A DNA stretch of 64,000 nt, taken from contig NZ_CP060414.2 in NCBI RefSeq assembly GCF_014297595.2, forward strand, positions 496,001 to 560,000, read 5' to 3'. This document shows, in pieces, positions 1 to 64,000 of the stretch (positions are counted from its first letter, which is position 1; the number at the start of each line of letters is the position of its first letter). A program made the translations under genes and the position numbers. Origin of the DNA: Neisseria musculi (GTDB lineage: Bacteria; Pseudomonadota; Gammaproteobacteria; Burkholderiales; Neisseriaceae). The notes beneath the pieces were generated by a model that had not been told where the DNA came from, searched no databases, and saw only the letters and a program-made list of their open reading frames with translations.

Positions 1-335
1 CGGCCGGCGGAATATTCTTTTAGAAAATAGGTAAATACGTTGTTTTTGTATTGGGCGGCAAAATTGATGATGTCGATGTCGATATTGAGAATGTCGGCAA
101 CGGCAACGGCATCGAGCGAATCCTGCTTGATGCTGCAATATTCATCGTTGTCATCGTCTTCCCAGTTTTGCATAAACACGCCGCGCACATGATGCCCCTG
201 CTGTTTGAGCAGGGCGGCGGTTACGGAGGAATCAACGCCGCCGGACAGGCCGACCGTGATGTTTGCGGGGAGGTTGGTGTGCATGGCGCGGAATATTGGG
301 TGGTGCAGGGGTTGCAAAAATGTTGATTTTAGCAT
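1..335 (-). CDS. mnmA: tRNA 2-thiouridylase MnmA (5' part, cut by window edge)
   Basis: N-terminal ~110 residues of MnmA, which thiolates U34 of tRNA-Lys/Glu/Gln. The ATP-pyrophosphatase P-loop SGGVDSS is visible, followed by [17 protein letters not shown], which is characteristic of the family. The catalytic cysteines lie beyond the window edge. The start is uncertain: ATG at 335 gives an 17-residue extension, while ATG at 284 ([16 protein letters not shown]) matches the usual length of neisserial MnmA better. Neither has a clear ribosome binding site. Identity is secure. Confidence 0.9.
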
Positions 336-360
336 TTTTAAGGAAAGGGCGGAAAGGATA

Positions 361-390
361 AGGCCGTCTGAAAACCTGTTCAGACGGCCT
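361..390. terminator. DUS inverted-pair hairpin
   Basis: AGGCCGTCTGAA and its reverse complement separated by a few bases form a stable stem between mnmA and the DUF3108 gene. In Neisseria such pairs serve both as uptake signals and as terminators; here it would end the DUF3108 transcript. Confidence 0.75.
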
Positions 391-402
391 GCGGCGGCGG
401 GA

Positions 403-1068
403 TTATTGCGGGCGCACTTCTTTGCCGTTGATTTTGATGCGCGTTAATTGCAGGTCGTAGGTTTTGCCGTCGTCGGTGTAGCTGATTTGGGCGGGAACGT
501 TGCCCAGTTCGGGGGCGAAGGCATAGTTGATGATGCTGTCGCCGCGCTTGAGGCGGTATTTGTTGATGGCGGTGGTGCCGTTGCCGATTTTATATCTGCC
601 GCTGCCGGCATGGTTGAGGCCGCCGACAGGGTAGATTTTTTTGCCGTTGGTAATGGTGAGGCCGGCGGGCAGTTTGCCGTTGCCGGCGGCAAGCTGCCAG
701 GCAAGGGTGAACAGATCCATGACGGGGCCTGAAACGGCTTCGGTTTTTTGTTCGCCCGCTTTGCCGTAGCTGACTTTGCCGCCGCCGAATTTGGCTTCGG
801 CATAGGTTTTTCCGCCGCGCACGTCTTTATAGTAAGACGGAATCAGGCGCGCGCCCGAAATGGTGCCGCCCGATTCGAAGCGTATGCTGTAGAGCGGCAC
901 TTTGATGTTTGACACCACTTTGTAGCGGTTGCCGCTGCGGGTGAAGGTCATGGTGGTGGGGATGCCGTAGCTGCCCGAATACTGCAATTCGGCCGACTGC
1001 GGCAGCGGGGCGGCCTGTGTGTGGGCGGCCAATGCGAGGGCCAATACGGTTATGCCGGATTTTTTCAT
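403..1068 (-). CDS. DUF3108 domain periplasmic protein
   Basis: 221 residues. A short signal peptide ([19 protein letters not shown]) is followed by a mostly beta-rich DUF3108 region, with motifs such as [17 protein letters not shown] near the start and a conserved tail ([21 protein letters not shown]). The function of DUF3108 is not established; members are exported proteins of proteobacteria. It lies 27 bp downstream of purN on the same strand, so the two are probably co-transcribed. The stop lies just before the DUS hairpin at 361-390. Confidence 0.8.
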
Positions 1069-1095
1069 AAGGTTTCCTTTCTCGGGCGGCTGTAT

Positions 1096-1722
1096 TCAGG
1101 CCAGCAGGCGGGCATCGAGTTGCGCTCCGGTGTTGCGGATAACGCGGCTGCCCGATATTTTCAGACGGCCGCCAACAAAATCGGCCACGGCCTGCGGGAG
1201 AATCAGGTGCTCGGCTTCCAACACCCGCGCGGCAAGTGTGTCGGCGGTGTCGTGGTCGGACACCGGCACCGCGCCCTGTGCGATGATGGGGCCGCAATCC
1301 AGCTCGGGGGTAACGAAATGCACGGTGCAGCCTGCGATGCGGCAGCCTGCGTCGATGGCGCGCCGGTGGGTGTGCAGGCCGGTGAAGGCGGGCAGCAGCG
1401 AGGGGTGGATGTTGATCAGGCGGCCTTCGTAATGCCGGCAGAACTCGGGCGTGAGTATGCGCATAAAACCTGCCAACACCACCAAATCGGGTTGGTAGGC
1501 ATCGATTTTCCGCATCATGGCTTCATCAAACGCCAGGCGGCTGTCGAAATTTTTATGGCTTAGGCTGTCGGTTGCGATATTGCGCTGCGCCGCCCATGCC
1601 AAACCGGCGGCGGTTTCGTTGTTGCTCAACACGGCGGCGATGCGGGCGTTGGGAATCTGCGCTTTTACAACGGCCTGCATATTGCTGCCCCTGCCGGAAA
1701 TCAGGATAACGATGTTTTTCAT
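1096..1722 (-). CDS. purN: phosphoribosylglycinamide formyltransferase PurN
   Basis: 208 residues, the normal length. PurN transfers a formyl group from 10-formyl-THF to GAR in purine synthesis (cytosol). The N-terminal GAR/phosphate loop SGRGSNMQAV and the catalytic stretch NIHPSLLPAFTGLHTH, followed by GCTVHFVTPELDCGP, carry the expected Asn-His-Asp active-site residues. It is first in a probable two-gene unit with the DUF3108 gene. A DUS (TTTCAGACGGCC) sits directly upstream of the start. Identity is secure. Confidence 0.96.
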   Translation of the reverse strand: MKNIVILISGRGSNMQAVVKAQIPNARIAAVLSNNETAAGLAWAAQRNIATDSLSHKNFDSRLAFDEAMMRKIDAYQPDLVVLAGFMRILTPEFCRHYEGRLINIHPSLLPAFTGLHTHRRAIDAGCRIAGCTVHFVTPELDCGPIIAQGAVPVSDHDTADTLAARVLEAEHLILPQAVADFVGGRLKISGSRVIRNTGAQLDARLLA

Positions 1723-2446
1723 GTTTCAGACGGCCTTTTATTGAAATGGGTCGGATAAAGATGGTGCCGCTGCGGCACACGGGCAAGCGGTTTAACGGCG
1801 TTTAAAACGGGATTATTGTAGCAAATGTGGGCAAAGGGGGCGATACCGTTGCGGCCGCGCCGGTTTCGGAAACCGCATGATGAAAGGGCTTGGGTGTTTT
1901 GCGACAATTTCAGACGGCCGAGGCGGGTTTTGCCAAGTTTTAAGCCGTCTGAAACGGCAGGCCGGCCTTGACGCTGTTTTTGCCAATCGTGAACAACGGG
2001 AAATGCAGCGGGTTGGGTGCGGCGCAGAACGGCGGAGTTGCTTTCAGCCCGTATATCGGGAACTTGGTTCAAATTTGCCATGAGAAGTGTCGGTACATTT
2101 ACCGGCAATAACGATGGCCGGATATTTCAGACGGCCTGAATGAATTTTGCAAGGGCATCAGGTTTTTCTGCCATGTTCCGCTGTTTTTCCGGCATCTTGC
2201 GGCATGTTATGCCGCGCTGTATCCCATGCTTTAATTGCAATGCTAATCCGCCCATCTGCAAAGATAAACCCAACAGTAAACACACCCTATAGCAGATATT
2301 CAGCCAACCGGAATGCTGTTTCATCCTGCCTGCCCCAGGACGTTGCGCTGTTGCTGCGCCGCCGTATTGCCTGCGCGTTGCCCGCATCTCGGGCGCGGCA
2401 TGGTGTAAAGGTTTGAGCGGCAGATAAGGGTAAAGGCTTGGCCGCA
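1723..2446. other. intergenic region without a supported gene
   Basis: About 720 bp between purN and ubiJ. It holds several single and inverted uptake sequences (around 1909-1952 and 2127-2138). Open frames here have no ribosome binding site, no recognisable domain and neisserial DUS translated inside them, so no gene is called. Confidence 0.6.
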
Positions 2447-3016
2447 TCAACCCTTGCTTTGTGCCTCCAGTTTTGCCAGCCGCGCTTCGAAGCGGGCGGT
2501 GTCGTCGCGCAGGGCGTCGATTTCACGCGCCCACGCCGACAGAGCGTGCCTGTCTGCCACGGGGGCTTCCGGCTCTTTGGCGAAGTCGCTGAGTTGCTCG
2601 AGTATGCTCAGGCCGATCTGTTTGACTGTGCGGGCGGCTTTTTCGGTGCGCACGGCGATACTGCCCGCCGCCGCATCACCGAGCAGGCGGCTTAAATCAT
2701 CGTTGGCATGGTAGCGCAGGCCGCCGATAAGCGGCAGCAGGGCGGTGCCCAAGCCGGTGTCGCCGCTGATCGACACGTCGCCCACACCGGGCGTTTGCCC
2801 TTGCAGCACTTTTTCCACCGCACCGGGGAGAAAGCGGATTTCGGTGTCGGCCGCATCCGGGGTGTATTCCAAAAAGCCCTCTGCGTTAAACGTGCCGCGA
2901 ATCTGCATTCCGGCGGCGTGCAGGCTGAGGGTTTGGCCCGCAAAGCCGCCCAAGAGGGCTTGGGTTTCGCGGTTTTGCCGGATTAAGTGGTTGATCACGG
3001 GAAGTAGGGCGCTCAT
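2447..3016 (-). CDS. ubiJ: UbiJ-like ubiquinone biosynthesis accessory factor (SCP2 domain)
   Basis: 189 residues. The N-terminal two thirds match an SCP2-type lipid-binding domain: a MSALLPVINHLIRQN helix, then strands ending in GDVSISGDTGLGTALLPLI. A C-terminal coiled-coil helix follows (EIDALRDDTARFEARLAKLEAQ), the layout of UbiJ. UbiJ binds ubiquinone intermediates and supports the soluble Ubi complex. It stands alone here rather than beside ubiE/ubiB as in E. coli. The call rests on domain architecture. Confidence 0.8.
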   Translation of the reverse strand: MSALLPVINHLIRQNRETQALLGGFAGQTLSLHAAGMQIRGTFNAEGFLEYTPDAADTEIRFLPGAVEKVLQGQTPGVGDVSISGDTGLGTALLPLIGGLRYHANDDLSRLLGDAAAGSIAVRTEKAARTVKQIGLSILEQLSDFAKEPEAPVADRHALSAWAREIDALRDDTARFEARLAKLEAQSKG

Positions 3017-3690
3017 GCGGAATGTTCTTTCTGACAGGGTAACAGGCCGTCTGAAAACGGTCGTGGTTTTACAGCGGGTTGGGTTAAAAGGATGGGGCAG
3101 CGGTTGCGGGCGGCGCCGTTATGGCGGGCATATCGCGATGGGTGCTGCTCCCGTTTGTGCCGGCGTGGCGGGAGGCGGGCGTGGCCTGCCTGATAATCCA
3201 TGCCGGATATGGTGCAGCCGGCGTGTGTATTTTTTCAGACGGACTTGGGCCGCAGCAACAGGCAGTATATAGCCGATATGCGTTTTCCGATACCGGGCAG
3301 GCAGGTTTCGGGCGGTGGAACGGGTTGAATGCAGGCACGGGGCGGTTTTCTGTTTCCCCGCGCTCCGATGCCGTGCAGGAACCAAACGGGCGGTGTTTGG
3401 GCCGTCCGACTGAGAAAACGTCTTTCATCACGCCAACCGTGCGGCAGCAATCTGCACAACATCAGATTCGCTGCAATCCGGTTGCGGATATGTCAAATTT
3501 TCAATCTGTATCATTTGTTTAACCCATGCGGCATGGATTGGCAAATTGTTCACAGCCTGCGCGGGCTTTGCTAAAATTGCGCCGCCCGGTAATCGAATCC
3601 TGCCGCTCAGGCCGTCTGAAAAGTAAACAGCCACCTGCTGTTCAGACGGCCTCGGCCGTTTTTTCTGCACACAATCAAGCAAGGTTTTTT
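3017..3690. other. intergenic region with DUS hairpin, no supported gene
   Basis: About 670 bp upstream of both ubiJ and the oxidoreductase. It contains an uptake-sequence inverted pair at 3609-3652 and scattered half-DUS. Frames here are short and overlap one another on both strands, with no recognisable product. Confidence 0.55.
3609..3652. terminator. DUS inverted-pair hairpin
   Basis: AGGCCGTCTGAA and TTCAGACGGCCT with a 20-nt loop, about 40 bp upstream of the oxidoreductase start. It may act as a terminator or simply as an uptake signal. Confidence 0.6.
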
Positions 3691-5556
3691 ATGAAACACA
3701 AAATTTCCCGCCGCAGATTTATCGGCGGCTCCGCTGCCGTTACTTCCACCCTGATGCTCGGCAGCTGTGAAAGAATCTACCGCATTCTTTCTCCCGAATC
3801 TGCGTCAATAACAAACCGCGTGGTGAATGCCGCCTATTATCCGCCCGCCCTGACCGGCCTGCGCGGCGATTCTGAAGGCGTTCAGGCCGCTGCCCACAGC
3901 ATTGCGCTGCAGGGCAAAACCTACACCCTGCCGGGCAAAGCTGAGGAATACTACGATTTGGTGGTGGTGGGGGGCGGCATCAGCGGGCTGGCCGCCGCCT
4001 ATCTTTATCAGAAACAGCGCCCCGAAGCCAAAATTCTGATTATCGACAACCACGATGATTTCGGCGGCCATGCCCAACGCAACGAATTTACCGTTGGCGG
4101 CCGCCTCTTGATTTCTTATGCGGGCAGCGAATCCATCGATTCGCCCAAATCGGAATATTCCGAAGAATCGCTGGCATTGCTCAAAGATTTGGGCATCGAC
4201 TACACCAAATTCGAAACCTATTTCCACCAAGATCTCTATCAGAAAAAGCGCGGGCTGAAAGAGGGGGTGTTTTTCAACCAAGCCTCTTTCGGCCGCGATG
4301 CGGTAGTGGTCGGGCTGCCGCAGGCAGGTGAAGAAAGTGCGGCAGAAATTATTGCCCGATTTCCGCTTGATGAAACCGACAAAGCCGCACTCGCCAAGCT
4401 CTACACCAACCCTGCCGACTATTTCAAAGGCCGCAGCAAACGCAAAAGGGCAGAGGCCGCCGCTGAAACCAGCTATTACGATTTTCTGAAAAATGATGTC
4501 AAACTGCCCGAAAACGCATTGAAATATCTGAAAAACCTCAGCTCCGAATATTGGGGGCACGCTATCAATGCCGTTTCGGTGCAGGAAGCCCTGGAGGCCG
4601 GCTATCCCGGGGTACAGAATCTGGGGCTCGAAGCCGAAGAGGGCGAAGAAGAGCCCTATATTTATCATTTTCCCGACGGTAACGCTTCCATCGCCCGCAT
4701 ATTGGTGCGCAAACTGATTCCCGGCATTGCCCCCGGCAACACGATGGAAGATATTGTGTTGGCCAAATTCGACTACAGCCGGCTCGATGTGCCTGCAAAC
4801 AACATCAGAATCCGGCTCAACAGCACCGTGCTGCGGCTGGAAAACAATAGTGAAGGCGTGGCCGCAGCCTATATGCCCAAAGGCGGTGTTCTCAAACAGA
4901 TACAGGCCGCCCGGGCCGTTTTTGCCGGCCACAGCGCACTGGCCGCCCGCATTATCCCGCAAATGCCCGAAGCCCAAAAAACAGCCGCCAAAACCAATGT
5001 GAAAGTGCCGATGATCTACGGCAAAGTGGCGGTAAAAAATTCATACGCATTCCAAAAGCTCGGCGTATATTCGCTCTATGCGCCCGATGCGCCCTATTGC
5101 CTGGTGAGTCTGGACGACCCCGTCAGCATGGGCGGCTATAGTGCCCCGCAAACCGCAAACGAACCGGTCGTTATCCATATGGTGCAGATTGCCACCGGCT
5201 TTAACGGCAAAAACGCAAGGGAAATGTATCGCCACGGCCGCCGCCGCTTGGCCGGAAAAAATTATGAAGCACTCGAAAAAGAAATGCTCGACCAATTGCG
5301 CAGCATTTATACCGCCGCAGGCGAGAATCTCGATGAAGTGCTGGCCGGCGTTACCCTCAACCGCTGGGCGCACGGCTACAGCTATGAGCAGGCAGAGCTT
5401 TACGATTCAGACCGGGCGGCCGAAAAAGCCACCGAAACCATGCAGCAAAAAATCGGCAACATCTTCATCGGCGGCTCCGATTCTGCCTGGATGCCGTATG
5501 TGCACGGCGCCATCGACCAGGCCTACCGTGCCGTTAAGGAAGCCTTGGAGGCCTGA
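3691..5556 (+). CDS. Tat-exported FAD-dependent amine oxidoreductase, spermidine-dehydrogenase-like
   Basis: 621 residues from ATG 3691; longer upstream frames run through the DUS hairpin and are unlikely to be translated. The N-terminus carries a twin-arginine signal (SRRRFIGG) and a possible lipobox (MLGSC), so the product is probably exported and perhaps lipidated. A dinucleotide-binding fold follows at residues ~88-130 (VVVGGGISGLAAAYLY ... IIDNHDDFGGHAQRNEF). The C-terminal region has NRWAHGYSY and GGSDSAWMPYVHGAIDQAYRA, which resemble the FAD-binding end of spermidine dehydrogenase (SpdH) proteins. It is monocistronic between two DUS hairpins. The substrate is an inference. Confidence 0.8.
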   Translation: MKHKISRRRFIGGSAAVTSTLMLGSCERIYRILSPESASITNRVVNAAYYPPALTGLRGDSEGVQAAAHSIALQGKTYTLPGKAEEYYDLVVVGGGISGLAAAYLYQKQRPEAKILIIDNHDDFGGHAQRNEFTVGGRLLISYAGSESIDSPKSEYSEESLALLKDLGIDYTKFETYFHQDLYQKKRGLKEGVFFNQASFGRDAVVVGLPQAGEESAAEIIARFPLDETDKAALAKLYTNPADYFKGRSKRKRAEAAAETSYYDFLKNDVKLPENALKYLKNLSSEYWGHAINAVSVQEALEAGYPGVQNLGLEAEEGEEEPYIYHFPDGNASIARILVRKLIPGIAPGNTMEDIVLAKFDYSRLDVPANNIRIRLNSTVLRLENNSEGVAAAYMPKGGVLKQIQAARAVFAGHSALAARIIPQMPEAQKTAAKTNVKVPMIYGKVAVKNSYAFQKLGVYSLYAPDAPYCLVSLDDPVSMGGYSAPQTANEPVVIHMVQIATGFNGKNAREMYRHGRRRLAGKNYEALEKEMLDQLRSIYTAAGENLDEVLAGVTLNRWAHGYSYEQAELYDSDRAAEKATETMQQKIGNIFIGGSDSAWMPYVHGAIDQAYRAVKEALEA

Positions 5557-5653
5557 GTGCCGCTGCGCGGCCGTGAAGGCAGGCTGAATACCGATTGTGC
5601 ATGCTTCTACGGTGCGCAGCATCGGCCGGCATGATAATATTATGCTTTCAAAC

Positions 5654-5698
5654 AGGCCGTCTGAAAGCCTTAGCGCACCCCGGGTTTTCAGACGGCCT
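5654..5698. terminator. DUS inverted-pair hairpin
   Basis: Inverted uptake sequences with a ~21-nt loop, placed between the oxidoreductase stop and the maeB start. Likely terminator of the former. Confidence 0.65.
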
Positions 5699-5721
5699 CC
5701 CCAGCCCAGTCAGGATATATT

Positions 5722-8001
5722 ATGGACGAATTAATCAAAGAAGCCGCCCTTCATTTTCACGAATACCCCAATCCGGGCAAAATCCAAGTTGCCCCCACCA
5801 AGCCGCTGGCCACCCAATATGATTTGTCGCTTGCCTACTCTCCGGGCGTGGCCGCGCCCTGTATGGAAATCTACAACGACCCGCTCGCTTCCTACAAATA
5901 CACCGCCCGGGGCAATCTCGTGGCCGTGATTTCCAACGGCACTGCCGTTTTGGGCTTGGGCAACATCGGCGCGCTGGCCGGCAAGCCCGTGATGGAAGGC
6001 AAGGGCGTATTGTTTAAAAAATTCGCCGGTATCGATGTGTTCGACATCGAAGTAAACGAAACCGACCCGGACAAACTGGTTGACATCATCGCTTCGCTGG
6101 AGCCGACTTTCGGCGGCATCAATCTTGAAGACATCAAAGCCCCCGAGTGTTTCTATGTTGAGAAAAAACTGCGCGAACGCTGCAATATCCCCGTGTTTCA
6201 CGATGACCAGCACGGCACCGCCATCATCACTGCCGCTGCCGTATTGAACGCCCTGCGCGTTACGGGCAAAAAAATCGAAGAAGTTTCCTTAGTGTGTTCC
6301 GGCGCGGGGGCGGCCGCGATTGCCTGCCTGGATTTACTGGTGGCACTCGGTATGAAACGTGAAAACATCACCGTGTGCGATTCGAAAGGCGTGATTTTTG
6401 CCACCCGCGAAGACCGCAGCCGCATGGATGAAAGCAAAATCCGTTATGCCGTTCAAGACAACGGCCAGCGCGTGCTTGCCGATGCGGTGCAGGGTAAAGA
6501 CATTTTTCTCGGCCTCTCCGGCCCCAATGTTTTGAGTGCCGATATGCTCAAAACCATGAACGAAAACCCCATCGTGTTTGCGCTGGCCAACCCCACCCCC
6601 GAGATTTGGCCGCCTGAAGCCAGAGAAGCCCGCCCCGATGTGATTATCGGCACCGGCCGTTCCGACTTCCCCAACCAAGTCAACAACGTATTGTGTTTTC
6701 CTTTCATTTTCCGTGGCGCGCTTGATGTGGGCGCTACCGCCATCAATGAAGAAATGAAGCTCGCCTGCGTGCACGCCATTGCCGATTTGGCCATGGCCGA
6801 ATCCAGCGCTGAAGTGGCCGGTGCCTACGGCGATGCCGATCTGACCTTCGGCCCGGAATACCTGATACCCAAACCTTTCGACCCGCGCCTGATTGCCAAA
6901 ATCGCTCCGGCCGTGGCACAGGCCGCAATGGATTCCGGTGTGGCTACCCGCCCGATTTCCGATATGGAAGCCTATATCGAGAAACTCACCCAGTTTGTAT
7001 ATAAAACCAGCCTGTTTATGCGCCCGGTGTTTAACCAGGCGCGCAAACAAATCAAGCGCATTGTGCTTACCGAAGGCGAAGACGAGCGCATTCTGCACGC
7101 AGCCCAGCAGGTTGTATCGCAGAAACTGGCGTTTCCGATTTTGGTGGGGCACCGTCAAACCATTGAAGAGCGCATCCAGTCGCAAGGCTTGACGATTCAG
7201 CCGGGCAAAGATTTCGAGCTTGTAGATATCATTGAAAACCCGTATTTCGAAGAAAGCTGGAAAGAATACTACCAACTGCGCAAACGCCGGGGTGTTACCG
7301 AAGAAATGGCACGCCGCCGTATGCGCGCCAACAGCACCCTTATCGGCGCATTGATGGTCCGTCTCGGCCACGCAGACGGGATGCTTTGCGGCACCATGGG
7401 CCGTTTTTACGACCACTTCGGTATTTTTGAAGAAGTGATCGGCTACAACAACCCCGAAAAGCACGCTTGTGCCATGAACGCGCTGATTTCCAACAAAGGC
7501 AACTTCTTCATCACCGACACCTACATCAACGAAGACCCCGATGCAGAGCAACTGGCCAAAGGCACTTTGATGTGCGCCAACGAAATGAAACGCTTCGGCA
7601 TCAAGCCCAAAGTCGCACTGGTTTCCAATTCCAATTACGGTTCCCGCCACGATAAAGATGCCGTTAAAATGCAGCGTGCACTTGAGCTGGTCCGCCAAGC
7701 CGATCCCGAATTGGAAATAGACGGTGAAATGCAGGCCGATGTGGCAATGGATGAAGAAATGCGCAAGAGCATCTTCCCGGAAACCACACTCACCGGCTCG
7801 GCCAACCTGCTGGTGATGCCTAACGTGGAAGCGGCCAACATCAGCTACAACCTGCTGCGCGTGAGTGCCACCAACGGCATCACAGTCGGCCCGATTCTGA
7901 TGGGCATGAACAAACCGGTAAATATCGTTACACCGATTTCCACCGTGCGCCGTATCGTCAATATGATTGCGCTGACCGCCGTGGATGCCCAACGCCAATA
8001 A
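5722..8001 (+). CDS. maeB: NADP-dependent malic enzyme MaeB with phosphotransacetylase-like domain
   Basis: 759 residues, the full length of the MaeB type. The malic domain comes first (residues ~1-430): [16 protein letters not shown], the Tyr/Lys region [19 protein letters not shown], the metal-binding FHDDQHGTA and the nucleotide motif [16 protein letters not shown]-like domain follows (~435-759: [16 protein letters not shown] ... [13 protein letters not shown]); in this family it is regulatory, binding acetyl-CoA rather than catalysing transfer. It converts malate to pyruvate and CO2 in the cytosol, making NADPH. A DUS terminator follows directly. Confidence 0.95.
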
Positions 8002-8021
8002 AACCGCCGCAATTGAATCAA

Positions 8022-8050
8022 AGGCCGTCTGAAAAATTTTCAGACGGCCT
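8022..8050. terminator. DUS inverted-pair terminator of maeB
   Basis: Perfect inverted uptake pair with a 5-nt loop followed by a T-rich run, 21 bp after the maeB stop. Confidence 0.85.
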
Positions 8051-8065
8051 CTTTTAAATATAGCG

Positions 8066-8185
8066 GCCCCACTTTATTTTCGGCGCAAAGCAGCAGACAG
8101 TATAGAACCGATTCTGCTGCCGCTTTGGTGACTTGCAAAACCGTTCTCTTTGAGCTAAGGCGCTAAAGTGGATTTGCTATAGTTG
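8066..8185. repeat. degenerate neisserial intergenic repeat (copy 1)
   Basis: The segment runs GCAGACAGTATAGAACCGATT ... TTCTCTTTGAGCTAAGG. It resembles an intergenic repeat I recall from Neisseria genomes, which contains the same phrases (CAGACAGTACAGATAGTACGG and CTTTGAGCTAAGG). Related but more decayed copies occur near 15,780-15,890 and 27,036-27,140. Each copy lies beside insertion-sequence debris. Confidence 0.5.
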
Positions 8186-8196
8186 TTTTTATTTAG

Positions 8197-8640
8197 GGGG
8201 CTGTTCTAGATAACCGGGGTTATTAACAAACATTTAAAACAACCCTTATGAAGAAAGCCGTTTAATTCGGCATAAGCAACACAAGCCGGTTGAATTGTTT
8301 GTTGTCGGCCTAACCGCTAGAGCAGCAACAGAATTAACAGGTTTCATAGAGATACTGCTTACTGCTTTCACCGTTTACGTTTGTTGATTTATCAAAACAT
8401 CCCATATTTGGGAATGTTTGATGATGAAATCGAAGCAGACGAAAGCATTTTGATGGCAGTAGAAAAAGCAAACGGGATTAGTGGGAGAGGGAAAACCCAA
8501 TCTCTAGACTGTTAAAGTGAAACGGTAGGGCTTATACTGCAGCCGTTCGGATACCGAAACGCTTACCTTACAGCCGATTATCCGAAAGCAGGGTGGGCAT
8601 GGCAGTGTTGCTATATGTTGGAAAGATTGGATGGTTTAGC
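8197..8640 (+). mobile_element. degenerate IS1595-type element remnant (A)
   Basis: It begins with GGGGCTGTTCTAGATAACC, nearly the terminal repeat of the intact element at 9573-10292. Translating across several frameshifts and stops recovers KQHKPVELFVVGLTARAATEL and CFHRLRLLIYQNIPYLGMFDDEIEADES, matching the N-terminal half of that element's transposase. Similarity fades after ~8600 and no right end is visible. Non-functional. Confidence 0.7.
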
Positions 8641-8858
8641 ACTTTTTATGCTAAACAGTTTTATTTTTTACTGAAATGTAAGTATTCTCAAGAATGACAT
8701 GGCTTTGTTATGTTTTTCGACATTCTTGGTACTCCTCAAAAATCCCAAAATGGGTCTTCAAGCGAAAAACGAAAAGTATAAAAAAACGCTGGGATTTTCT
8801 ACAATATGCGGATTATTAAAAAAGTTATGGTGTATTGAATGTTAACGGATTTAATCAT

Positions 8859-9326
8859 GGAGCTTAGAAAGCAATATCACCAAATATTAAAAATATTGAT
8901 AAACTTTTGGTTCGGATCTGACCAATTCAGACACAGCCAAGCCGGTAGAAATCAATATTAGAAGCATCAACAGCCTGTACTTGGAATTGCATCAGCACTT
9001 GGTTCATGAACATTGCCGGCAGACATTTTTGGGCGGTGTCATAGAGTTTTTCGGTGCCAAGCGCGGATATGGCTTTGCAAAATATTTTAAGAGTGCACCG
9101 TGGCGATAATGAGTTTGCCCGCAATACACAGTATATCAACAGAACCGAATCTTTTCGGGGCTATGTCGAGCATTGCTTGGCGCGATTTAATTTACCGAAG
9201 CATAGGTTTTACCTGTATTTGGAAGAAACAGGATTCTGTTTCAAGTATAAGGCATGATGATTTGTATAAGTGCTGTTGAAGATTCTGGGGAAAAATCTTT
9301 TAAAATGAATTTTGATGCCTAAACCT
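8859..9326 (+). mobile_element. degenerate IS1016-type element remnant (B)
   Basis: The left end GGAGCTTAGAAAG and right end CCTAAACCT match the terminal repeats of the copy at 26270-26920 (GGGCTTAG...). Across frameshifts it encodes LTNSDTAKPVEINIRSINS ... FGAKRGYG, then DNEFARNTQYINRTESFRGY. These align to the start and C-terminal third of the same transposase. The middle is deleted. No target duplication is recognisable. Confidence 0.65.
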
Positions 9327-9572
9327 CTCGCTTGATATATCTTTAGGAGCTATCCTAAATAACCAAGAAAATTCGAATTCAGTTTAGAATAATCCCCATG
9401 AGAAAAAGCCGTTTAAGCCACTACAGACCAAACAAACCCGTCAGTCAAGCTGTTTGCAGCAGGCGTTACAGCACGAGCAGTTGCCGAGCCGGTTGGTGTA
9501 AACAAAAACACTGCCGCCTATTATTTTCATCTCTGCGATTACTTAGCTTCCACAACAGCCCGCATTTAGAAA

Positions 9573-10292
9573 GGGGCTGTCCTAGATAACTAGAATAAAT
9601 CCTGCTTTACTAATTGTTTTAAAATAGAAATTTGAAATTTTATCTCACTGTTGTTAAAACGCCATTCACACTCTTTCAAATACAGTTCAAAATGCTCTTT
9701 GGGAATGCCGTTAAACTTGCGTAAATGGCGTTTTGCTTGGTTCCAAAAGTTCTCAATTCCGTTAATGTGATTTTGTCGCTCAGCAAAATGTGTGCTGTGA
9801 TTGATCCGAAAATGTGAAAATTCGCTCACATCAAGAACGTCATAACTTTTGTAACAATCGGTATAAACAATGCTGTCAGGCTTCACTTGCTCGCGGATAA
9901 TTGGCAATAAAGTCGCAGTTTGTGTATTGGGTACGGCAACGGTGTAAACCTTACCATTACGCTTCAAAAGCCCGAATACAGCCACTTTGCCGGCCGCACC
10001 GCGACCACGTTTGCCTTTGCGTTGTCCGCCAAAATAGCTTTCATCAACTTCTACTTCACCATCAAGCATTTCCAGATGCGGGCTGTTGTGATAGATAAGT
10101 AAGCGCAAACGGTGGAAGTAATAGGCAGCGGTATTTTTATTGACGCTAACTAATTGCGCCGCTGTGCGGGCGGTAACACCTGCAACAAATAGTTCAATCA
10201 GTTTGTTTTGCTTGTACTGACTTAAACGACTTTTTCTCATAGGGATTATTCTAACCTGAAGTTAAATTTCCCTAGTTATCTAGTACAGCCCC
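9573..10292 (-). mobile_element. intact IS1595-family insertion sequence (D), nested
   Basis: 720 bp. The terminal repeats start GGGGCTGTCCTAGATAACTAG on the left and GGGGCTGTACTAGATAACTAG (complement) on the right; they differ at one base. Perfect 8-bp direct repeats TTTAGAAA flank it (9565-9572 and 10293-10300), the duplication size typical of the IS1595 family. It carries one intact transposase gene and inserted into an older relative of itself. Confidence 0.93.
9590..10240 (-). CDS. IS1595-family DDE transposase
   Basis: 216 residues, intact. An N-terminal helix-turn-helix region (TARTAAQLVSVNKNTAAYYF) is followed by the ISXO2-like DDE core: VDESYFGG (first Asp), KVAVFGLLKRNGKVYTV, DSIVYTDCYKSYD (second Asp) and HINGIENFWNQAKRH (catalytic Glu/Asn region). 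It fills most of the 720-bp element and starts 52 bp inside the right terminal repeat. Closely related decayed copies are in 8197-8640 and 9346-10783. Because both ends and the frame are intact, it may still be active. Confidence 0.93.
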   Translation of the reverse strand: MRKSRLSQYKQNKLIELFVAGVTARTAAQLVSVNKNTAAYYFHRLRLLIYHNSPHLEMLDGEVEVDESYFGGQRKGKRGRGAAGKVAVFGLLKRNGKVYTVAVPNTQTATLLPIIREQVKPDSIVYTDCYKSYDVLDVSEFSHFRINHSTHFAERQNHINGIENFWNQAKRHLRKFNGIPKEHFELYLKECEWRFNNSEIKFQISILKQLVKQDLF

Positions 10293-10880
10293 TTTAGAAA
10301 TGTTTGAGGGCGGAGTAGAAATTGATGAAAGTTATTTTGGCGGACAACGCAAAGGCAGACGCGGTGCGGCTGGCAAAGCCGCCGTATTCGGTTTTTTGAA
10401 GCACAACGGCAAAGTTTATACGGTTACCGTGCCCAATACACAAACCGCCGCTGCTTTACTGCCGGTCATCCGCGGACAAATAAAGCCGGACAGCATTGTC
10501 TATACCGATTACTGCAAAATGATGTACTTGATGCGGGCAGATTCAGCTGCTTTCGCATCAACCACAGTATACGGTTTGCAGAACGGCAAAACCACATCAA
10601 CGGCATTGGGAATTTTTGGAATCAAGCCAAGCGTGTGCTATGCAAATACAACGGAATCGACTGAAAGTCTTTTCCCCTATTCTTGAAAGAATGCGGGTTT
10701 CGTTTTAACTTTGGCACACCAAGTGAGCAGTTGAAAATCTTGCGGGATTGGTGTGGTATTTAGGGCTAATCTACTTCAGCCCCTTTCTTTAATAAATATA
10801 TCAAGATACACTGGCAAAGCCTGCGTTCATTGCTACACATTCAATCACTCTCCAACCGAAAAAAGGCCGTTTGAATAACC

Positions 10881-11594
10881 ATGCCGACTATTTTGATTGT
10901 GCGTCCTGAGGCGCAAGCTGCTGCAGATATTGCCGTTTGCGAAGCGGCAGGCTGGCGGGCACTGCCTTTCAGCCCGATAAGTCTCGAGCCGGACATGTCT
11001 GCCCTGCTTGGTCTCAACAAACAATTCCAAGCTGCGCAAGCCGTGTTTTGGGTCAGCCCCGGCGCCATCGGAACTGCCGCTCCGTATATCGACTTTTCAG
11101 ACGGCGGCATCACACAGATTACTGTCGGGCAGGCCAGCCGTAATGCTTTGGAGAAATTCTGTTCCCACTCTGTTATCAGCCCCGAAAGCGGCAATGACAG
11201 CGAAGCCGTGCTGGCACTGCCGGAGTGGAACAGCTTGCCTTCCGGAGCCGGAGTGCTGATTATCCGAGGGCACGGCGGACGCGGCTTCTTGGCAGACGTG
11301 CTTCGCCGGCGCGGCTTTGCTGTGAGTGTGGCAGAAGTATATTTCAGACGGCCCAAGCTGCTGGATTGGACGGTTTTCGAAGCTGAAAAACCACAGGCCG
11401 CCTATATCACTTCTGCTGAAATGGTGCGCGGGCTGTTTGCCCAGGCGCCGGATAGAATCACCCAAGTTTTAAGAACCTTGTTATACTTCACCCATCATCC
11501 GCGCATCGCCGATGCGCTGCGCAATGCCGGGGCGCACCGCATTGAGTTGGTCGAACGGTTAAACCCGCACTCACTCGGGGCCGTTGCCCTCTAA
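10881..11594 (+). CDS. hemD: uroporphyrinogen-III synthase HemD
   Basis: 237 residues, near the family's usual length of ~250. HemD closes hydroxymethylbilane to uroporphyrinogen III in the cytosol. The two-lobe HemD pattern is visible: MPTILIVRPEAQA at the start, FWVSPGAIGTAAPYI, GAGVLIIRGHGGRGFLADVLRRRGF and the second-lobe phrase AYITSAEMVRGLF. It is followed closely by hemX and hemY, the common proteobacterial order. hemC is not next to it; the upstream neighbour is the IS cluster, which may have separated them. Confidence 0.92.
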   Translation: MPTILIVRPEAQAAADIAVCEAAGWRALPFSPISLEPDMSALLGLNKQFQAAQAVFWVSPGAIGTAAPYIDFSDGGITQITVGQASRNALEKFCSHSVISPESGNDSEAVLALPEWNSLPSGAGVLIIRGHGGRGFLADVLRRRGFAVSVAEVYFRRPKLLDWTVFEAEKPQAAYITSAEMVRGLFAQAPDRITQVLRTLLYFTHHPRIADALRNAGAHRIELVERLNPHSLGAVAL

Positions 11595-11635
11595 CCGCCG
11601 GCAGGCTTGAAACCATGCGTCTCACGGAGCAATGA

Positions 11636-13159
11636 ATGAACGGACACAATGGAAACGCTACCGAAAACCATCTGCCCGAAAATAAACCGGAGCAGTCGAA
11701 ACAACTGCTGGTGGTTTCTTCAAACGGCATTGTCAGGCCGTCTGAAAACACTGCCAACGGAGAGCCCGGCGAAAACAGCGGCCTTGATAAAAAGAACAAA
11801 GTACCGCAGCATTCTGATAATGCTAAAGGCTTTGGCGCCGCCGCACCCAATAACCCCGAACCCGCAGGAAACCTTCTTATGTCTGAATCGAAAAACCCCC
11901 AGCCTCTTGTTACCCCTGTGGTAATCAAACAATCTTCGGGCAGGGCCGTGGCCGTTGTGGCATTGGCTTTGTCGGTGTTGGCGTTGGGCGCGGGGGGCTT
12001 TCTGTTTGTGCAGGGTCAGAATATCCTGAAAACTCAAGAAATTGATTTTAATCAAAAAATAGATAAGGCCGCATTGGGAGAGTCCCACAATGCCTCAATG
12101 CTGCAAGATGCTTTGCGCAAACAGAATGAAAGCCAGGCTGTGTTGGAGCAGATTATCGGCAATCAAAAACACAACGCCGATAAAATCGCCGCTGCTGAGC
12201 GCGCTTACCGCGAACTGCTCAAAGGCCGTGCCGACTGGCTGGTTGATGAAACCGAAACCATGCTCAGTCTGGCTTCCCAGCAGCTGCTGCTCACCGGTAA
12301 TGTGCCGGCTGCAGTTGCTGTACTCGAAAATATCGAAAGCCGCCTGAGCCGTTTCGACCATCCCGAACTGTTGCCTGTCAAACAAGCGGTTGCCGGTGAT
12401 TTGACTGCGTTGAAAAACCGCCCCTATCTTGATGTTTCTGCCGCTTCTCTGCGCCTTAACCGCTTGGAGGCCGCCATTGCCGGCCTGCCGCTCATTATCG
12501 ATGGTACACTGAAACCCGGCCAGGCTGCGCCGCAGGCCGCCGCAGTGTCTGCAGCCAACCTTTCGTGGTGGGAAAACGCTTGGCAAAAATCGCTTTCAGC
12601 CTTGAAAGATATGGTAGAAGTGCGCCGTTTAAACAATAACGATGCTATGCTGATGGCACCCGACCAAGCTTATTTTGTACGCGAAAATTTGCGCCTGCGC
12701 CTGCTTGATGCACGTACAGCCCTGCTGCAACATAACGGCGAAGTGTATCTCAACGATTTAAACAGCGCCGAGGCTTCCGTGAAACAGTATTTCGACATCT
12801 CTTCGCCCGCCACTCAGTCGTGGCTGCGCGAGTTGGCCGACTTGACGGCGCTGGACTTGCGCGCCGTGGCTGATGACGCGCTGAAAACCAGCTTGAATGC
12901 CGTGCGCAATTATCAGGAAACCGTGCGCCCCAGCCGCCCCGCAGAGCTGTCTGAAGCCGTATCCGCACCTACTGCCGCACCGGCCTCATCGCCTGCTGTG
13001 CCGGCACAAGCATCCGAGCCCGCGCCCGTTGTCCCTGCCTCTCCGTCAAGCCTTTCTCCCAAACCCGAAGAAGCGGCAAAACCCGTAAAACCCGCTACCG
13101 TGCCTGAGGGGGGTAACCCTGCCGCCGGTCAGACTCAATTGAAAGGGGAGCGTGCATGA
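11636..13159 (+). CDS. hemX: HemX-like inner-membrane protein
   Basis: 507 residues from ATG 11636 (GGAG six bases upstream). The N-terminal ~80 residues are low-complexity and include a translated DUS (RPSENTANG). One membrane helix follows (AVAVVALALSVLALGAGGFLFV), then a long coiled-coil periplasmic domain and a Pro/Ala-rich tail. This is the HemX (putative uroporphyrin-III C-methyltransferase-like) family, whose enzymatic role is unproven. An alternative start at 11879 (MSESKNPQPLVTP, AGGAA upstream) would remove the odd N-terminus. The gene overlaps hemY by 4 bp. Confidence 0.88.
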   Translation: MNGHNGNATENHLPENKPEQSKQLLVVSSNGIVRPSENTANGEPGENSGLDKKNKVPQHSDNAKGFGAAAPNNPEPAGNLLMSESKNPQPLVTPVVIKQSSGRAVAVVALALSVLALGAGGFLFVQGQNILKTQEIDFNQKIDKAALGESHNASMLQDALRKQNESQAVLEQIIGNQKHNADKIAAAERAYRELLKGRADWLVDETETMLSLASQQLLLTGNVPAAVAVLENIESRLSRFDHPELLPVKQAVAGDLTALKNRPYLDVSAASLRLNRLEAAIAGLPLIIDGTLKPGQAAPQAAAVSAANLSWWENAWQKSLSALKDMVEVRRLNNNDAMLMAPDQAYFVRENLRLRLLDARTALLQHNGEVYLNDLNSAEASVKQYFDISSPATQSWLRELADLTALDLRAVADDALKTSLNAVRNYQETVRPSRPAELSEAVSAPTAAPASSPAVPAQASEPAPVVPASPSSLSPKPEEAAKPVKPATVPEGGNPAAGQTQLKGERA

Positions 13160-14382
13160 GAGGGCTGATTTGGATTATCGTATTGTTTGCCGTGGCAGTG
13201 GGTTTGGCGATTGCTTCCGGCTCTTATAACGGTAACGTATACATCGTGGTGGAGCAAACCCTGCTGCGCGTCAATCTTCATGCTTTCATTCTCGGCCTGG
13301 TTGCGCTGGTGGTGATACTGTATCTTCTGCTGTGCCTGATTGCGGCGATTCTCAATATGCCGGGCCGTATGCAGCGTTTCGGTGCAGCGCGCAAAGGCCG
13401 TCAGGCCGCCCATGCGCTCAACAATGCCGGTTTGGCTTATTTTGAAGGCAAATTTCAAAAAGCCGAGCAGGAAGCCGCCAAAGTGCTGGCCAACAAAGAG
13501 GCGGGCAGCAACCGCACGCTGGCATTGATGCTGGGGGCGCACGCTGCCGACCAGATGGACGACAAAGCCCTGCGCGACCGTTATCTGAAAGATATCGAAC
13601 CGCTGCCCGCCAAGCAACAGCTCTCGCGCCATTTGCTGCTGGCTGAGTCTGCGCTCGGCCGCCGCGATTATGCCGCTGCCGAAAACCACCTTGCTGCCGC
13701 CGCGCAAATCAACCCCAGCCTCACCCGCCTGGTGCGCCTGCAATTGCGCTATGCTTTCGACAAAGGCAACGCGCTTGATGTGTTGGATAAAGCAGAAAAA
13801 CTGGCGAAAGCCGGTGCCATCAGTGATTACGAAGCTGAACAATACCAAAACTGGGCCTACCGCCGCCTGCTGGCGCTTGTTTCCGATGCCGGCAGCCTGA
13901 AAGCCTGCTTAAAGCGCATTCCCGAAAATCTCAAAGCGGGCGATTTGTGTGTTGCAGTTGCCGAAAAATACCAGCGTTTGGGCATGTATGCCCAAGTCGT
14001 GAAATGGGTGAACGAGTATTATCCGAAAACGCAGCAAACCGAGCTGCTGGAGCCGTTGGTTGAAAGCGTGCGTTTTTTGGGCGACAAAGAACAGCGCCGC
14101 GCCATCGATACCGCAGATAGCTGGTTGCAGGCCAACCCCGATAACGCCCGTCTGCTGGTGTATCTCGGCCTGCTTGCCTACGACAAACAACTGTGGGGCA
14201 AAGCACAGGGCTATCTCGAAGCCGCCATTGCCCTCAAGCCCGAACTGCCCGCACGTTTGGCCTTGGCCAAGGTGTTTGATGCCGTGGGAGAGCCCGAAAA
14301 AGCCGAATCCCAACGCAAACTCGCCTTGGAAAGCGTGATGGGCGGAGAGGGCGAAAACGTTTCCCTTCCCAAACACAAATAA
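13156..14382 (+). CDS. hemY: HemY haem-biosynthesis-associated TPR membrane protein
   Basis: 408 residues; its ATG overlaps the hemX stop (ATGA), so translation is probably coupled. Two N-terminal membrane helices (GLIWIIVLFAVAVGLAIASG and ILGLVALVVILYLLLCLIAA) precede a TPR-like helical region facing the periplasm. The phrase LLVYLGLLAYDKQLWGKAQGY marks the terminal TPR. HemY is conserved with hemD/hemX, but its exact role in protoporphyrin metabolism is uncertain. Confidence 0.9.
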   Translation: MRGLIWIIVLFAVAVGLAIASGSYNGNVYIVVEQTLLRVNLHAFILGLVALVVILYLLLCLIAAILNMPGRMQRFGAARKGRQAAHALNNAGLAYFEGKFQKAEQEAAKVLANKEAGSNRTLALMLGAHAADQMDDKALRDRYLKDIEPLPAKQQLSRHLLLAESALGRRDYAAAENHLAAAAQINPSLTRLVRLQLRYAFDKGNALDVLDKAEKLAKAGAISDYEAEQYQNWAYRRLLALVSDAGSLKACLKRIPENLKAGDLCVAVAEKYQRLGMYAQVVKWVNEYYPKTQQTELLEPLVESVRFLGDKEQRRAIDTADSWLQANPDNARLLVYLGLLAYDKQLWGKAQGYLEAAIALKPELPARLALAKVFDAVGEPEKAESQRKLALESVMGGEGENVSLPKHK

Positions 14383-14547
14383 CCGCCCGGCGGCACAACC
14401 CCTTACCTGTAACCTGCCGGAAGAGAAAACCACTTTCCGATGCCGGCCGGCAAGCCTCAAACAGTGTATAAAATAGACCAATGCCGTTGCAGCTTCACGG
14501 AATCATTCTCTCGAAGCCGAAGCAACCGCAGCGAAAATGAAAATTGC

Positions 14548-14576
14548 AGGCCGTCTGAAACCTTTTCAGACGGCCT
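14548..14576. terminator. DUS inverted-pair hairpin
   Basis: Inverted uptake pair with a 5-nt loop between hemY and hemE; likely ends the hemDXY transcript and separates it from hemE. Confidence 0.75.
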
Positions 14577-14600
14577 GATACCACAAACCGAAAGCCCGAT

Positions 14601-15662
14601 ATGACCCACTTGAAAAACGACACCTTCCTGCGCGCCCTGCTCAAACAACCCGTTGAATACACCCCCGTGTGGATGATGCGCCAAGCCGGCCGCTACCTGC
14701 CCGAATACAAAGCCACCCGCACGCGTGCAGGCAGCTTTTTGGATTTGTGCAAAAACACCGATTTGGCCACCGAAGTAACCATTCAGCCGCTGGATCGTTT
14801 CGACTTGGACGCAGCCATTTTGTTTTCCGACATTCTCACCATACCCGATGCAATGGGTTTGGGGCTGTATTTCGCCGAAGGTGAGGGCCCCAAATTCGAG
14901 CGGCCGCTGCAACACGAAGCCGATATTGCCAAACTCACCGCGCCCGATATGGGCAGGCTGCAATATGTGTTTGATGCCGTTGCCTCCATCCGTCGCGCCT
15001 TAAACGGTCGTGTGCCCCTAATCGGCTTTTCCGGCAGCCCGTTCACGCTGGCCTGCTATATGGTGGAGGGCGGCAGCAGCAAAGAATTCCGCACCATCAA
15101 AACCATGATGTACTCGCGCCCTGGGCTGCTGCACAAAATTCTCGACACCAACGCACAGGCCGTTACCGCCTATCTCAACGCCCAAATCGATGCCGGCGCA
15201 CAAGCCGTACAGATTTTCGACACATGGGGCGGCATATTGAGCGATGGCGCTTTCGAGCAGTTCAGCCTGCGCTATATGAAACAGATTTCAGACGGCATCA
15301 AACGCGAAAACGAAGGCCGCCGCGTGCCGCTGATTATATTCACCAAAGGCGGCGGCTTGTGGCTGGAAAAAATGGCCGCTGTCGGAGCCGATGCTCTGGG
15401 TTTGGACTGGACGTGCAACATCGGCGAAGCACGTAGGCGCGTGGGTGGCCAAGTTGCCCTGCAAGGCAACTTCGATCCCTTCGCCCTCTTTGGCACGCCG
15501 GAAAGCATACGCACTGAAGTTGCACGCATTCTGGCCGCCTACGGTCACGGCAGCGGCCATGTATTCAACCTCGGTCACGGCATCAACCAGCATGCAAACC
15601 CCGAACACGCCAAGATACTGGTGGATGCCGTACACGAACTGTCCCGCCCGTATCATATCTAG
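14601..15662 (+). CDS. hemE: uroporphyrinogen decarboxylase HemE
   Basis: 353 residues, the normal length. HemE decarboxylates four acetate side chains of uroporphyrinogen III to give coproporphyrinogen III (cytosol). The N-terminal signature [19 protein letters not shown] contains the conserved arginines; [34 protein letters not shown] and [10 protein letters not shown] follow. The C-terminus [18 protein letters not shown] is also typical. It continues the haem cluster but is separated from hemY by a DUS hairpin, so it may have its own promoter. Confidence 0.97.
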
Positions 15663-15774
15663 CTGGTTGTGCCAAAATTATTACAATGCTGATCCACTTT
15701 GCCGTGCGAGTGTACCTTTGAGCATGTTGTCTTATATTTATTTTTGTAAATTGATTATAGATAATCTCGCTTTA

Positions 15775-15890
15775 TTTTTGCTACACGGTAGCAAACAGCA
15801 GATAGTACAGATAAATACTGAACTGGTTCTATTGTTGCTCCAGTAGTTTATAAAATTATTATCTTTGAGCTAAGGCTCAGCAATGTCGTA
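15775..15890. repeat. degenerate neisserial intergenic repeat (copy 2)
   Basis: Contains CAGATAGTACAGATA and, further on, CTTTGAGCTAAGG, the same landmarks as copy 1 at 8066-8185. More decayed; it ends in GCAATGTCGTAAC, which resembles GCAATGTCCTAAC of copy 3. Confidence 0.4.
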
Positions 15891-16500
15891 ACAAAAATTA
15901 CACAACGTTGGATTTCTCCACATCCTAAAGGTCGTAGGTTACAACTGTTCATACTGATAAAAAGCATCGACTAAAAAGCACCGACAGCCGTTTCAAACGG
16001 GGAAAATACGGTATAAAACGGGGCTGGCTGAAATAGAAAAGATTATCGGAGAAACTAAAAAACAAGTAAAGCAACGCACTGCAACAAAGCCCGTTCTGGA
16101 AAAATGGTGTATTTTGATGTCAAGAGCCTGCTCCTGTTGCAAAACCCCAAAAGCTGCAGATCTGAAGGATTGCCAGTTGCCATTAATGACTTTTTCGAGC
16201 AGCAGGTGTGACCGAGTTTCTTTTGAGTGATGCTATAGATTGTTGCCCGTGTACCATTGGATGTACATATTCCGATAACGATATGCAGATTGTGGGGAGT
16301 CTGCGTGTAAAACAATACCAATCCGCAAACTGATGCTGAGACAGAACGTGTTATCATTATTCTAATGAAAATGTGGTATGGCACATTTTATTTCAAGAAT
16401 TAGCAAAGCTGGCAAGGAGTGGTATCTATTTGTGGGTTTTGATAACATGGAGAAGCCGCATGATGGTTTGAATGGCGATACGTTTTTTTTGAGGTTTTGA
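15891..16500 (+). mobile_element. heavily decayed transposase remnant, possibly IS481-like
   Basis: No intact frame. Reading across frameshifts gives DSRFKRGKYGIK, a FDVKSL-like phrase, VAINDFFEQQ and DCCPCTIGCTYSDNDMQ. Their order resembles the DDE core of IS481-type transposases, where a (Y/T)SDNG motif carries the second Asp. No terminal repeats or target duplication were found, so the family is tentative. Confidence 0.35.
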
Positions 16501-16556
16501 AAGCTTGTTTTCTCAATCTGTGTAAACAACGCTGGGGTTGGATTTTCTTAAATTTT

Positions 16557-16598
16557 AAGCCGTCTGAAAATCAACAAGTTTGGATTTTCAGACGGCTT
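16557..16598. terminator. DUS-type inverted repeat
   Basis: AAGCCGTCTGAAAATC with its complement around an ~8-nt loop: a long perfect stem upstream of the DUF2069 gene. The core is GCCGTCTGAA with AA rather than AG in front. Confidence 0.65.
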
Positions 16599-16650
16599 GA
16601 TTGAAACACTGAATGATGTTGAATGTCCAATGATGTGGAAAATGAAGGTA

Positions 16651-17025
16651 ATGGATGTACAACAATCTGCTGCCGGCAATGGCCGCCTGTATAAGCTGGC
16701 TGTTTCCAGTCTGGCTGCGTTGATTTTTATCAGTCTTGCCTGGGAGTTGTGGCTGGCGCCGCTGCGCCCGGGCGGTTCGTGGCTGGCGCTGAAGGCACTG
16801 CCTTTGTGTTTACCGCTGACCGGAATTCTCAAGGGCAGGGTTTATACTTTCCAATACAGCAGCCTGCTGGTTTTACCGTATTTCGCCGAAGCGGTGGTGC
16901 GCCTGTTTGATGCTTCGGCGGTCAGCCGTGCCTGTTCGGCGGCGGCTCTGTTGTGTTCGGCAGCGTTTTTCGCCGCCTGTTTGGCTTATGTAAAACAACG
17001 GCGTAAGGCGGTTGGGAATGTTTAG
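16651..17025 (+). CDS. DUF2069 inner-membrane protein
   Basis: About 124 residues from the ATG at 16651; several upstream in-frame starts (16630, 16633, 16642) are possible. Four predicted membrane segments: LAVSSLAALIFISLAWELW, a Leu-rich stretch ending LPLCLPLTGIL, FQYSSLLVLPYFAEAVVRLF and the C-terminal AALLCSAAFFAACLAYV. The pattern PLTGILKGRVYTFQYSSLL is typical of DUF2069. Function unknown. It overlaps the start of pglL by 14 bp, so the two are probably co-expressed. Confidence 0.8.
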   Translation: MDVQQSAAGNGRLYKLAVSSLAALIFISLAWELWLAPLRPGGSWLALKALPLCLPLTGILKGRVYTFQYSSLLVLPYFAEAVVRLFDASAVSRACSAAALLCSAAFFAACLAYVKQRRKAVGNV

Positions 17026-18847
17026 GAAAAATTTGTTTTCAGACGGCTGCGATTCGGTGTGGAGTATGCGTTTGTGGCCGTTGTGGTTTTGCTTTGTCTG
17101 GATTTGTGCGGTGCCGTTTTTGTCGCTTTACCGCATGGGGCCGCTGCCGGGTTTTTATCTTGAAGCCGGCTCGCTGGCCGGTGCGGCAGTGTTGTTGCTG
17201 CTGACGGCGTTGTTTGGCCGTTTGAATGTGGGCATACCGGCGGCAGGTGTGTATTTTCTGGTGTTGGCGGCGTTTTGGTGGGTGCAGGCGCGGGCAATGA
17301 ATTTACTTTATCCGGGCATGAACGACATGGTAACGGCATCATTTGTGGTGTTGGCACTGGCGGCCTGGGCGTGCAGGGGCTGGGTGGCCGGTTTCGGTCA
17401 GGACAGGGTAGTGTCGGTGTTGGCATGGGCGCTGCTCGGCGGTGCGCTGGTGCAGGCTGCTGTGGTGGTGCTGCAGTTTACCGGCTGGGCTGCGGCGGAT
17501 ATGTTTCACGGTATCGTAGCCTACCGGGGTGTGCGCGAAATCAGCGGCCAGCTCGGGCAGCGCAACCATTTGGGGCATTATCTGATGTGGGGGGCGTTGG
17601 CTGCATCGTATTTATGGGCGCAGCGGCGTATGCCCGGCTGGCTGGGTTTGTCGGCGGTGTTGGTGCTGACATCTGCTTTGGGTTTGGTGAATTCGCGCAC
17701 CATCTTCACTTATATTATCGGTGTCGGGCTGCTGCTGCCGTTTTGGCGGGTATGGGCGGGGTGTGGGGCCAACCGTATGGTGCTGGTGATGCTGTTTACG
17801 CTGGTGATGACGGTGGCGGTGCAGTTTGCTGTCAGCCCGTTGTTGGATTTGTTTTCGGGCGTGCAATACGATACGGCGCTGGAGCGCATTGAGGGCAGCA
17901 GCTTCGGTGGGTCAGCCCGCGAGGTGGAATGGGGCAAGGCTTGGAAAGTATTTTGGTCGGCACCTCTGTGGGGGCACGGTTGGGGCAGTTATGCATTGCA
18001 GGGCTTTTTGGTTCAGGCCGAAACCGGGCAGTTCACGCCTAACCATTTGAATGTGTTGTTTACCCACTCACACAATCTGTTTTTTCAGCTGCTGGCTGAA
18101 ATGGGGCTGGCTGGAACGCTGGCCGTAGTGTTGGGGTTTGTTGCGGTTGTGTGGCGTATGTTCAGACGGCCTGCCGATGCCGCCTCGCTGCTGCTGTTGG
18201 CGATGATGACCGTGTCGCTGTGCCACAGTATGCTGGAATACCCGCTTTGGTATCTTTATTTTCTCACGCCGTTTGCGTTGATGATGAGTTTGTTGCCCGC
18301 GCGCGAGAGCATTGTTTCAGACGGCTTGAAGTCAGTTGGGATACACCATATCGGCGGAGCATTGCTGGCGGTGTTTTTATTGGCCGGCATTATCCGCTTG
18401 GGCTTTGTTTATGCCGATCTGACGGCTTTCGACCACCACCCTAAAGATGAAACTGTGGAGCAGGAGAAAGAGAAAATCAGCGGCCTGAACCGGATTGCCG
18501 CAACCGAACCCATGTTGCGTTATTATGCCCAGCTGTCGCTGACCCGCCGCGCGAATCCGGCCGACCGAGTGTTGCAGCCGTGGGCAGAGCAGGCTGCATC
18601 TGAAGCGTTGTTGTTCCGCCCGTATTCCAACGCCTACCAAGCAGGATTATATAACTACCGTTTGGGCAAAGAGAAAGAAGCGCGCGAATGGCTGCGCAAG
18701 GTTTATCTTTACTACCCGTTTATGATGCCGCACTATGCTCAAAAAATACGCAGCAACGGCCTGCTGATGCCGTTGGAGGCGCAGATAAAAGCGGCATGTG
18801 AAGAGTTTAATAAGAAATATCCCAAAGAAAAACAATGTGATATTTGA
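17012..18847 (+). CDS. pglL: PglL-type O-oligosaccharyltransferase (Wzy/O-antigen ligase family)
   Basis: 611 residues, about ten to twelve membrane helices. In Neisseria, PglL moves lipid-linked glycans onto pilin and other periplasmic proteins. The conserved region REISGQLGQRNHLGHYLMWG, the periplasmic loop with APLWGHGWGSY and the catalytic-His region FTHSHNLFFQLLAEMGLAG match the Wzy_C superfamily. The C-terminus (ANPADRVLQPWAEQAASEAL...) is the soluble tail typical of PglL. The start is uncertain: ATG 17012, 17018 or 17066, because a DUS lies at 17039-17048 inside the first codons. Confidence 0.88.
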   Translation: MGMFRKNLFSDGCDSVWSMRLWPLWFCFVWICAVPFLSLYRMGPLPGFYLEAGSLAGAAVLLLLTALFGRLNVGIPAAGVYFLVLAAFWWVQARAMNLLYPGMNDMVTASFVVLALAAWACRGWVAGFGQDRVVSVLAWALLGGALVQAAVVVLQFTGWAAADMFHGIVAYRGVREISGQLGQRNHLGHYLMWGALAASYLWAQRRMPGWLGLSAVLVLTSALGLVNSRTIFTYIIGVGLLLPFWRVWAGCGANRMVLVMLFTLVMTVAVQFAVSPLLDLFSGVQYDTALERIEGSSFGGSAREVEWGKAWKVFWSAPLWGHGWGSYALQGFLVQAETGQFTPNHLNVLFTHSHNLFFQLLAEMGLAGTLAVVLGFVAVVWRMFRRPADAASLLLLAMMTVSLCHSMLEYPLWYLYFLTPFALMMSLLPARESIVSDGLKSVGIHHIGGALLAVFLLAGIIRLGFVYADLTAFDHHPKDETVEQEKEKISGLNRIAATEPMLRYYAQLSLTRRANPADRVLQPWAEQAASEALLFRPYSNAYQAGLYNYRLGKEKEAREWLRKVYLYYPFMMPHYAQKIRSNGLLMPLEAQIKAACEEFNKKYPKEKQCDI

Positions 18848-19028
18848 AAATGGATTGCTCTGTAAATAGGCCGTCTGAAATGTAAAGGCCGTTGGCGGCA
18901 TTGCAAAAAAGCGCAAAAGCATAGAAGCATACGCTATCAACAAAGACGATTTGCATGTTAAGATTCGCCGCATATCCAACGGTCGTCCAAGCAGGCGGCT
19001 GTCACAGTAACCATAGGAAGGACAAGCC

Positions 19029-19706
19029 ATGAGTCGCGTATTATTGGTAGATGATGATGTTTCGTTAACCGAGCTGTTAACTGAATACCTAACGGCCGAA
19101 GGTTTGAGTGTACACAGTGTACCCGATGGCGAAGTCGGCGTGAAAGAAATTTTATCCGGCCAATACGATGTTGTCGTGTTGGATTCGATGATGCCGAAAA
19201 TGAACGGTTTGGACGTATTGAAAAACGTGCGCAACCAAAGCACCGTTCCCGTGATTATGTTGACCGCCAAAGGCGACGATATCGACCGCATCATCGGTTT
19301 GGAAATGGGGGCCGATGATTATGTGCCCAAGCCCTGCACTCCACGCGAACTGCTGGCGCGTATTAATGCGGTTTTGCGCCGTTCAAAACAATCGGTCGAG
19401 CAAACCAGCAGCCCCAACAGCATTTCGGTGAGCGAAGTCGTGCTGTATCCGGCCAAGCGGCAGGCTGCCATTAAAGACACTCCGTTGGAGCTGACCAGCA
19501 CTGAATTCAACCTGCTTGAAGTATTGATGCGCCATGCAGGCCAAGTAGTGAGCAAAGAAACCCTGTCGGTTGAAGCGCTCGACCGCAAGCTGGCCAAATT
19601 CGACCGGAGTATTGATGTGCATATTTCCAGCATCCGCCATAAATTGGGCGATGCCTCACTGATTCAAACCGTTCGCGGCTTGGGTTATTTGTTTGTAAAA
19701 AACTGA
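19029..19706 (+). CDS. misR: OmpR-family response regulator MisR (CpxR-like)
   Basis: 225 residues. The receiver domain (1-~120) has the acidic pair DDD, phospho-acceptor Asp in VVLDSMMPKMNG, the Thr in VIMLTAKGDD and Lys in YVPKPCTPREL. The winged-helix DNA-binding domain follows (ELTSTEFNLLEVLMRHAGQVVSKE ... DVHISSIRHKLG). It lies 19 bp upstream of its partner kinase, the order of the neisserial misR/misS envelope-stress and virulence regulator. AGGA lies just before the ATG. Confidence 0.92.
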   Translation: MSRVLLVDDDVSLTELLTEYLTAEGLSVHSVPDGEVGVKEILSGQYDVVVLDSMMPKMNGLDVLKNVRNQSTVPVIMLTAKGDDIDRIIGLEMGADDYVPKPCTPRELLARINAVLRRSKQSVEQTSSPNSISVSEVVLYPAKRQAAIKDTPLELTSTEFNLLEVLMRHAGQVVSKETLSVEALDRKLAKFDRSIDVHISSIRHKLGDASLIQTVRGLGYLFVKN

Positions 19707-19725
19707 TGAAAAGATAAACAGCTCA

Positions 19726-21102
19726 ATGAAACTGTTTCAACGTATATTCGCCACGTTTTGCGCAGTGATTATCTGTGCCATATTCGTGGCGAGTTTTTCA
19801 TACTGGCTGATTCAGAATACCATAGCCGAAAACCAACTCCAAAAACAAAGTATCATTGAAACCAGCATGATGAGGAGCATCGTTTCTGCATTCAAAATGC
19901 GTGGAGAGCAGGGCGTGCTCGACATTTTGGGGGAGTGGGAAGAAAACCCTATGGCACATAAAGTGTTTGTGGTTACCGGTGATGAAGAAAAAGATATCCT
20001 GAGCCGCAAAGTAGGGGAAAAAATGATTAAAGATGCGCGCCAATTCGCCATCGACAACCCCGATTCGGATTTGGTGCGCATCGAATTTGACCGCTGGGGT
20101 GAAGAATATCTGTTTTTTATCGGTAACTGGGATAACCGGCAAATCAAACATCTGCCCAGCCCGCTGTTTATCCCCGGGCTGCATCTGAAACCGATCTGGC
20201 ACGAATTTATTATTCTTTTATTCATTATTTTGGTGGGGCTGCTGCTGGCTTACATTTTAACCAACGGCATTATCAAGCCCGTCCGCGTATTGAGCTCGGG
20301 TATGAGCCGCTTGGCAGCGGGTGATTTGGAAACGCGTGTTTCCCAGCAGATGGACGACCGTAGCGATGAGTTTTCCCAGCTTGCCGAGCAGTTCGACAAA
20401 ATGGCGGTAAAACTGCAAAAATTAGTAGCCAAAGAGCGGCATCTTCTCCACCACGTTTCCCATGAAATGCGTTCGCCGTTAGCCCGTATGCAGGCAATTG
20501 TCGGCCTGATTCAGTCGCAGCCGCAAAAACAGGAGCAGTATCTCAAGCGCCTGGAGAGCGAGCTGGCCCGTATGGACACCATGGTGGGCGAACTGTTGAC
20601 GCTTTCGCGCCTAGAAACATCGAATATGGTTTTAGAAAAAGACAATCTGGCACTGGTGCCGTTTTTCACGCAACTGGTGGAAGACAGCCAGGCCGTGGCA
20701 GAACAAAACAGCCAAAACGTGGTGCTCGAAGTTGGAAAAGTGCCGGGAAACGCACAACTGTATGCCAACGAAGGTTTTCTCTACCGCGCATTTGACAACA
20801 CCATCCGCAACGCCATGGCCTATAGCCCCGAAGGCAGCACAATTAAGGTATTTTTGTCCCAAGATGCCAAAAACTGGCTAATCGACATCACTGACAACGG
20901 CCCGGGTGTAGATGAAGCGCAACTGCCGCACATTTTCACCGCATTTTACCGTGCCGACAGCAGCGCACATAAACCGGGAACTGGTTTGGGGCTGGCGATT
21001 GCCCAACATATCGTCCACCAGCACAGCGGCAAGATCATGGCGGAAAACATGCGCCCCAATGGTTTGAGAGTGCGGTTTATTTTACCCAAACACGGTAAGT
21101 AA
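19726..21102 (+). CDS. misS: sensor histidine kinase MisS (CpxA-like)
   Basis: 458 residues. Two membrane helices (near residues 8-28 and ~160-180, FIILLFIILVGLLLAYILT) frame a periplasmic sensor domain. A HAMP linker (NGIIKPVRVLSSGMSRLAAGDLE) is next. The H-box HHVSHEMRSPLARM holds the phosphorylated His, and the ATPase boxes are DNTIRNAMAYSP (N), DNGPGVDE (G1) and GTGLGLAIAQHIV (G2). All catalytic motifs are intact. It forms an operon with misR and ends before a DUS terminator. Confidence 0.93.
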   Translation: MKLFQRIFATFCAVIICAIFVASFSYWLIQNTIAENQLQKQSIIETSMMRSIVSAFKMRGEQGVLDILGEWEENPMAHKVFVVTGDEEKDILSRKVGEKMIKDARQFAIDNPDSDLVRIEFDRWGEEYLFFIGNWDNRQIKHLPSPLFIPGLHLKPIWHEFIILLFIILVGLLLAYILTNGIIKPVRVLSSGMSRLAAGDLETRVSQQMDDRSDEFSQLAEQFDKMAVKLQKLVAKERHLLHHVSHEMRSPLARMQAIVGLIQSQPQKQEQYLKRLESELARMDTMVGELLTLSRLETSNMVLEKDNLALVPFFTQLVEDSQAVAEQNSQNVVLEVGKVPGNAQLYANEGFLYRAFDNTIRNAMAYSPEGSTIKVFLSQDAKNWLIDITDNGPGVDEAQLPHIFTAFYRADSSAHKPGTGLGLAIAQHIVHQHSGKIMAENMRPNGLRVRFILPKHGK

Positions 21103-21112
21103 ACGCATATTT

Positions 21113-21144
21113 AAGGCCGTCTGAAAGATTTTTCAGGCGGCCTT
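21113..21144. terminator. DUS-type terminator of misRS
   Basis: AAGGCCGTCTGAAA pairs with TTTCAGGCGGCCTT; one stem base differs (CAGGCGG instead of CAGACGG), which gives a G-T pair on one strand. Confidence 0.75.
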
Positions 21145-21906
21145 AAAGTTTTTAGGCACAAGGCAGTAAGCTGCTTTGTATTGGTAGAAATGCAACCGGG
21201 TATAATATCGAAATACGGTCAAATGTGCTGCCGTATAGGGGTGAAATTAAAAATTACCGAGTGGACATTTGGCCGGTTTGGTAGCACATCATGGTTTGAG
21301 GATACGCCACCGTTGTTTTGCAGGCTCGGGGGCTGGCAGGTATATTGGTGGTTGTGTGTCTGTTTCAAAATGTCGAAATGGCAGATACCTGCCGGTGCGG
21401 GCTTGGGTATGCTGTTTCAGATATAGTGAATACACAGCATGGCTGTAACTGTCCGCTTTGACCGCAGGGTGCGGTTACGGTAGCCGAAATAGGCGAAACT
21501 GCTGGATATTACAAGTCGCAGATATTGCATTTTTTTGCGGCAGACCGATAACTGTTGGCGGTAAACGATGATAACAATACCACACAGGCCAATCTGTATT
21601 CTTGAGCGGCGCATGAGTGCTGATACCTTGCTTACCGGTGCTGATCGGCTGTTAAGAATGGGCATCGACTGAGCGGTATTTCCGCTTCGGGCGGAGGGGA
21701 GGCTAAATATACCGAAAACTGCTCCGGCTGTGCGGGTTCAAGCAATTGCCGGCAGTCGCCAAATGTTTTGAGGCTGGCTGTCTGAAAACACATGGACAGA
21801 CGGCGGCAAAGCAAGTTATCTGCAAGCAGTTGAAAATAAAATATTGTTGTGAAAAATAATGTTCAGACGGCCTTGATTCCCTGATTTCATTTTCCAAGGG
21901 GTAAAC
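21145..21906. other. gene-free region after misS
   Basis: About 760 bp. Frames are short, lack binding sites and resemble nothing known to me. A lone DUS complement is at ~21,864-21,873, just upstream of the broken PIN gene. Confidence 0.5.
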
Positions 21907-22928
21907 ATGAAGCATAATTTATTGATTTTGAAATCGTTCAACCCGAGCCGGCTCGTGGCTGCTTTAGGCGGTGAACACAGCCGTATCTAGCAGTTTTTGG
22001 GTAAACTGCAACAAAAAGCCTGCCGCTGGAGTTGTGCGAAGTCTTGTGCTGTTTCGGTAAAAACGTTCACTTCATACGGGTGGCGAAAACGGGTAAAAAC
22101 GCCTTAGACCTTTATCTTGCTTATTATTTGGGCAAAATCACCGGGCAAGACAAAGATGCGCTGATAGGTATTTTATTGCGGGACGGTGGGTTTGATGTGT
22201 TGGTCGAGCATTTAAGAGCCGGAAATTTCTGTCGGGGTTTGTGAGACTGGGCAGTTTGGCAGAAGCGGCCAAACCGGAAGAAATATTGTTCTTCCCGCCT
22301 TCTTCACCAAACAATGCGGTAACCGGCTCTGCCGTTGAGGTGGAAACCCTGCTGCATCAAGACATTCGGTTTGTCGGTGCGTGCCAAAAGAAAGTTGCGC
22401 AGGCATTGATAAAAACAGAGATTTTTCGTCCCCGCGGTCGAGATAATCTGATTTCGGCAATCCATAAATTTATTTTATGTGAAAAACCCAAAAGTTCGGA
22501 TTGGGCAGAAAAGCATAAAATAGCCAGGTTGTGGCTAAATTATAGGCAGAAGGATTCATTAAACCTGAAAACAACGGCCTGTTAAGCCATCATTTTGCCA
22601 ATCATAAGGCATTATTGGAAATGTTAACCTGGCAGGTTAAAGCGTCTAAAGCAAAAACCGCAACGCCCTGAGAAATGTGATCAGAACAAAAGCTGCGGGC
22701 TGTTACTATGATTTGGCAGATAACGACATCGACACCTTGATTGTTTATTTGCAGAAAAAGCAGATATTGAAGCAGATGGGCGGTAAAATCGAATATGCAC
22801 CGTTTGCCATGCCGGTTGGAAAGTCCGAATAGCCCATTATCGCCAATAATCCGGAAAAAGCGGAGTTCATACAGACGGCCAATCAGTTTTTGGCCAAATG
22901 TGCCAAAAACAAACCCGCCGGCAAATGA
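21907..22928 (+). pseudogene. broken PIN-like (NYN/PIN_7-type) nuclease gene
   Basis: The frame opens at ATG 21907 after AAGGGG with MKHNLLIL, stops at TAG 21988, and then resumes in other frames. These give LPLELCEVLCCFGKNVHFIRVAKTG, then ALDLYLAYYLGKITGQ, DGGFDVLVEHL, later KTEIFRPRGRDNLISAI and DIDTLIVYLQKKQILKQMGGKIEYAP. The order matches single-domain PIN-like proteins with a (S/R)(K/D)DxGFDxLIxHL core and a C-terminal winged-helix-like tail. At least two frameshifts and two stops make it non-functional. The RNase-like role is known only for the family. Confidence 0.7.
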
Positions 22929-22982
22929 TAAGGAAAAGATTGTGTTTCAACACACAAAGTTTCAAACCCCAAAGGAATTTTG

Positions 22983-23410
22983 ATGAAGAGAACATTATTT
23001 GTACTGTTAAGCAGCAGTATCGCACTATCCAACATTTATGCTGCCGATAAGGAGGATGCCATCAACAGACACACCATCAACAAACAAGCCGATCAAACCC
23101 TTTATCCCGCCAAACCCGAATTTTTCCGCGGCAAAGTAACACCGCGTTTATTGTTTGACGGTAACGAATACATCACCGGCGCGGCATTGGTGCGCTTTGA
23201 AAAAGGCGCGCGCATTGCGTGGCACAATCACCCCGCAGGGCAAAACCTGATTGTTACCGGCGGCACGATTTACACCGGCACGGCGCGGGCTTTCACCAAC
23301 ACGGCGAACACATTGCCATAACCGGTACTAAAAACGGTAAAAACGTCAATTGGAAAGAACATTTATCCGATGAGGCATACCGCAAGCTGATTGAAAAAGC
23401 CGGGAAATAA
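22983..23410 (+). pseudogene. exported cupin-domain protein with internal deletion
   Basis: Starts with a signal peptide (MKRTLFVLLSSSIALSNIYA) and a cupin first motif (GARIAWHNHPAGQNLIVTGG) containing two metal-binding His. The frame then stops at 23321. The expected end, HIAITGTKNGKNVNWKEHLSDEAYRKL, is in another frame at 23,310-23,410. The second cupin motif that should lie between them is missing, so there is a deletion plus frameshift. Relatives are small cupins of the carboxymuconolactone-decarboxylase-associated type. Probably non-functional. Confidence 0.7.
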
Positions 23411-23611
23411 TCCGCCAGCGCGTTTTATTTCCAACTTATCACTTAAAGGGGTTGGCTAATTTTTTTAAGCCCGTGTTAAAACTGTAAGAGCAGCAAATTG
23501 AAACGCTGGTTCAGGCGTTGGCGGCACAGAAAAAATTAACCATCGGCGATACTGGAAAAAACCATTTATTCATAAAATATCCGGCAATAATTACCCGACA
23601 AGGCCGTCTGA

Positions 23612-24622
23612 ATGCGCAAACTGCACCAAATCATCGAACAACATTGGCAACACCCCAATCCGGTTTTGAGCGTGTTGCTGCGGCCTTTGTCGCGCCTGTT
23701 TCAGACGGCCTCGGCCATACGCAGAGATCTCTATCGGGCAGGCCGTCTGAAAAGCGAAAAACTGCCCGTGCCGGTGGTGGTGGTGGGCAATATCCATGCC
23801 GGCGGAGCGGGTAAAACGCCGGTGGTGTCGGCGTTGGTAAAAGGTTTGCAGGCGCGCGGTATCAAGGCGGGCATTGTCAGCCGGGGCTACGGGCGGGCGG
23901 GCAGCGGCATTTATGTGTTGCAGCCCGACAGCACGGCAGCAGAAGCGGGCGATGAACCTTTGCTGCTCCACCGCCAAACCGGTGTGCCCGTTGCAGTAGG
24001 CAGCTGCCGCGCCGAAGCGGGCAGAGCGCTGCTGGCGGCACACCCCGATATCAAACTGATTATCACCGATGACGGCCTGCAACATTATGCCTTGCAGCGC
24101 GATTTGGAAATTGTGGTGTTTCCCGCTGCCGATGCAGGCAGGAATAATTTGGATTTATTGCCCAACGGCGGCCTGCGCGAACCTTTGAGCCGTCTGAAAA
24201 CGGCAGATGCGGTGGTGTTGGGCGGCAGCACCGGTGCGGAAAATGCGGCACACCTGCATGAAAACATCTTTCACAGCCGTTTGCAGACGGGCAGAATCCA
24301 CCGCCTAAACTGCCAGGGCGAATATCTGGACACAAGCCGTCTGAAATACCTGCGCGTGGCGGCGGTGGCAGGAATTGCCAAGCCCGAGCGCTTTTTTAAT
24401 ACTTTGCGCGGCTCGGGCATCGCATTGGCCGAAACGCGCGCACTGCCCGACCACGCTGTTTTGTCTGCCGCCGATCTGCCGCAGGCCGATGTGGTGCTGA
24501 TTACCGAAAAAGATGCGGTCAAACTTTCAGACGGCCGATGGCAAAACGTGTGGGTGCTGCCTGTTTGTGCGATAATCGATCCCGATTTGGCGGCTTTTGT
24601 TGCAGGCCGTCTGAAGATTTAA
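23612..24622 (+). CDS. lpxK: tetraacyldisaccharide 4'-kinase LpxK
   Basis: 336 residues. LpxK phosphorylates the lipid A precursor at the inner membrane. The Walker A-like loop [21 protein letters not shown] and the conserved [25 protein letters not shown], and [21 protein letters not shown] are present. The start ATG shares its A with the last base of an uptake sequence (AGGCCGTCTGAATG), and no classical binding site precedes it. Several further DUS are translated as GRLKS or SRLK within the protein. The order lpxK-DUF2059-trm112-kdsB is a neisserial arrangement. Confidence 0.95.
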
Positions 24623-24642
24623 ACCGGAAAAGGATGATGAAT

Positions 24643-25167
24643 ATGAAAATCCGATGGATATGTGCGGCAGTATTGTGCGCGGCTGCAAGTTTGGCTCAAG
24701 CCGCGCCCGCCGGCAAGGCTTCGGTGGAAAAACTGTTTGAGGTGCAGAATTTCGACAAAATGATGGGCGATGCCGCCAAGGCCGCCGCAACAGCAGTATC
24801 GGCACAGCAGTCTATGCCCGGCGTGCCTGCCGGCAAACGCCAAAAAGTGCAAAACATTATCAACCGCTATATGGGCGACTATATGCGCGAAGTAAACGAC
24901 CCAAGCACCCGTGCCGAAATCCGCCGCGTGGCCGTGGAGGGCGTGCAGAAAGTTTACACACAGGAAGAAGTGGATGCGATGATTGCGTTTTACGGCTCCC
25001 CTACAGGCCGCTCGATTATGGCCAAAATGCCGCAATATATGGAAGCCACGATGAGCCCGATGATAAGTGTGATGCAGTCGAAGATACAGGCGTTCCAGCA
25101 AAAAAACGGCGGGAAAATACAGCGCGAAATCAATCAGGCCGTCTGCGGCAAAAACATCTGCAACTAA
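24643..25167 (+). CDS. DUF2059 exported protein
   Basis: 174 residues from ATG 24643, preceded by AGGA at good spacing; two ATGs (24634, 24637) lie just upstream. A signal peptide ([20 protein letters not shown]) is followed by an all-helical DUF2059 region containing [25 protein letters not shown], the hallmark of the family. Function unknown; the family is periplasmic. It lies 20 bp after lpxK, within the lipid A/KDO gene group. Confidence 0.85.
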
Positions 25168-25186
25168 CAGCAAAGCCAACCCCGAT

Positions 25187-25369
25187 ATGGAAAAGAAATT
25201 TCTAGATATTCTCGTATGCCCCGTATGCAAAGGCAGCTTGGAATACAAACAAGACCGGCAGGAATTATGGTGCCGCCGCAGCAAACTTGCCTATCCGATT
25301 AAAGACGGCATTCCCTTTATGCTCGAAAACGAAGCCCGTGAGCTGACCGAAGAAGAGCTGCACGCATGA
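25187..25369 (+). CDS. Trm112-family small zinc-ribbon-like protein
   Basis: 60 residues. The pattern [34 protein letters not shown] is that of the YcaR/Trm112 family, which often sits beside kdsB or lpxK. The first pair of cysteines (CPVC) is intact; of the second pair only one Cys (LWC) is seen. Some members activate methyltransferases. Its stop overlaps the kdsB start. Confidence 0.88.
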
Positions 25370-26130
25370 GCGCATTTACCGTGTTGATTCCCGCCAGGCT
25401 GTCCTCATCGCGCCTGCCTAGAAAAGCATTGGCCGATATTCACGGCAAACCGATGGTGGTGCGTGTGGCAGAGCAGGCCGCCAAAAGCGCGGCAGAGCGC
25501 GTGATTGTAGCTACCGACCATACCGACATCGAAGCCGCTTGCTGTGCGCACGGCATTGCCTGCGTAATGACCGCCGCCGCCCACCAAAGCGGTACCACCC
25601 GTCTGGCCGAAGCCGCCGCCAAGCTCGGCCTGCCGTCGGATAGCCTAGTGGTAAACGTGCAGGGCGATGAGCCGTTGATTAACCCGAGATTAATCGACCG
25701 CACCGCTGCACTGTTGCTGGAAAACCAAGTGCCGATGGCCACCGCCGCACATCCCATTCGCGATTTGGCCGAATTTCTCAACCCCAACTGCGTGAAAGTA
25801 GTGTTGAACGCGGCGGGCAACGCCTTATATTTCAGCCGTGCACCGATTCCCTATCCGCGCGATGCGATGGGGTCCTTCCCCCAAGTCCTGCCTGAAGAGT
25901 TTGCATCTTTGCGCCATATCGGCATTTATGCCTACCGCGCCGGCTTTTTACAGCAATACGCCGGCTTGGCTGTATCTCCGCACGAAACCGATGAATCGCT
26001 GGAGCAATTGCGCGTGTTGTGGCACGGCTATCCGATTGCAGTGGAAATCACCGAAACCGCGCCTGCCGCAGGGGTGGACACCGCAGAAGACTTGTCGCGC
26101 GTGCGGACCGAGTTTCTGCAAGCCGTATAA
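25366..26130 (+). CDS. kdsB: 3-deoxy-manno-octulosonate cytidylyltransferase KdsB
   Basis: 254 residues. KdsB activates KDO with CTP for lipopolysaccharide core synthesis. The nucleotide-binding start [24 protein letters not shown], the [12 protein letters not shown] loop and the [12 protein letters not shown] sugar-binding region are all present, as is [16 protein letters not shown] overlap with the preceding gene suggests coupled translation. End of the lpxK-kdsB unit. Confidence 0.97.
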
Positions 26131-26269
26131 TACCCGCGTCTGCGTTGCGGGCGGTTTTCAGACGGTTTGAGTCTTTGTAAAACCACTTTCAAGCGGTATG
26201 AAATGCTTAGGTCTTTTTATTCACGAGATGGAAATTCAGATAAAAATATTGAAGTATTGATTAAATAAA

Positions 26270-26920
26270 GGGGGCTTAGGAAGCAAAATTAGCCCAAGGG
26301 TCGATTTCTCAGTATTTTAAGCAAGACTAATACAGATCATCATGCCTGTGATTGAAGCGAAATTAGGTTTCCTTTAAATGTAAATAAAAAGTCTGTTTCG
26401 GTACACCGTTAAATTTAACCAAGCGGTTTTTGGCATAACCCCAAAACAATTCGATGCCGTTAATGTGTTGCGCACCCCGGGCGAACTCGTCTACACCATG
26501 ATGTACCCTGAAGTGCTTTTCACAGCCCATATCAACCAAGCCGTGATAGCCGCTTCGGTATAGACTTTGTCGTCCCGTTTTAAGATGCCGAAAACAATGG
26601 TTTTGCCTCCCTCTCCCCCGCCCGCCCTCGGATGCGTTTGGAGCCGAAGTAGGATTCGTCCAGTTCGACCACACCGGCAGAGGGAGTTTGCCGTTCACAT
26701 TCAGCAGCCATACGGCAACGCAGTTTGAGAAACAGATATTGGCACTTTGGGTACTGATGCCGGTGAGTCTGGCGGTATCGGAAGCGGTCAAATCAAGTGT
26801 GAAAAGGCGCAGGATTTGACGGAATTTTGATTCGGTAATTTTACTGAACTTTTGGTATTTGTTTTTAATAGGTATATCAGAAGCTTAACATCATTTTTGC
26901 TGATTTTTCTTTCTAAGCCC
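26270..26920 (-). mobile_element. degenerate IS1016-type element with perfect target duplication
   Basis: About 651 bp. Terminal repeats GGGGGCTTAGGAAGCAAAAT and (complement) GGGCTTAGAAAGAAAAATC are imperfect. The octamer TAAATAAA flanks it on both sides (26262-26269 and 26921-26928). On the minus strand the transposase is broken by frameshifts and a central deletion, but LTASDTARLTGIST, GLVDMGCEKHFRVHHGVDEFARGAQHING and LVKFNGVPKQTFYLHLKET are recognisable. Remnant B near 9,000 is the same type. Confidence 0.8.
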
Positions 26921-27035
26921 TAAATAAATACTGAATAATGCCGAACGTTTGAATTCTCCCAGGTGCAGGAATGGCAGTACATAAATTTATTTTAATATTT
27001 TATTAAATTATGAAAATATTTCGGGCTGTGCATCA

Positions 27036-27140
27036 GACCGCACGGAGCTGATTTTGTTGCTATGCTTTGCTTGCAAAATTGTTCTTTTCAAAATTGCTCT
27101 CTTTGAGCTCAAGCGCAGGCAATGTCCTAACGGCAATGAA
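27036..27140. repeat. degenerate neisserial intergenic repeat (copy 3)
   Basis: Shares CTCTTTGAGCTCAAGCGC and GCAATGTCCTAACGGCAATG with the ends of copies 1 and 2. Strongly decayed; lies between the IS1016-type copy and the ABC gene. Confidence 0.35.
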
Positions 27141-27194
27141 AGTGAGCTTACCATATCAACACAACCGGTCGAGGCCGTCTGAACCGCCAATCAT

Positions 27195-28736
27195 ATGAAT
27201 ATTCTCGAAATCGAAAATCTCAATGCTTGTTTCCCCGGCCACCAAGTGCTGCACAACATCAACCTCAGCGTGATGCGCGGCAGAAAGCTGGCAGTCGTGG
27301 GGGAAAGCGGCAGCGGCAAAACCGTGTTGGCGCAGGGCATCATGAGGTTGAATCCTGCTGTGTCGTTTGCAGGCCGTCTGAAATTCAACGGCGAAAACCT
27401 GCTTGAAAAAACGCCGTGCCAATTGCAGAAGTTGCGCGGCAAAGAAATCGGCATGGTATTTCAAGAGCCTATGACGGCGCTCAACCCGGTGATGCGCGTG
27501 GGAAAACAGATTGCCGAAGTGTTGTCGCTACATTTGGGGCTGGACACCAAACAGTCATGGGCACGGGCGGTAGAGCTGCTGGCCGAAACGGGCATACACA
27601 GCCCCGAAGAAAAAGCCTCTGCCTACCCGTTTCAGCTTTCGGGCGGGCAGCGGCAGCGGGCGATGATTGCCATGGCGGTGGCGGCAGAGCCGGAACTCTT
27701 GATTGCCGATGAGCCGACCACTGCGCTCGATGTCGCGGTGCAGGCGCAGATTCTCGATTTGCTCTCGCGCCTGCAGGCTGCACACAACATGACTTTGATC
27801 TATATCAGCCACGATTTGAACCTGGTGCGCCGCTTCGCCGATGATGTGGCGGTGATGCGCCAAGGGCGGATTGTCGAGCAGGGAGTGGCGGCAGAAGTGT
27901 TTGCCGACCCGCAACACGAATACACCCAAATGCTGCTCAACGCCGGCACGGTGAGGCAGCCTGCAGCCGTGGCGGCAGATGCCCCTACGGTGTTAGAAGC
28001 CGAAAGCATCAGCGTGGCCGTTCAGGAGCGGGCGGGCTGGTTTAAAAAGCGCAGTAAAACCCTGCTGGCACCCGTATTGTTTGACTTGAAGGCAGGCGAA
28101 ACACTGGGCGTTATCGGCGAGAGTGGCAGCGGTAAAACCACGCTGGCCAAAGCCGTAATGCGCCTGATGGAGTGTTCCGGCCGTCTGAAAATCAACGGAG
28201 AAGTGTGGAACCAACAATCGCGAAAAGCCGTGCAGATGGTGTTTCAAGACCCGTTTGGCGCGTTCAACCCGCGCATGAACGTATTGGAAATCGTTTCAGA
28301 AGCCTTGGGCGTACATTTCCCCGGCATGAAAACAGCCGAAAAACGCCGCCGTGTCGAAGAAGTATTGCATCAGGTGGGGCTGCCCGAAGATATTCTCGAA
28401 CGCTATCCGCACGCCTTTTCAGGCGGCCAACGGCAACGGCTGGCGATTGCCCGTGCCATCATCATGCGCCCTCAGGTGTTGGTGCTGGATGAACCGACCA
28501 GCGCGCTGGATGTGCAGTGGCAGCAGCAGATTATTGAATTGCTTGGCAATTTACAGCGGCAGCACGGGCTGAGCCTGATAATTATCAGCCATGATTTAGC
28601 GGTTATCCGCGCCCTTTCGCACCGCGTGATGGTGCTCAAAGACGGACAGGTAGTGGAGCAGGGCGTGTTGGAAAAAGTGTTTGCCAAACCCGATTCCGAC
28701 TATACACAAAAGCTATTGGCACACGCCGACTCTTGA
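27195..28736 (+). CDS. double-ATPase peptide-type ABC transporter protein (YejF-like)
   Basis: 513 residues with two complete ABC domains in tandem. First: Walker [13 protein letters not shown], signature [12 protein letters not shown] and Walker [13 protein letters not shown]. Second: [24 protein letters not shown] and [12 protein letters not shown]. This fused layout is that of YejF/DppDF-type components of oligopeptide importers. No permease or binding-protein genes adjoin it here, so it must partner with proteins encoded elsewhere. A DUS (CGTCTGAACC) ends ~10 bp before the start. Substrate unknown. Confidence 0.9.
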
Positions 28737-28816
28737 AATTTTGCCGCACAGACCCTATGCTACACCACGTTAATTAACCGAATGAATCCTCATTCCACGT
28801 CAAAAGGAATACACTT

Positions 28817-29146
28817 ATGAGCAGCAACTTAATCGTACACGCTACCGATGCGAGCTTCGATCAAGAAGTATTAAAATCCGAAGTGCCCGTATTGCTGGAC
28901 TTTTGGGCACCGTGGTGCGGCCCCTGCAAAATGATTGCACCGATTCTCGATGAAGTGGCCGCCGAATTCGAAGGCCGCTTGAAAGTGGTGAAAATCAATA
29001 TTGATGAAAACGAACAGACCCCGTCACAATTCGGCGTACGCGGCATTCCCACGCTGATGGTGTTTAAAAACGGCCAAAACATTGCCACCAAAGTAGGTGC
29101 ACTGGCCAAAGGCCAACTGGTTGCATTTGTGAACGCTTCGATTTAA
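28817..29146 (+). CDS. trxA: thioredoxin TrxA
   Basis: 109 residues, normal length. The active site [10 protein letters not shown] with the redox CGPC pair is present, along with the cis-Pro loop [12 protein letters not shown]. It reduces protein disulfides in the cytosol. AAAGGAAT lies upstream of the ATG. It is the last chromosomal-type gene before the conjugative element; a DUS terminator follows. Confidence 0.97.
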
Positions 29147-29181
29147 CACAGTTTCAACGTTGTCACCCGTTGGACTGCATT

Positions 29182-29210
29182 AGGCCGTCTGAAAATATTT
29201 CAGACGGCCT
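29182..29210. terminator. DUS terminator of trxA
   Basis: Perfect inverted uptake pair with a short A/T loop and a following T run. It marks the end of the recognisable chromosomal backbone. Confidence 0.85.
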
Positions 29211-29306
29211 TTTACTAACTATTTGATTTTTAATAAATGTGGTGTCTGCACATACAGCCACATACAGACTGATTCCGCCACCTTCAGGCACAAATTAGAC
29301 ACACTC

Positions 29307-29363
29307 AAAAACGAAAACTTAAGCCTGCCTTTTCCTATTAGGCATGTTTAATTTTTCGTTTTT
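29307..29363. promoter_or_regulatory. 23-bp imperfect inverted repeat upstream of virB1
   Basis: AAAAACGAAAACTTAAGCC and its near complement (arms 29307-29329 and 29341-29363, 11-nt loop) agree at most positions. It ends about 14 bp before the AGGAGG of virB1, so in RNA it would form a hairpin in the leader of the secretion operon. It could be an operator or a leader structure. Confidence 0.45.
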
Positions 29364-29387
29364 TCTTTTTAAGACCAGGAGGTTGAT

Positions 29388-30011
29388 TTGAAGCAATCCG
29401 TTTTTAGTGTTTTGGCGGTGATGGCGGCATCGGTATCTGCCGTCTGTTTTGCCGCGCCTTATCCTCAATACCGGCATTTGGTAGAAAAACACGCGGCGGC
29501 GCAGGGTTTGGATGCAAACCTTGTGTGGGCGGTGATGGCACGGGAGAGCGGCGGCAGACGGTATGCCGTTTCGCACAAAGACGCGCGCGGGCTGATGCAG
29601 GTTATCCCTCCGACTGCCGCGCGGATGGGGGTAAATCCTAAATACTTATATGAGCCTGAGCAGAATATTATTGCCGGCACACGCTATCTGCGCTATCTGA
29701 CCAAGTATTTTAACGGCAATCTTGATTTGATTTTGGCCGGCTATAACGCGGGCGAAGGGGCGGTGGACAAATACGGCGGGATTCCGCCCTACCGGGAAAC
29801 CCGCAATTATGTGCGCCTGGTGCGTAACCGTTACGCGCAGTTGAGCGGCAACCCTGCTCATGCGGCGGGAAGCCGTGGGGCGTTGGTTGAAGCGGCTTAC
29901 CGGCCGCATAAAACCGCTGCTAAGGCCGCTCGTGCGGCTTTTGTTCGGGCGGCAGCCGGTTCGCCGCCGCCGAAACAATATGCGGCGTGGGACGTGTTTC
30001 AAGAGTTTTAA
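29388..30011 (+). CDS. virB1: VirB1-like lytic transglycosylase
   Basis: 207 residues starting at TTG 29388, with a strong AGGAGG five bases upstream. A signal peptide (KQSVFSVLAVMAASVSAVCFA) leads into an SLT domain: VWAVMARESGGRRYAVSHKDARGLMQV holds the catalytic Glu, and LILAGYNAGEGAVDKYGGIPPY is the second family motif. It cuts peptidoglycan so that the secretion channel can be assembled. First gene of the type IV secretion operon. The C-terminal ~50 residues are Ala/Arg-rich with no known domain. Confidence 0.88.
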   Translation: MKQSVFSVLAVMAASVSAVCFAAPYPQYRHLVEKHAAAQGLDANLVWAVMARESGGRRYAVSHKDARGLMQVIPPTAARMGVNPKYLYEPEQNIIAGTRYLRYLTKYFNGNLDLILAGYNAGEGAVDKYGGIPPYRETRNYVRLVRNRYAQLSGNPAHAAGSRGALVEAAYRPHKTAAKAARAAFVRAAAGSPPPKQYAAWDVFQEF

Positions 30012-30103
30012 TTTTACCCTCGGGTAACTGTGTTCCGGCTTAGGCCGGTTTTTTTGTATCTGCCGCCGTTGTGCGGCTTTTTTTTATGTTTAAAGGAAAT
30101 CCA

Positions 30104-30436
30104 ATGATCCAGTCCAACCAAATATCCGTTTCGGCAAAGTGCAGCCATAGAATCCCCTATCTGCTGCCGGTTTTAATGCTCGGCCTGCTGTTTGCGGCCG
30201 ATGCCCAAGCTGCTGCGGGCGGTTTGAGTAAACTGACTGCCGAAGGGAAGGAGTGGGACAAGGCAATTTATGCCTTTATCGGTGTCTGCGCCACCATTTT
30301 CCTGCTTTTCAAAGGCGTTCAGATTTGGGTGAACAAAGGCAGCTGGGGCGACTTCGGCGAAGCCTGTTTGAAGGTGGTGGTGGTCGCGGCCATTCCGACT
30401 TTGGCTGCGTATTTATGGTCTTTATACGGCTCGTAA
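30104..30436 (+). CDS. virB2: VirB2 pilin
   Basis: 110 residues from ATG 30104 (AAAGGAAATCC upstream). A long signal region ends at ADAQAAAGG, giving a mature pilin of ~70 residues. Two hydrophobic segments are seen (AIYAFIGVCATIFLLFKGV and VVVVAAIPTLAAYLW), the VirB2/TrbC arrangement. It would polymerise into the conjugative pilus. Located between virB1 and virB3 as in other VirB operons. Confidence 0.85.
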   Translation: MIQSNQISVSAKCSHRIPYLLPVLMLGLLFAADAQAAAGGLSKLTAEGKEWDKAIYAFIGVCATIFLLFKGVQIWVNKGSWGDFGEACLKVVVVAAIPTLAAYLWSLYGS

Positions 30437-30452
30437 AAAAGAGGATACGGGT

Positions 30453-30851
30453 ATGCACATAGATGATGAATTGCCGGCATACCGGGGCCTTGAGCGTTCG
30501 GCAACGGTGGCCGGTATGCCGATGGTTCCGGTGGTAACGGTAACTGCCGTTCCACTCTTGGTGGCGATGATTCTGCTGCCTTTTATAAAAGTGAAAGCAT
30601 TTTTGGTTCTGCTTTTTTCTTTGCCCTGTTTGGCTTTTATTTACACGCAGACGCAGCAGGACGATCAGGCACTGCGCATCATAGGCCTGTCGGTATTGGG
30701 GGTGCTGCGCCGCCGCAATTACCGGCTGTTCGGCAAAACCAATACGGTTTTGGGCAGCAAATACGGAAGACGCAACGATGATTACCAACGATTTTTTGAA
30801 CAGAATACTGAAAAAACAGCGGGGGCAGGAAGACAGTCTGCCCCGTTATAA
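30453..30851 (+). CDS. virB3: VirB3 inner-membrane protein
   Basis: 132 residues. A short cytoplasmic N-terminus with the family phrase YRGLERSATVAGMP precedes two membrane helices (VVTVTAVPLLVAMILLPF and FLVLLFSLPCLAFIYTQTQ) and the conserved DDQALRIIGLSVLGVLRRRN. Part of the inner-membrane platform with VirB4 and VirB8. Its last 74 bp overlap virB4 in another frame, longer than usual. Confidence 0.85.
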   Translation: MHIDDELPAYRGLERSATVAGMPMVPVVTVTAVPLLVAMILLPFIKVKAFLVLLFSLPCLAFIYTQTQQDDQALRIIGLSVLGVLRRRNYRLFGKTNTVLGSKYGRRNDDYQRFFEQNTEKTAGAGRQSAPL

Positions 30852-33198
30852 GCAGCATGTCGGCGACAAAGTCGTTTTGCTGGAAAACAACCGTGTGGCT
30901 TTTGCCGTCCGCCTCGAGGGAACGCCTTTTGAAGGGGTTGATGATTCAAGCGTTGTGGTCCGGTATCTGAATCTGAACAAAACGCTGGCATCGCTGGGCA
31001 AAGACAAAAGCAGCCGTTTGGGTTTGTGGCTCACCTATTGCCGCAAAAAAGTAGATTTCGAGCGCGAATACGGTTTCCACACGTCTTTTACGCGCGGCTT
31101 TGCGCACAAATATATGGAGAAACTGCGTCGCACCGACTATTTTGAAAACATCTACTACATTACCTGTGTCCTCAAATATGAGGACATCGATGATGCGCTG
31201 GAAGAGGCGGAAGAGTTACTTGAGAAGCTGACCGAACACCTTCAGGATTACGACCCCTATGTGTTAAAGGTTTACCGCAACGAATCGGGCGTGCTGTTTT
31301 CTCAGTTTTACGAATTTATCGGTATGCTTGCCAACGGCACTGACGGACAAATCCCGCTGGGTACGGCCAACGCCTACCGCACCATTCCCACCGCCGATCT
31401 GCACTTTGGCGCGGAGCTTTTGGAAATGCGCTGCCCGGATCGGACCCGTTATGCCACTTTGTATGATCTGAAAGAGTTCGGGCAGACGAAGGCCAAGATT
31501 ATGGTCAATGCCCTGAAGCTGCCGTGCGAATTTGTCTTTACCCAAAGTTTTACCTATATCCGCCCGGCCAAAATGATGAAGCAGATTGACGACCAGCTCA
31601 ACAAACTGGAATCGGTCGGCGATATGGCGCAAAGCCAGCATGAGGAAATGCTGGAAGCCAAAGGCCACCTGGCGGCGGGCGATTTGATGTTCGGCGAATA
31701 CCACGGTGCGTTGGTGGTATTCGGGGAAACGCCGAAAAAAGCCTATTCAAACGGCCAAACTGTAGCCGCCCGCTTCTTAAGCTCGGGCGGTTTCCGTTTT
31801 ATCCGCGCATCGCTCTCGGCCGAATTTACCTTCTTCAGCCAGTTTCCCGGCGCAACCGTCAAACCGAGGCCGTTTCCGAAGGCGACAACCAATATTGCCG
31901 CCTCTTTTCCGATGTTCAATTACGAGCACGGCAAAAGCCGGGGCAACCCTTTGGGGGACGGATCGGCGGTGATGCCGCTGAAAACCGAGGGCAATACGCT
32001 TTATGATTTCAACTTCCACTATACCGCCCCCAACGAAACCGTAACCCAAGGCGAGTATCCGGCCGGCCACACGCTGCTGATGGGCAAAACCGGCACGGGC
32101 AAAACCACCGCACTGGCTGCCATGCTGGCTTTTGCCGAACGCTTCAAACCCTATATTTTCGCGATGGATAAGGATAAAGGGCTGGAAATTTTTATCCGCG
32201 CCATCGGCGGAACCTATTTCCCCATCGATGCCGGTGTTCCGAGCGGCCTGAATCCGTTCCAATGGCCCGATTCGCCCAAGTTGCGCGACTTCCTCTACGA
32301 CTTGGTCGGCTCCTGCGTGCGCCGGCAGAACCAAGACAACACGGTCGAGGAACAAAAGCAGATTCAGATGGCCGTGGATACCGTGATGAATTTGGATTTC
32401 CAACACCGCCGTATGGGGGCTTTGCTGCATTCCGTTCCCCCGTCTGCCGAAGACAACAGCCTGTTTACCCGGCTGGAGGCGTGGTGCGGAAACGGGCGTT
32501 TCGCATGGTGCCTGGACAATCCCCAAAACCGTTTCAACCCCGATGAGTTTTACCGGGTAGGTTTCGATCTCACCGATATTCTGAAAGCCGGTTACCGCCC
32601 CACCGAACCGATACTGGCCTGTATGTTCTACATGAAAAACATCATGCTGGAGCGGGTGGCCGAAAGCCGGGGCGTATTGGCAACCGTGCTGGACGAGTTT
32701 TGGCTGATGGCCAAATACCCGACCACGCAGGATTTCATTATCGACGGTTTGAAAACCGACCGTAAATTGGGCGGGTTCCTGATACTGTCCAGCCAATCGC
32801 CCAAAGATGCCATTAATTCGCCGGTTTTCGACACGGTGGTCGAGCAGACGGTAACGAAAGTGCTGCTGCCCAACCCTGCTGCCGAGTATGAAGGCAATTA
32901 CCGGCGGCTCGGGCTGACGGAGAAAGAGTTTGCCGAAATGCGCAGTCTGGGCGAGAAAAGCCGGCAGTTTTTGGTGAAACAGAATCTCGGCAGTTCCATT
33001 GCCACACTCAACCTCCACAAAATGGATGACGAGATCGCGGTGTTGTCGGGAAATGCGGCCAACGTCCGCATCATGCACAAAGCAATGGAGCGTTGCGGCA
33101 GCGGGCATCCCGATGAATGGCTGCCGGTGTTTCATGAAATGAGAAAGGAGGCAAAAGCCGAACAGGAGAAACAGCAGAAACAGCCGCAGGCTGTATAA
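30778..33198 (+). CDS. virB4: VirB4 secretion ATPase
   Basis: 806 residues. An N-terminal CagE/TrbE-type domain leads to an ATPase core with Walker A LLMGKTGTGKTTAL (~residue 435) and Walker B TVLDEFWLMAKYP (~635). LILSSQSPKDAINSP and the C-terminal GEKSRQFLVKQNLGSS are also family traits. It powers pilus assembly and substrate transfer at the inner membrane. GGAAG lies eight bases before its ATG, which is inside virB3. Confidence 0.95.
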   Translation: MITNDFLNRILKKQRGQEDSLPRYKQHVGDKVVLLENNRVAFAVRLEGTPFEGVDDSSVVVRYLNLNKTLASLGKDKSSRLGLWLTYCRKKVDFEREYGFHTSFTRGFAHKYMEKLRRTDYFENIYYITCVLKYEDIDDALEEAEELLEKLTEHLQDYDPYVLKVYRNESGVLFSQFYEFIGMLANGTDGQIPLGTANAYRTIPTADLHFGAELLEMRCPDRTRYATLYDLKEFGQTKAKIMVNALKLPCEFVFTQSFTYIRPAKMMKQIDDQLNKLESVGDMAQSQHEEMLEAKGHLAAGDLMFGEYHGALVVFGETPKKAYSNGQTVAARFLSSGGFRFIRASLSAEFTFFSQFPGATVKPRPFPKATTNIAASFPMFNYEHGKSRGNPLGDGSAVMPLKTEGNTLYDFNFHYTAPNETVTQGEYPAGHTLLMGKTGTGKTTALAAMLAFAERFKPYIFAMDKDKGLEIFIRAIGGTYFPIDAGVPSGLNPFQWPDSPKLRDFLYDLVGSCVRRQNQDNTVEEQKQIQMAVDTVMNLDFQHRRMGALLHSVPPSAEDNSLFTRLEAWCGNGRFAWCLDNPQNRFNPDEFYRVGFDLTDILKAGYRPTEPILACMFYMKNIMLERVAESRGVLATVLDEFWLMAKYPTTQDFIIDGLKTDRKLGGFLILSSQSPKDAINSPVFDTVVEQTVTKVLLPNPAAEYEGNYRRLGLTEKEFAEMRSLGEKSRQFLVKQNLGSSIATLNLHKMDDEIAVLSGNAANVRIMHKAMERCGSGHPDEWLPVFHEMRKEAKAEQEKQQKQPQAV

Positions 33199-33207
33199 AC
33201 AGAGCAG

Positions 33208-33233
33208 AGGCCGTCTGAAGTTTCAGACGGCCT
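33208..33233. terminator. DUS inverted pair between virB4 and virB5
   Basis: Tight inverted uptake pair with a 2-nt loop. If it terminates transcription, virB5 onward would need a promoter or read-through. Confidence 0.6.
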
Positions 33234-33293
33234 TGTGTTTTTTATCCGCCGCATGATGCGGCTTTTTTCCTTGTAACAGAAGGAGCTGACTTT

Positions 33294-33959
33294 ATGAAGA
33301 TACAAAAACCCAAAAGAACGGCTATCGCCGTTTTGTTGTCTGCGGGGCTGTCCGTAACCGGCCTTTCCCCTGCTGTTGCCGGCGGCATTCCTGTATTTGA
33401 CAGTGCCGGCGTGGCCCAAGCCGTTCAGCAGGTTATCCACTTGAAACAGCAGATTGAGAATCAGGTTGCCCAGCTCAAGGAGCTTCAAAGCCAGGTCAAG
33501 GCTTTGACGGGCAGCCGTAATTTGGGTGAGTTGGCCAAAAATATTGCCCTTGACCATGTTCCTGAAGAGTGGAAAGCAGTTTATGGCGATATTAAAAATT
33601 TAGACACCAAAGCCATCACAGGCAAGGACCGCTATAAGCATACCAACGCGGCTGATGCTTTGGTTAAAAGTTATAAACAGGCAGCTAAAACAGTCGCCGA
33701 TACAGTAAAACGGTTTAAAACGATTGAACAGTTGTCCCGACAAATCAATCTGACACAAGATGCCAAAGCTGCCGCCGATTTACAGAACCGTATTTCAATC
33801 GAACAGTCTAAAATTACAACGAATCAAGTGATGCTGGATATGGCTATGAAACTAGCAGAGCAGCAGGAGAAAATCCAAATGGTTCAACAGCAAAATATTA
33901 TTGCCTGTCAGATTCAGGCAAAGTCAAAGGCAGAGCGTAAAGAATGCGGCTCTATTTGA
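33294..33959 (+). CDS. virB5: VirB5 minor pilin / adhesin-like protein
   Basis: 221 residues, GAAGGAG upstream. A signal peptide ends near ...SPAVAGG, followed by GIPVFDSAGVAQAVQQVIHLKQQIENQVAQLKELQSQ, a coiled-coil beginning typical of VirB5/TrbJ. The rest is helical, with a Cys pair near the C-terminus (IACQIQAKSKAERKECGS). VirB5 sits at the pilus tip. From about 33,590 the codon use becomes more AT-rich than in the 5' third, so a recombination joint within the gene is possible. Confidence 0.85.
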   Translation: MKIQKPKRTAIAVLLSAGLSVTGLSPAVAGGIPVFDSAGVAQAVQQVIHLKQQIENQVAQLKELQSQVKALTGSRNLGELAKNIALDHVPEEWKAVYGDIKNLDTKAITGKDRYKHTNAADALVKSYKQAAKTVADTVKRFKTIEQLSRQINLTQDAKAAADLQNRISIEQSKITTNQVMLDMAMKLAEQQEKIQMVQQQNIIACQIQAKSKAERKECGSI

Positions 33960-34033
33960 CGGCCTTGTTTTAATTTGCAAACCAAAGGAGCCGCTGTCCA
34001 AATCAGCGGCTTCAGCGTATAAAGTGAAATGTT

Positions 34034-34993
34034 ATGGCTGAGAAATCAACGTTTTTTGTCGATATGACACAATTTGTTACAGACAGTATGGGAACCAATC
34101 TGTTTGAATCTGCCGGCAACCTTATCTCCAATATCGCTCCGGTTTTTTCAACCATGTTCGGTATCTACCTTCTGATGGTCGCGTTTTCATATTGGCATGG
34201 AGGCGGTATTGACGAGATGTTTGTTGATTTTGCCAAGCGTATGGTTGCTTGTTGTTTCTTGGTGGCTTTGGCTTTCAATGCCTCTTATTACAGTGAACTT
34301 GCCAACCTGATTTATGTCTTACCCGATGAGCTGGCTAAAGCATTCGGCAGCGGGGAATACTCCGGCGGCGCATTGGATAAGGTTGTAGATGATGTAAACA
34401 CGGTAACGGACAGGTTGGAAGTTCAGCAGGGTAATACGGGTCTGAATTTTGGTTTGAGTGTGAGGTATCTTGTGGTTATCTGGGAAATCCGAATCGCAAT
34501 GGGTCTATTATTGGCAGTTCTTTTTGCTTTTTATATTTTAGCGAAAGTATCGCTGGCATTGGTACTGATGATGGGGCCGCTGTTTATTGCATTCGGTTTG
34601 TTTCCCGCTACCCGCCAATATGCTATGAACTGGATAGGCCAATGTATGAATTATGTATTTAATGTTGTGCTGCTTTCTTTGGTTGGAACAATGATGTTGG
34701 CCTTTATTGGAAGGTTTGTCGATATCATGGGCGTAAATGATCTTGGCAGCGGAATAGCATTCGGCAGTATTTTATTTTTTACATTAATTGTTTTTGTTCT
34801 GCTATGCTGGCAGACACCGTCTTTGGCATCGGCACTGACCGGTGGTGCCACGCTTCAAGGTTCGGTCCGTACCATTTACAATATGGCACGCAAGGGGTTG
34901 TCTAAAGCAGGGTATGGGGCAACGAAAGCCAAAGACAAGGTCAAGGATACATGGAACAAACACCGAAGCGGGGGCAACATCAAAAAATCTTAA
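34034..34993 (+). CDS. virB6: VirB6 polytopic inner-membrane protein
   Basis: 319 residues with about six membrane segments: NIAPVFSTMFGIYLLMVAFSY, MVACCFLVALAFNASYY, IAMGLLLAVLFAFYILAKV, ALVLMMGPLFIAFGLF, YVFNVVLLSLVGTMMLAFI and SILFFTLIVFVLLCWQ. The central MMGPLFIAFGLFPATR and SLASALTGG phrases are typical of TrbL/VirB6. It forms part of the inner-membrane channel. The Lys-rich tail is cytoplasmic. Base composition is more AT-rich than in virB4 or virB8. Confidence 0.88.
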   Translation: MAEKSTFFVDMTQFVTDSMGTNLFESAGNLISNIAPVFSTMFGIYLLMVAFSYWHGGGIDEMFVDFAKRMVACCFLVALAFNASYYSELANLIYVLPDELAKAFGSGEYSGGALDKVVDDVNTVTDRLEVQQGNTGLNFGLSVRYLVVIWEIRIAMGLLLAVLFAFYILAKVSLALVLMMGPLFIAFGLFPATRQYAMNWIGQCMNYVFNVVLLSLVGTMMLAFIGRFVDIMGVNDLGSGIAFGSILFFTLIVFVLLCWQTPSLASALTGGATLQGSVRTIYNMARKGLSKAGYGATKAKDKVKDTWNKHRSGGNIKKS

Positions 34994-35012
34994 CATCCAC
35001 GGAGGATTGAAA

Positions 35013-35453
35013 ATGGATCATAACGATGTCCGCAAGGGTATATTACAGGCCAAGCTGATAGAAGATACCAGCGGCCTGCTTTGGGCTGAAATGCTGTTTG
35101 CGCCGCTGTTGCTGGCCGTTACTGCAGAGAGGCTTGACATATTTCCCGACCCTACGGGAGGGTTGTTGGTGTTTTTAGGTGTTGGCTTTTTTTCGTTTGT
35201 ATTTTTTCTGTGGTGTTCTTGGCATAGCAGACCCCGCTTTTGGATGGCGGTTTTCTTCAGCTGCATATGGGCGTATGCTTTTTGGTGGCTGTTCGGGCTG
35301 ATTTCTGACGATAAGCCGTTTTCGGAATACCCCAGCCTGTCCCATTTTCTTGTTTATTACGGACTTCGTTCCATTCCTTCCGTTATTATTTTTATTATCA
35401 CCATGATTGCCCATTTTAGCGATTTTCAATGGATGGATGATGTTTCCAGCTAA
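35013..35453 (+). CDS. uncharacterised membrane protein in the virB operon
   Basis: 146 residues from ATG 35013 with GGAGG upstream. Four hydrophobic segments (MLFAPLLLAVTAERL, LLVFLGVGFFSFVFFLWC, FWMAVFFSCIWAYAFWWLFG and SVIIFIITMIAHF). I do not recognise a family. Its place between virB6 and virB7 suggests an accessory role in the secretion system or in surface or entry exclusion, which often maps here; that is inference. Confidence 0.7.
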   Translation: MDHNDVRKGILQAKLIEDTSGLLWAEMLFAPLLLAVTAERLDIFPDPTGGLLVFLGVGFFSFVFFLWCSWHSRPRFWMAVFFSCIWAYAFWWLFGLISDDKPFSEYPSLSHFLVYYGLRSIPSVIIFIITMIAHFSDFQWMDDVSS

Positions 35454-35469
35454 CTGAAAGGAATTTACT

Positions 35470-35949
35470 ATGTTATTAAAATTCAATGCAACATTATTAT
35501 CGGTCGGTATTTTTCTACTTTCCGGCTGTGCAGAATTGAACAGCGGCTTGGCACAGGTAAACAGTGCGCTGGGCAGTATTAACGGCAGCTTGTCGGGCAA
35601 CAGCGCTCTCTCAATGGGAGGTAAATCCATTCCTGACAAGCAGACGGCGGTCTATATTTTGAAAAATATGAAAATATCCGAGACATCCGCTTTTAATAGC
35701 GAAGGTACCGGTTATGGTAAAGGCCGCCGCTTGACAGGCGAGGCGTATAATAAAACAGGCAAACTGATAAGATTGACTGTTTCCATTCCAATCTATGACA
35801 AGGGCGGTTTCCGCGAAGGAGCCTTATGGGGAGAAATTACCCTTTCTCCGAAAGAAAAAAAGCGGTTTGAGTTTGAAACCCATACGGCCATACCTGAAGG
35901 CGGAAAACTGGACTTGAATAAATTTGAAGTCAGCCGGGAAACATTCTGA
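35470..35949 (+). CDS. uncharacterised lipoprotein in the virB operon
   Basis: 159 residues; AAAGGAA precedes the ATG. A clear lipobox LLSGC at residues ~17-21 predicts a lipid-anchored protein. The mature part contains GKSIPDKQTAVYILKNMKIS and a compact beta-rich end (RLTVSIPIYDKGGFREGALWGEITLSP). Family not recognised. It could be an entry-exclusion lipoprotein or an envelope accessory of the secretion system; position is the only evidence. AT-rich like its two upstream neighbours. Confidence 0.7.
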   Translation: MLLKFNATLLSVGIFLLSGCAELNSGLAQVNSALGSINGSLSGNSALSMGGKSIPDKQTAVYILKNMKISETSAFNSEGTGYGKGRRLTGEAYNKTGKLIRLTVSIPIYDKGGFREGALWGEITLSPKEKKRFEFETHTAIPEGGKLDLNKFEVSRETF

Positions 35950-36008
35950 TTTTTTAAACATACTGAAACGCTTCCTACCGGAAGCGTTTTTCTTTTGGAG
36001 ACTCCATC

Positions 36009-36128
36009 ATGCAGAAACTGTTTTTGGTTTTGCTGGCCGCAGGTTTGGCGGCGGCCTGCTCGCACAGCCCCAAGAAGCCGCACGGAACGGCTTTTCCGAT
36101 TAACCCCGCTTATCAGGAAAGAAATTAA
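36009..36128 (+). CDS. virB7: VirB7-like small lipoprotein
   Basis: 39 residues, starting at ATG 36009 with TTTTGGAG upstream. The sequence begins MQKLFLVLLAAGLAAAC, with the lipobox LAAAC and cleavage before Cys17; the mature part is only 23 residues (CSHSPKKPHGTAFPINP...). VirB7 anchors and stabilises VirB9 in the outer-membrane core. Its stop lies one base before the virB8 ATG. Its size, lipobox and position immediately before virB8 support the call. Confidence 0.8.
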   Translation: MQKLFLVLLAAGLAAACSHSPKKPHGTAFPINPAYQERN

Positions 36129-36129
36129 A

Positions 36130-36867
36130 ATGGGTTGGTTCAGCAGAAAAGGCAAAAACGGCCAGGCCCGTTTGAAAGAACAGAGGCCTAAAACACCTTA
36201 TAAGGAAAGTATCGGATTTATTCAGGCGGCCAAAGCGTTTGAAAAATCGGAAAACGACAATATCCGCAAGCGTGAAAAACTGGCATGGTTTGTTGCCGGT
36301 GCCGCCGGGCTGACGGCCGTGGCTTCGGCTTTCGCCGTGACCGCCATGCAGCCGCTGGTGCGCGTGGAACCCTATATTATGCTGGTGGACATGAATACAG
36401 GCAAAACCAACGTCATCACCACATTAGAGCACAAAACCCTCTCCAACAACAAAGAGCTGAACAAGCACTTTTTGGGCCGTTACGTCATCAACCGCGAAGG
36501 TTATGACTGGTACACCGTCCAAACCACTTACGATACCGTAATGGCGATGAGCGGGACGCAGGAGCAGGCACGGTTCACCAAACCGTTCCACGACGGGGTC
36601 GGTCCCGATAGCGTGCTGGCCGACAAATACCGTGTGAAAGTCGATATCAAATCCGTTTCATTTGTCGGCGATACCGCCCAGGTCCGCTTTACCAAAACAA
36701 CATTGCCGGTCGTGCCCGCATCGGGCGAAGCACCGGCTGCCCAACACCTGATTGCCACCATTGCCTATCACTATGACAATCCGCCGCTCAAAGAAGAAGA
36801 GCGGGAATACAACCCGACCGGATTTGTTGTCGATTCGTATCAGGTGGAAGTGGAGAATGCGCCATGA
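36130..36867 (+). CDS. virB8: VirB8 bitopic inner-membrane protein
   Basis: 245 residues from ATG 36130, one base after the virB7 stop; a longer upstream frame overlaps virB7 and is not needed. A cytoplasmic N-terminus, one membrane helix (LAWFVAGAAGLTAVASAFAV) and a periplasmic domain with VEPYIMLVDMNTGKT, REGYDWYTVQTTYD and NPTGFVVDSYQVE match VirB8. It links the inner-membrane complex and the channel. The stop overlaps the virB9 start (ATGA). Confidence 0.92.
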   Translation: MGWFSRKGKNGQARLKEQRPKTPYKESIGFIQAAKAFEKSENDNIRKREKLAWFVAGAAGLTAVASAFAVTAMQPLVRVEPYIMLVDMNTGKTNVITTLEHKTLSNNKELNKHFLGRYVINREGYDWYTVQTTYDTVMAMSGTQEQARFTKPFHDGVGPDSVLADKYRVKVDIKSVSFVGDTAQVRFTKTTLPVVPASGEAPAAQHLIATIAYHYDNPPLKEEEREYNPTGFVVDSYQVEVENAP

Positions 36868-37685
36868 TCAACAAAACCCTTTTACTGTCCGGCATTGCAG
36901 CCGGTTTTTTTTCGCTCTCCGTCCAGGCAGCGGCCGTTCCGAAGGGAACAGCCTATGACCGCCGTATCCAATATACGGATTACAACCCGGACAACGTGGT
37001 CGTGATCCGCGCCCAAGCCGGCAGGGCCGTGTTGGTCCAGTTGGCGCCAGACGAGCGTTTGAGCGGCGGCAGCCAGGGTTTGGCTGCCGGCAATACCGGT
37101 GCATGGCATTTGAATGTATCCGGCAACAATATTTTTTTCAAACCCAAAGCCGCATCGCCCCAAACCAATCTGCTGATTACCACCAATAAGCGGACTTATG
37201 CTTTCGATTTGCAGATGGCAGGTAAAAACCGCCCGCCCACCTATATTTTGCGGTTCCGCTATCCGGAAGACATCCGCAAGCGGCAAGATGCGGCGCAGCG
37301 CAAACGCCGCGAAGCACAGGCCTTGAATGATCTGTATCCCGACAGCAGCCGCGGTTTCCGAAATTCCGACTATTGGGGTTTCGGCGCGAAGTCGCTGCGG
37401 CCGTCTGAAATGTGGGACGACGGCCGTTTTACTTATCTCAGGTTTAACGACGGCCGCGAAATGCCCACGGTCTTTAAAGTGTCTGACGATGGAACCGAAT
37501 CCACCGTAAACAGCCATGTGGATAAGGACACTCTGGTAGTCCACGCCACCTCTGCTTTGTTTTACCTGCGCCTGGGCAAAAAGGTGCTGGGTGTCGAAAA
37601 CCGCAGCTATGACGGCAAGGGCAGATTCAACTATCGGGGAACCACCGTTCCCGGCGCAATCCGTATGAAAAAGGAGGGCAAATAA
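36864..37685 (+). CDS. virB9: VirB9 outer-membrane-core protein
   Basis: 273 residues with a signal peptide (MINKTLLLSGIAAGFFSLSVQA). The N-terminal domain has YDRRIQYTDYNPDNVVVIRAQ, and the C-terminal domain has FRNSDYWGFGAKSLRPSEMWDDGRFTYLRF, both characteristic of VirB9/TrbG. It forms the periplasmic/outer-membrane core with VirB7 and VirB10. Translationally coupled on both sides (ATGA with virB8, TAATG with virB10). Confidence 0.94.
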   Translation: MINKTLLLSGIAAGFFSLSVQAAAVPKGTAYDRRIQYTDYNPDNVVVIRAQAGRAVLVQLAPDERLSGGSQGLAAGNTGAWHLNVSGNNIFFKPKAASPQTNLLITTNKRTYAFDLQMAGKNRPPTYILRFRYPEDIRKRQDAAQRKRREAQALNDLYPDSSRGFRNSDYWGFGAKSLRPSEMWDDGRFTYLRFNDGREMPTVFKVSDDGTESTVNSHVDKDTLVVHATSALFYLRLGKKVLGVENRSYDGKGRFNYRGTTVPGAIRMKKEGK

Positions 37686-38976
37686 TGAACTTGGATCCGA
37701 ACAGTATCAATACCGGGCCCGACAATGAAGCCAATACCATCGAGCCGTCCCATCTCCCTCAAAATGAGAGCCGTCATGAAACACCGGATGACGGAGACTT
37801 CCGTGTACGGAATCTGAGCGAGCAGGTTAAAACGCCGGAAGCGGAACGCGGTATCCCCCGTGATTTGAGCGTCCGTAAAATTTCCACCATGAAAAAGGTG
37901 GCGGTTTTGGTGTTGGGGCTGTTTGCCGTCGGGTTTATTTCTGCGGGTGTGATGCGCTACGGTGCGGGTTGGTTTGCAAAAGAACCCAAACCCGAGCAGC
38001 CGCAGGCGGTTTCCGCAAACACAAACCGCCACAACTTCGCCAAAAGCCAGCAAGAACGGCTGGCTTCGGAGATTGAGATTGTCGAAAAAGCGGTATCCGA
38101 ACCCGAAACCGCGCCCGCACCACCGCCGGAGATTGTCCCGCAGTCTCCCGAACCGGTGCCGGCCGCAAGCGAACCGCCGCCGGACTTGCGTTTGAACAGT
38201 CCGTTGATGTTTGACGGAAACGGAGGCCGTGCCGCCGAAGATGCCGTTGCCGGCGCGGTGGATGCCGTTGGCGCAGACGGTTCTTCTGCCCTGCCCGGAG
38301 ATTTGTCTGAAACGGATGGCGCGGCCGGTAACGGCAGAGAACAGGGTTTGTCCGCCCGGTTGGGCGGCTCGATGTTCACGCCGGCCGTTGCCCGACAACG
38401 CGGCAGTTTGGATTTTCTGCTCGGGCGCAGCACCGGTATCCCGTGCGGCCTGCTGACCCGTATCGTAACCACCCACCCGGGCATCACCAAATGCCAAGTA
38501 TTGGATGACGTCTATTCGGCCAACGGCAAAGTATTGCTGGTTGAAAAAGGATCGGTCATCCACGGAGAACAGCAATCCGCCCTGATGCAGGGGCAGACTA
38601 GAGTTTTTGCCGCGTGGACCACCCTGGAAACGCCCAACGGCATCACCGTCGTCATCGACAGTTTGGGTGCCGATCCACTGGGCGCTCCGGCCATCTGGCA
38701 CGGGTAAACAACCACTTTTGGAAGCGCATCGGCGGGGCGGTCATGATCAGCATGATAGACGATGCCGTCAATGCCTACGGCCGCCGCCGCAATGGTTCTT
38801 CCAACGTGTCTTTTGATTCGACCACCGAATCGGCACAGGATATCGCTACAGAAGTGTTGAAAAACACCATCAATATCCCGCCGACCGGCTATGTGAACCA
38901 AGGAGAGCGCATCATGGTGTACGTTGCCCGCGATGTCGATTTCAGCCGTGTTTACGAGGTGGTAGGTACCGACTGA
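37685..38976 (+). pseudogene. virB10: VirB10 with a single-base frameshift near the C-terminus
   Basis: The first frame gives 340 residues: a cytoplasmic N-terminus, a membrane helix (KVAVLVLGLFAVGFISAGV), a Pro-rich stretch and the TrbI/VirB10 beta domain (TPAVARQRGSLDFLLGRSTGIPCGLLTRIV ... ADPLGAP). It then stops at 38705-38707. The missing end (ARVNNHFWKRIGGAVMISMIDD ... YVARDVDFSRVYEVVG) continues in the -1 frame to 38976. Restoring one base, e.g. one G in the CCGGCC at ~38,690, joins them. VirB10 is essential for transfer, so either the element is transfer-defective or this is a sequencing error. Confidence 0.85.
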
Positions 38977-39023
38977 ACCCACCGCCGCGCCAACCGGCGT
39001 GGCGGTTTTCTTTGAAAAAAGCG

Positions 39024-40121
39024 ATGAGTGATTTGAATAAGGACGTAACCGTCCGCAATCTTTTGGATAAATCGGGCATCACCGAAAAACTGAACCGGCC
39101 GGGTGTAACCGAGGTTTTGATTAACCGCAGCGGGGAAATGTTTACCGAAGACAGCAGCGGTTTTACCCGTTATGAAAGCAGTGTGCTTACTTTGGGCAAT
39201 CTGATGCAGTTGGGCAATGCGCTGTGCGTATTCAACGGCAAGGCGTTAAATACGAAACACCCCATTCACTCTGTAACACTTCCTGACGGCGAGCGCGGCC
39301 ACATTATGATGCCGCCTTCATGTGAAGACGGCACGATGGTGTTTGCCTTCCGCAAACCGTCCGACAGCCGTTTCAGCCTGAGCGACTATATCGATACCGG
39401 CCGTCTGAAAGACTTTAACGATGTCTCCGCCCACGGCGTGCCTGAACATCGTGCGGCTGCGGAAATTGAAACAGACAGCCGTTATGTTCGAGATGTCTGC
39501 GACAAGATGAGGTTGCCCTACGATGTGAAGTTGGCCGACTGGCAGTATAAGATGTTGGAACATAAAGCCAACGGGGATTTGGTCGAATTTTTCAAAATTG
39601 CGATTACCCGTAAGTTAAATATCTGCATGGTTGGTGGTACGGGCTCGGGCAAAACCACGTTCACCAAAGCCCTTGCCGACTTAATCCCTGCCAACGAGCG
39701 TTTGATTACCATTGAAGATACCCACGAATTAAGTCTTCCCAATCATCCTAACCATGCCCATCTTTTCTATAAAGAACACATTTCGGCCAAAATGATTGTG
39801 GCTGCCTGTATGCGTTTGAAACCCGACCGCATTTTTCTGACCGAGCTTCGCGGGGACGAAGCGTGGGATTATCTTTCGGCACTCAACACCGGCCACCCGG
39901 GCGGCTTAACTTCCGTCCATGCCAACGATGCCCGCTCCGTCCATTACCGTATCGCGCAGCTGGCGATGGAATCCCCGGCCGGCCAAAATATGGATCATTC
40001 TTACATCTTGAATACGGTTCGGGCAACCATTGATGTGGTCTGCTATTTTGAAAAAACGCGCATGACCGAGCTTTATTACGACCCCGTGGAAAAGTTTTAT
40101 GCCGTGAGCGGCCGTCTGTAA
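39024..40121 (+). CDS. virB11: VirB11 hexameric ATPase
   Basis: 365 residues from ATG 39024 (a TTG at 39012 is an alternative). The N-terminal domain is followed by Walker A MVGGTGSGKTTFTKALADL (~residue 200), the Asp box TIEDTHELSL, Walker B-type FLTELRGDEAWDYL and the His box GHPGGLTSVHANDA. It works with VirB4 and VirD4 at the inner membrane to drive pilus biogenesis and DNA transfer. A DUS lies within the gene (GRLKD). Confidence 0.94.
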   Translation: MSDLNKDVTVRNLLDKSGITEKLNRPGVTEVLINRSGEMFTEDSSGFTRYESSVLTLGNLMQLGNALCVFNGKALNTKHPIHSVTLPDGERGHIMMPPSCEDGTMVFAFRKPSDSRFSLSDYIDTGRLKDFNDVSAHGVPEHRAAAEIETDSRYVRDVCDKMRLPYDVKLADWQYKMLEHKANGDLVEFFKIAITRKLNICMVGGTGSGKTTFTKALADLIPANERLITIEDTHELSLPNHPNHAHLFYKEHISAKMIVAACMRLKPDRIFLTELRGDEAWDYLSALNTGHPGGLTSVHANDARSVHYRIAQLAMESPAGQNMDHSYILNTVRATIDVVCYFEKTRMTELYYDPVEKFYAVSGRL

Positions 40122-40162
40122 CGGCCGTTTTTCTTTTGATGATTTGTAAGAAAGATTTGACG

Positions 40163-40747
40163 ATGACTCCGACTGTTTCCGAAAAAACCAGTTATTTTGT
40201 CCGTGCATCGGTTTACCCTGCGGGAAAACATTCTGTGGAAACCGATAACAGGATCCGGGTGGTAAGTCTGATACTGGAATCTCCCCCACTGCGGGTATGG
40301 CAGGACTTGGAAATATCCATTCTGCCCGAGCTTGAAAAAACCTATAGCCGGGAAATCGAGATAATCGATATTGAGGCGATCTCGCCTGTCTGCTGGCCAA
40401 ATATGTTTGCTCAGAAGCAGGAAAAACATACTGCTGCTCTTAAAACGGCCATATCCAATCAGCCCGGCAGCGGTAAAACGGCTTTCAACAGTGGTAAAAC
40501 GGCAATGAAACAAGCTGCCCGTCTTAAAGTTAATAAGCTGCCGCCTGAAACCGAACAATTCTTTGACGGGTTTCTGCTTTTCCATTTGATTCCCAAAGCA
40601 GAGTACGAAACGGAAGAAAAGCTGGCCTTGATTGAATATTACCTCAGCATCAGTGATGAACTGTCTTCGTTATCCGGCAGCGGCCGCAACCGAGCCCTGC
40701 GGGAAAAAATGTATGCCCAAGCAGAGCAACTGATTGCGGCACGATAG
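40163..40747 (+). CDS. hypothetical protein after virB11
   Basis: 194 residues from ATG 40163. No signal peptide or membrane helix. The N-terminal half is beta-strand-like (TSYFVRASVYPAGKHSVE, RIRVVSLILESPPLRVWQDLEI); the C-terminal half is helical. The phrase PGSGKTAF resembles a P-loop, but lies in a low-complexity Gly/Lys/Ala segment without other ATPase motifs. Family not recognised; probably an element accessory gene. Followed by a DUS pair. Confidence 0.6.
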   Translation: MTPTVSEKTSYFVRASVYPAGKHSVETDNRIRVVSLILESPPLRVWQDLEISILPELEKTYSREIEIIDIEAISPVCWPNMFAQKQEKHTAALKTAISNQPGSGKTAFNSGKTAMKQAARLKVNKLPPETEQFFDGFLLFHLIPKAEYETEEKLALIEYYLSISDELSSLSGSGRNRALREKMYAQAEQLIAAR

Positions 40748-40820
40748 TGAAGTCCGTTTAGGCGGCTTTCGCGGTTTACTCAGGTTTTTCAGTTCCCGCG
40801 TATCCGCCATGTTCACGGCA

Positions 40821-40850
40821 GCCGTCTGAAAAATCATGTTCAGACGGCCT
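40821..40850. terminator. DUS inverted pair upstream of ssb
   Basis: GCCGTCTGAA and its complement around a ~10-nt loop, 20 bp before the ssb start. Confidence 0.6.
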
Positions 40851-40870
40851 TTGATTTGAAAGGATGAAAA

Positions 40871-41266
40871 ATGCCCTACATCAACAAAATCGAAATCATG
40901 GGCAATCTGGGCAAAGACCCCGAATTGCGCCATATGCCCGACGGCACGCCGGTTGCCAAAATCAACGTGGCCGTTTCCGAAAAGTGGACGGACAAATCCA
41001 CCGGCGAAATAAAAGAGCACACCGAATGGTTTGCGGTGCTGCTCTACAACCGCCATGCCGAAACCGTGTGCCGCCATATGAAAAAAGGCGATACCGTGTT
41101 GGTGTACGGCAGGCTGCGCACCCGCCTCTACACCGACAAAGCCGGTGCGGCGCGGTCGGTTACCGAGGTTGTCTGCAACGAAATGCAGATAATCCGCACC
41201 GCCGGCCATGCCCGGCAGGGCGTAACGGAAGAAAACACGGCCGGTGGCATTTACAGCATGATGTAA
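40871..41266 (+). CDS. ssb: single-stranded DNA-binding protein (element-encoded)
   Basis: 131 residues. An OB-fold with the usual Ssb start YINKIEIMGNLGKDPELRHMPDGTPVAKINVAVSEKW and the aromatic EHTEWFAVLLYNRHAE. The C-terminus is short and ends GGIYSMM, without the acidic DDIPF tip of chromosomal Ssb, so it may not recruit the host partners that bind that tip. Element-borne Ssb coats DNA arriving in the recipient. AAAGGATG precedes the start. Confidence 0.92.
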   Translation: MPYINKIEIMGNLGKDPELRHMPDGTPVAKINVAVSEKWTDKSTGEIKEHTEWFAVLLYNRHAETVCRHMKKGDTVLVYGRLRTRLYTDKAGAARSVTEVVCNEMQIIRTAGHARQGVTEENTAGGIYSMM

Positions 41267-41555
41267 GGCCGTCTGAAGCACCGCTCACAGTGTGGCTCAA
41301 TTTCAGACCACAACTGCGGCTCAGTTTCGGAATGGAACCGACAAAACAGGCATATAAAACCACACCGGAAACCGGGGAGTGGGCATCTGAAAATGCACCC
41401 CCCCGGTTTGTTTGCAAGTGGTGCACTTTTAGATGCTCATCGTGGTGCACTTTTAGATGCTCATAATGGTGTGTTTCAATCAAGGCCGTCTGAACGGGTC
41501 GGCAGACTCAAACCCGTCTGCCCGCCTTTGTGCGGGCATTTTTTCGGAGCGTGAA
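41267..41555. other. ssb-virD4 intergenic region
   Basis: About 290 bp containing single DUS at ~41,269 and ~41,483, the tandem 24-bp repeat at 41418-41465 and a small stem (CCCGCCTTTGTGCGGGCATTTTTT) at ~41,521 that looks like an intrinsic terminator just before virD4. Confidence 0.55.
41418..41465. repeat. two tandem 24-bp repeats upstream of virD4
   Basis: Two adjacent copies of a unit beginning GTGGTGCACTTTTAGATGC; they differ only in the last base. GTGCAC inside the unit is palindromic. A protein-binding site controlling virD4 is possible. Confidence 0.8.
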
Positions 41556-43625
41556 ATGGATAAACGCAAAATCGGTATTGGGATTGCGATAACCGGCATC
41601 GTTACTGTTTTGTCCGTTGCGGGCGGCCTGTATGCCGCCGCCGTACTCTATACGCAGTGGCTGGGGCTTAAAACCGCTCCTTCGGTATGGCTGCTGGTCA
41701 AATATTGGCAGCATCTCGACCAACTGCCGGAAAACATGATTTTTCCGCTCAAAGCGGCGACCGCTGCCGCAGGTTTGGTTCCGTTGTTGGCATTGGTGAT
41801 TATGCCGGCGGCGGTGTCTGCCAAGCCCAAACGCGAGCTGCACGGCTCGGCGCGGTTTGCCGGCCGTGGGGAAATCAAAAAAGCCGGTTTGTTGGAAAAA
41901 CAACCGTTGCTGTTTTGGCAAAAGCCCAAGCCCGATAAGTATCCCGATTTGATCATGGGAAAGTTCAAGGGGGAATATCTGCGTTGGCCGTCTGACAGCC
42001 CCGTCTATTTGGCCGCACGTCCGCGCAGCGGTAAGGGTGTCGGCTTTGTGATTCCCAACTGCCTGCATTACAACGGCAGCATGGTTGTCAATGACGTTAA
42101 AAAAGAGAATTTCTTCATTACGGCGGGGTTTCGGGCGGCTCACGGCCACAAAGTTTATTTTTTCAACCCGAGCGGCACCATGCCGTATCACGACCGCGAT
42201 CCGTCTGCACCGTTGATCAGTCATCGTTGGAATCCGCTGACTTATGTACGCCGCAATCCGATTTATACCTACAAGGATGCGCTGGCGGCAGCAGCGGTGT
42301 TTTATCCGTTACCGACCGAAGACCGGGGCAGCGCGAAGTTTTTCCAGCAGGAAGCGCAAAAGCTGTTCGCCGGATTGTTGCTGTATTTGATCGAGACTGA
42401 GAAGGAGCGGGATTTAAGCCGGTTGGAAAACAAAACCACGATGACCAACCTGTTCCGCCTCACCGCTCCTGCAAACGGTCAAACCCTGCAAGAGTGGATA
42501 CGGGCGGAGTTTGAACGGCGGGCAGCGCAGCCGGATACCATACAGCTGAGCCGCAACTGCCAAACCCTGCTGATGGGATTTGCCAACGGCAATGCCAAAA
42601 CCGGCGGCGATATTTTGTCCACTATGGCCGCGCCGCTGGCGATTTTTCTTGATCCTGCGGTTGAAGCGGCCACCGGCGGCGATGATTTTTACCTGGATGA
42701 TGTGCGCCGCGAACGGATCACAATTTATTTGGGGGTTTCGCCGGAAGAGTTGAAAGTGTACGGTACATTACTCAATCTGTTTTTCAGCCAGCTTGTCGAT
42801 GTGAATGTCCGGCAGGGACTGCCCCAAGACAATAAGGAATTGAAATACCAATGCCTGCTGATGTTGGACGAGTTCACGGCGCTCGGCCGCGTTCGCGCCA
42901 TTGAAGAAGGTATTGCATATTTGGCCGGTTACGGCATCCGTCCCGTTCCTGTTTTTCAGTCTCCTTCGCAAGTAGAGAACGTCTATGGCAAAGCTGCAAG
43001 CCAAACGTTCTTTTCCACATTCGCCGCCCGTATCGTTTTTGCTCCCCGGGAGCAGCAAGACGCAGAAGAGTTAAGCAAGCTGATAGGCTATTACACCTAT
43101 AAGGCCAAATCTTCGTCGCGCTCCCGCGGCAAAAACAGCAGCAGCAGCGGCAGCAACATCAGTGATCAAAAACGCGCGGTGATGAATCCTGATGAACTGA
43201 AAACGATGCCGAACACCCACTGCATCATCACCATGGAAGGCGTGAACGCCGTTTTTGCCGACAGAATCGTTTATCACGAGGATCCGGTTTTTAGCGGACG
43301 GGCTAACTGGCCCGTGCCGGATGTACCCGTTTTAGAAGTTGCCGTTACCCGGAAACAACCGCCGAAAGTAATCACACCGGATTATGTTTCGCCCGAAGAG
43401 ATGGCCTCTTTCCGCTGGCAGGAAGCCGCCAATGCCGGCGAGCTCGCCCATGCGCTGCTCGCTGCGCTGGTGCCGCCGGGCAGCCCGCCGGAGTTTGTTG
43501 CCCGACTGGTGCCGGCAGTGGCGCAAAACTGGGGCGAAGGCAGCCTGCCCGTTATCGCGAAGATATTGAAAGAAACGGCCGGTATCGATGCGGCAGCGGC
43601 AGATAAAGAAGAAAAAGCCGCTTAA
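41556..43625 (+). CDS. virD4: VirD4/TraG coupling protein
   Basis: 689 residues from ATG 41556 (GGAGCGTGAA upstream). Two N-terminal membrane helices (IAITGIVTVLSVAGGLYAAAV and TAAAGLVPLLALVIMPAAV) are followed by HGSARFAGRGEIKKAGLL, Walker A AARPRSGKGVGFVIPN (~155) and Walker B LLMLDEFTALGRV (~434). It docks the relaxosome and protein substrates onto the VirB channel. A Ser-rich stretch (KSSSRSRGKNSSSSGSN) precedes the conserved C-terminal domain. Confidence 0.95.
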   Translation: MDKRKIGIGIAITGIVTVLSVAGGLYAAAVLYTQWLGLKTAPSVWLLVKYWQHLDQLPENMIFPLKAATAAAGLVPLLALVIMPAAVSAKPKRELHGSARFAGRGEIKKAGLLEKQPLLFWQKPKPDKYPDLIMGKFKGEYLRWPSDSPVYLAARPRSGKGVGFVIPNCLHYNGSMVVNDVKKENFFITAGFRAAHGHKVYFFNPSGTMPYHDRDPSAPLISHRWNPLTYVRRNPIYTYKDALAAAAVFYPLPTEDRGSAKFFQQEAQKLFAGLLLYLIETEKERDLSRLENKTTMTNLFRLTAPANGQTLQEWIRAEFERRAAQPDTIQLSRNCQTLLMGFANGNAKTGGDILSTMAAPLAIFLDPAVEAATGGDDFYLDDVRRERITIYLGVSPEELKVYGTLLNLFFSQLVDVNVRQGLPQDNKELKYQCLLMLDEFTALGRVRAIEEGIAYLAGYGIRPVPVFQSPSQVENVYGKAASQTFFSTFAARIVFAPREQQDAEELSKLIGYYTYKAKSSSRSRGKNSSSSGSNISDQKRAVMNPDELKTMPNTHCIITMEGVNAVFADRIVYHEDPVFSGRANWPVPDVPVLEVAVTRKQPPKVITPDYVSPEEMASFRWQEAANAGELAHALLAALVPPGSPPEFVARLVPAVAQNWGEGSLPVIAKILKETAGIDAAAADKEEKAA

Positions 43626-43638
43626 CTGAGGAAACCCT

Positions 43639-43662
43639 TTCAGACGGCCTGGCCGTCTGAAA
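43639..43662. terminator. back-to-back DUS pair after virD4
   Basis: TTCAGACGGCC and GGCCGTCTGAA almost touching; it sits between virD4 and the next gene. Confidence 0.6.
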
Positions 43663-43679
43663 CCTTATGGAGATTGGAA

Positions 43680-44318
43680 ATGGTGTTTGATCTTGAGTCC
43701 ATCCGCAAAACCACCCTTCTGCTGCCCGACGAAGTCGAAAAAGAAATCCGCCGCAGCATACGGCACAATCCGGCATATTGGGCAGAAACGCTGTTTTTAC
43801 CGGTCGTGCGCCTGCTTGGCCTTGCCGCGCGGCTCACCGTTTGGGCATTCGTGTCCGGCCTGTTTGCCGCTTGGTATATCGGCCTGCCGGATGGGGAAAC
43901 GGTTTTTGATCTTTGGCGGCATTTCGGGGTTGAGGCGGTGTGGATCTGTCTGTTTTTGCTGCCCCTGTTTTGTTTGGTCGGCGGCAAACCCTTGTTCACA
44001 TTTGGCGTTTATGCCAAATATTTTTCCCGGGAAATGGAAAAGCGCTATGGCGCAATGATTAACGAAATTTTTACCCCGGAAGAGTTGTTTGCAGAAAAAA
44101 TCAAGCGAACCGGCAGCCTTCCCAAAACCAAACTGGACAATGACGAGCTTATGCTCCGCATTTGGCTCGACAATGCCTTACCGCCCTACAGCCCGCCCGG
44201 GCATATCCGCAAAGTTTTGAAAGCGTTTAAACGGCACACCGATGAGGAAGGCTTTGAATCCGTCAAATATCTGTTGAAACGGCGCGGCATCAAGGCGGAA
44301 GACTATCTGGCCGACTGA
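43680..44318 (+). CDS. uncharacterised membrane protein downstream of virD4
   Basis: 212 residues from ATG 43680 with GGAG upstream. Two hydrophobic segments (LLGLAARLTVWAFVSGLFAAWYIG and AVWICLFLLPLFCLVG) are followed by a ~110-residue cytoplasmic helical domain (KYFSREMEKRYGAMINEIF ... FESVKYLLKRRGIKAEDYL). I do not recognise it. Its position after virD4 suggests an accessory conjugation gene. Confidence 0.65.
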   Translation: MVFDLESIRKTTLLLPDEVEKEIRRSIRHNPAYWAETLFLPVVRLLGLAARLTVWAFVSGLFAAWYIGLPDGETVFDLWRHFGVEAVWICLFLLPLFCLVGGKPLFTFGVYAKYFSREMEKRYGAMINEIFTPEELFAEKIKRTGSLPKTKLDNDELMLRIWLDNALPPYSPPGHIRKVLKAFKRHTDEEGFESVKYLLKRRGIKAEDYLAD

Positions 44319-44350
44319 AGCTTTTATCCCTCCTTTTGCGCATGTTTATC

Positions 44351-44390
44351 AGGCCGTGTGAAAACACCTTTACCGTTTTCAGACGGCCTG
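44351..44390. terminator. imperfect DUS hairpin
   Basis: CAGGCCGTGTGAAAAC pairs with GTTTTCAGACGGCCTG with one mismatch (GTGTG for GTCTG). It ends the upstream membrane-protein gene. Confidence 0.65.
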
Positions 44391-44400
44391 AATCTTGAGC

Positions 44401-44421
44401 TGTACGGATATTTTCCGTACA
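44401..44421. promoter_or_regulatory. operator-like palindrome of the TacAT-like module
   Basis: TGTACGGA-N5-TCCGTACA, a perfect 8-bp inverted repeat 35 bp upstream of the antitoxin start. DUF1778-type RHH antitoxins bind such palindromes to repress their own operon. Confidence 0.6.
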
Positions 44422-44456
44422 ATTCAAACTTATTCCCCTATTCAGGAGCATTCAAG

Positions 44457-44732
44457 ATGGTTGCCGCAACCGCCCGTTTTGAGGCAAGGGTAAACCAAGA
44501 TACCCACGCCCTGTTAAAACGCGCCGCCGAACTGGAAGGCCGCAGTTTGAGCGATTTCGTTATCCGTGCCGCCCAAGAGGCTGCGCGCAAAACCATTGCC
44601 GAAGCGGAGATACTGAATCTGTCGCTGGCCGACCAGACGGCCTTTGCTCAAGCCTTAATCGACCCGCCGCCGCACAACGCCGCCCTGCAGCGGGCCTTAT
44701 CCCGGCACCGTGAAATGCAAAACCATGGCTGA
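44457..44732 (+). CDS. DUF1778 (TacA-like) antitoxin
   Basis: 91 residues from ATG 44457. An N-terminal ribbon-helix-helix (ARFEARVNQDTHALLKRAAELEGRSLSDFVIRAA) binds DNA. The C-terminal helix (LNLSLADQTAFAQALIDPPPHN) is the toxin-neutralising segment of DUF1778 antitoxins. It overlaps the downstream acetyltransferase gene by 8 bp, as usual for this type II pair. The palindrome at 44401-44421 is the likely operator. Confidence 0.9.
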   Translation: MVAATARFEARVNQDTHALLKRAAELEGRSLSDFVIRAAQEAARKTIAEAEILNLSLADQTAFAQALIDPPPHNAALQRALSRHREMQNHG

Positions 44733-45213
44733 CTACCGCATTGTGCCGCTGAATCCGGCAACGGCGCGTCAAACCTTTTGCAGTCTCTCGGAGCCGTTGA
44801 ACCGTTATTTTCATACACAGGTATCGCAAGACATCAAACGGCGTATCGCCGCCTGCTTTACCGCTGTTACTTCAGACGGCTCGACAGCGGGATATTACAC
44901 GCTGGCTTCCGCCTCCGTGGCTTTAGACAAACTGCCGCCGCACACCGCCAAAAAACTGCCGCGTTACCCGTCCGTGCCCGCCGTGCTGCTGGGCAGGCTT
45001 GCCGTGGACAAAAACCACGGCGGCCGCGGTTTGGGCGGTATGCTGCTGGCCGATGCACTATTGCGTTGCGCCCGTGCCGAAATTGCCGCCTTTGCCTTAA
45101 TCGTTGAAGCCAAAGACGAAACTGCCGCCGCGTTTTACCGGCATTTCGGCTTTACGGCATTTGCCGACTGCCCAGATAAGCTGTTTTATCCTTTGAGCCG
45201 TTTCAAACCCTGA
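44725..45213 (+). CDS. GNAT-family (TacT-like) acetyltransferase toxin
   Basis: 162 residues from ATG 44725. The GNAT acetyl-CoA loop is VLLGRLAVDKNHGGRGLGGMLLADAL, followed by ALIVEAKDETAAAFYRHFGFTAF, the conserved Tyr region. TacT-type toxins acetylate aminoacyl-tRNA and stop translation; the substrate here is inferred from family and context. Coupled to the DUF1778 antitoxin. A DUS is translated inside (TSDGST). Confidence 0.9.
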   Translation: MADYRIVPLNPATARQTFCSLSEPLNRYFHTQVSQDIKRRIAACFTAVTSDGSTAGYYTLASASVALDKLPPHTAKKLPRYPSVPAVLLGRLAVDKNHGGRGLGGMLLADALLRCARAEIAAFALIVEAKDETAAAFYRHFGFTAFADCPDKLFYPLSRFKP

Positions 45214-45227
45214 GCCATATTTTTCAC

Positions 45228-45257
45228 AGGCCGTCTGAAAATGTTTTCAGACGGCCT
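45228..45257. terminator. DUS terminator of the TacAT-like operon
   Basis: Perfect inverted uptake pair with a ~6-nt loop, 15 bp after the toxin stop. Confidence 0.8.
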
Positions 45258-45275
45258 CTTCTTTTGGAGTAAACC

Positions 45276-48251
45276 ATGAGCGACTACAACGAAATCCGCA
45301 ACGCTTTAAGCCATATCGATGCCCATGACCGCGACACCTGGATACAGGTCGGTGCCGCCCTGAAAGACGAAATGGGCGATGACGGCTTCAATCTTTGGGA
45401 CAACTGGTCTCAAAGTGCCGACAACTACAATGCCCGCGATGCCAAAACCGCTTGGAAGTCGTTCAAGCCCGGCCGCGTCCATATCTCCACATTGTTTTAC
45501 CATGCGCGCCGAAACGGTTATACCCCGTCCCAACCCTACACGCCGCCGACACCCGAACAGCAGGCGGTGCGGGCTGCCGAACTGGCTGCGCGGCGGCAGG
45601 CCGAAGAGCAGGCACAGGCCGAAGCACAGGCTAAAGCGAAAGAAACGGCACGGAGGATTTGGAACCGCTCCGCCCCCGCCCGCGCAGACCACCCCTACCT
45701 GGCGGCCAAAGGCATCACCTCGGCGGCGGCTGTTGCCGGATTGCGGCAGAACCGTTACCGCGGCGACGATAATCTGGTGGTGCCGCTGTATTACGGCGGC
45801 GAAATCGTCAACGTGCAGTCCATCAACCAAAGCGGGCATAAGCGTTTCCTCTCCGGCGGGCAGGTTAAAGGCGGTTACGCCGTGGTAGGCAATGCCGGGC
45901 AGCTTTCAGACGGCCTGGTGATTGCGGAGGGCTACGCTACTGCCGCCAGTATCCATCAGGCAACGGGCAAGCCCGTGATTGTGGCGTTTAACGCCGGCAA
46001 TATGGTGGCGGTGTCGGAGCGGCTGGCGCAAAACCTGCCTGCCGGTGTGCCGGTGGTGCTGGCGGCGGACAACGACGCATCGCAAACCGGCATTCACAAG
46101 GCGCGGCAGGCGGCGGCATGGTTCGGCGGCCATGCCGTGGCGGTGCAGCCCGAATTCACGATGACGCAGATTCAGGCTTATCAGAACACCAACGGGCCGA
46201 ACCTGCCCAGCGACTTCAACGACCTGCACCAACTGGCCGGCACCGAAGCCGTGCGCGGACCCATCGAAGCGGCTTTCAGACGGCCGCAGCCGGCTCCCGA
46301 AGCGGGGCAGGAAGTGAACGGACCACGGCTGCAATCTGCCGTCAGGCCGTCTGAAGGCCGCCCCGAAGCAGCGCAGGCAATCCGCGAACCGCGGCCGGCA
46401 GCGGCTGCCGCTCCCGAAACCGAACCGCCGCGCCCCGCTGCTGCGCCCACTATGAGCGATGAAGAATGGGCGGCGGTTGTTGCCGAAGAAGCCCGTCTGT
46501 CAGGCTATCCCGCCCCGCCGCCTGCCGAAACGCCAAGCCAAGCCGCCCCAACCGGGGCGGCTTCTTTACAGGAACACGATATGGACAGTAAAGCCCAAAC
46601 CCAAACCGAACCCCGAACCGCAGCGGCGGCCGCTGAAGCCGCCGCTGCCCCCGAAGCCGCCGACAGGCCGTCTGAAAACAACACCATCGAATACGCCGCG
46701 CTGCGCCGCACACGGGAACCCGAACCGCATCAGAGCATTGACCCCGGCCACGTTTTCGGCCACGGGCGTGAACACAGCCCCGCAGCCGGCAGCGGCAAGG
46801 ACCAAGCCGATAAGGAAACTCCGGCCGCAGCACGGCCGAGTACAAATTCTGAACCCGCCGCCGCGCCGGAAGCCGGGCAGCCCGATTTGGCCGCAGCCGG
46901 CCGCAAAAAGCCCGTTACCGACCTGAACTACCGCATCCCGCCCGAAAGCATCAAGAGCCGTTATGTGGTGGCCGACGGCAAATACCTTTCCGCCGCCAAC
47001 CATACCACCGTGCTGTTTACCGACAGCGGCAAAAAAATCAGCACCGCCAAAACCGATGCGCAGACCGTCAACGATATGCTCGAAGTGGCCAAAGAAAAAG
47101 GCTGGGACAGCATCAAAATCAGCGGCAGCAAAGAGTTTAAATCCATGATGTATGTGGCCGCCGAAAGCCGGGGCATCCGCACCAGCGGCTACCGGCCGAC
47201 ACCGGAAGATTTGGCCTTGCTGGAGCGGCTGCGGCAGGAGCGGTCGTTAAACGCCATCGAGCCGCAACCCGGGCGCGCCCCTGCCGTTGCCGAAGCCGAA
47301 AAAGTGCCGCCCGCACCTTATCCCGGCGACAAACGGCCAAGGCCGTCTGAAACCCGACAGGGGGCAGCGGCCAAAACCGCAGCGGCCGCAGAAGCAGGCG
47401 AGCGGATAGTCAATGCGGGCAATGCCCCGTATCAGCACAACCCAAAAAACCAGCCCAGCCCGTATATCGTGTTGGAAAAAGACGGCAGGGAGCGCACCGT
47501 TTGGGGCGTGGACCTGCCCGACGCGATGGCGCGCAGCGGTGCCGAAATCGGCGACCGCATCCGCCTGCATTCGCTGGGCAAACAGCCGGTGGAAATCGAA
47601 GTTGCCGTGCGCGATGAAGCGGGCAACGTTACCGGCATGGAGAAAAAAGAGGTTGGGCGTAACCTGTTCAGAATGGAAATCGTGCAGGACCTCCGGCAGC
47701 GGCAGGAACAAGAAATACCGCCCGATCGCGAGCCGGAAAAGGTGTTCGCCAAACCCGATGTGGAGATGCTGTCGAAAGCCGACAAAATGCTTGCCCAAAA
47801 CGAATTGCCCTCCGATGCCGCCATCAACGCCTCCCATACCGCCGACACGCAGCCCGGCGTGCCGTTGCCGGCAATCGGGCAATCCGAGATCCGCTCCGAA
47901 GCGGCGGTGGCGGCAGGCCGTATGAAAACGGCGGCACTGGAAACCGGTTTTATTGCCGCCAAAGGCGTGTATATGGACAAAGCCGCCAAGCTCTCGAAAG
48001 CCAACAGGCAGCACCTGCAATGGCACGAGCGCAATGTTTTGGACACCATCCGCGGCCTGAAAGGCGATGCCCGCACGTTGGCCCTGACCAACTATTACGA
48101 GCACACCGCCAAGCAGATGAGCGGAAGCAGGCTGAAACTGCCCAAGCCGGTCAAACAGCCCGCCCACCGGCAAACGCCGGCCAACCCAACAACCGAACGC
48201 AACCAACGGCAGGAGCGGCAGCAAGGCAGAGAAATGGAAATGGAACGTTAA
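45276..48251 (+). CDS. conjugative-type TOPRIM primase with LPD7-like domain
   Basis: 991 residues. PriCT-2 at residues 1-70 (WIQVGAALKDEMGDDGFNLWDNWS). A zinc-free TOPRIM-like primase domain at ~125-330 has VIAEGYATAASIHQ (catalytic Glu) and VVLAADNDASQTG (DxD). A long Ala/Pro/Glu-rich linker follows. At ~545-660 lies an LPD7-like domain (VADGKYLSAANHTTVLFTD, KGWDSIKISGSKEFK), then ~720-800 a KfrB-like segment (RTVWGVDLPDAMARSG). The last ~100 residues share a module with ArdC and the 446-residue protein. Such primases are often exported to the recipient. Several DUS are translated as RPSE. Confidence 0.88.
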   Translation: MSDYNEIRNALSHIDAHDRDTWIQVGAALKDEMGDDGFNLWDNWSQSADNYNARDAKTAWKSFKPGRVHISTLFYHARRNGYTPSQPYTPPTPEQQAVRAAELAARRQAEEQAQAEAQAKAKETARRIWNRSAPARADHPYLAAKGITSAAAVAGLRQNRYRGDDNLVVPLYYGGEIVNVQSINQSGHKRFLSGGQVKGGYAVVGNAGQLSDGLVIAEGYATAASIHQATGKPVIVAFNAGNMVAVSERLAQNLPAGVPVVLAADNDASQTGIHKARQAAAWFGGHAVAVQPEFTMTQIQAYQNTNGPNLPSDFNDLHQLAGTEAVRGPIEAAFRRPQPAPEAGQEVNGPRLQSAVRPSEGRPEAAQAIREPRPAAAAAPETEPPRPAAAPTMSDEEWAAVVAEEARLSGYPAPPPAETPSQAAPTGAASLQEHDMDSKAQTQTEPRTAAAAAEAAAAPEAADRPSENNTIEYAALRRTREPEPHQSIDPGHVFGHGREHSPAAGSGKDQADKETPAAARPSTNSEPAAAPEAGQPDLAAAGRKKPVTDLNYRIPPESIKSRYVVADGKYLSAANHTTVLFTDSGKKISTAKTDAQTVNDMLEVAKEKGWDSIKISGSKEFKSMMYVAAESRGIRTSGYRPTPEDLALLERLRQERSLNAIEPQPGRAPAVAEAEKVPPAPYPGDKRPRPSETRQGAAAKTAAAAEAGERIVNAGNAPYQHNPKNQPSPYIVLEKDGRERTVWGVDLPDAMARSGAEIGDRIRLHSLGKQPVEIEVAVRDEAGNVTGMEKKEVGRNLFRMEIVQDLRQRQEQEIPPDREPEKVFAKPDVEMLSKADKMLAQNELPSDAAINASHTADTQPGVPLPAIGQSEIRSEAAVAAGRMKTAALETGFIAAKGVYMDKAAKLSKANRQHLQWHERNVLDTIRGLKGDARTLALTNYYEHTAKQMSGSRLKLPKPVKQPAHRQTPANPTTERNQRQERQQGREMEMER

Positions 48252-48266
48252 CGAAAAGGAGAATGT

Positions 48267-48482
48267 ATGTCGGAAAATCATCTATTGCTTGAATTGCAGC
48301 AAAAGGAGCCGCTTGAGAATTTCTTCATGCCGGAAGAAGCTGAAGTGTTTTTTAGTTTAAGCCCCGAGCAGCAGCAACGCTATTTGGATGCCTGCACTTC
48401 AGAAGCAAGCATACAGGCTTATTTGAACAATCCCGACGAGCCGCAGGCTGCAAAACAACTGCTTTCAGACGGCCTGCGGTAA
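48267..48482 (+). CDS. small hypothetical protein
   Basis: 71 residues; AAAGGAGAATGT precedes the ATG. It is acidic and probably helical (LLLELQQKEPLENFFMPEEAEVFF). The last residues are a translated DUS (LLSDGLR). No family recognised. It lies between the primase and ardC genes and is likely co-expressed with both. Confidence 0.6.
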   Translation: MSENHLLLELQQKEPLENFFMPEEAEVFFSLSPEQQQRYLDACTSEASIQAYLNNPDEPQAAKQLLSDGLR

Positions 48483-48541
48483 AACCGGTGGAAATATGCC
48501 CCGTACTTTAACAGTGCGGGGTATTTTGTTTGGAGGAAGAA

Positions 48542-49972
48542 ATGAGCAAAGAGCAACAGAATACCCAAAATGCACAGGAGCAATACGCCGAAGCCATTGC
48601 CGCGGAACTTATCGCGCATTTGAAAAGCGGAACGGCCCCGTGGCAGAAGCCGTGGGAGCCGACCATGAGCGGCCTGCCGTATAACCATCTCACCGGCAAC
48701 ACCTATTCGGGCAGCAACACGCTGAAATTGATGATGCAGCCGTATGACGATCCGCGCTGGCTGACTTACAAACAGGCGCAGTCGGTCGGCGCACAAGTCC
48801 GCAAAGGCGAAAAAGGCGTACCGCTGATACGGTTGGTCACCCATGTTGAGCAAACGGTTAAGGACGAAAACGGCAAGCCGGTCTTGGACGACAAGGGCGA
48901 GCCGCAGAAAGAGTTTGTCAAACTCGACTTTCCCTATATCCGAACATTCAGCGTTTTCAATGCGGAGCAAATAGACGGTCTGCCGGAATGGCACCCCCTA
49001 CACTCGCCGCAGCATGAATGGGAAAACCATCAGCGTGCCGAAGCTCTTCTTTCCGCATCAGGCGCGGAAATCAGACACCGTCACGGGGATTCCGCCTATT
49101 ACCGGCCGTCTGAAGATCACATTGTGTTGCCGCATAAAGAGCAGTTTCCGAATGCCGGTCTGTATTACGCCACCGCTTTGCACGAACTCGGGCATTGGAC
49201 AGGGCATGAAAGCCGGTTAAACCGTGAGCTTTCCGGCGGTTTCGGCACATTGTCCTATGCCCGGGAAGAGTTGCGGGCCGAAATCGCCTCCATGATGTTG
49301 ACGCGGCAGCTTGGATTGCCGCATGACCCGGGCCGCCATGCCGCCTACATCGGCAGCTGGATACAGATTTTGACCGACGAACCCACCGAAATTCTTAAAG
49401 CCGCCCGCGATGCCGACAAAATTCAAAGTTATGTGGTGGGGTTTGAAAAAGAGATCGGTCACGAACCGAAGAAGGCTCCGACCGCACCTTCGGAGAAAAC
49501 GCCCGAAAACACCGCCGCCCCTGCAACGCCGTCTGAACACGTCTCCGCAGCCGGGCGTGTCGAAACGTCCGAGCCGCATTACTCCGAAAAAATCATCGGC
49601 CGGCTGGCAGAATCCCACGGTTGGCACAAAGAAGACGGCAAAACCGCCTCAAAAACCATCGAAGGTGCGGGCGGCGGAATGCTTAATCCCGAAGCCGTGC
49701 GCGATGCCCGCCGCGCCATTATCAATGCCCTTGAAGACAAGTATCAGGCTGCCCGCGATGCCTATGTGAAGCAGACCGTTTTGCTGCCGCCCGCCCAAAA
49801 ATCCCGCCGCAACCTGCTCGAATCCCAAATGGAAGCCTTGATTAAAGGGCTCCCCGAGCAGACGCAGATGCAGGCGCGCATTAATTTTTATACCAGCCGG
49901 GTTGGAGAAAGATTACGGCAGGTTCAGAAGCCCGATCCGCCCGGACAAAGCGAAATTGCTTTCGAACGGTGA
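48542..49972 (+). CDS. ardC: ArdC antirestriction protein
   Basis: 476 residues from ATG 48542 (GGAGG upstream). An N-terminal ssDNA-binding ArdC domain (AELIAHLKSGTAPWQKPW ... LPYNHLTGNTYSG) is followed by a zinc metallopeptidase-like domain with ALHELGHWTGH (~213-221) and AREELRAEIAS, the layout of IncW ArdC. ArdC protects incoming single-stranded DNA from restriction. An Ala/Pro linker follows, then a C-terminal ~80-residue module shared with the primase and the 446-residue protein (see findings). Confidence 0.93.
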   Translation: MSKEQQNTQNAQEQYAEAIAAELIAHLKSGTAPWQKPWEPTMSGLPYNHLTGNTYSGSNTLKLMMQPYDDPRWLTYKQAQSVGAQVRKGEKGVPLIRLVTHVEQTVKDENGKPVLDDKGEPQKEFVKLDFPYIRTFSVFNAEQIDGLPEWHPLHSPQHEWENHQRAEALLSASGAEIRHRHGDSAYYRPSEDHIVLPHKEQFPNAGLYYATALHELGHWTGHESRLNRELSGGFGTLSYAREELRAEIASMMLTRQLGLPHDPGRHAAYIGSWIQILTDEPTEILKAARDADKIQSYVVGFEKEIGHEPKKAPTAPSEKTPENTAAPATPSEHVSAAGRVETSEPHYSEKIIGRLAESHGWHKEDGKTASKTIEGAGGGMLNPEAVRDARRAIINALEDKYQAARDAYVKQTVLLPPAQKSRRNLLESQMEALIKGLPEQTQMQARINFYTSRVGERLRQVQKPDPPGQSEIAFER

Positions 49973-50005
49973 AACACGCCGCTGCGGTTTGCCTTTGAAA
50001 GAAAA

Positions 50006-50032
50006 GTAAGGCATGATTAAAAACAACCTTAC
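50006..50032. promoter_or_regulatory. inverted repeat upstream of the AbrB-PIN module
   Basis: GTAAGG-N15-CCTTAC, ending 14 bp before the antitoxin ATG. Possible autoregulatory site. Confidence 0.35.
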
Positions 50033-50045
50033 CCGGAGAATTGAT

Positions 50046-50327
50046 ATGGGCACCACCCTGAAACTGACCGCCAAGGGTCAGATTACTTTGAAAAAAGAAC
50101 TTTTGCAGCACCTCGGAGTCGGCATAGGCGAACTGCTGGAAGTGGAGAAACTGCCCGACGGCGGCCTGAAAATCCGTGCAGGGGAAACGGAAAACAGACA
50201 CGGCATCATGAATATGGCCGGCTGTCTGCAAGGTAAAAGCAGTGTGCGTTTGAGTATAGAAGAAATCAACGAAGCCATTGCCGAATCTTATGCACAGGCC
50301 GGAATGCGGGGATTGGGGCGCGAATGA
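50046..50327 (+). CDS. AbrB/MazE-type antitoxin
   Basis: 93 residues from ATG 50046. A swapped-hairpin AbrB fold (TLKLTAKGQITLKKELLQHLGVGIGELLEVEKLPDGG) is followed by an acidic helical tail (RLSIEEINEAIAESYAQAG) that would bind the toxin. The stop overlaps the start of a PIN toxin (ATGA). DUS translated as GGLKI. Confidence 0.88.
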   Translation: MGTTLKLTAKGQITLKKELLQHLGVGIGELLEVEKLPDGGLKIRAGETENRHGIMNMAGCLQGKSSVRLSIEEINEAIAESYAQAGMRGLGRE

Positions 50328-50719
50328 ACATTACCGCAGACACCAACATCCTTGTACGCCTGCTGGTAAACGACGATCCGGCCCAACCGGCTGCCGTCAA
50401 ACCGATACTGAGCCGTGCCGGGCGGATTTGCATACCGACCAGCGTGTTTTGCGAATTGGTGTGGGTTTTGTCGCACAGCTACCGTTTCAGCCGAAAGGAC
50501 ATCTCTTGGGCTGTGCGCGGACTGCTGCAAACGGACAACCTTGTCTGTCATACCGGGGAAATCCTTGCCGGTCTCGCATTATTGGAAGCGGGTGGGGACT
50601 TTGCCGACGGTGTGAACAAATACGCCGGCCGGCATCTTGGCGCGGACACCTTCGTTACCTTTGACCGCAAAGCCGCTTTGCTGCTGCGCAACCGGGGCAG
50701 AAAAGTTACCGTTCCCTGA
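50324..50719 (+). CDS. PIN-domain (VapC-like) toxin
   Basis: 131 residues. PIN acidic residues lie in ITADTNILVRLLVND (first Asp), TSVFCELVWVL (Glu), GGDFADGVNKY and GADTFVTFDRKAA (C-terminal acids). VapC-type toxins are ribonucleases. Translationally coupled to the AbrB-type antitoxin. The combination AbrB + PIN is a common VapBC variant. Confidence 0.9.
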   Translation: MNITADTNILVRLLVNDDPAQPAAVKPILSRAGRICIPTSVFCELVWVLSHSYRFSRKDISWAVRGLLQTDNLVCHTGEILAGLALLEAGGDFADGVNKYAGRHLGADTFVTFDRKAALLLRNRGRKVTVP

Positions 50720-50779
50720 GTAGCACCCTTCCGCCCCGGATCCGAACGAATCCGAGGCATTTTTTAAACCCCGTCATAA

Positions 50780-50811
50780 AGGCCGTCTGAAATATTTTTT
50801 CAGACGGCCTT
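50780..50811. terminator. DUS terminator after the AbrB-PIN module
   Basis: Inverted uptake pair with an A/T loop followed by a T run. Confidence 0.8.
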
Positions 50812-50829
50812 TTTACGTTTGGAGATGCC

Positions 50830-52170
50830 ATGCCCGAAGCGGAATATGGAGAAAGCCCCGGTTTTTATATCACCGAAAAGCGTTTGGGCGGCCGGGCGGC
50901 CTACGGTGCGGCCAAAGCCAAAGGCAGAACGGCACTGGATTACCGCCAATGGGTGCAGGTGCGCACGCCTGAGTTTAAAGCGTGGTTCGGCGATTGGGAG
51001 CATGCCCGAGTTCCCGACCGGCTGCTCGATGCCAACGGCGAACCGAAAATCTTTTATCCCGAACCGGTTGCCGACACTTACGGTGTTACCCGCGACATTT
51101 CCCGTACCGAAAAACAACGGCGGCGTGTTCGGGAGACGGTAACGGAATACGTCAAATACGGTGCCGACGGCCAAATATCGGCAATATCGACACAACCCCG
51201 GGAAGGCTGCATCCCCGAACGGCGCACCCGCACCTGCACCGTTTACGAAGACGTTGCCAAAACGGAGACGGTGCATGAAATCCTGCGCTTCAGCCGGGTT
51301 GGTGACGGTGCTTTCCATATTCATGTTCAAGGCAGCAACCGCTTTGTCGGCGGCCTTCTGTTAATGCCGGAAAAAAGCGGACAGCAAGGTTTTTCGGGCA
51401 ACCGCCCGCCAGCCAAAGCCGACGGCAGCCGCTACTTCGTGCCATACCGTGCCGAAATAGCAGCAGCCTACCGGGGCAAAGGCGTAGGCTCGGCACTTTA
51501 CCGTTTTGCCGAACAGTGCATCGGCGAAGAAATCTATCCGGCCCGTTCGCAAACGGATGCCGCCAAAGGCCTTTGGCACAAACGCAACCGCCAAGGCGGT
51601 TTCGGGGGATATTTTATGAATGCAGAAGGGCAGATAAAGTCTGCCGTCAACAACAGCGGTTTGTTCGACCGCAACAATCCCGATACCGGCGATCCTTTGC
51701 CTCGGGAAATCATGGAAAAAGCCCGCCGCCTTTACCGGGGACGGATGGCGGCAGAACCGCCCGGCTTGGAAAAACACCGTCTTCAAATACAGGAGCAGGC
51801 TATGGAGAAAAGCCACTTAAACCACAGCCCTCCCATTATGCAGCAACCACAAAGGCCGTCTGAAATTTCAGACGGCCTTTCTGTTTTGGAAAACACCATG
51901 GAAAAAGAACCGGTACGCGAAGCGGATATTGCGCACGGCGGCCTGAAAGCGGCCAAGCACCATTACCAAATGCACATGGCCGGCGCCGGTACGGCGGAAA
52001 AACTGCGCTGCGCTTTGCTGGAGCACGCGATGGAAAAAACCCTATCCGGCCTGCCGCCGGATATGCAGGTATTGGCGCGCACCCATTTTTACCGGTCAAT
52101 GGTGCGGAATTCCGCGGAACGGCAGTATGCCGCCGCCGTGCCGCAGCCCGATACCGGCTTGGAACGGTAA
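50830..52170 (+). CDS. 446-residue polyvalent-type protein with GNAT-like segment
   Basis: GGAGATGCC precedes the ATG. N-terminal RTPEFKAWFGDWE and central GQIKSAVNNSGLFDRNNPDTGD resemble linker phrases of phage and conjugative 'polyvalent' proteins. A GNAT-like stretch (YRAEIAAAYRGKGVGSALYRFAEQ) lies at ~205-230. A complete DUS inverted pair is inside the gene (51851-51881, read as RPSEISDGL), followed by an ATG at 51898, so the last 90 residues might once have been a separate gene. That end is the module shared with ArdC and the primase. Function unknown. Confidence 0.7.
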   Translation: MPEAEYGESPGFYITEKRLGGRAAYGAAKAKGRTALDYRQWVQVRTPEFKAWFGDWEHARVPDRLLDANGEPKIFYPEPVADTYGVTRDISRTEKQRRRVRETVTEYVKYGADGQISAISTQPREGCIPERRTRTCTVYEDVAKTETVHEILRFSRVGDGAFHIHVQGSNRFVGGLLLMPEKSGQQGFSGNRPPAKADGSRYFVPYRAEIAAAYRGKGVGSALYRFAEQCIGEEIYPARSQTDAAKGLWHKRNRQGGFGGYFMNAEGQIKSAVNNSGLFDRNNPDTGDPLPREIMEKARRLYRGRMAAEPPGLEKHRLQIQEQAMEKSHLNHSPPIMQQPQRPSEISDGLSVLENTMEKEPVREADIAHGGLKAAKHHYQMHMAGAGTAEKLRCALLEHAMEKTLSGLPPDMQVLARTHFYRSMVRNSAERQYAAAVPQPDTGLER

Positions 52171-52177
52171 AGAGTTT

Positions 52178-52191
52178 TTTGAATATTCAAA
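52178..52191. other. 14-bp palindrome upstream of mobC
   Basis: TTTGAATATTCAAA is perfectly palindromic, 37 bp before the mobC start. It may be a binding site for MobC or another regulator. Confidence 0.35.
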
Positions 52192-52227
52192 CGGCCTGAT
52201 TGGTATTCGGGCAAAAGTAAAAGGAAC

Positions 52228-52749
52228 ATGGATATGCCTGAAATCAGTGTCTACGGGTTAAGCCGTGAAGAAATAGATAACCTCACTTCACTAGCCAGGC
52301 AGCGATATGGCAAAGCGAGTGTCTCATGGATGGCAAAACGGCTTTTACAAGAACAGTTGGCAAAAGAAGAACCTGAAGCGGTCAAACTGCCGCCGCCCAA
52401 GCGCGGCAGGCGGATAACCCTGCGCCTGCCCGACAAAGAACGCGCATGGCTCGAAACTGCCGCCGTGCTGTACCGCAGCAGCATCAACGATGTGGCGCGC
52501 GACATTATCCGGTCGCATATCTGCCGCCACCCGATGCCGTCTGCCCATGAGGCCGATGTGTTGGCGCAGTCCAACTACCAACTGGTCATGATAGGCCGCA
52601 ACCTCAACCAAATCGCCCGCCGTCTGAATGCGGGCGAAAACGTTTCTTTGAGTGGCCGGCAGATTACCGAACTGAAAAAGTTCATTGATGCCCATGTCGG
52701 CAAAGTCAACCATGTGCTGCAAACCAACCGCCGCCGCAGGCGGGAATAA
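52228..52749 (+). CDS. mobC: MobC-like relaxosome accessory protein
   Basis: 173 residues (ATG 52228 or 52234; AAAGGAAC upstream). An N-terminal MPEISVYGLSREEIDNL helix region and an RHH-like segment (RRITLRLPDKERAWLETAAVL) precede the MobC signature ADVLAQSNYQLVMIGRNLNQIARRLNAGE. MobC helps the relaxase open oriT. It lies 21 bp before the relaxase gene. Basic C-terminus (NRRRRRE). Confidence 0.88.
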   Translation: MDMPEISVYGLSREEIDNLTSLARQRYGKASVSWMAKRLLQEQLAKEEPEAVKLPPPKRGRRITLRLPDKERAWLETAAVLYRSSINDVARDIIRSHICRHPMPSAHEADVLAQSNYQLVMIGRNLNQIARRLNAGENVSLSGRQITELKKFIDAHVGKVNHVLQTNRRRRRE

Positions 52750-52770
52750 CCCATTAAGGAGCGTAGATAG

Positions 52771-53832
52771 ATGCACCGTAAAATAGATGACTGGTTTTTG
52801 GGCTATAAAACCCGTGCCGTTAAAGCCAAAAAAGATGGCGGGCTGTATTTCGGCAACGGCCGCCGCAGCAGTGCCAAGCCTTTGAAGCCCGGCAGCGGTT
52901 TGGCCAACCTGCGCGCTGCCGCGCTCAAACACCCGGAGGTGATGGTCAAAATCCCCAAACGGCTGAGCAGTAACTCAAAAGGAATGCGCGGCGTGCGCAA
53001 CCACCTGGACTATGTGTCGCGCAACGGCGAAGTGCCGTTGGAAACGCAGTCCGGCGAAAAACTGCACGGCAAACGTGCGGTTAGGGGTTTTGCCGATGAT
53101 TGGCGCAAACTGGGCATTCCCGAAGAGAGCAAGCATAAAGAGGCGCTGAATATCGTGCTGTCGATGCCCGAAGGCACGCCGCCGGAGGCGGTGTTGAACG
53201 CCGCCCGCAGCTTCGCGGCCGAGCAGTTCGCCGGGCATCATTATGTGTTCGGCCTGCACCACGACAGCCGCGATCCCGATGAACCGAAACACCCCCACGT
53301 CCACCTGTGCGTACTGATGCGCGACGGGTTCGGGCAGCGGCTCAACCCGCGCAAAGCCGACCTGTTCGAGTGGCGCGTGCGCTTTGCCGAAAAGCTGCGC
53401 GAAGAAGGGGTGTTGTGCGCGGCCACCAAGCGCATACACCGGGGCAAAACGCAAAAGCCCGAAAACAGCCTGCTGCGTGCCATGCGCCGGCGCGGCGTGC
53501 TCTCCAATGCGGCAAGACAGCAGGCTGCTGAATTGATGGAAGCGTTGAAAAACAGCGACCGCCCCAAGCATCCTTTCTTGAAGGAAACCCTACGCACACG
53601 CGGCATCGTGCTCGAACAATACGGGCAAATCGCCAAAGAGCTGTACAAGATGGGACATAAAACCGAAGCCCGTATCATCGGCAAACTGGCAAAAGACGTG
53701 GCCGGGCAGGACTTCACGACCAAAGCACAGAACCAATACGACAATATCCGCGCCCGCCGCCCCGCCATCGGGCCACTGCAACAGCAGCCGGCAGCGGAGA
53801 AAGCCAAACAGGATAAGGATATTCAGCGTTGA
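52771..53832 (+). CDS. MOBP-type relaxase
   Basis: 353 residues, AAGGAG upstream. MVKIPKRLSSNSKGMRGVRNHLDYVSRNG holds the likely catalytic Tyr of motif I, and EPKHPHVHLCVLMR is the HxH metal site (motif III). It nicks oriT and pilots the strand into the recipient. It is short for a relaxase: no helicase or primase domain, but a ~150-residue helical basic tail. The nearest candidate nic sequence is ~8 kb to the right (62006-62014), not adjacent as usual. Confidence 0.88.
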   Translation: MHRKIDDWFLGYKTRAVKAKKDGGLYFGNGRRSSAKPLKPGSGLANLRAAALKHPEVMVKIPKRLSSNSKGMRGVRNHLDYVSRNGEVPLETQSGEKLHGKRAVRGFADDWRKLGIPEESKHKEALNIVLSMPEGTPPEAVLNAARSFAAEQFAGHHYVFGLHHDSRDPDEPKHPHVHLCVLMRDGFGQRLNPRKADLFEWRVRFAEKLREEGVLCAATKRIHRGKTQKPENSLLRAMRRRGVLSNAARQQAAELMEALKNSDRPKHPFLKETLRTRGIVLEQYGQIAKELYKMGHKTEARIIGKLAKDVAGQDFTTKAQNQYDNIRARRPAIGPLQQQPAAEKAKQDKDIQR

Positions 53833-53898
53833 GCTATTTGTACAGGTTGGATAAAATAGCTAAAATAGCGAACTACCGTACCGATAAAGGAAAGCGTA

Positions 53899-54207
53899 AT
53901 GCGTACCATGACAGCCAGTAATGCCCAAAACAACTTCGGAGATCTGCTGGATACCGTCCGCCGCGAGCCGGTGCTGCTGACTAAAAACAAACGGCCTGTA
54001 GGCGTGTTTGTTTCTTTAGAAGACTTGCAGGGGACTTATTTGGCCGAGATGCTGATAGAGAAAGAAGGAGGATACGATGAATGGGTGCAGGCCAAGGTCG
54101 GGAAATCTTTGGCGCGTTTTCAAAAGGACGGCACCCGGGGAAAAGCCGCTGCCGATGCCCATACCGATGCCTTGGACAATATCCGCAATAAACTGCAAAA
54201 CCGTTGA
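53899..54207 (+). CDS. Phd/YefM-type antitoxin
   Basis: 102 residues (start 53899; ATG 53908 also possible). The Phd fold MTASNAQNNFGDLLDTVRREPVLLTKNKRPVGVFVSLEDL is followed by an acidic tail. AAAATAGC is repeated at ~53,853-53,870 upstream and could be the operator. Paired with the ParE-type toxin directly downstream. Confidence 0.9.
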   Translation: MRTMTASNAQNNFGDLLDTVRREPVLLTKNKRPVGVFVSLEDLQGTYLAEMLIEKEGGYDEWVQAKVGKSLARFQKDGTRGKAAADAHTDALDNIRNKLQNR

Positions 54208-54215
54208 GCCGTCCG

Positions 54216-54506
54216 ATGTATGCAATTGTTTATGAAGCTGAAGCACAAGCGGATTTGCTCGCCATTCTTTCCTACTATGCCGATGAAGGCGGTATGGCAT
54301 TGGTGGAAAACATCGGCAGCCGCATAGAAACGGCATTGGCCGGATTGGCTTATCTGCCTTACCGCAGCATTGAAAGCAGTTTGGTTCACGGAGCAAGGGA
54401 ATTTATCCTAAACAATCTGCCGTATAAAGCGTTTTTAGTGATAGATGAAACCGAAAAAACCGTTTATGTGTTGAATATCGTACATACCGCCCGACAGTTT
54501 CCCTAA
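54216..54506 (+). CDS. RelE/ParE-type toxin
   Basis: 96 residues from ATG 54216; a TTG at 54204 that overlaps the antitoxin stop is an alternative. YAIVYEAEAQADLLAILSYYADEGG, PYRSIESSLVHGAREFILNNLPYKAFLVID and VYVLNIVHTARQFP give the ParE/RelE core. ParE members poison gyrase and RelE members cut mRNA; which applies cannot be told. Followed by an intrinsic terminator. Confidence 0.88.
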   Translation: MYAIVYEAEAQADLLAILSYYADEGGMALVENIGSRIETALAGLAYLPYRSIESSLVHGAREFILNNLPYKAFLVIDETEKTVYVLNIVHTARQFP

Positions 54507-54541
54507 CCTTATCGGTTTTGCTTTATTCCCACCGCCGATAA

Positions 54542-54568
54542 AACACCTTGCTTGCGCAAGGTGTTTTT
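54542..54568 (+). terminator. intrinsic terminator after parE
   Basis: AACACCTTG-N6-CAAGGTGTT followed by TTTT: a GC-containing stem without any DUS. It abuts the start of the methyltransferase gene. Confidence 0.75.
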
Positions 54569-54569
54569 T

Positions 54570-55607
54570 ATGGATACCCTAAAGATGAAAATGAGACGAC
54601 ACGACCGTCAATCCGCCCTATACACCGGCGACTGCCGGCAGATTCTGCCCGCGCTGGCCGCCCAAGGCATAAAGGTGCAAACCTGTATCACCTCGCCGCC
54701 GTATTACGGCCTGCGCGATTACGGCTGTGCGGGGCAAATCGGCTTGGAGCCGACCGTGGCAGAATATATCGATAACTTGGTGCAAGTATTCCGCCTGGTG
54801 CGCGATGTGCCGGCCGATGACGGCACCTTGTGGCTCAACCTCGGCGACAGCTATGCGGGCAGCGGCAAAAGCAGCAACACCGGCGGCAGCCCGTTTAGCG
54901 GGTATCAAGATTCATTTCAGACAAGCACCCAACTGACAGGCCGTCTGAAAGCACACGGCTTCAACGAAGTTAAAACCGCTCCTCTTTCAGACGGCCTCAA
55001 AGTCAAAGACCTGATCGGCATTCCGTGGCGCGTTGCCCTGGCTTTGCAGGCAGACGGTTGGTATCTGCGCCAAGACATCATTTGGCACAAAACCAACCCC
55101 ATGCCCGAATCCGTTACCGACCGCTGCGCCCGCGCTCATGAATACCTGTTCCTGCTTTCCAAAAACAGCCGTTATTGCTTCGACCATGAGGCCATCCGCG
55201 AACCTTCAGACAGCTACGAACGCCCCGGTGCAGACCGGCAGCATGATTTTTGCCGCGCAAAGGGAAAATACACCGCAACCCCCAATCCCGGTCAACGTGC
55301 AACCCAACACCGCAGCAACCGCGAGCATACGCCCGCACGGCCGTTACGCAACAAACGCAGCGTATGGCCGGTTGCTACCGTTGCCGCCCGCCACGACCAT
55401 TTGGCCGCCTTCCCGCCGAAGCTGGTCGAGCCGTGCATTTTGGCCGGCTCCCGCCCGGGCGATGTGGTGCTCGATCCGTTTTCGGGCAGCGGCACAGTGG
55501 CGGAAACGGCCAACCGCCTGGGGCGGCGCTGGATAGGCATTGAGTTAAACCCCGCTTTCGCCGATTTGCACGGACAACGGACGGCGCAGCAGGCAATCGG
55601 TTTTTAA
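54570..55607 (+). CDS. beta-class DNA methyltransferase (N4-C or N6-A), orphan
   Basis: 345 residues from ATG 54570. Catalytic motif ITSPPYYGLRDYG (TSPPY) comes first and the AdoMet motif VVLDPFSGSGTVAETANRLGRRWIGIEL last, the beta-class order. A DUS inverted pair (54938-54997) sits in frame inside the gene, read as TGRLKAHGF ... LSDGLKVKDL. No restriction endonuclease lies nearby, so it probably modifies the element's DNA to evade host restriction. Recognition sequence unknown. Confidence 0.9.
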   Translation: MDTLKMKMRRHDRQSALYTGDCRQILPALAAQGIKVQTCITSPPYYGLRDYGCAGQIGLEPTVAEYIDNLVQVFRLVRDVPADDGTLWLNLGDSYAGSGKSSNTGGSPFSGYQDSFQTSTQLTGRLKAHGFNEVKTAPLSDGLKVKDLIGIPWRVALALQADGWYLRQDIIWHKTNPMPESVTDRCARAHEYLFLLSKNSRYCFDHEAIREPSDSYERPGADRQHDFCRAKGKYTATPNPGQRATQHRSNREHTPARPLRNKRSVWPVATVAARHDHLAAFPPKLVEPCILAGSRPGDVVLDPFSGSGTVAETANRLGRRWIGIELNPAFADLHGQRTAQQAIGF

Positions 55608-55622
55608 TATGGGAGATTTTTT

Positions 55623-56371
55623 ATGGCAAACAGCCATATCGAATGGACGGAACGTACTTGGAACCCCGTAACCGGCTGCACCAAACTATCGCCCGGCTGC
55701 AAAAACTGCTACGCCGAAACGATGGCAAAACGGCTTCAGGCGATGGGGGCAGCGGGTTATGAAAACGGTTTTGCCCTTACACTCATGGAAGGCCGTCTGA
55801 AAGAACCCGCCGACAGAAAAAAGCCGGCGGTTTATTTTGTGAACTCGATGTCCGACACCTTTCACGAAGACGTCCCCTTTGCTTACATCGACCGCATTTT
55901 TGAAACCATCAGGCAAACCCCGCAGCACACCTATCAGATTCTGACCAAACGGGCGGAGCGGATGGCCGAATACTTCCGCACCCGTTCCGTGCCGGAAAAC
56001 GTATGGCTCGGTGTGTCGGTAGAAGACCGCCGCTACGGGCTGCCGCGAATAGATGTGTTGCGGCCTATCCCCGCCACCGTCCGTTTCATCTCCGCCGAAC
56101 CGCTATTGGAAGATTTGGGGCCTCTAAACCTTACAAACATCGAGTGGGTTATCGTCGGCGGGGAATCCGGCTCCGAAGCAAGGCAGATGTTTCCTGCTTG
56201 GCGGATAACATCCAACGGCAATGCGGGGCCGCCGGAGCCGCGTTCTTCTTCAAACAATGGGGCAGTTGGGGAGCGGACGGCATCAAACGCAGCAAACGTG
56301 CCAACGGCTGCCTGCTCAACGGCAGTGTCCGGCAGGAATTTCCCATGCCTTTACGCAGGAAGTCAAAATGA
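55623..56371 (+). pseudogene. DUF5131 (phage Gp37/Gp68-like) protein with a frameshift
   Basis: The first frame gives the family start HIEWTERTWNPVTGCTKLSPGCKNCYAETMA, with its Cys cluster, then FVNSMSDTFHEDVPFAYIDRIF and WVIVGGESGSEARQM. Near 56,206 the frame shifts: the expected end (DNIQRQCGAAGAAFFFKQWGSWGADG) is in the -1 frame and stops at 56371. Inserting one G in TGGCGG restores it. The family resembles radical-SAM-like phage proteins, with no proven function. The end overlaps the C5 methyltransferase start (ATGA). Confidence 0.8.
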
Positions 56372-58255
56372 CCAAACAATACACACTAGACTTGAGATAC
56401 AAACAAATCGGCGACCTGTTCGCCGGCGGCGGCGGCGCAAGCTGCGCCATCGAACAGGCCACCGGCCTGTATGTGGACTTTGCCGTCAACCATGACGGAC
56501 AGGCCGTCTCCATGCACGCCGCCAACCATCCGCAGACGATACACTACCAAACCGATGTGTACGAGGTTGACCCGTATTTGGCCTGTCGCGGCCGCCCGGT
56601 CGGTCTGCTGCACCTCAGCCCCGACTGCACGCACCTCAGCCCCGACTGCACGCACCTCAGCCCCGACTGCACGCACCTCAGCCCCGACTGCACGCACCAC
56701 AGCCAGGCCGCAGGCGGCCAGCCGCGTGACAATGCAACCCGTTCTTTGAGTTGGGTAGGCAAGCATTGGGCGGCGCAGGTGCGGCCGGACATCATCACGC
56801 TCGAAAACGTCGAGCAGATTACCCGTTGGGGCCGGTTGGTGGCCAAACGCGACAAGGCTACCGGACGCGTGATTAAGTTGGATAAAACCGTGGCGGCTCC
56901 CGGCGAGCGGGTACCGGTGCAGCAACAATACCTGGTGCCCGACCCCAAACACGCGGGGGAGCGGTGGCGGAAGTTTATCCGCGAGCTGGAAAAGCTCGGC
57001 TACACCGTAGAGTGGCGGACGCTGGTAGCCGCCGACTACGGCGCACCCACCACCCGCAAACGGCTGTTTATGGTGGCCCGCTGCGACGGACAGCCGATTG
57101 TATGGCCGGAACCGACCCACTATAAGAACCCGAAAAAGGGGCAGCAGAAATGGCGTTCCGCCGCCGAATGTATTGATTGGTCGGTGTCGGGCAAATCCAT
57201 CTTCGGGCGCGAAAAACCGCCGGCCGAAGCCACTATGCGCCGGATTGCCGGGGGCATCAGAAAGTTTGTCCTGGATAACCCCGAACCTTTTATCGTCAAA
57301 TTCCGTAGCGGCAGCGCGGGAAGTGCCATTGACCAACCGCTACCCGCCATTACCGGCGGCGGCCATCCCAAACGCCCTGCCGGCGGCGCGCACGCTTTAG
57401 ATGTGGCGGAACCGATACTTGCCCCTATCGTAACCACCCGCAGCCACGGAGATGACAGCAAACGGTGGGGACATGGCAGTAAATCGGTGCATGAACCGTT
57501 CGGAACCATTTGCGCCCAAGTCAACGGCGACCATAGTTACGTTTCTGCCGTGCTGGTTAACGCTGCTCACGGGGAGGGAAGCGGCCGCACCAAACGGCGC
57601 GGTATCGGCAGCCGCGACATCACCGATGCCCTCGGCACCGTAACCGCCTCCGGTTGCGGCGGCCACGCGGTCGCAGCGGCCTATCTGATGCAGGCCAACG
57701 GCGGCTTTAATACCGTTCCCGGTAAAGAAGCCTCCGAGCCGATGACCACCATTACCAACAGCGGCAGCCGGCAGCAGTTGGTATCGGCCTGCCTGATACG
57801 GCAATCCGATGCCCGCACCGGCACCGGCAGCAACGTTGCCGCATCGATGGCCGATGGCGGTCAAACACCGCCGGCCGTCTGTAAACCGGATAACGCCGAA
57901 GCGCGCGCCCTCAAAGTGGCCGCACTAGTACGGCAACGGCGATGCCCGCGATCTGACTGCGCCGCCGGGCACGCTGACCACCCAAGACCGTTTGGCTTTG
58001 GTTACCGTATATATCAACCGGCAACCGTACTACATCGTGGACATCACGCTGCGTATGCTGCTGCCCAAAGAATTGTACAAAGCCCAAGGCTTCCCCGAGG
58101 ATTACATCTTCGACCGTGACCATACCGGCAAACCACTGACCAAAACCGCCCAAGTGCGGATGTGCGGCAACTCCGTATCGCCGCCGCCGATGGCCGCGCT
58201 GATACGCGCGAATTACCGCCCCGAAGCAGTATTTGCCGGACAACAGGCAGCCTGA
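56368..58255 (+). pseudogene. C5-cytosine DNA methyltransferase, frameshifted, with expanded catalytic motif
   Basis: AdoMet motif IGDLFAGGGGASCAIEQATG at ~residue 13. The catalytic motif is SPDC within LLHLSPDCT, but the seven residues HLSPDCT are repeated four times (56611-56694). ENVEQITRWG and DYGAPTTRKRLFMVA follow; a long variable region is next. Near 57,925 the frame shifts. The true end (LVTVYINRQPYYIVDITLRML ... TAQVRMCGNSVSPP) lies in the +1 frame to 58255. An 8-bp deletion between TACGG repeats would explain it. An orphan methylase of conjugative elements; activity doubtful. Confidence 0.85.
56611..56694 (+). repeat. 4 x 21-bp perfect tandem repeat in the methyltransferase
   Basis: Four identical 21-bp units, each encoding HLSPDCT, in frame. 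The unit contains the catalytic Cys codon, so the protein would have four candidate Cys. Confidence 0.95.
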
Positions 58256-58299
58256 GCACCCGTTGCAGAAAACCGCCCCGCCGCAGCACAAATTCATGT

Positions 58300-58321
58300 G
58301 CTGCGGCGGGGCTTTTTTTTG
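58300..58321. other. short inverted segment after the methyltransferase
   Basis: CCCCGCCGCAGCACA ... TGTGCTGCGGCGGGG (58275-58311) forms a strong stem followed by eight T residues: an intrinsic terminator for the methyltransferase transcript. Confidence 0.7.
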
Positions 58322-58358
58322 TTTCAGGCCGTCTGAAATACTTTGGACAGACTGCTTT

Positions 58359-58385
58359 TGCTATCGTTTTTAAAAAATGATAGCA
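58359..58385. promoter_or_regulatory. FitAB-type operator
   Basis: TGCTATC-N13-GATAGCA, an inverted repeat 30 bp upstream of the antitoxin ATG. It resembles the inverted repeat bound by gonococcal FitA (TGCTATCA ... TGATAGCA). Confidence 0.7.
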
Positions 58386-58415
58386 TTGTGCGAACACCTC
58401 CAAAGGAGTATCTCC

Positions 58416-58646
58416 ATGCCGTCTATTACTGTAAGAAACCTGTCTGAAGAAACCCATCGTGCCCTCAAAGCACGCGCGGCGGCCGCCGGGCGCAGCACCG
58501 AAGCGGAAATCCGGCTGATTTTGGATCAGACGGCAAATCCGCCGCAACGCGTCCGTCTCGGTTCGCTTTTGTCCGGTATCGGCCGCGAAGTCGGCGGGGT
58601 GGATTTCGATATTGAAAGAAAACCCGAACCGGAGACCAAACTCTGA
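58416..58646 (+). CDS. fitA: FitA-like antitoxin
   Basis: 76 residues from ATG 58416, with AAAGGAG upstream. The RHH domain PSITVRNLSEETHRALKARAAAAGRSTEAEIRLIL is nearly that of FitA/VapB. The C-terminal segment (RLGSLLSGIGREVGGVDFDIERK) inserts into the toxin. The operator-like repeat at 58359-58385 supports autoregulation. TGATG overlap with the PIN toxin. Confidence 0.9.
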   Translation: MPSITVRNLSEETHRALKARAAAAGRSTEAEIRLILDQTANPPQRVRLGSLLSGIGREVGGVDFDIERKPEPETKL

Positions 58647-59065
58647 TGATTCTGCTCGATACCAATGTGATTTCCGAACCGCTGCGGCCGCAGCCGCAGG
58701 CATCCGTAACCGCATGGTTGGACCGGCAGCCCGTTGAAGCGTTGTACTTGTCGGCCATCACCGTAGCAGAACTGCGTTTCGGCATTGCCATCCTGCCGGA
58801 CGGCAGGAAAAAGCAATTGCTGTCCGAGCGGCTGGAGCAGGCCGTTCTCCCTTTGTTTGGGGAACGTATTTTAGATTTCGGCATTGAAGCCGCTGCCGCA
58901 TATGCCCAAGTCCGCGCAAAAGCACGGGCCGCCGGTTATGCTGTTGCCGCCGCCGACGGCTATATCGCCGCCATTGCCCGGGCACATGATTTTGCAGTTG
59001 CAACACGCGACATCTCGCCGTTTGCCGCTGCCGGGCTTTCAGTCATCAATCCCTTTCAAGAATGA
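58646..59065 (+). CDS. fitB: FitB-like PIN-domain toxin
   Basis: 139 residues. PIN acidic residues in MILLDTNVISEPLRPQ, LSAITVAELRFGIAILPDGRKK, ADGYIAAIARAHDFAVATRDISPF. In Neisseria FitAB slows growth and intracellular trafficking; this copy is element-borne. Coupled to FitA. A long DUS terminator follows. Confidence 0.92.
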   Translation: MILLDTNVISEPLRPQPQASVTAWLDRQPVEALYLSAITVAELRFGIAILPDGRKKQLLSERLEQAVLPLFGERILDFGIEAAAAYAQVRAKARAAGYAVAAADGYIAAIARAHDFAVATRDISPFAAAGLSVINPFQE

Positions 59066-59107
59066 AATACAGGCCGTCTGAAAGACGATTTTCAGACGGC
59101 CTGTATT
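59066..59107. terminator. extended DUS terminator after fitB
   Basis: The inverted uptake pair is extended by AATAC/GTATT on both sides to a perfect stem of ~18 bp. Confidence 0.85.
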
Positions 59108-59389
59108 TCAACTGTGGCATATAATCAGCACCGGTAAAACTTCTCAAACAAAGAAGTAACGGTAATAACAACAATCCTCCCGCAGGAGGGGGCAAGTCGG
59201 GCTTGGACTTGCCGGTGGCGGAGATGGCCGAAGGTATCGGAGCGGCCGGCATGGTCAAGTCCGGCTTGGGGGTGTGGGGCCGTTTTGGGCGAACCTGTGA
59301 GCCGGAAACGGGGCTGCTGCGGGGTGGTTTTATGCTTTCAAAAAAGTTTTTCATGCCGTCCGAAATGGTTTCGGACGGCATGAATGCGG
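59108..59389. other. gene-free region with a start-less reading frame
   Basis: On the + strand an open frame without a start reads NNNNPPAGGGKSGLDLPVAEM and later GAAGMVKSGLGVWGRFGR. It looks like the Gly-rich tail of a larger protein of which the rest is missing. Not assigned. It ends at the hairpin 59351-59383. Confidence 0.4.
59351..59383. terminator. hairpin with an AT-type DUS variant
   Basis: ATGCCGTCCGAA with its complement and a ~3-nt loop: perfect 14-bp stem. It has the AT prefix and a CC for CT, unlike the AG-type DUS elsewhere. Likely terminator of the minus-strand gene ending at 59390. Confidence 0.7.
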
Positions 59390-59932
59390 TCAGCGGGCAA
59401 TGACTGTGGCTATCTTCCATCGGCTGCCGATATATTTTTTCTTAAAATCATCAGCTAAAGTTTGAATTTCTTTACCATATTTATCTATTTTGTAAATATA
59501 TTTACCATCAAAGCACAGTGAAAACTGTTCCTCTTTCGCAACATTCAGCAAAATCACGTCCAAACTCCCCACATTTTGCCAGCTCAAAAGGTTGGTCATT
59601 GCTTCTGTATCCAACTCTGCCACGTCTGGAATTTCCTCTTTCAGACACTCGGAAAACAGTTGCTCATACGCTTCGCGCGGCAGTAAGGCGAATGTTTCCG
59701 TGATGGTGCCCACATCGTAATCGTCAAAGGTATCTTTCAGCAAATCGTAGGTAAAATCCGAACTGCCCTTTAAGGCCGAAGCAAAAATTTCTATGCAGTC
59801 GTCTGCCGTCAAGCCCTCGTTTAAACCGTCCGAACTCCGCCATAACGTCATAAAAACTTCCCGTATCTCTTTCGGCTCGAGTTTTTCTGTCAGGGAAACT
59901 ATCCGCTCTGCCCTATCGTGTGCATGATTCAT
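59390..59932 (-). CDS. hypothetical protein
   Basis: 180 residues from ATG 59932, one base after the stop of the upstream gene; an in-frame start at 59989 inside that gene is less likely. Acidic, helical N-terminus (NHAHDRAERIVSLTEKLEPKEIREVFMTLWRSSDG), with a beta-rich end (FSLCFDGKYIYKIDKYGKEIQ). No family recognised. Base composition is more AT-rich than the neighbours. Possibly an immunity or cargo protein. Confidence 0.6.
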   Translation of the reverse strand: MNHAHDRAERIVSLTEKLEPKEIREVFMTLWRSSDGLNEGLTADDCIEIFASALKGSSDFTYDLLKDTFDDYDVGTITETFALLPREAYEQLFSECLKEEIPDVAELDTEAMTNLLSWQNVGSLDVILLNVAKEEQFSLCFDGKYIYKIDKYGKEIQTLADDFKKKYIGSRWKIATVIAR

Positions 59933-59933
59933 T

Positions 59934-60392
59934 TCACACCCCGCTTTCTTCATCATTTTGAATGCCCTTTGCTGCAATTTCCCGCTCAAACCATGCGGCG
60001 GGGTCGGCGTAAAATTCGGGCGGGAATATCAAAGCCACATTAAAATCAATGTTGGTATCCTGCCAAAACCAATGCGCCTCAACATCCGTACAGCCGTACC
60101 AATAAATTTCCAAACAGCACCCCAACAGCGCATGAACAAACGAGCCGCTTTGACTGCGTATAACGGCATCCATATAAACCTTGAGTGAGCGGCGGTCTTC
60201 GGCGGTTATGCCGTGCAAAAGCGTATGCAGACGGATATAGCGGTCAACATCAAAGATAACGGTCATATCGCGGTAATATTCGCCCAAACAGTCCAAATCT
60301 TCATCGGTGCAGTTGATGTTGTCCAATTCATCGTCCATTTCAGCTACCATCAGGCGGCGGCCGTTGCGGCCGTAAATAAAGCGGCATTGCAT
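59934..60392 (-). CDS. hypothetical protein
   Basis: 152 residues; AAAGGAAAAAT precedes the ATG. Acidic (EMDDELDNINCTDEDLDCLGEY), with aromatic stretches CCLEIYWYGCTDVEAHWFWQDTN and IFPPEFYADPAAWFE. Not recognised. Forms a two-gene unit with the downstream hypothetical. Confidence 0.6.
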   Translation of the reverse strand: MQCRFIYGRNGRRLMVAEMDDELDNINCTDEDLDCLGEYYRDMTVIFDVDRYIRLHTLLHGITAEDRRSLKVYMDAVIRSQSGSFVHALLGCCLEIYWYGCTDVEAHWFWQDTNIDFNVALIFPPEFYADPAAWFEREIAAKGIQNDEESGV

Positions 60393-60413
60393 ATTTTTCC
60401 TTTCATTGGTTTT

Positions 60414-60439
60414 TTCAGACGGCCTTCAGGCCGTCTGAA
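60414..60439. terminator. DUS inverted pair
   Basis: TTCAGACGGCC and GGCCGTCTGAA with a 4-nt loop, ending the broken N6 methyltransferase gene. Confidence 0.75.
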
Positions 60440-60443
60440 ACCG

Positions 60444-61208
60444 TCAAAACAAAACAAGCTGTTGTTCAAGCGTGATGGGTTCGGCCGGCACGGCCGCCGC
60501 TGTTTCTCCGCCGCGTTCGGATGCGATTTTTTCCGCCATCGCCCGGCCGAAGCCGCCCGAAATCCAATCTGAAGTACACCACGCCGACCAAAACTCGCGG
60601 GTTAAGCTGTTGCCGTGTACGATTTTTGCGGGTATGCGGTACAGTTGGCATTGAATGAAACACATCTGCACGCATAAAATATCGATGTCCGCGCCTACCG
60701 CTGCCATGTGCCGCGCGGGGGTGTAACCCGCCTCCCGCACCTGCCCGGCAAATGCAATCAGGTTGGCGCCGCTGCCTCAGGCCGGTTCCAAAACGCTGAC
60801 AAACGGTTCGGTTTTCAGTTTTTCATCCAAGTCCTGATTCACAATGGCGGCCATTAGCCTGCTGACACAATACGGGGTGAAATACTGCCCGCTGCTGTCG
60901 TTGCCCAACCCCAAATCCATATACAGACGGCCTGACACGTCATCAAATGCCCCCTGCTGCTGCGCCTTATTAACGGCAAGCATCAACATGCCCAGCATTT
61001 CGGGAAAGCGGCAAAAATCCGCTGCGGGGTATTTTTTGCGTATTTCGTGATAGCGGTTTTCCCTTTGCTCCCACTCCGCATCAAATGCGTATCGGTTGAT
61101 TAAGGCAACGGCGGCCAACTCGATAAAATCTCTGAGTACGTCTGCTACACGGAAAGCCGCACCGAAAGATTGGAACCCCTTGATTAATTCATGGTGGATA
61201 TTTTCCAT
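60444..61208 (-). pseudogene. N6-type DNA methyltransferase-fold gene with in-frame TGA
   Basis: GAAAGGAAAG upstream of ATG 61208. The first part has YMDLGLGNDSSGQYFTPYCVSRLMAAIV, then FVSVLEPA, where a TGA (60777-60779) replaces the residue expected before GSGANLIAFAGQVREAGYTP (motif I, usually EPACGSG). The same frame continues to 60444 with RIPAKIVHGNSLTREFW. A one-base change TGC to TGA explains it. No (D/N)PPY catalytic motif is seen, as in some plasmid-borne relatives. Probably inactive. Confidence 0.75.
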
Positions 61209-61229
61209 TCCGTCTTTCCTTTATCGTTG

Positions 61230-61255
61230 TTCAGACGGCCTCAAGGCCGTCTGAA
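61230..61255. terminator. DUS inverted pair
   Basis: TTCAGACGGCC and GGCCGTCTGAA with a 4-nt loop, between the methyltransferase and the next minus-strand gene. Confidence 0.7.
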
Positions 61256-61271
61256 TCAGGGTTACAAATCC

Positions 61272-61670
61272 CTACCACCAACTGTCGTAAAAGACGGCCA
61301 AACCGTTAGCCAAAGCCGCGCGGGCGGCGGCAATGAATTTCTCGGTTTCCGTGATATCTTCGGGGTAAATCTCCTTCCCGCCGAAGAAACAGCCCGGCGT
61401 ATATTCCAATTCGTTGTTTGCCAAAGCCCGCTCCAACCGTTCCAAGTCGTCAAGCTCCAGCCTGACGGTGCGGCAGTTAAACACCTCAACCCCGCCTTTT
61501 TCCCGATACAGCTTTTCCATCCACCCGTGCAGGTGGTTGAACTTGCGCCAATAGGCAATATCGGCAAGCTGCGCTTGTTCGCGCTCTTCTTCGGTGGCCG
61601 GCATCACATCGGTTTGCCGCTCGCCCGCAAACTCTGCGCGCATGGTATAGCCGTACATGTCCAATCCCAT
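61272..61670 (-). CDS. plasmid/phage-type hypothetical protein
   Basis: 132 residues from ATG 61670 (AAAGGAATGACT upstream; the frame extends 5 codons further). The start MGLDMYGYTMRAE, the middle YWRKFNHLHGWMEKLY and the aromatic end LAVFYDSWW belong to a small family common on plasmids and phages, sometimes mislabelled. Function unknown. Confidence 0.65.
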   Translation of the reverse strand: MGLDMYGYTMRAEFAGERQTDVMPATEEEREQAQLADIAYWRKFNHLHGWMEKLYREKGGVEVFNCRTVRLELDDLERLERALANNELEYTPGCFFGGKEIYPEDITETEKFIAAARAALANGLAVFYDSWW

Positions 61671-61704
61671 AGTCATTCCTTTCATGCGAAATAATTAACA
61701 ACAC

Positions 61705-61931
61705 ACAACCATCGGGGGCGGTAGCCGCCGTGTTGTGATGTCGTTAAAAATTTCAAAGCGCCCAAAGTCCAGACTGGCTTTGTGCGGCTTTCATCTTTGT
61801 CCGGTGCGCCCTCTGCGGCGTGGTGGAAAAGGTGGAAGACGTGCAAAGACACTCGTCTTGGTCTGGACTTTGGGCGCTTTGAAATTTAGACATCACGAAA
61901 CAACGCGGCGGCTACCGCCCCCGATGGTTGT
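61705..61931. repeat. large imperfect inverted repeat (70-bp arms, 86-nt loop)
   Basis: Arms 61705-61774 and 61861-61931 match over nearly their whole length, including CCATCGGGGGCGGTAGCCGC and TTTCAAAGCGCCCAAAGTCC; a few small indels occur at the middle. No frame spans it. It lies just left of the candidate nic site, so it may be part of oriT, a replication feature or a structured RNA. Confidence 0.85.
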
Positions 61932-61935
61932 TGAC

Positions 61936-62020
61936 GGGACAGCCGCTTGGCGGCGTTTCCGCCTGTTGGGCGGAATTTCGGCGGGGTCGCTTTGTCGGCT
62001 CCCGCCTATCCTGCGTCTAG
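61936..62020 (+). other. oriT: candidate oriT core with nic sequence
   Basis: CGCCTATCCTGCG (62003-62015) contains TATCCTG|C, the conserved nick sequence of IncP/Ti-type (MOBP) oriTs; the nick would fall between 62013 and 62014. Upstream are TTCCGCC-N5-GGCGGAA (61957-61975) and the imperfect pair GGGACAGCCG / CGGCTCCC flanking it. The element's relaxase is MOBP, which fits. Confidence 0.55.
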
Positions 62021-62103
62021 CTTTAAAATAGGTTTTTTAGTGGAGATTTGACGTTTTTTTCAGGGGTGGGTACGCGTGGACTTGGATATTGACGTTAATT
62101 TGG

Positions 62104-62276
62104 TAGAATATTTTAGAACAATATAGAATTTATGTAGAATTTAGTATTATAATTGTAGAATTTATATGAAATTAATTAGAATTTAAATAGATTAATTTTA
62201 GAATTTACTAGAATGAAATAGAATAATGAGTTAATATTTGTAGGATGATTTAGAATCAATTAGAACGGAGTAGAAT
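62104..62276 (+). repeat. helically phased TAGAAT-like array
   Basis: TAGAAT/TAGAAC or a one-base variant starts at 62104, 62114, 62124, 62135, 62156, 62177, 62188, 62199, 62209, 62219, 62241, 62251, 62261 and 62271. The gaps are 10 or 11 bp or twice that, so 17 slots average 10.4 bp, one turn of DNA. It ends 4 bp before the start codon of the small gene at 62280. Strongly A/T-rich. Confidence 0.85.
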
Positions 62277-62279
62277 GCA

Positions 62280-62705
62280 ATGAAACTATCTGCAAAAGAT
62301 TTTATGAGCCGGCAACAACAGGCTGCAAAAAATTCCAAGCTGGAACCCTTGAAAAATGATATTCTGCTGCTTCATTCCAGTGGTTATACTTTGGCTCAAA
62401 TTCTGAATTTTTTAAGTCTCAACAATGTGCGGATCAGTAAAACAGCCCTGCATCACTTCATCAAAACCCGCTACACAGTTCCCGCCAAAAGTGAACCTGC
62501 TGCTGAGTGCAGGCAGCAAAAAAAACCGCCCACGCCGCCAGCGTCGGATAACAAATTACCGGTCGGCGACGAAACGAAAACTTCTGAATACCTGCAAAGC
62601 GGAAAGGACAAAAACGGTAGCCAACGTAAATTCGATTGGCAAAATCCGCCTTCACGCGAGGAACTTTTCGGTTCTCCTGAAAAACAGCATTCGGAAGAAA
62701 CCTAA
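62280..62705 (+). CDS. small DNA-binding-like protein next to the array (StbA-like candidate)
   Basis: 141 residues. The N-terminal half KLEPLKNDILLLHSSGYTLAQILNFLSLNNVRISKTALHHFIKTRY looks like a helix-turn-helix unit. The C-terminal half is Lys/Pro-rich and probably disordered (QNPPSREELFGSPEKQ). Its place directly after a phased repeat array beside oriT resembles stbA and its stbDR repeats in R388; homology is not shown. The array overlaps its promoter region, so it likely regulates itself. Confidence 0.7.
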   Translation: MKLSAKDFMSRQQQAAKNSKLEPLKNDILLLHSSGYTLAQILNFLSLNNVRISKTALHHFIKTRYTVPAKSEPAAECRQQKKPPTPPASDNKLPVGDETKTSEYLQSGKDKNGSQRKFDWQNPPSREELFGSPEKQHSEET

Positions 62706-62719
62706 AATCGTCATAAAAA

Positions 62720-62747
62720 AGCCGTCTGAAACCTTTTCAGACGGCCT
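62720..62747. terminator. DUS inverted-pair terminator
   Basis: Inverted uptake pair with a short loop between the convergent array-linked gene and the MazF-like gene; works for both. Confidence 0.8.
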
Positions 62748-62761
62748 CCAATCACCATTTT

Positions 62762-63106
62762 TCAATCAAGCTCCAAAATAGCCTCAATGCGGGATAAAAC
62801 ATCCTGCAATACATAATCAGGCACTTTCTCTTTGAGCGCTGCTTTGCGCTCTCTCCAATCCAGCGATTTCAGCTGGTGGCAATGAATATTGCCCTGAGTG
62901 TGCGTCCCCGCCCCAAGCAATGTAGAAAGCATACCGCGTGCCGCCGATGCCTGCCCTTGGGATATGGGGCAGGCAAAAACCAGCCCTACAGCTTTATTGA
63001 ATGCTTTCGGGGTCAGCACCAAAGCAAAATGACCGCCTTTCATTTCTTTTCCCGATGCGGGATCAAATCGAAGATGGATAATATCGCCCTTGTCCGGTAT
63101 ATACAT
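62762..63106 (-). CDS. MazF/PemK-type toxin
   Basis: 114 residues. YIPDKGDIIHLRFDPASGKEMKGGHFALVLTPKAFNKAVGLVFACPIS is the CcdB/PemK fold with the Gly-Asp near the start; THTQGNIHCHQLKSLDWRER is the second conserved part (cf. TGL-G-V-hydrophobic-D-Q). MazF enzymes cut mRNA or tRNA at short sequences. Its ATG overlaps the antitoxin stop (TAATG). Confidence 0.9.
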   Translation of the reverse strand: MYIPDKGDIIHLRFDPASGKEMKGGHFALVLTPKAFNKAVGLVFACPISQGQASAARGMLSTLLGAGTHTQGNIHCHQLKSLDWRERKAALKEKVPDYVLQDVLSRIEAILELD

Positions 63107-63348
63107 TATTTCGCCACCTCCCTGCCGACATCGGACATTTCATCCCAGCCTGCGACACGGGGCGCGCCTTCGGGCATTTCTGCCAGCAGGTCGGACAGTT
63201 TGTATTTGGGGCGTTTGGCCGCTTTAATCATAATCGTTTGCCCCTGAATTTCGGTTTGTAATTCATCGCCGATTTCCAACCCGAGCCGGCTGATAATCTC
63301 TTTCGGAAAGCGCACTGCCGCGCTGTTTCCCCATTTCTGCAATTTCAT
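63106..63348 (-). CDS. MazE/ChpS-type antitoxin
   Basis: 80 residues from ATG 63348 (GTG 63351 is an alternative; AGGAGG upstream). The AbrB-type MKLQKWGNSAAVRFPKEIISRLGLEIGDELQTEI is followed by the acidic toxin-binding tail (SDLLAEMPEGAPRVAGWDEMSDVG). The palindrome at 63372-63390 is its likely operator. Confidence 0.9.
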   Translation of the reverse strand: MKLQKWGNSAAVRFPKEIISRLGLEIGDELQTEIQGQTIMIKAAKRPKYKLSDLLAEMPEGAPRVAGWDEMSDVGREVAK

Positions 63349-63371
63349 CACGATTTACCTCCTGAAAAAAA

Positions 63372-63390
63372 GTATCTACATTGTAGATAC
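63372..63390. promoter_or_regulatory. mazEF-type operator palindrome
   Basis: GTATCTAC-ATT-GTAGATAC, a perfect 8-bp inverted repeat ~24 bp upstream of the antitoxin start. Confidence 0.7.
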
Positions 63391-63430
63391 AATATTGATT
63401 ACTGTCAAAATATCCGCCGTCAAACCCCAC

Positions 63431-63439
63431 TTATCCACA
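63431..63439 (+). other. perfect DnaA box
   Basis: TTATCCACA, the consensus DnaA box, in the intergenic stretch between the MazEF-like operator and the second repeat copy. A single box is weak evidence for an origin. Confidence 0.4.
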
Positions 63440-63565
63440 AAAAACGTGCATATCTCCCTGCTCAAAACACCCAAACGCCTATCTGCCCATAAAAAACCAA
63501 ACTGCACAAAAAAGCATCAGGCCGTACGGCCTTAAGGTATTTGCAGATGGTCTCTGCGGTGCTCT

Positions 63566-64000
63566 CTGCGTCTAGCTTTAAAATAGGTTTTTTAGTGGAG
63601 ATTTGACGTTTTTTTCAGGGGTGGGTACGCGTGGACTTGGATATTGACGTTAATTTGGTAGAATATTTTAGAACAATATAGAATTTATGTAGAATTTAGT
63701 ATTATAATTGTAGAATTTATATGAAATTAATTAGAATTTAAATAGATTAATTTTAGAATTTACTAGAATGAAATAGAATAATGAGTTAATATTTGTAGGA
63801 TGATTTAGAATCAATTAGAACGGAGTAGAATGCAATGAAACTATCTGCAAAAGATTTTATGAGCCGGCAACAACAGGCTGCAAAAAATTCCAAGCTGGAA
63901 CCCTTGAAAAATGATATTCTGCTGCTTCATTCCAGTGGTTATACTTTGGCTCAAATTCTGAATTTTTTAAGTCTCAACAATGTGCGGATCAGTAAAACAG
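63566..64000. repeat. second copy of the direct repeat (cut by window end)
   Basis: Same as 62011-62445 with a constant offset of 1,555, including the phased array (63659-63831). The base before the copy differs (TCTCTG in place of TATCCTG), so the nic sequence itself is not duplicated. Confidence 0.93.
63835..64000 (+). CDS. second copy of the array-linked DNA-binding-like gene (5' part)
   Basis: First 55 codons are the same as the gene at 62280 (offset 1,555): KLSAKDFMSRQQQAAKNSK onward, running off the window. Whether the rest is intact cannot be seen. Confidence 0.75.
   Translation, partial: MKLSAKDFMSRQQQAAKNSKLEPLKNDILLLHSSGYTLAQILNFLSLNNVRISKT

Follow-up and report, generated by a model that had tools for sequence, protein, structure and literature searches.

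A common C-terminal tail on helper proteins and toxins of Neisseriaceae conjugative elements is a probable VirB/D4 export signal

Our analysis of a 64,000-nucleotide stretch of the Neisseria musculi genome (G000:C1:496001-560000; hereafter, the window) and of its relatives in Neisseria and other Neisseriaceae revealed a homologous C-terminal tail on primases, ArdC proteins, and toxins, among other proteins, of conjugative elements. Judged from the sequences, this tail probably constitutes a C-terminal VirB/D4 export signal of these elements, which would work in the manner of the BID domain while being unrelated to it in sequence. No description of the tail module was found among the open-access papers listed in literature searches.

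RESULTS

Three proteins of the window carry homologous tails

The primase, ArdC, and 446-residue proteins were found as open reading frames (ORFs) where a preliminary description of this DNA had placed them, and all three end in the residues ER (Table 1). The same description had aligned their C termini. Local alignment of the last 130 residues gave scores of 61 for primase and ArdC, 52 for primase and the 446-residue protein, and 84 for ArdC and the 446-residue protein; shuffled controls averaged approximately 30 (standard deviation, approximately 5) and reached the respective score in 1, 7, and 0 of 2,000 shuffles. In these pairwise alignments, the similarity between ArdC and the 446-residue protein is clear, and both pairs that include the primase are weaker when taken singly. 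A profile built from the three window tails (A1) was run against 83 genomes from this family and matched in 29 of them, with E values reaching 6.9e-42 outside the window's own genome. Since the A1 profile finds unmistakable members beyond that genome, we conclude that the tails are homologous, and the proposed alignment is upheld by the significant scores as well as by the profile search.

Table 1. Positions of tail carriers, tails, and relevant conjugation genes in the window
Feature	Position	Strand	Basis
Primase (PriCT_2, Toprim, LPD7), 991 aa, tail carrier	45276..48251	+	ORF; Pfam
Primase tail module, residues 870-991, end EMER	47883..48248	+	Iterated profile
ArdC (ArdcN and zincin domains), 480 aa, tail carrier	48530..49972	+	ORF; Pfam
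ArdC tail module, residues 388-480, end AFER; three helices and disordered end predicted	49691..49969	+	Iterated profile; AlphaFold2
446-aa polyvalent protein, weak GNAT match (below Pfam cutoff), tail carrier	50830..52170	+	ORF; Pfam
Tail module of 446-aa protein, residues 341-446, end GLER	51850..52167	+	Iterated profile
MOBP relaxase, 353 aa, without detectable module core	52771..53832	+	Pfam; NCBIfam MobP1; hhalign
Relaxase C-terminal residues DIQR, ending of the tail kind	53818..53829	+	C-terminal comparison
VirD4 coupling protein, 722 aa, candidate receptor	41457..43625	+	Pfam; NCBIfam; distribution
VirD4 C-terminal extension, approximately residues 643-722, predicted helical (moderate confidence); putative receptor	43383..43622	+	
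VirB4 ATPase, same element as tails	30778..33198	+	NCBIfam
VirB11 ATPase, same element as tails	39012..40121	+	NCBIfam

According to the ORF map, the tailed genes adjoin mobC and the relaxase gene. Two small gene pairs that look toxin-antitoxin-like by eye, one AbrB/PIN-like (50013-50719) and one Phd/ParE-like (53899-54506), sit among and after the tailed genes, and the tail profile matches neither. Separately, primase residues 705 to 789 (47388-47642) gave a match to the MobP1 relaxase model, in its C-terminal part, with an E value of 2.5e-10; from its sequence, we take this region for a KfrB-like domain, a second module common to primases and relaxases of other elements.

The module forms the C terminus of otherwise unrelated proteins

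An iterated profile located the module on 69 ORFs of the fetched Neisseriaceae loci, some of which are fragments or relics. It was C-terminal in all 69, the best match ending at most 39 residues from the C terminus, and Pfam placed several unrelated domains upstream of it, so the expectation that the module would recur solely at C termini was borne out. The known Pfam domains of the three window proteins likewise lie exclusively N-terminal to the tails, as had been described for their unrelated catalytic domains. When 47 proteins were scanned with Pfam (46 carriers plus L067:610-1263, in which the ending is present and the module absent), LPD7 was matched in 13, PriCT_2 and Toprim_3 in 11 each, ArdcN, MPTase-PolyVal, and Zeta_toxin in 9 each, Fic in 2, and ART-PolyVal in 1. 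The carriers are primases, ArdC, GNAT-like proteins, unnamed proteins, and toxins of two types, zeta and Fic.

One zeta carrier (L041:17009-17899) lies directly 3′ of a 79-codon ORF that occupies the place of an antitoxin gene and has no antitoxin match. A Fic carrier (L044:2725-3588) is preceded by an ORF of 69 codons, which matches VbhA only weakly (E value of 0.04, below the cutoff). The window's own genome encodes a further zeta protein with the module beside a shortened primase (L077:6555-8821), a relic of a related element; a second site in that genome (L004:11700-12951) holds relics of ArdC-type and 446-type tails and a relaxase fragment near transposase genes.

The catalytic part of the window ArdC is 93% identical to that of the L041 ArdC over 304 residues, or 91% over 328 residues; the tails of the two proteins are 33 to 36% identical. 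Over 100 residues, the window ArdC tail and the tail of L046:8633-9868 are 61% identical; the N-terminal part of the latter protein gave no BLAST match to ArdC at E values of up to 1. Similarly, two proteins whose N termini are unmatched have tails 80 to 82% identical to that of the L041 ArdC, and in genome G081 the tail of a Fic protein is 54% identical to that of a primase-type protein. Sequence comparison therefore shows that tails have been swapped between proteins with unmatched N termini.

The module is a predicted helical bundle with a conserved ending

An alignment of 44 tails (A3) was used for AlphaFold2 prediction. Carriers with matches ending short of profile position 88 or starting past position 20, tails more than 85% alike, and a few fragments removed by hand were left out, and because of these omissions the share of rows with a terminal arginine (43 of 44) is biased upward. 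In the 102-residue ArdC tail, helices were predicted at residues 9 to 39, 43 to 60, and 65 to 88, with a mean pLDDT of 90 to 95 over residues 21 to 80 and a poorly predicted end. The module is thus predicted to be a three-helix bundle with a disordered linker. In the tail alignments, a linker of variable length is followed by a C-terminal acidic-hydrophobic-x-arginine sequence, the arginine being conserved while the linker before it varies freely. A structure search yielded no clear solved relative among the matches listed.

The Pfam library, which presumably contains models of both the BID and the XVIPCD domains, gave no match to either model in the three window proteins at E values of up to 1. 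BID was also absent among the Pfam families of the carriers, considering the best 25 of 26 and the best 25 of 41 families.

The relaxase shares the ending of the carriers

The relaxase is an obligate substrate of a conjugative type IV secretion system (T4SS). In relaxases of the Neisseriaceae elements, a variable linker leads to endings such as DIQR, EIPR, DISR, DITR, DIDR, and DIER. We counted endings in 23 Neisseriaceae loci, of which 21 came from a relaxase search and were chosen without regard to the module and two (L180 and L182) were chosen by VirD4; the gene sets consisted of the longest nonoverlapping ORFs rather than annotated genes. Arginine was the last residue of 34 of the 37 carriers and 23 of the 24 relaxases but of only 22 of the 368 other genes. 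The four-residue pattern, fixed after inspection of carriers and relaxases so that the other genes serve as the control, was matched by 25 of 37, 20 of 24, and 2 of 368, respectively, and one of the two matching other genes is an ORF of the degraded element L114. An earlier, smaller count had omitted L122 and L123, which are both included here. In a separate ORF count, 63 of the 69 carriers had a terminal arginine, as did 27 of 31 relaxase ORFs and 24 of 361 other ORFs of at least 200 aa. Among the exceptions, the L123 carrier ends in ISY, and the L040 relaxase has one extra residue past the arginine.

The module core was not detectable in the relaxase (hhalign probability of 1.4%), and therefore relaxase and carriers have only about four residues in common. 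The primase and relaxase of G082 are identical over their last nine residues, and those of G065 are identical at seven of nine. Matching of endings inside elements gave a P value of 0.009 with one lineage included and of 0.35 when that lineage and near-duplicates were removed, so the within-element match hangs on this single lineage.

Presence of the module follows one type of VirD4

A VirD4 of the window type (>600 bits) was found in 23 of the 83 genomes, and the module was present in all 23, in 21 by the first profile and in G082 and G065 by the iterated profile, which was applied to stretches of these two genomes rather than to all 52 module-negative ones. Among the 60 genomes without a window-type VirD4, the first profile detected the module in 8. 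In G056 and G064 it lies near a more distant VirD4, and the VirD4 near it in G037 is broken; G014, G071, and G072 hold short or broken pieces of the module; in G055, the VirD4 is approximately 100 kb away; and in G008, the module is present and no VirD4 was found in the genome. Fisher's exact test of VirD4 type against module, by the first profile alone in the 83 genomes, gave a P value of 3e-11, which is indicative only because the genomes are not independent. The preliminary description had made its export reading depend on the module being confined to VirB/D4 elements and not equally common without a T4SS. As far as could be computed, neither expectation was contradicted: the module follows one VirB/D4 type (23 of 23 genomes with the window-type VirD4 against 8 of 60 without it), with G008 and G055 as exceptions.

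Nine genomes with only other VirD4s were devoid of the module by the first profile, and in the stretches around six of them (L183-L190, L196, and L197), both the module and this type of relaxase were absent; the terminal pattern was matched there by four ORFs of L189, all short and nearly identical. The VirD4s of module elements bear a C-terminal extension, predicted with moderate confidence to be helical. The other-type VirD4s of L183, L185, L187, and L189 stop before this extension, and some other VirD4s bear different extensions. That the extension is the receptor for the tails is our guess.

Endings and tails beyond the Neisseriaceae

In G254 and the Advenella loci, two of five relaxases have a terminal arginine, and none of the three that lie beside carriers does (L097, L119, and L120). 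On the Advenella plasmid pWTk445, the relaxase, ArdC, and primase all end in ER, and a broad terminal pattern is matched by 4 of 51 genes, namely, these three and one unrelated gene. Three PromA-type plasmids gave 1 of 42, 1 of 54, and 1 of 50 genes, each time a neighbor of the primase gene, with a KfrB domain in the two of these plasmids that were scanned; the last residues of their primases are ERTR, and those of their relaxases are EQSR, GRGR, and KSQ. The MOBF plasmids R388 and R46 gave 0 of 35 and 0 of 40 among the genes examined. Across loci L118 to L178, a terminal arginine occurred in 43 of 61 relaxase ORFs and 148 of 848 other ORFs; the broad pattern was matched by 22 of 61 and 18 of 848, respectively, which makes the terminal signal weaker in this wider set.

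The IncU plasmid pRA3 gave 3 of 38 genes with the broad pattern (PRTase, ArdC, and a membrane-like protein). On this plasmid, PRTase, ArdC, and LPD7 primase have a common C-terminal module of their own, with alignment scores of 74, 94, and 74 against approximately 30 for shuffled sequences, each reached in 0 of 2,000 shuffles. These three proteins end in ER (TENER in the primase), as does the relaxase (DEDER). The genes concerned lie at 3620-4759, 10360-11355, 11394-13088, and 13227-16292 of pRA3 (L208). There was no detectable homology between the pRA3 core and the Neisseriaceae core (hhalign probability of 0.2%). Since pRA3 has its own, sequence-unrelated module, element-wide common tails may recur as a solution.

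On the Trb-type Haemophilus parainfluenzae plasmid NZ_CP063114 (L207), a zeta toxin (16535-17425) ends in KTKKFKR and an ArdC-type protein (18931-21573) in KTSKIKR; by their sequences, these basic endings are perhaps another element-wide tail. A Fic protein of the Burkholderiales (L137:14945-15610) without the module core ends in DLER.

DISCUSSION

An export signal is the simplest account of the tail because it covers the C-terminal position, the promiscuity, the exchange of tails, the ending of the relaxase, and the tie to VirD4. The predicted helical domain and its flexible linker would present the terminal acidic-hydrophobic-x-arginine carboxylate to VirD4, which, perhaps via its C-terminal helical extension, would bind both the relaxase and the tailed proteins by this ending and hand them to the VirB channel for translocation. 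In the recipient, primase and ArdC may help the incoming strand to survive, and tailed Fic and zeta toxins would arrive along with the DNA. The ArdC of R388 stops after the catalytic domain, and its overexpression in donors did not improve conjugation in the experiments described in passages of PMC7213743; since this tail-less ArdC gave no help from donors, the result is consistent with the tail as the delivery part. Passages of PMC5512222 mention that pSa ArdC and RP4 TraC1 are transferred, which suggests that in other cases the ArdC-like region may be enough by itself.

The main rival to export is docking at the relaxosome. The tail would then bind a common partner, be it the relaxosome, single-stranded DNA, MobC, or another hub, and gather leading-strand proteins around the DNA in transfer, and it would not act as a secretion signal. 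The carriers of known domain content, primase and ArdC, do act on or near incoming DNA, their genes adjoin mobC and the relaxase gene, and a helical bundle suits protein binding. However, the tailed Fic and zeta toxins have no need of DNA docking, an ending in common with the relaxase is explained equally well or better by a common reader at the channel, and presence of the module follows the VirD4 type; we therefore regard docking as unlikely. Less probable still is a role in the donor, where the tail would control stability, solubility, or antitoxin binding and the terminal arginine would be a degradation or antidegradation signal. Restraint matters for those carriers that are toxins encoded behind antitoxin-like ORFs, but primase, ArdC, and relaxase have the tail or the ending without an antitoxin, and control in the donor predicts no link to VirD4 type.

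It is also conceivable that only the helical core matters, the likeness between relaxase and carrier endings being due to chance or to drift of a gene end that they have in common. This likeness extends over only about four residues, in L118 to L178 the terminal arginine is frequent on relaxase ORFs but found on other ORFs too, and the relaxases of L097, L119, and L120 are without it. Against such a coincidence, which we consider very improbable, stand the low background of terminal arginine among other genes of the Neisseriaceae loci and the conservation of the arginine despite a freely varying linker.

Export thus being the reading that we prefer for the Neisseriaceae elements, a more general proposal can be made tentatively, with doubt prevailing. 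MOBP/VirB elements could carry a substrate code in which a free acidic-hydrophobic-x-arginine ending, mounted on lineage-specific helical modules, would recruit the relaxase, helpers, and toxin-antitoxin toxins (Fic and zeta) to the VirD4 extension; toxins would be injected along with the DNA of the Neisseriaceae elements, and Advenella, PromA, and IncU plasmids would use this code with other cores. The general code is less likely because endings outside the Neisseriaceae are less regular. If it were true, secreted proteins could be read from genome sequences.

Passages of PMC5675462 point out that most conjugative T4SSs use short signals, which are notoriously hard to predict. Here, we describe a recognizable module with a near-invariant terminal residue on helpers and toxins, together with a candidate receptor segment on VirD4. 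If the tail is a signal, sequence would suffice to predict the proteins sent in mating by this family, and the signal could be tested by deleting a few residues.

One parallel is IncU pRA3, which has tails on PRTase, ArdC, and LPD7 primase and ER endings that include the relaxase, with a core unrelated in sequence to that of the Neisseriaceae. XVIPCD is a C-terminal module found on diverse effectors of the killing T4SSs of Xanthomonadaceae and read by VirD4. The tail resembles it as a C-terminal module on diverse proteins; unlike XVIPCD, its carriers belong to a conjugative element. T4SS signals of the Agrobacterium type are short, basic, and C-terminal. They share arginine in the C-terminal ending with the tail, whereas the ending here is acidic-hydrophobic-x-arginine behind a predicted folded module. 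Short basic C-terminal signals are also mentioned in passages of PMC5675462. The domain repertoire of the carriers is that of the polyvalent proteins described in passages of PMC5512222 (ArdC, LPD7, zincin, Toprim, ART, and GNAT), where such proteins of conjugative elements are proposed to be delivered along with DNA and where, in those passages, no common C-terminal module is described.

The BID domain of Bartonella Beps, VbhT, and rhizobial relaxases would be a functional analogue. As passages of PMC5675462 describe it, BID is a C-terminal helical VirB/D4 signal common to relaxases and toxins of the Fic and PezT types and was spread by terminal reassortment, which for VbhT resembles the exchange of tails seen here. 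The Neisseriaceae core differs in being undetected in the relaxase, where only the ending was found, and translocation is shown for VbhT in that source, whereas the present case is known from sequences. Recruitment of toxin-antitoxin toxins as interbacterial effectors is an existing idea, which the present case extends to zeta and Fic toxins from a second lineage whose tail is unrelated.
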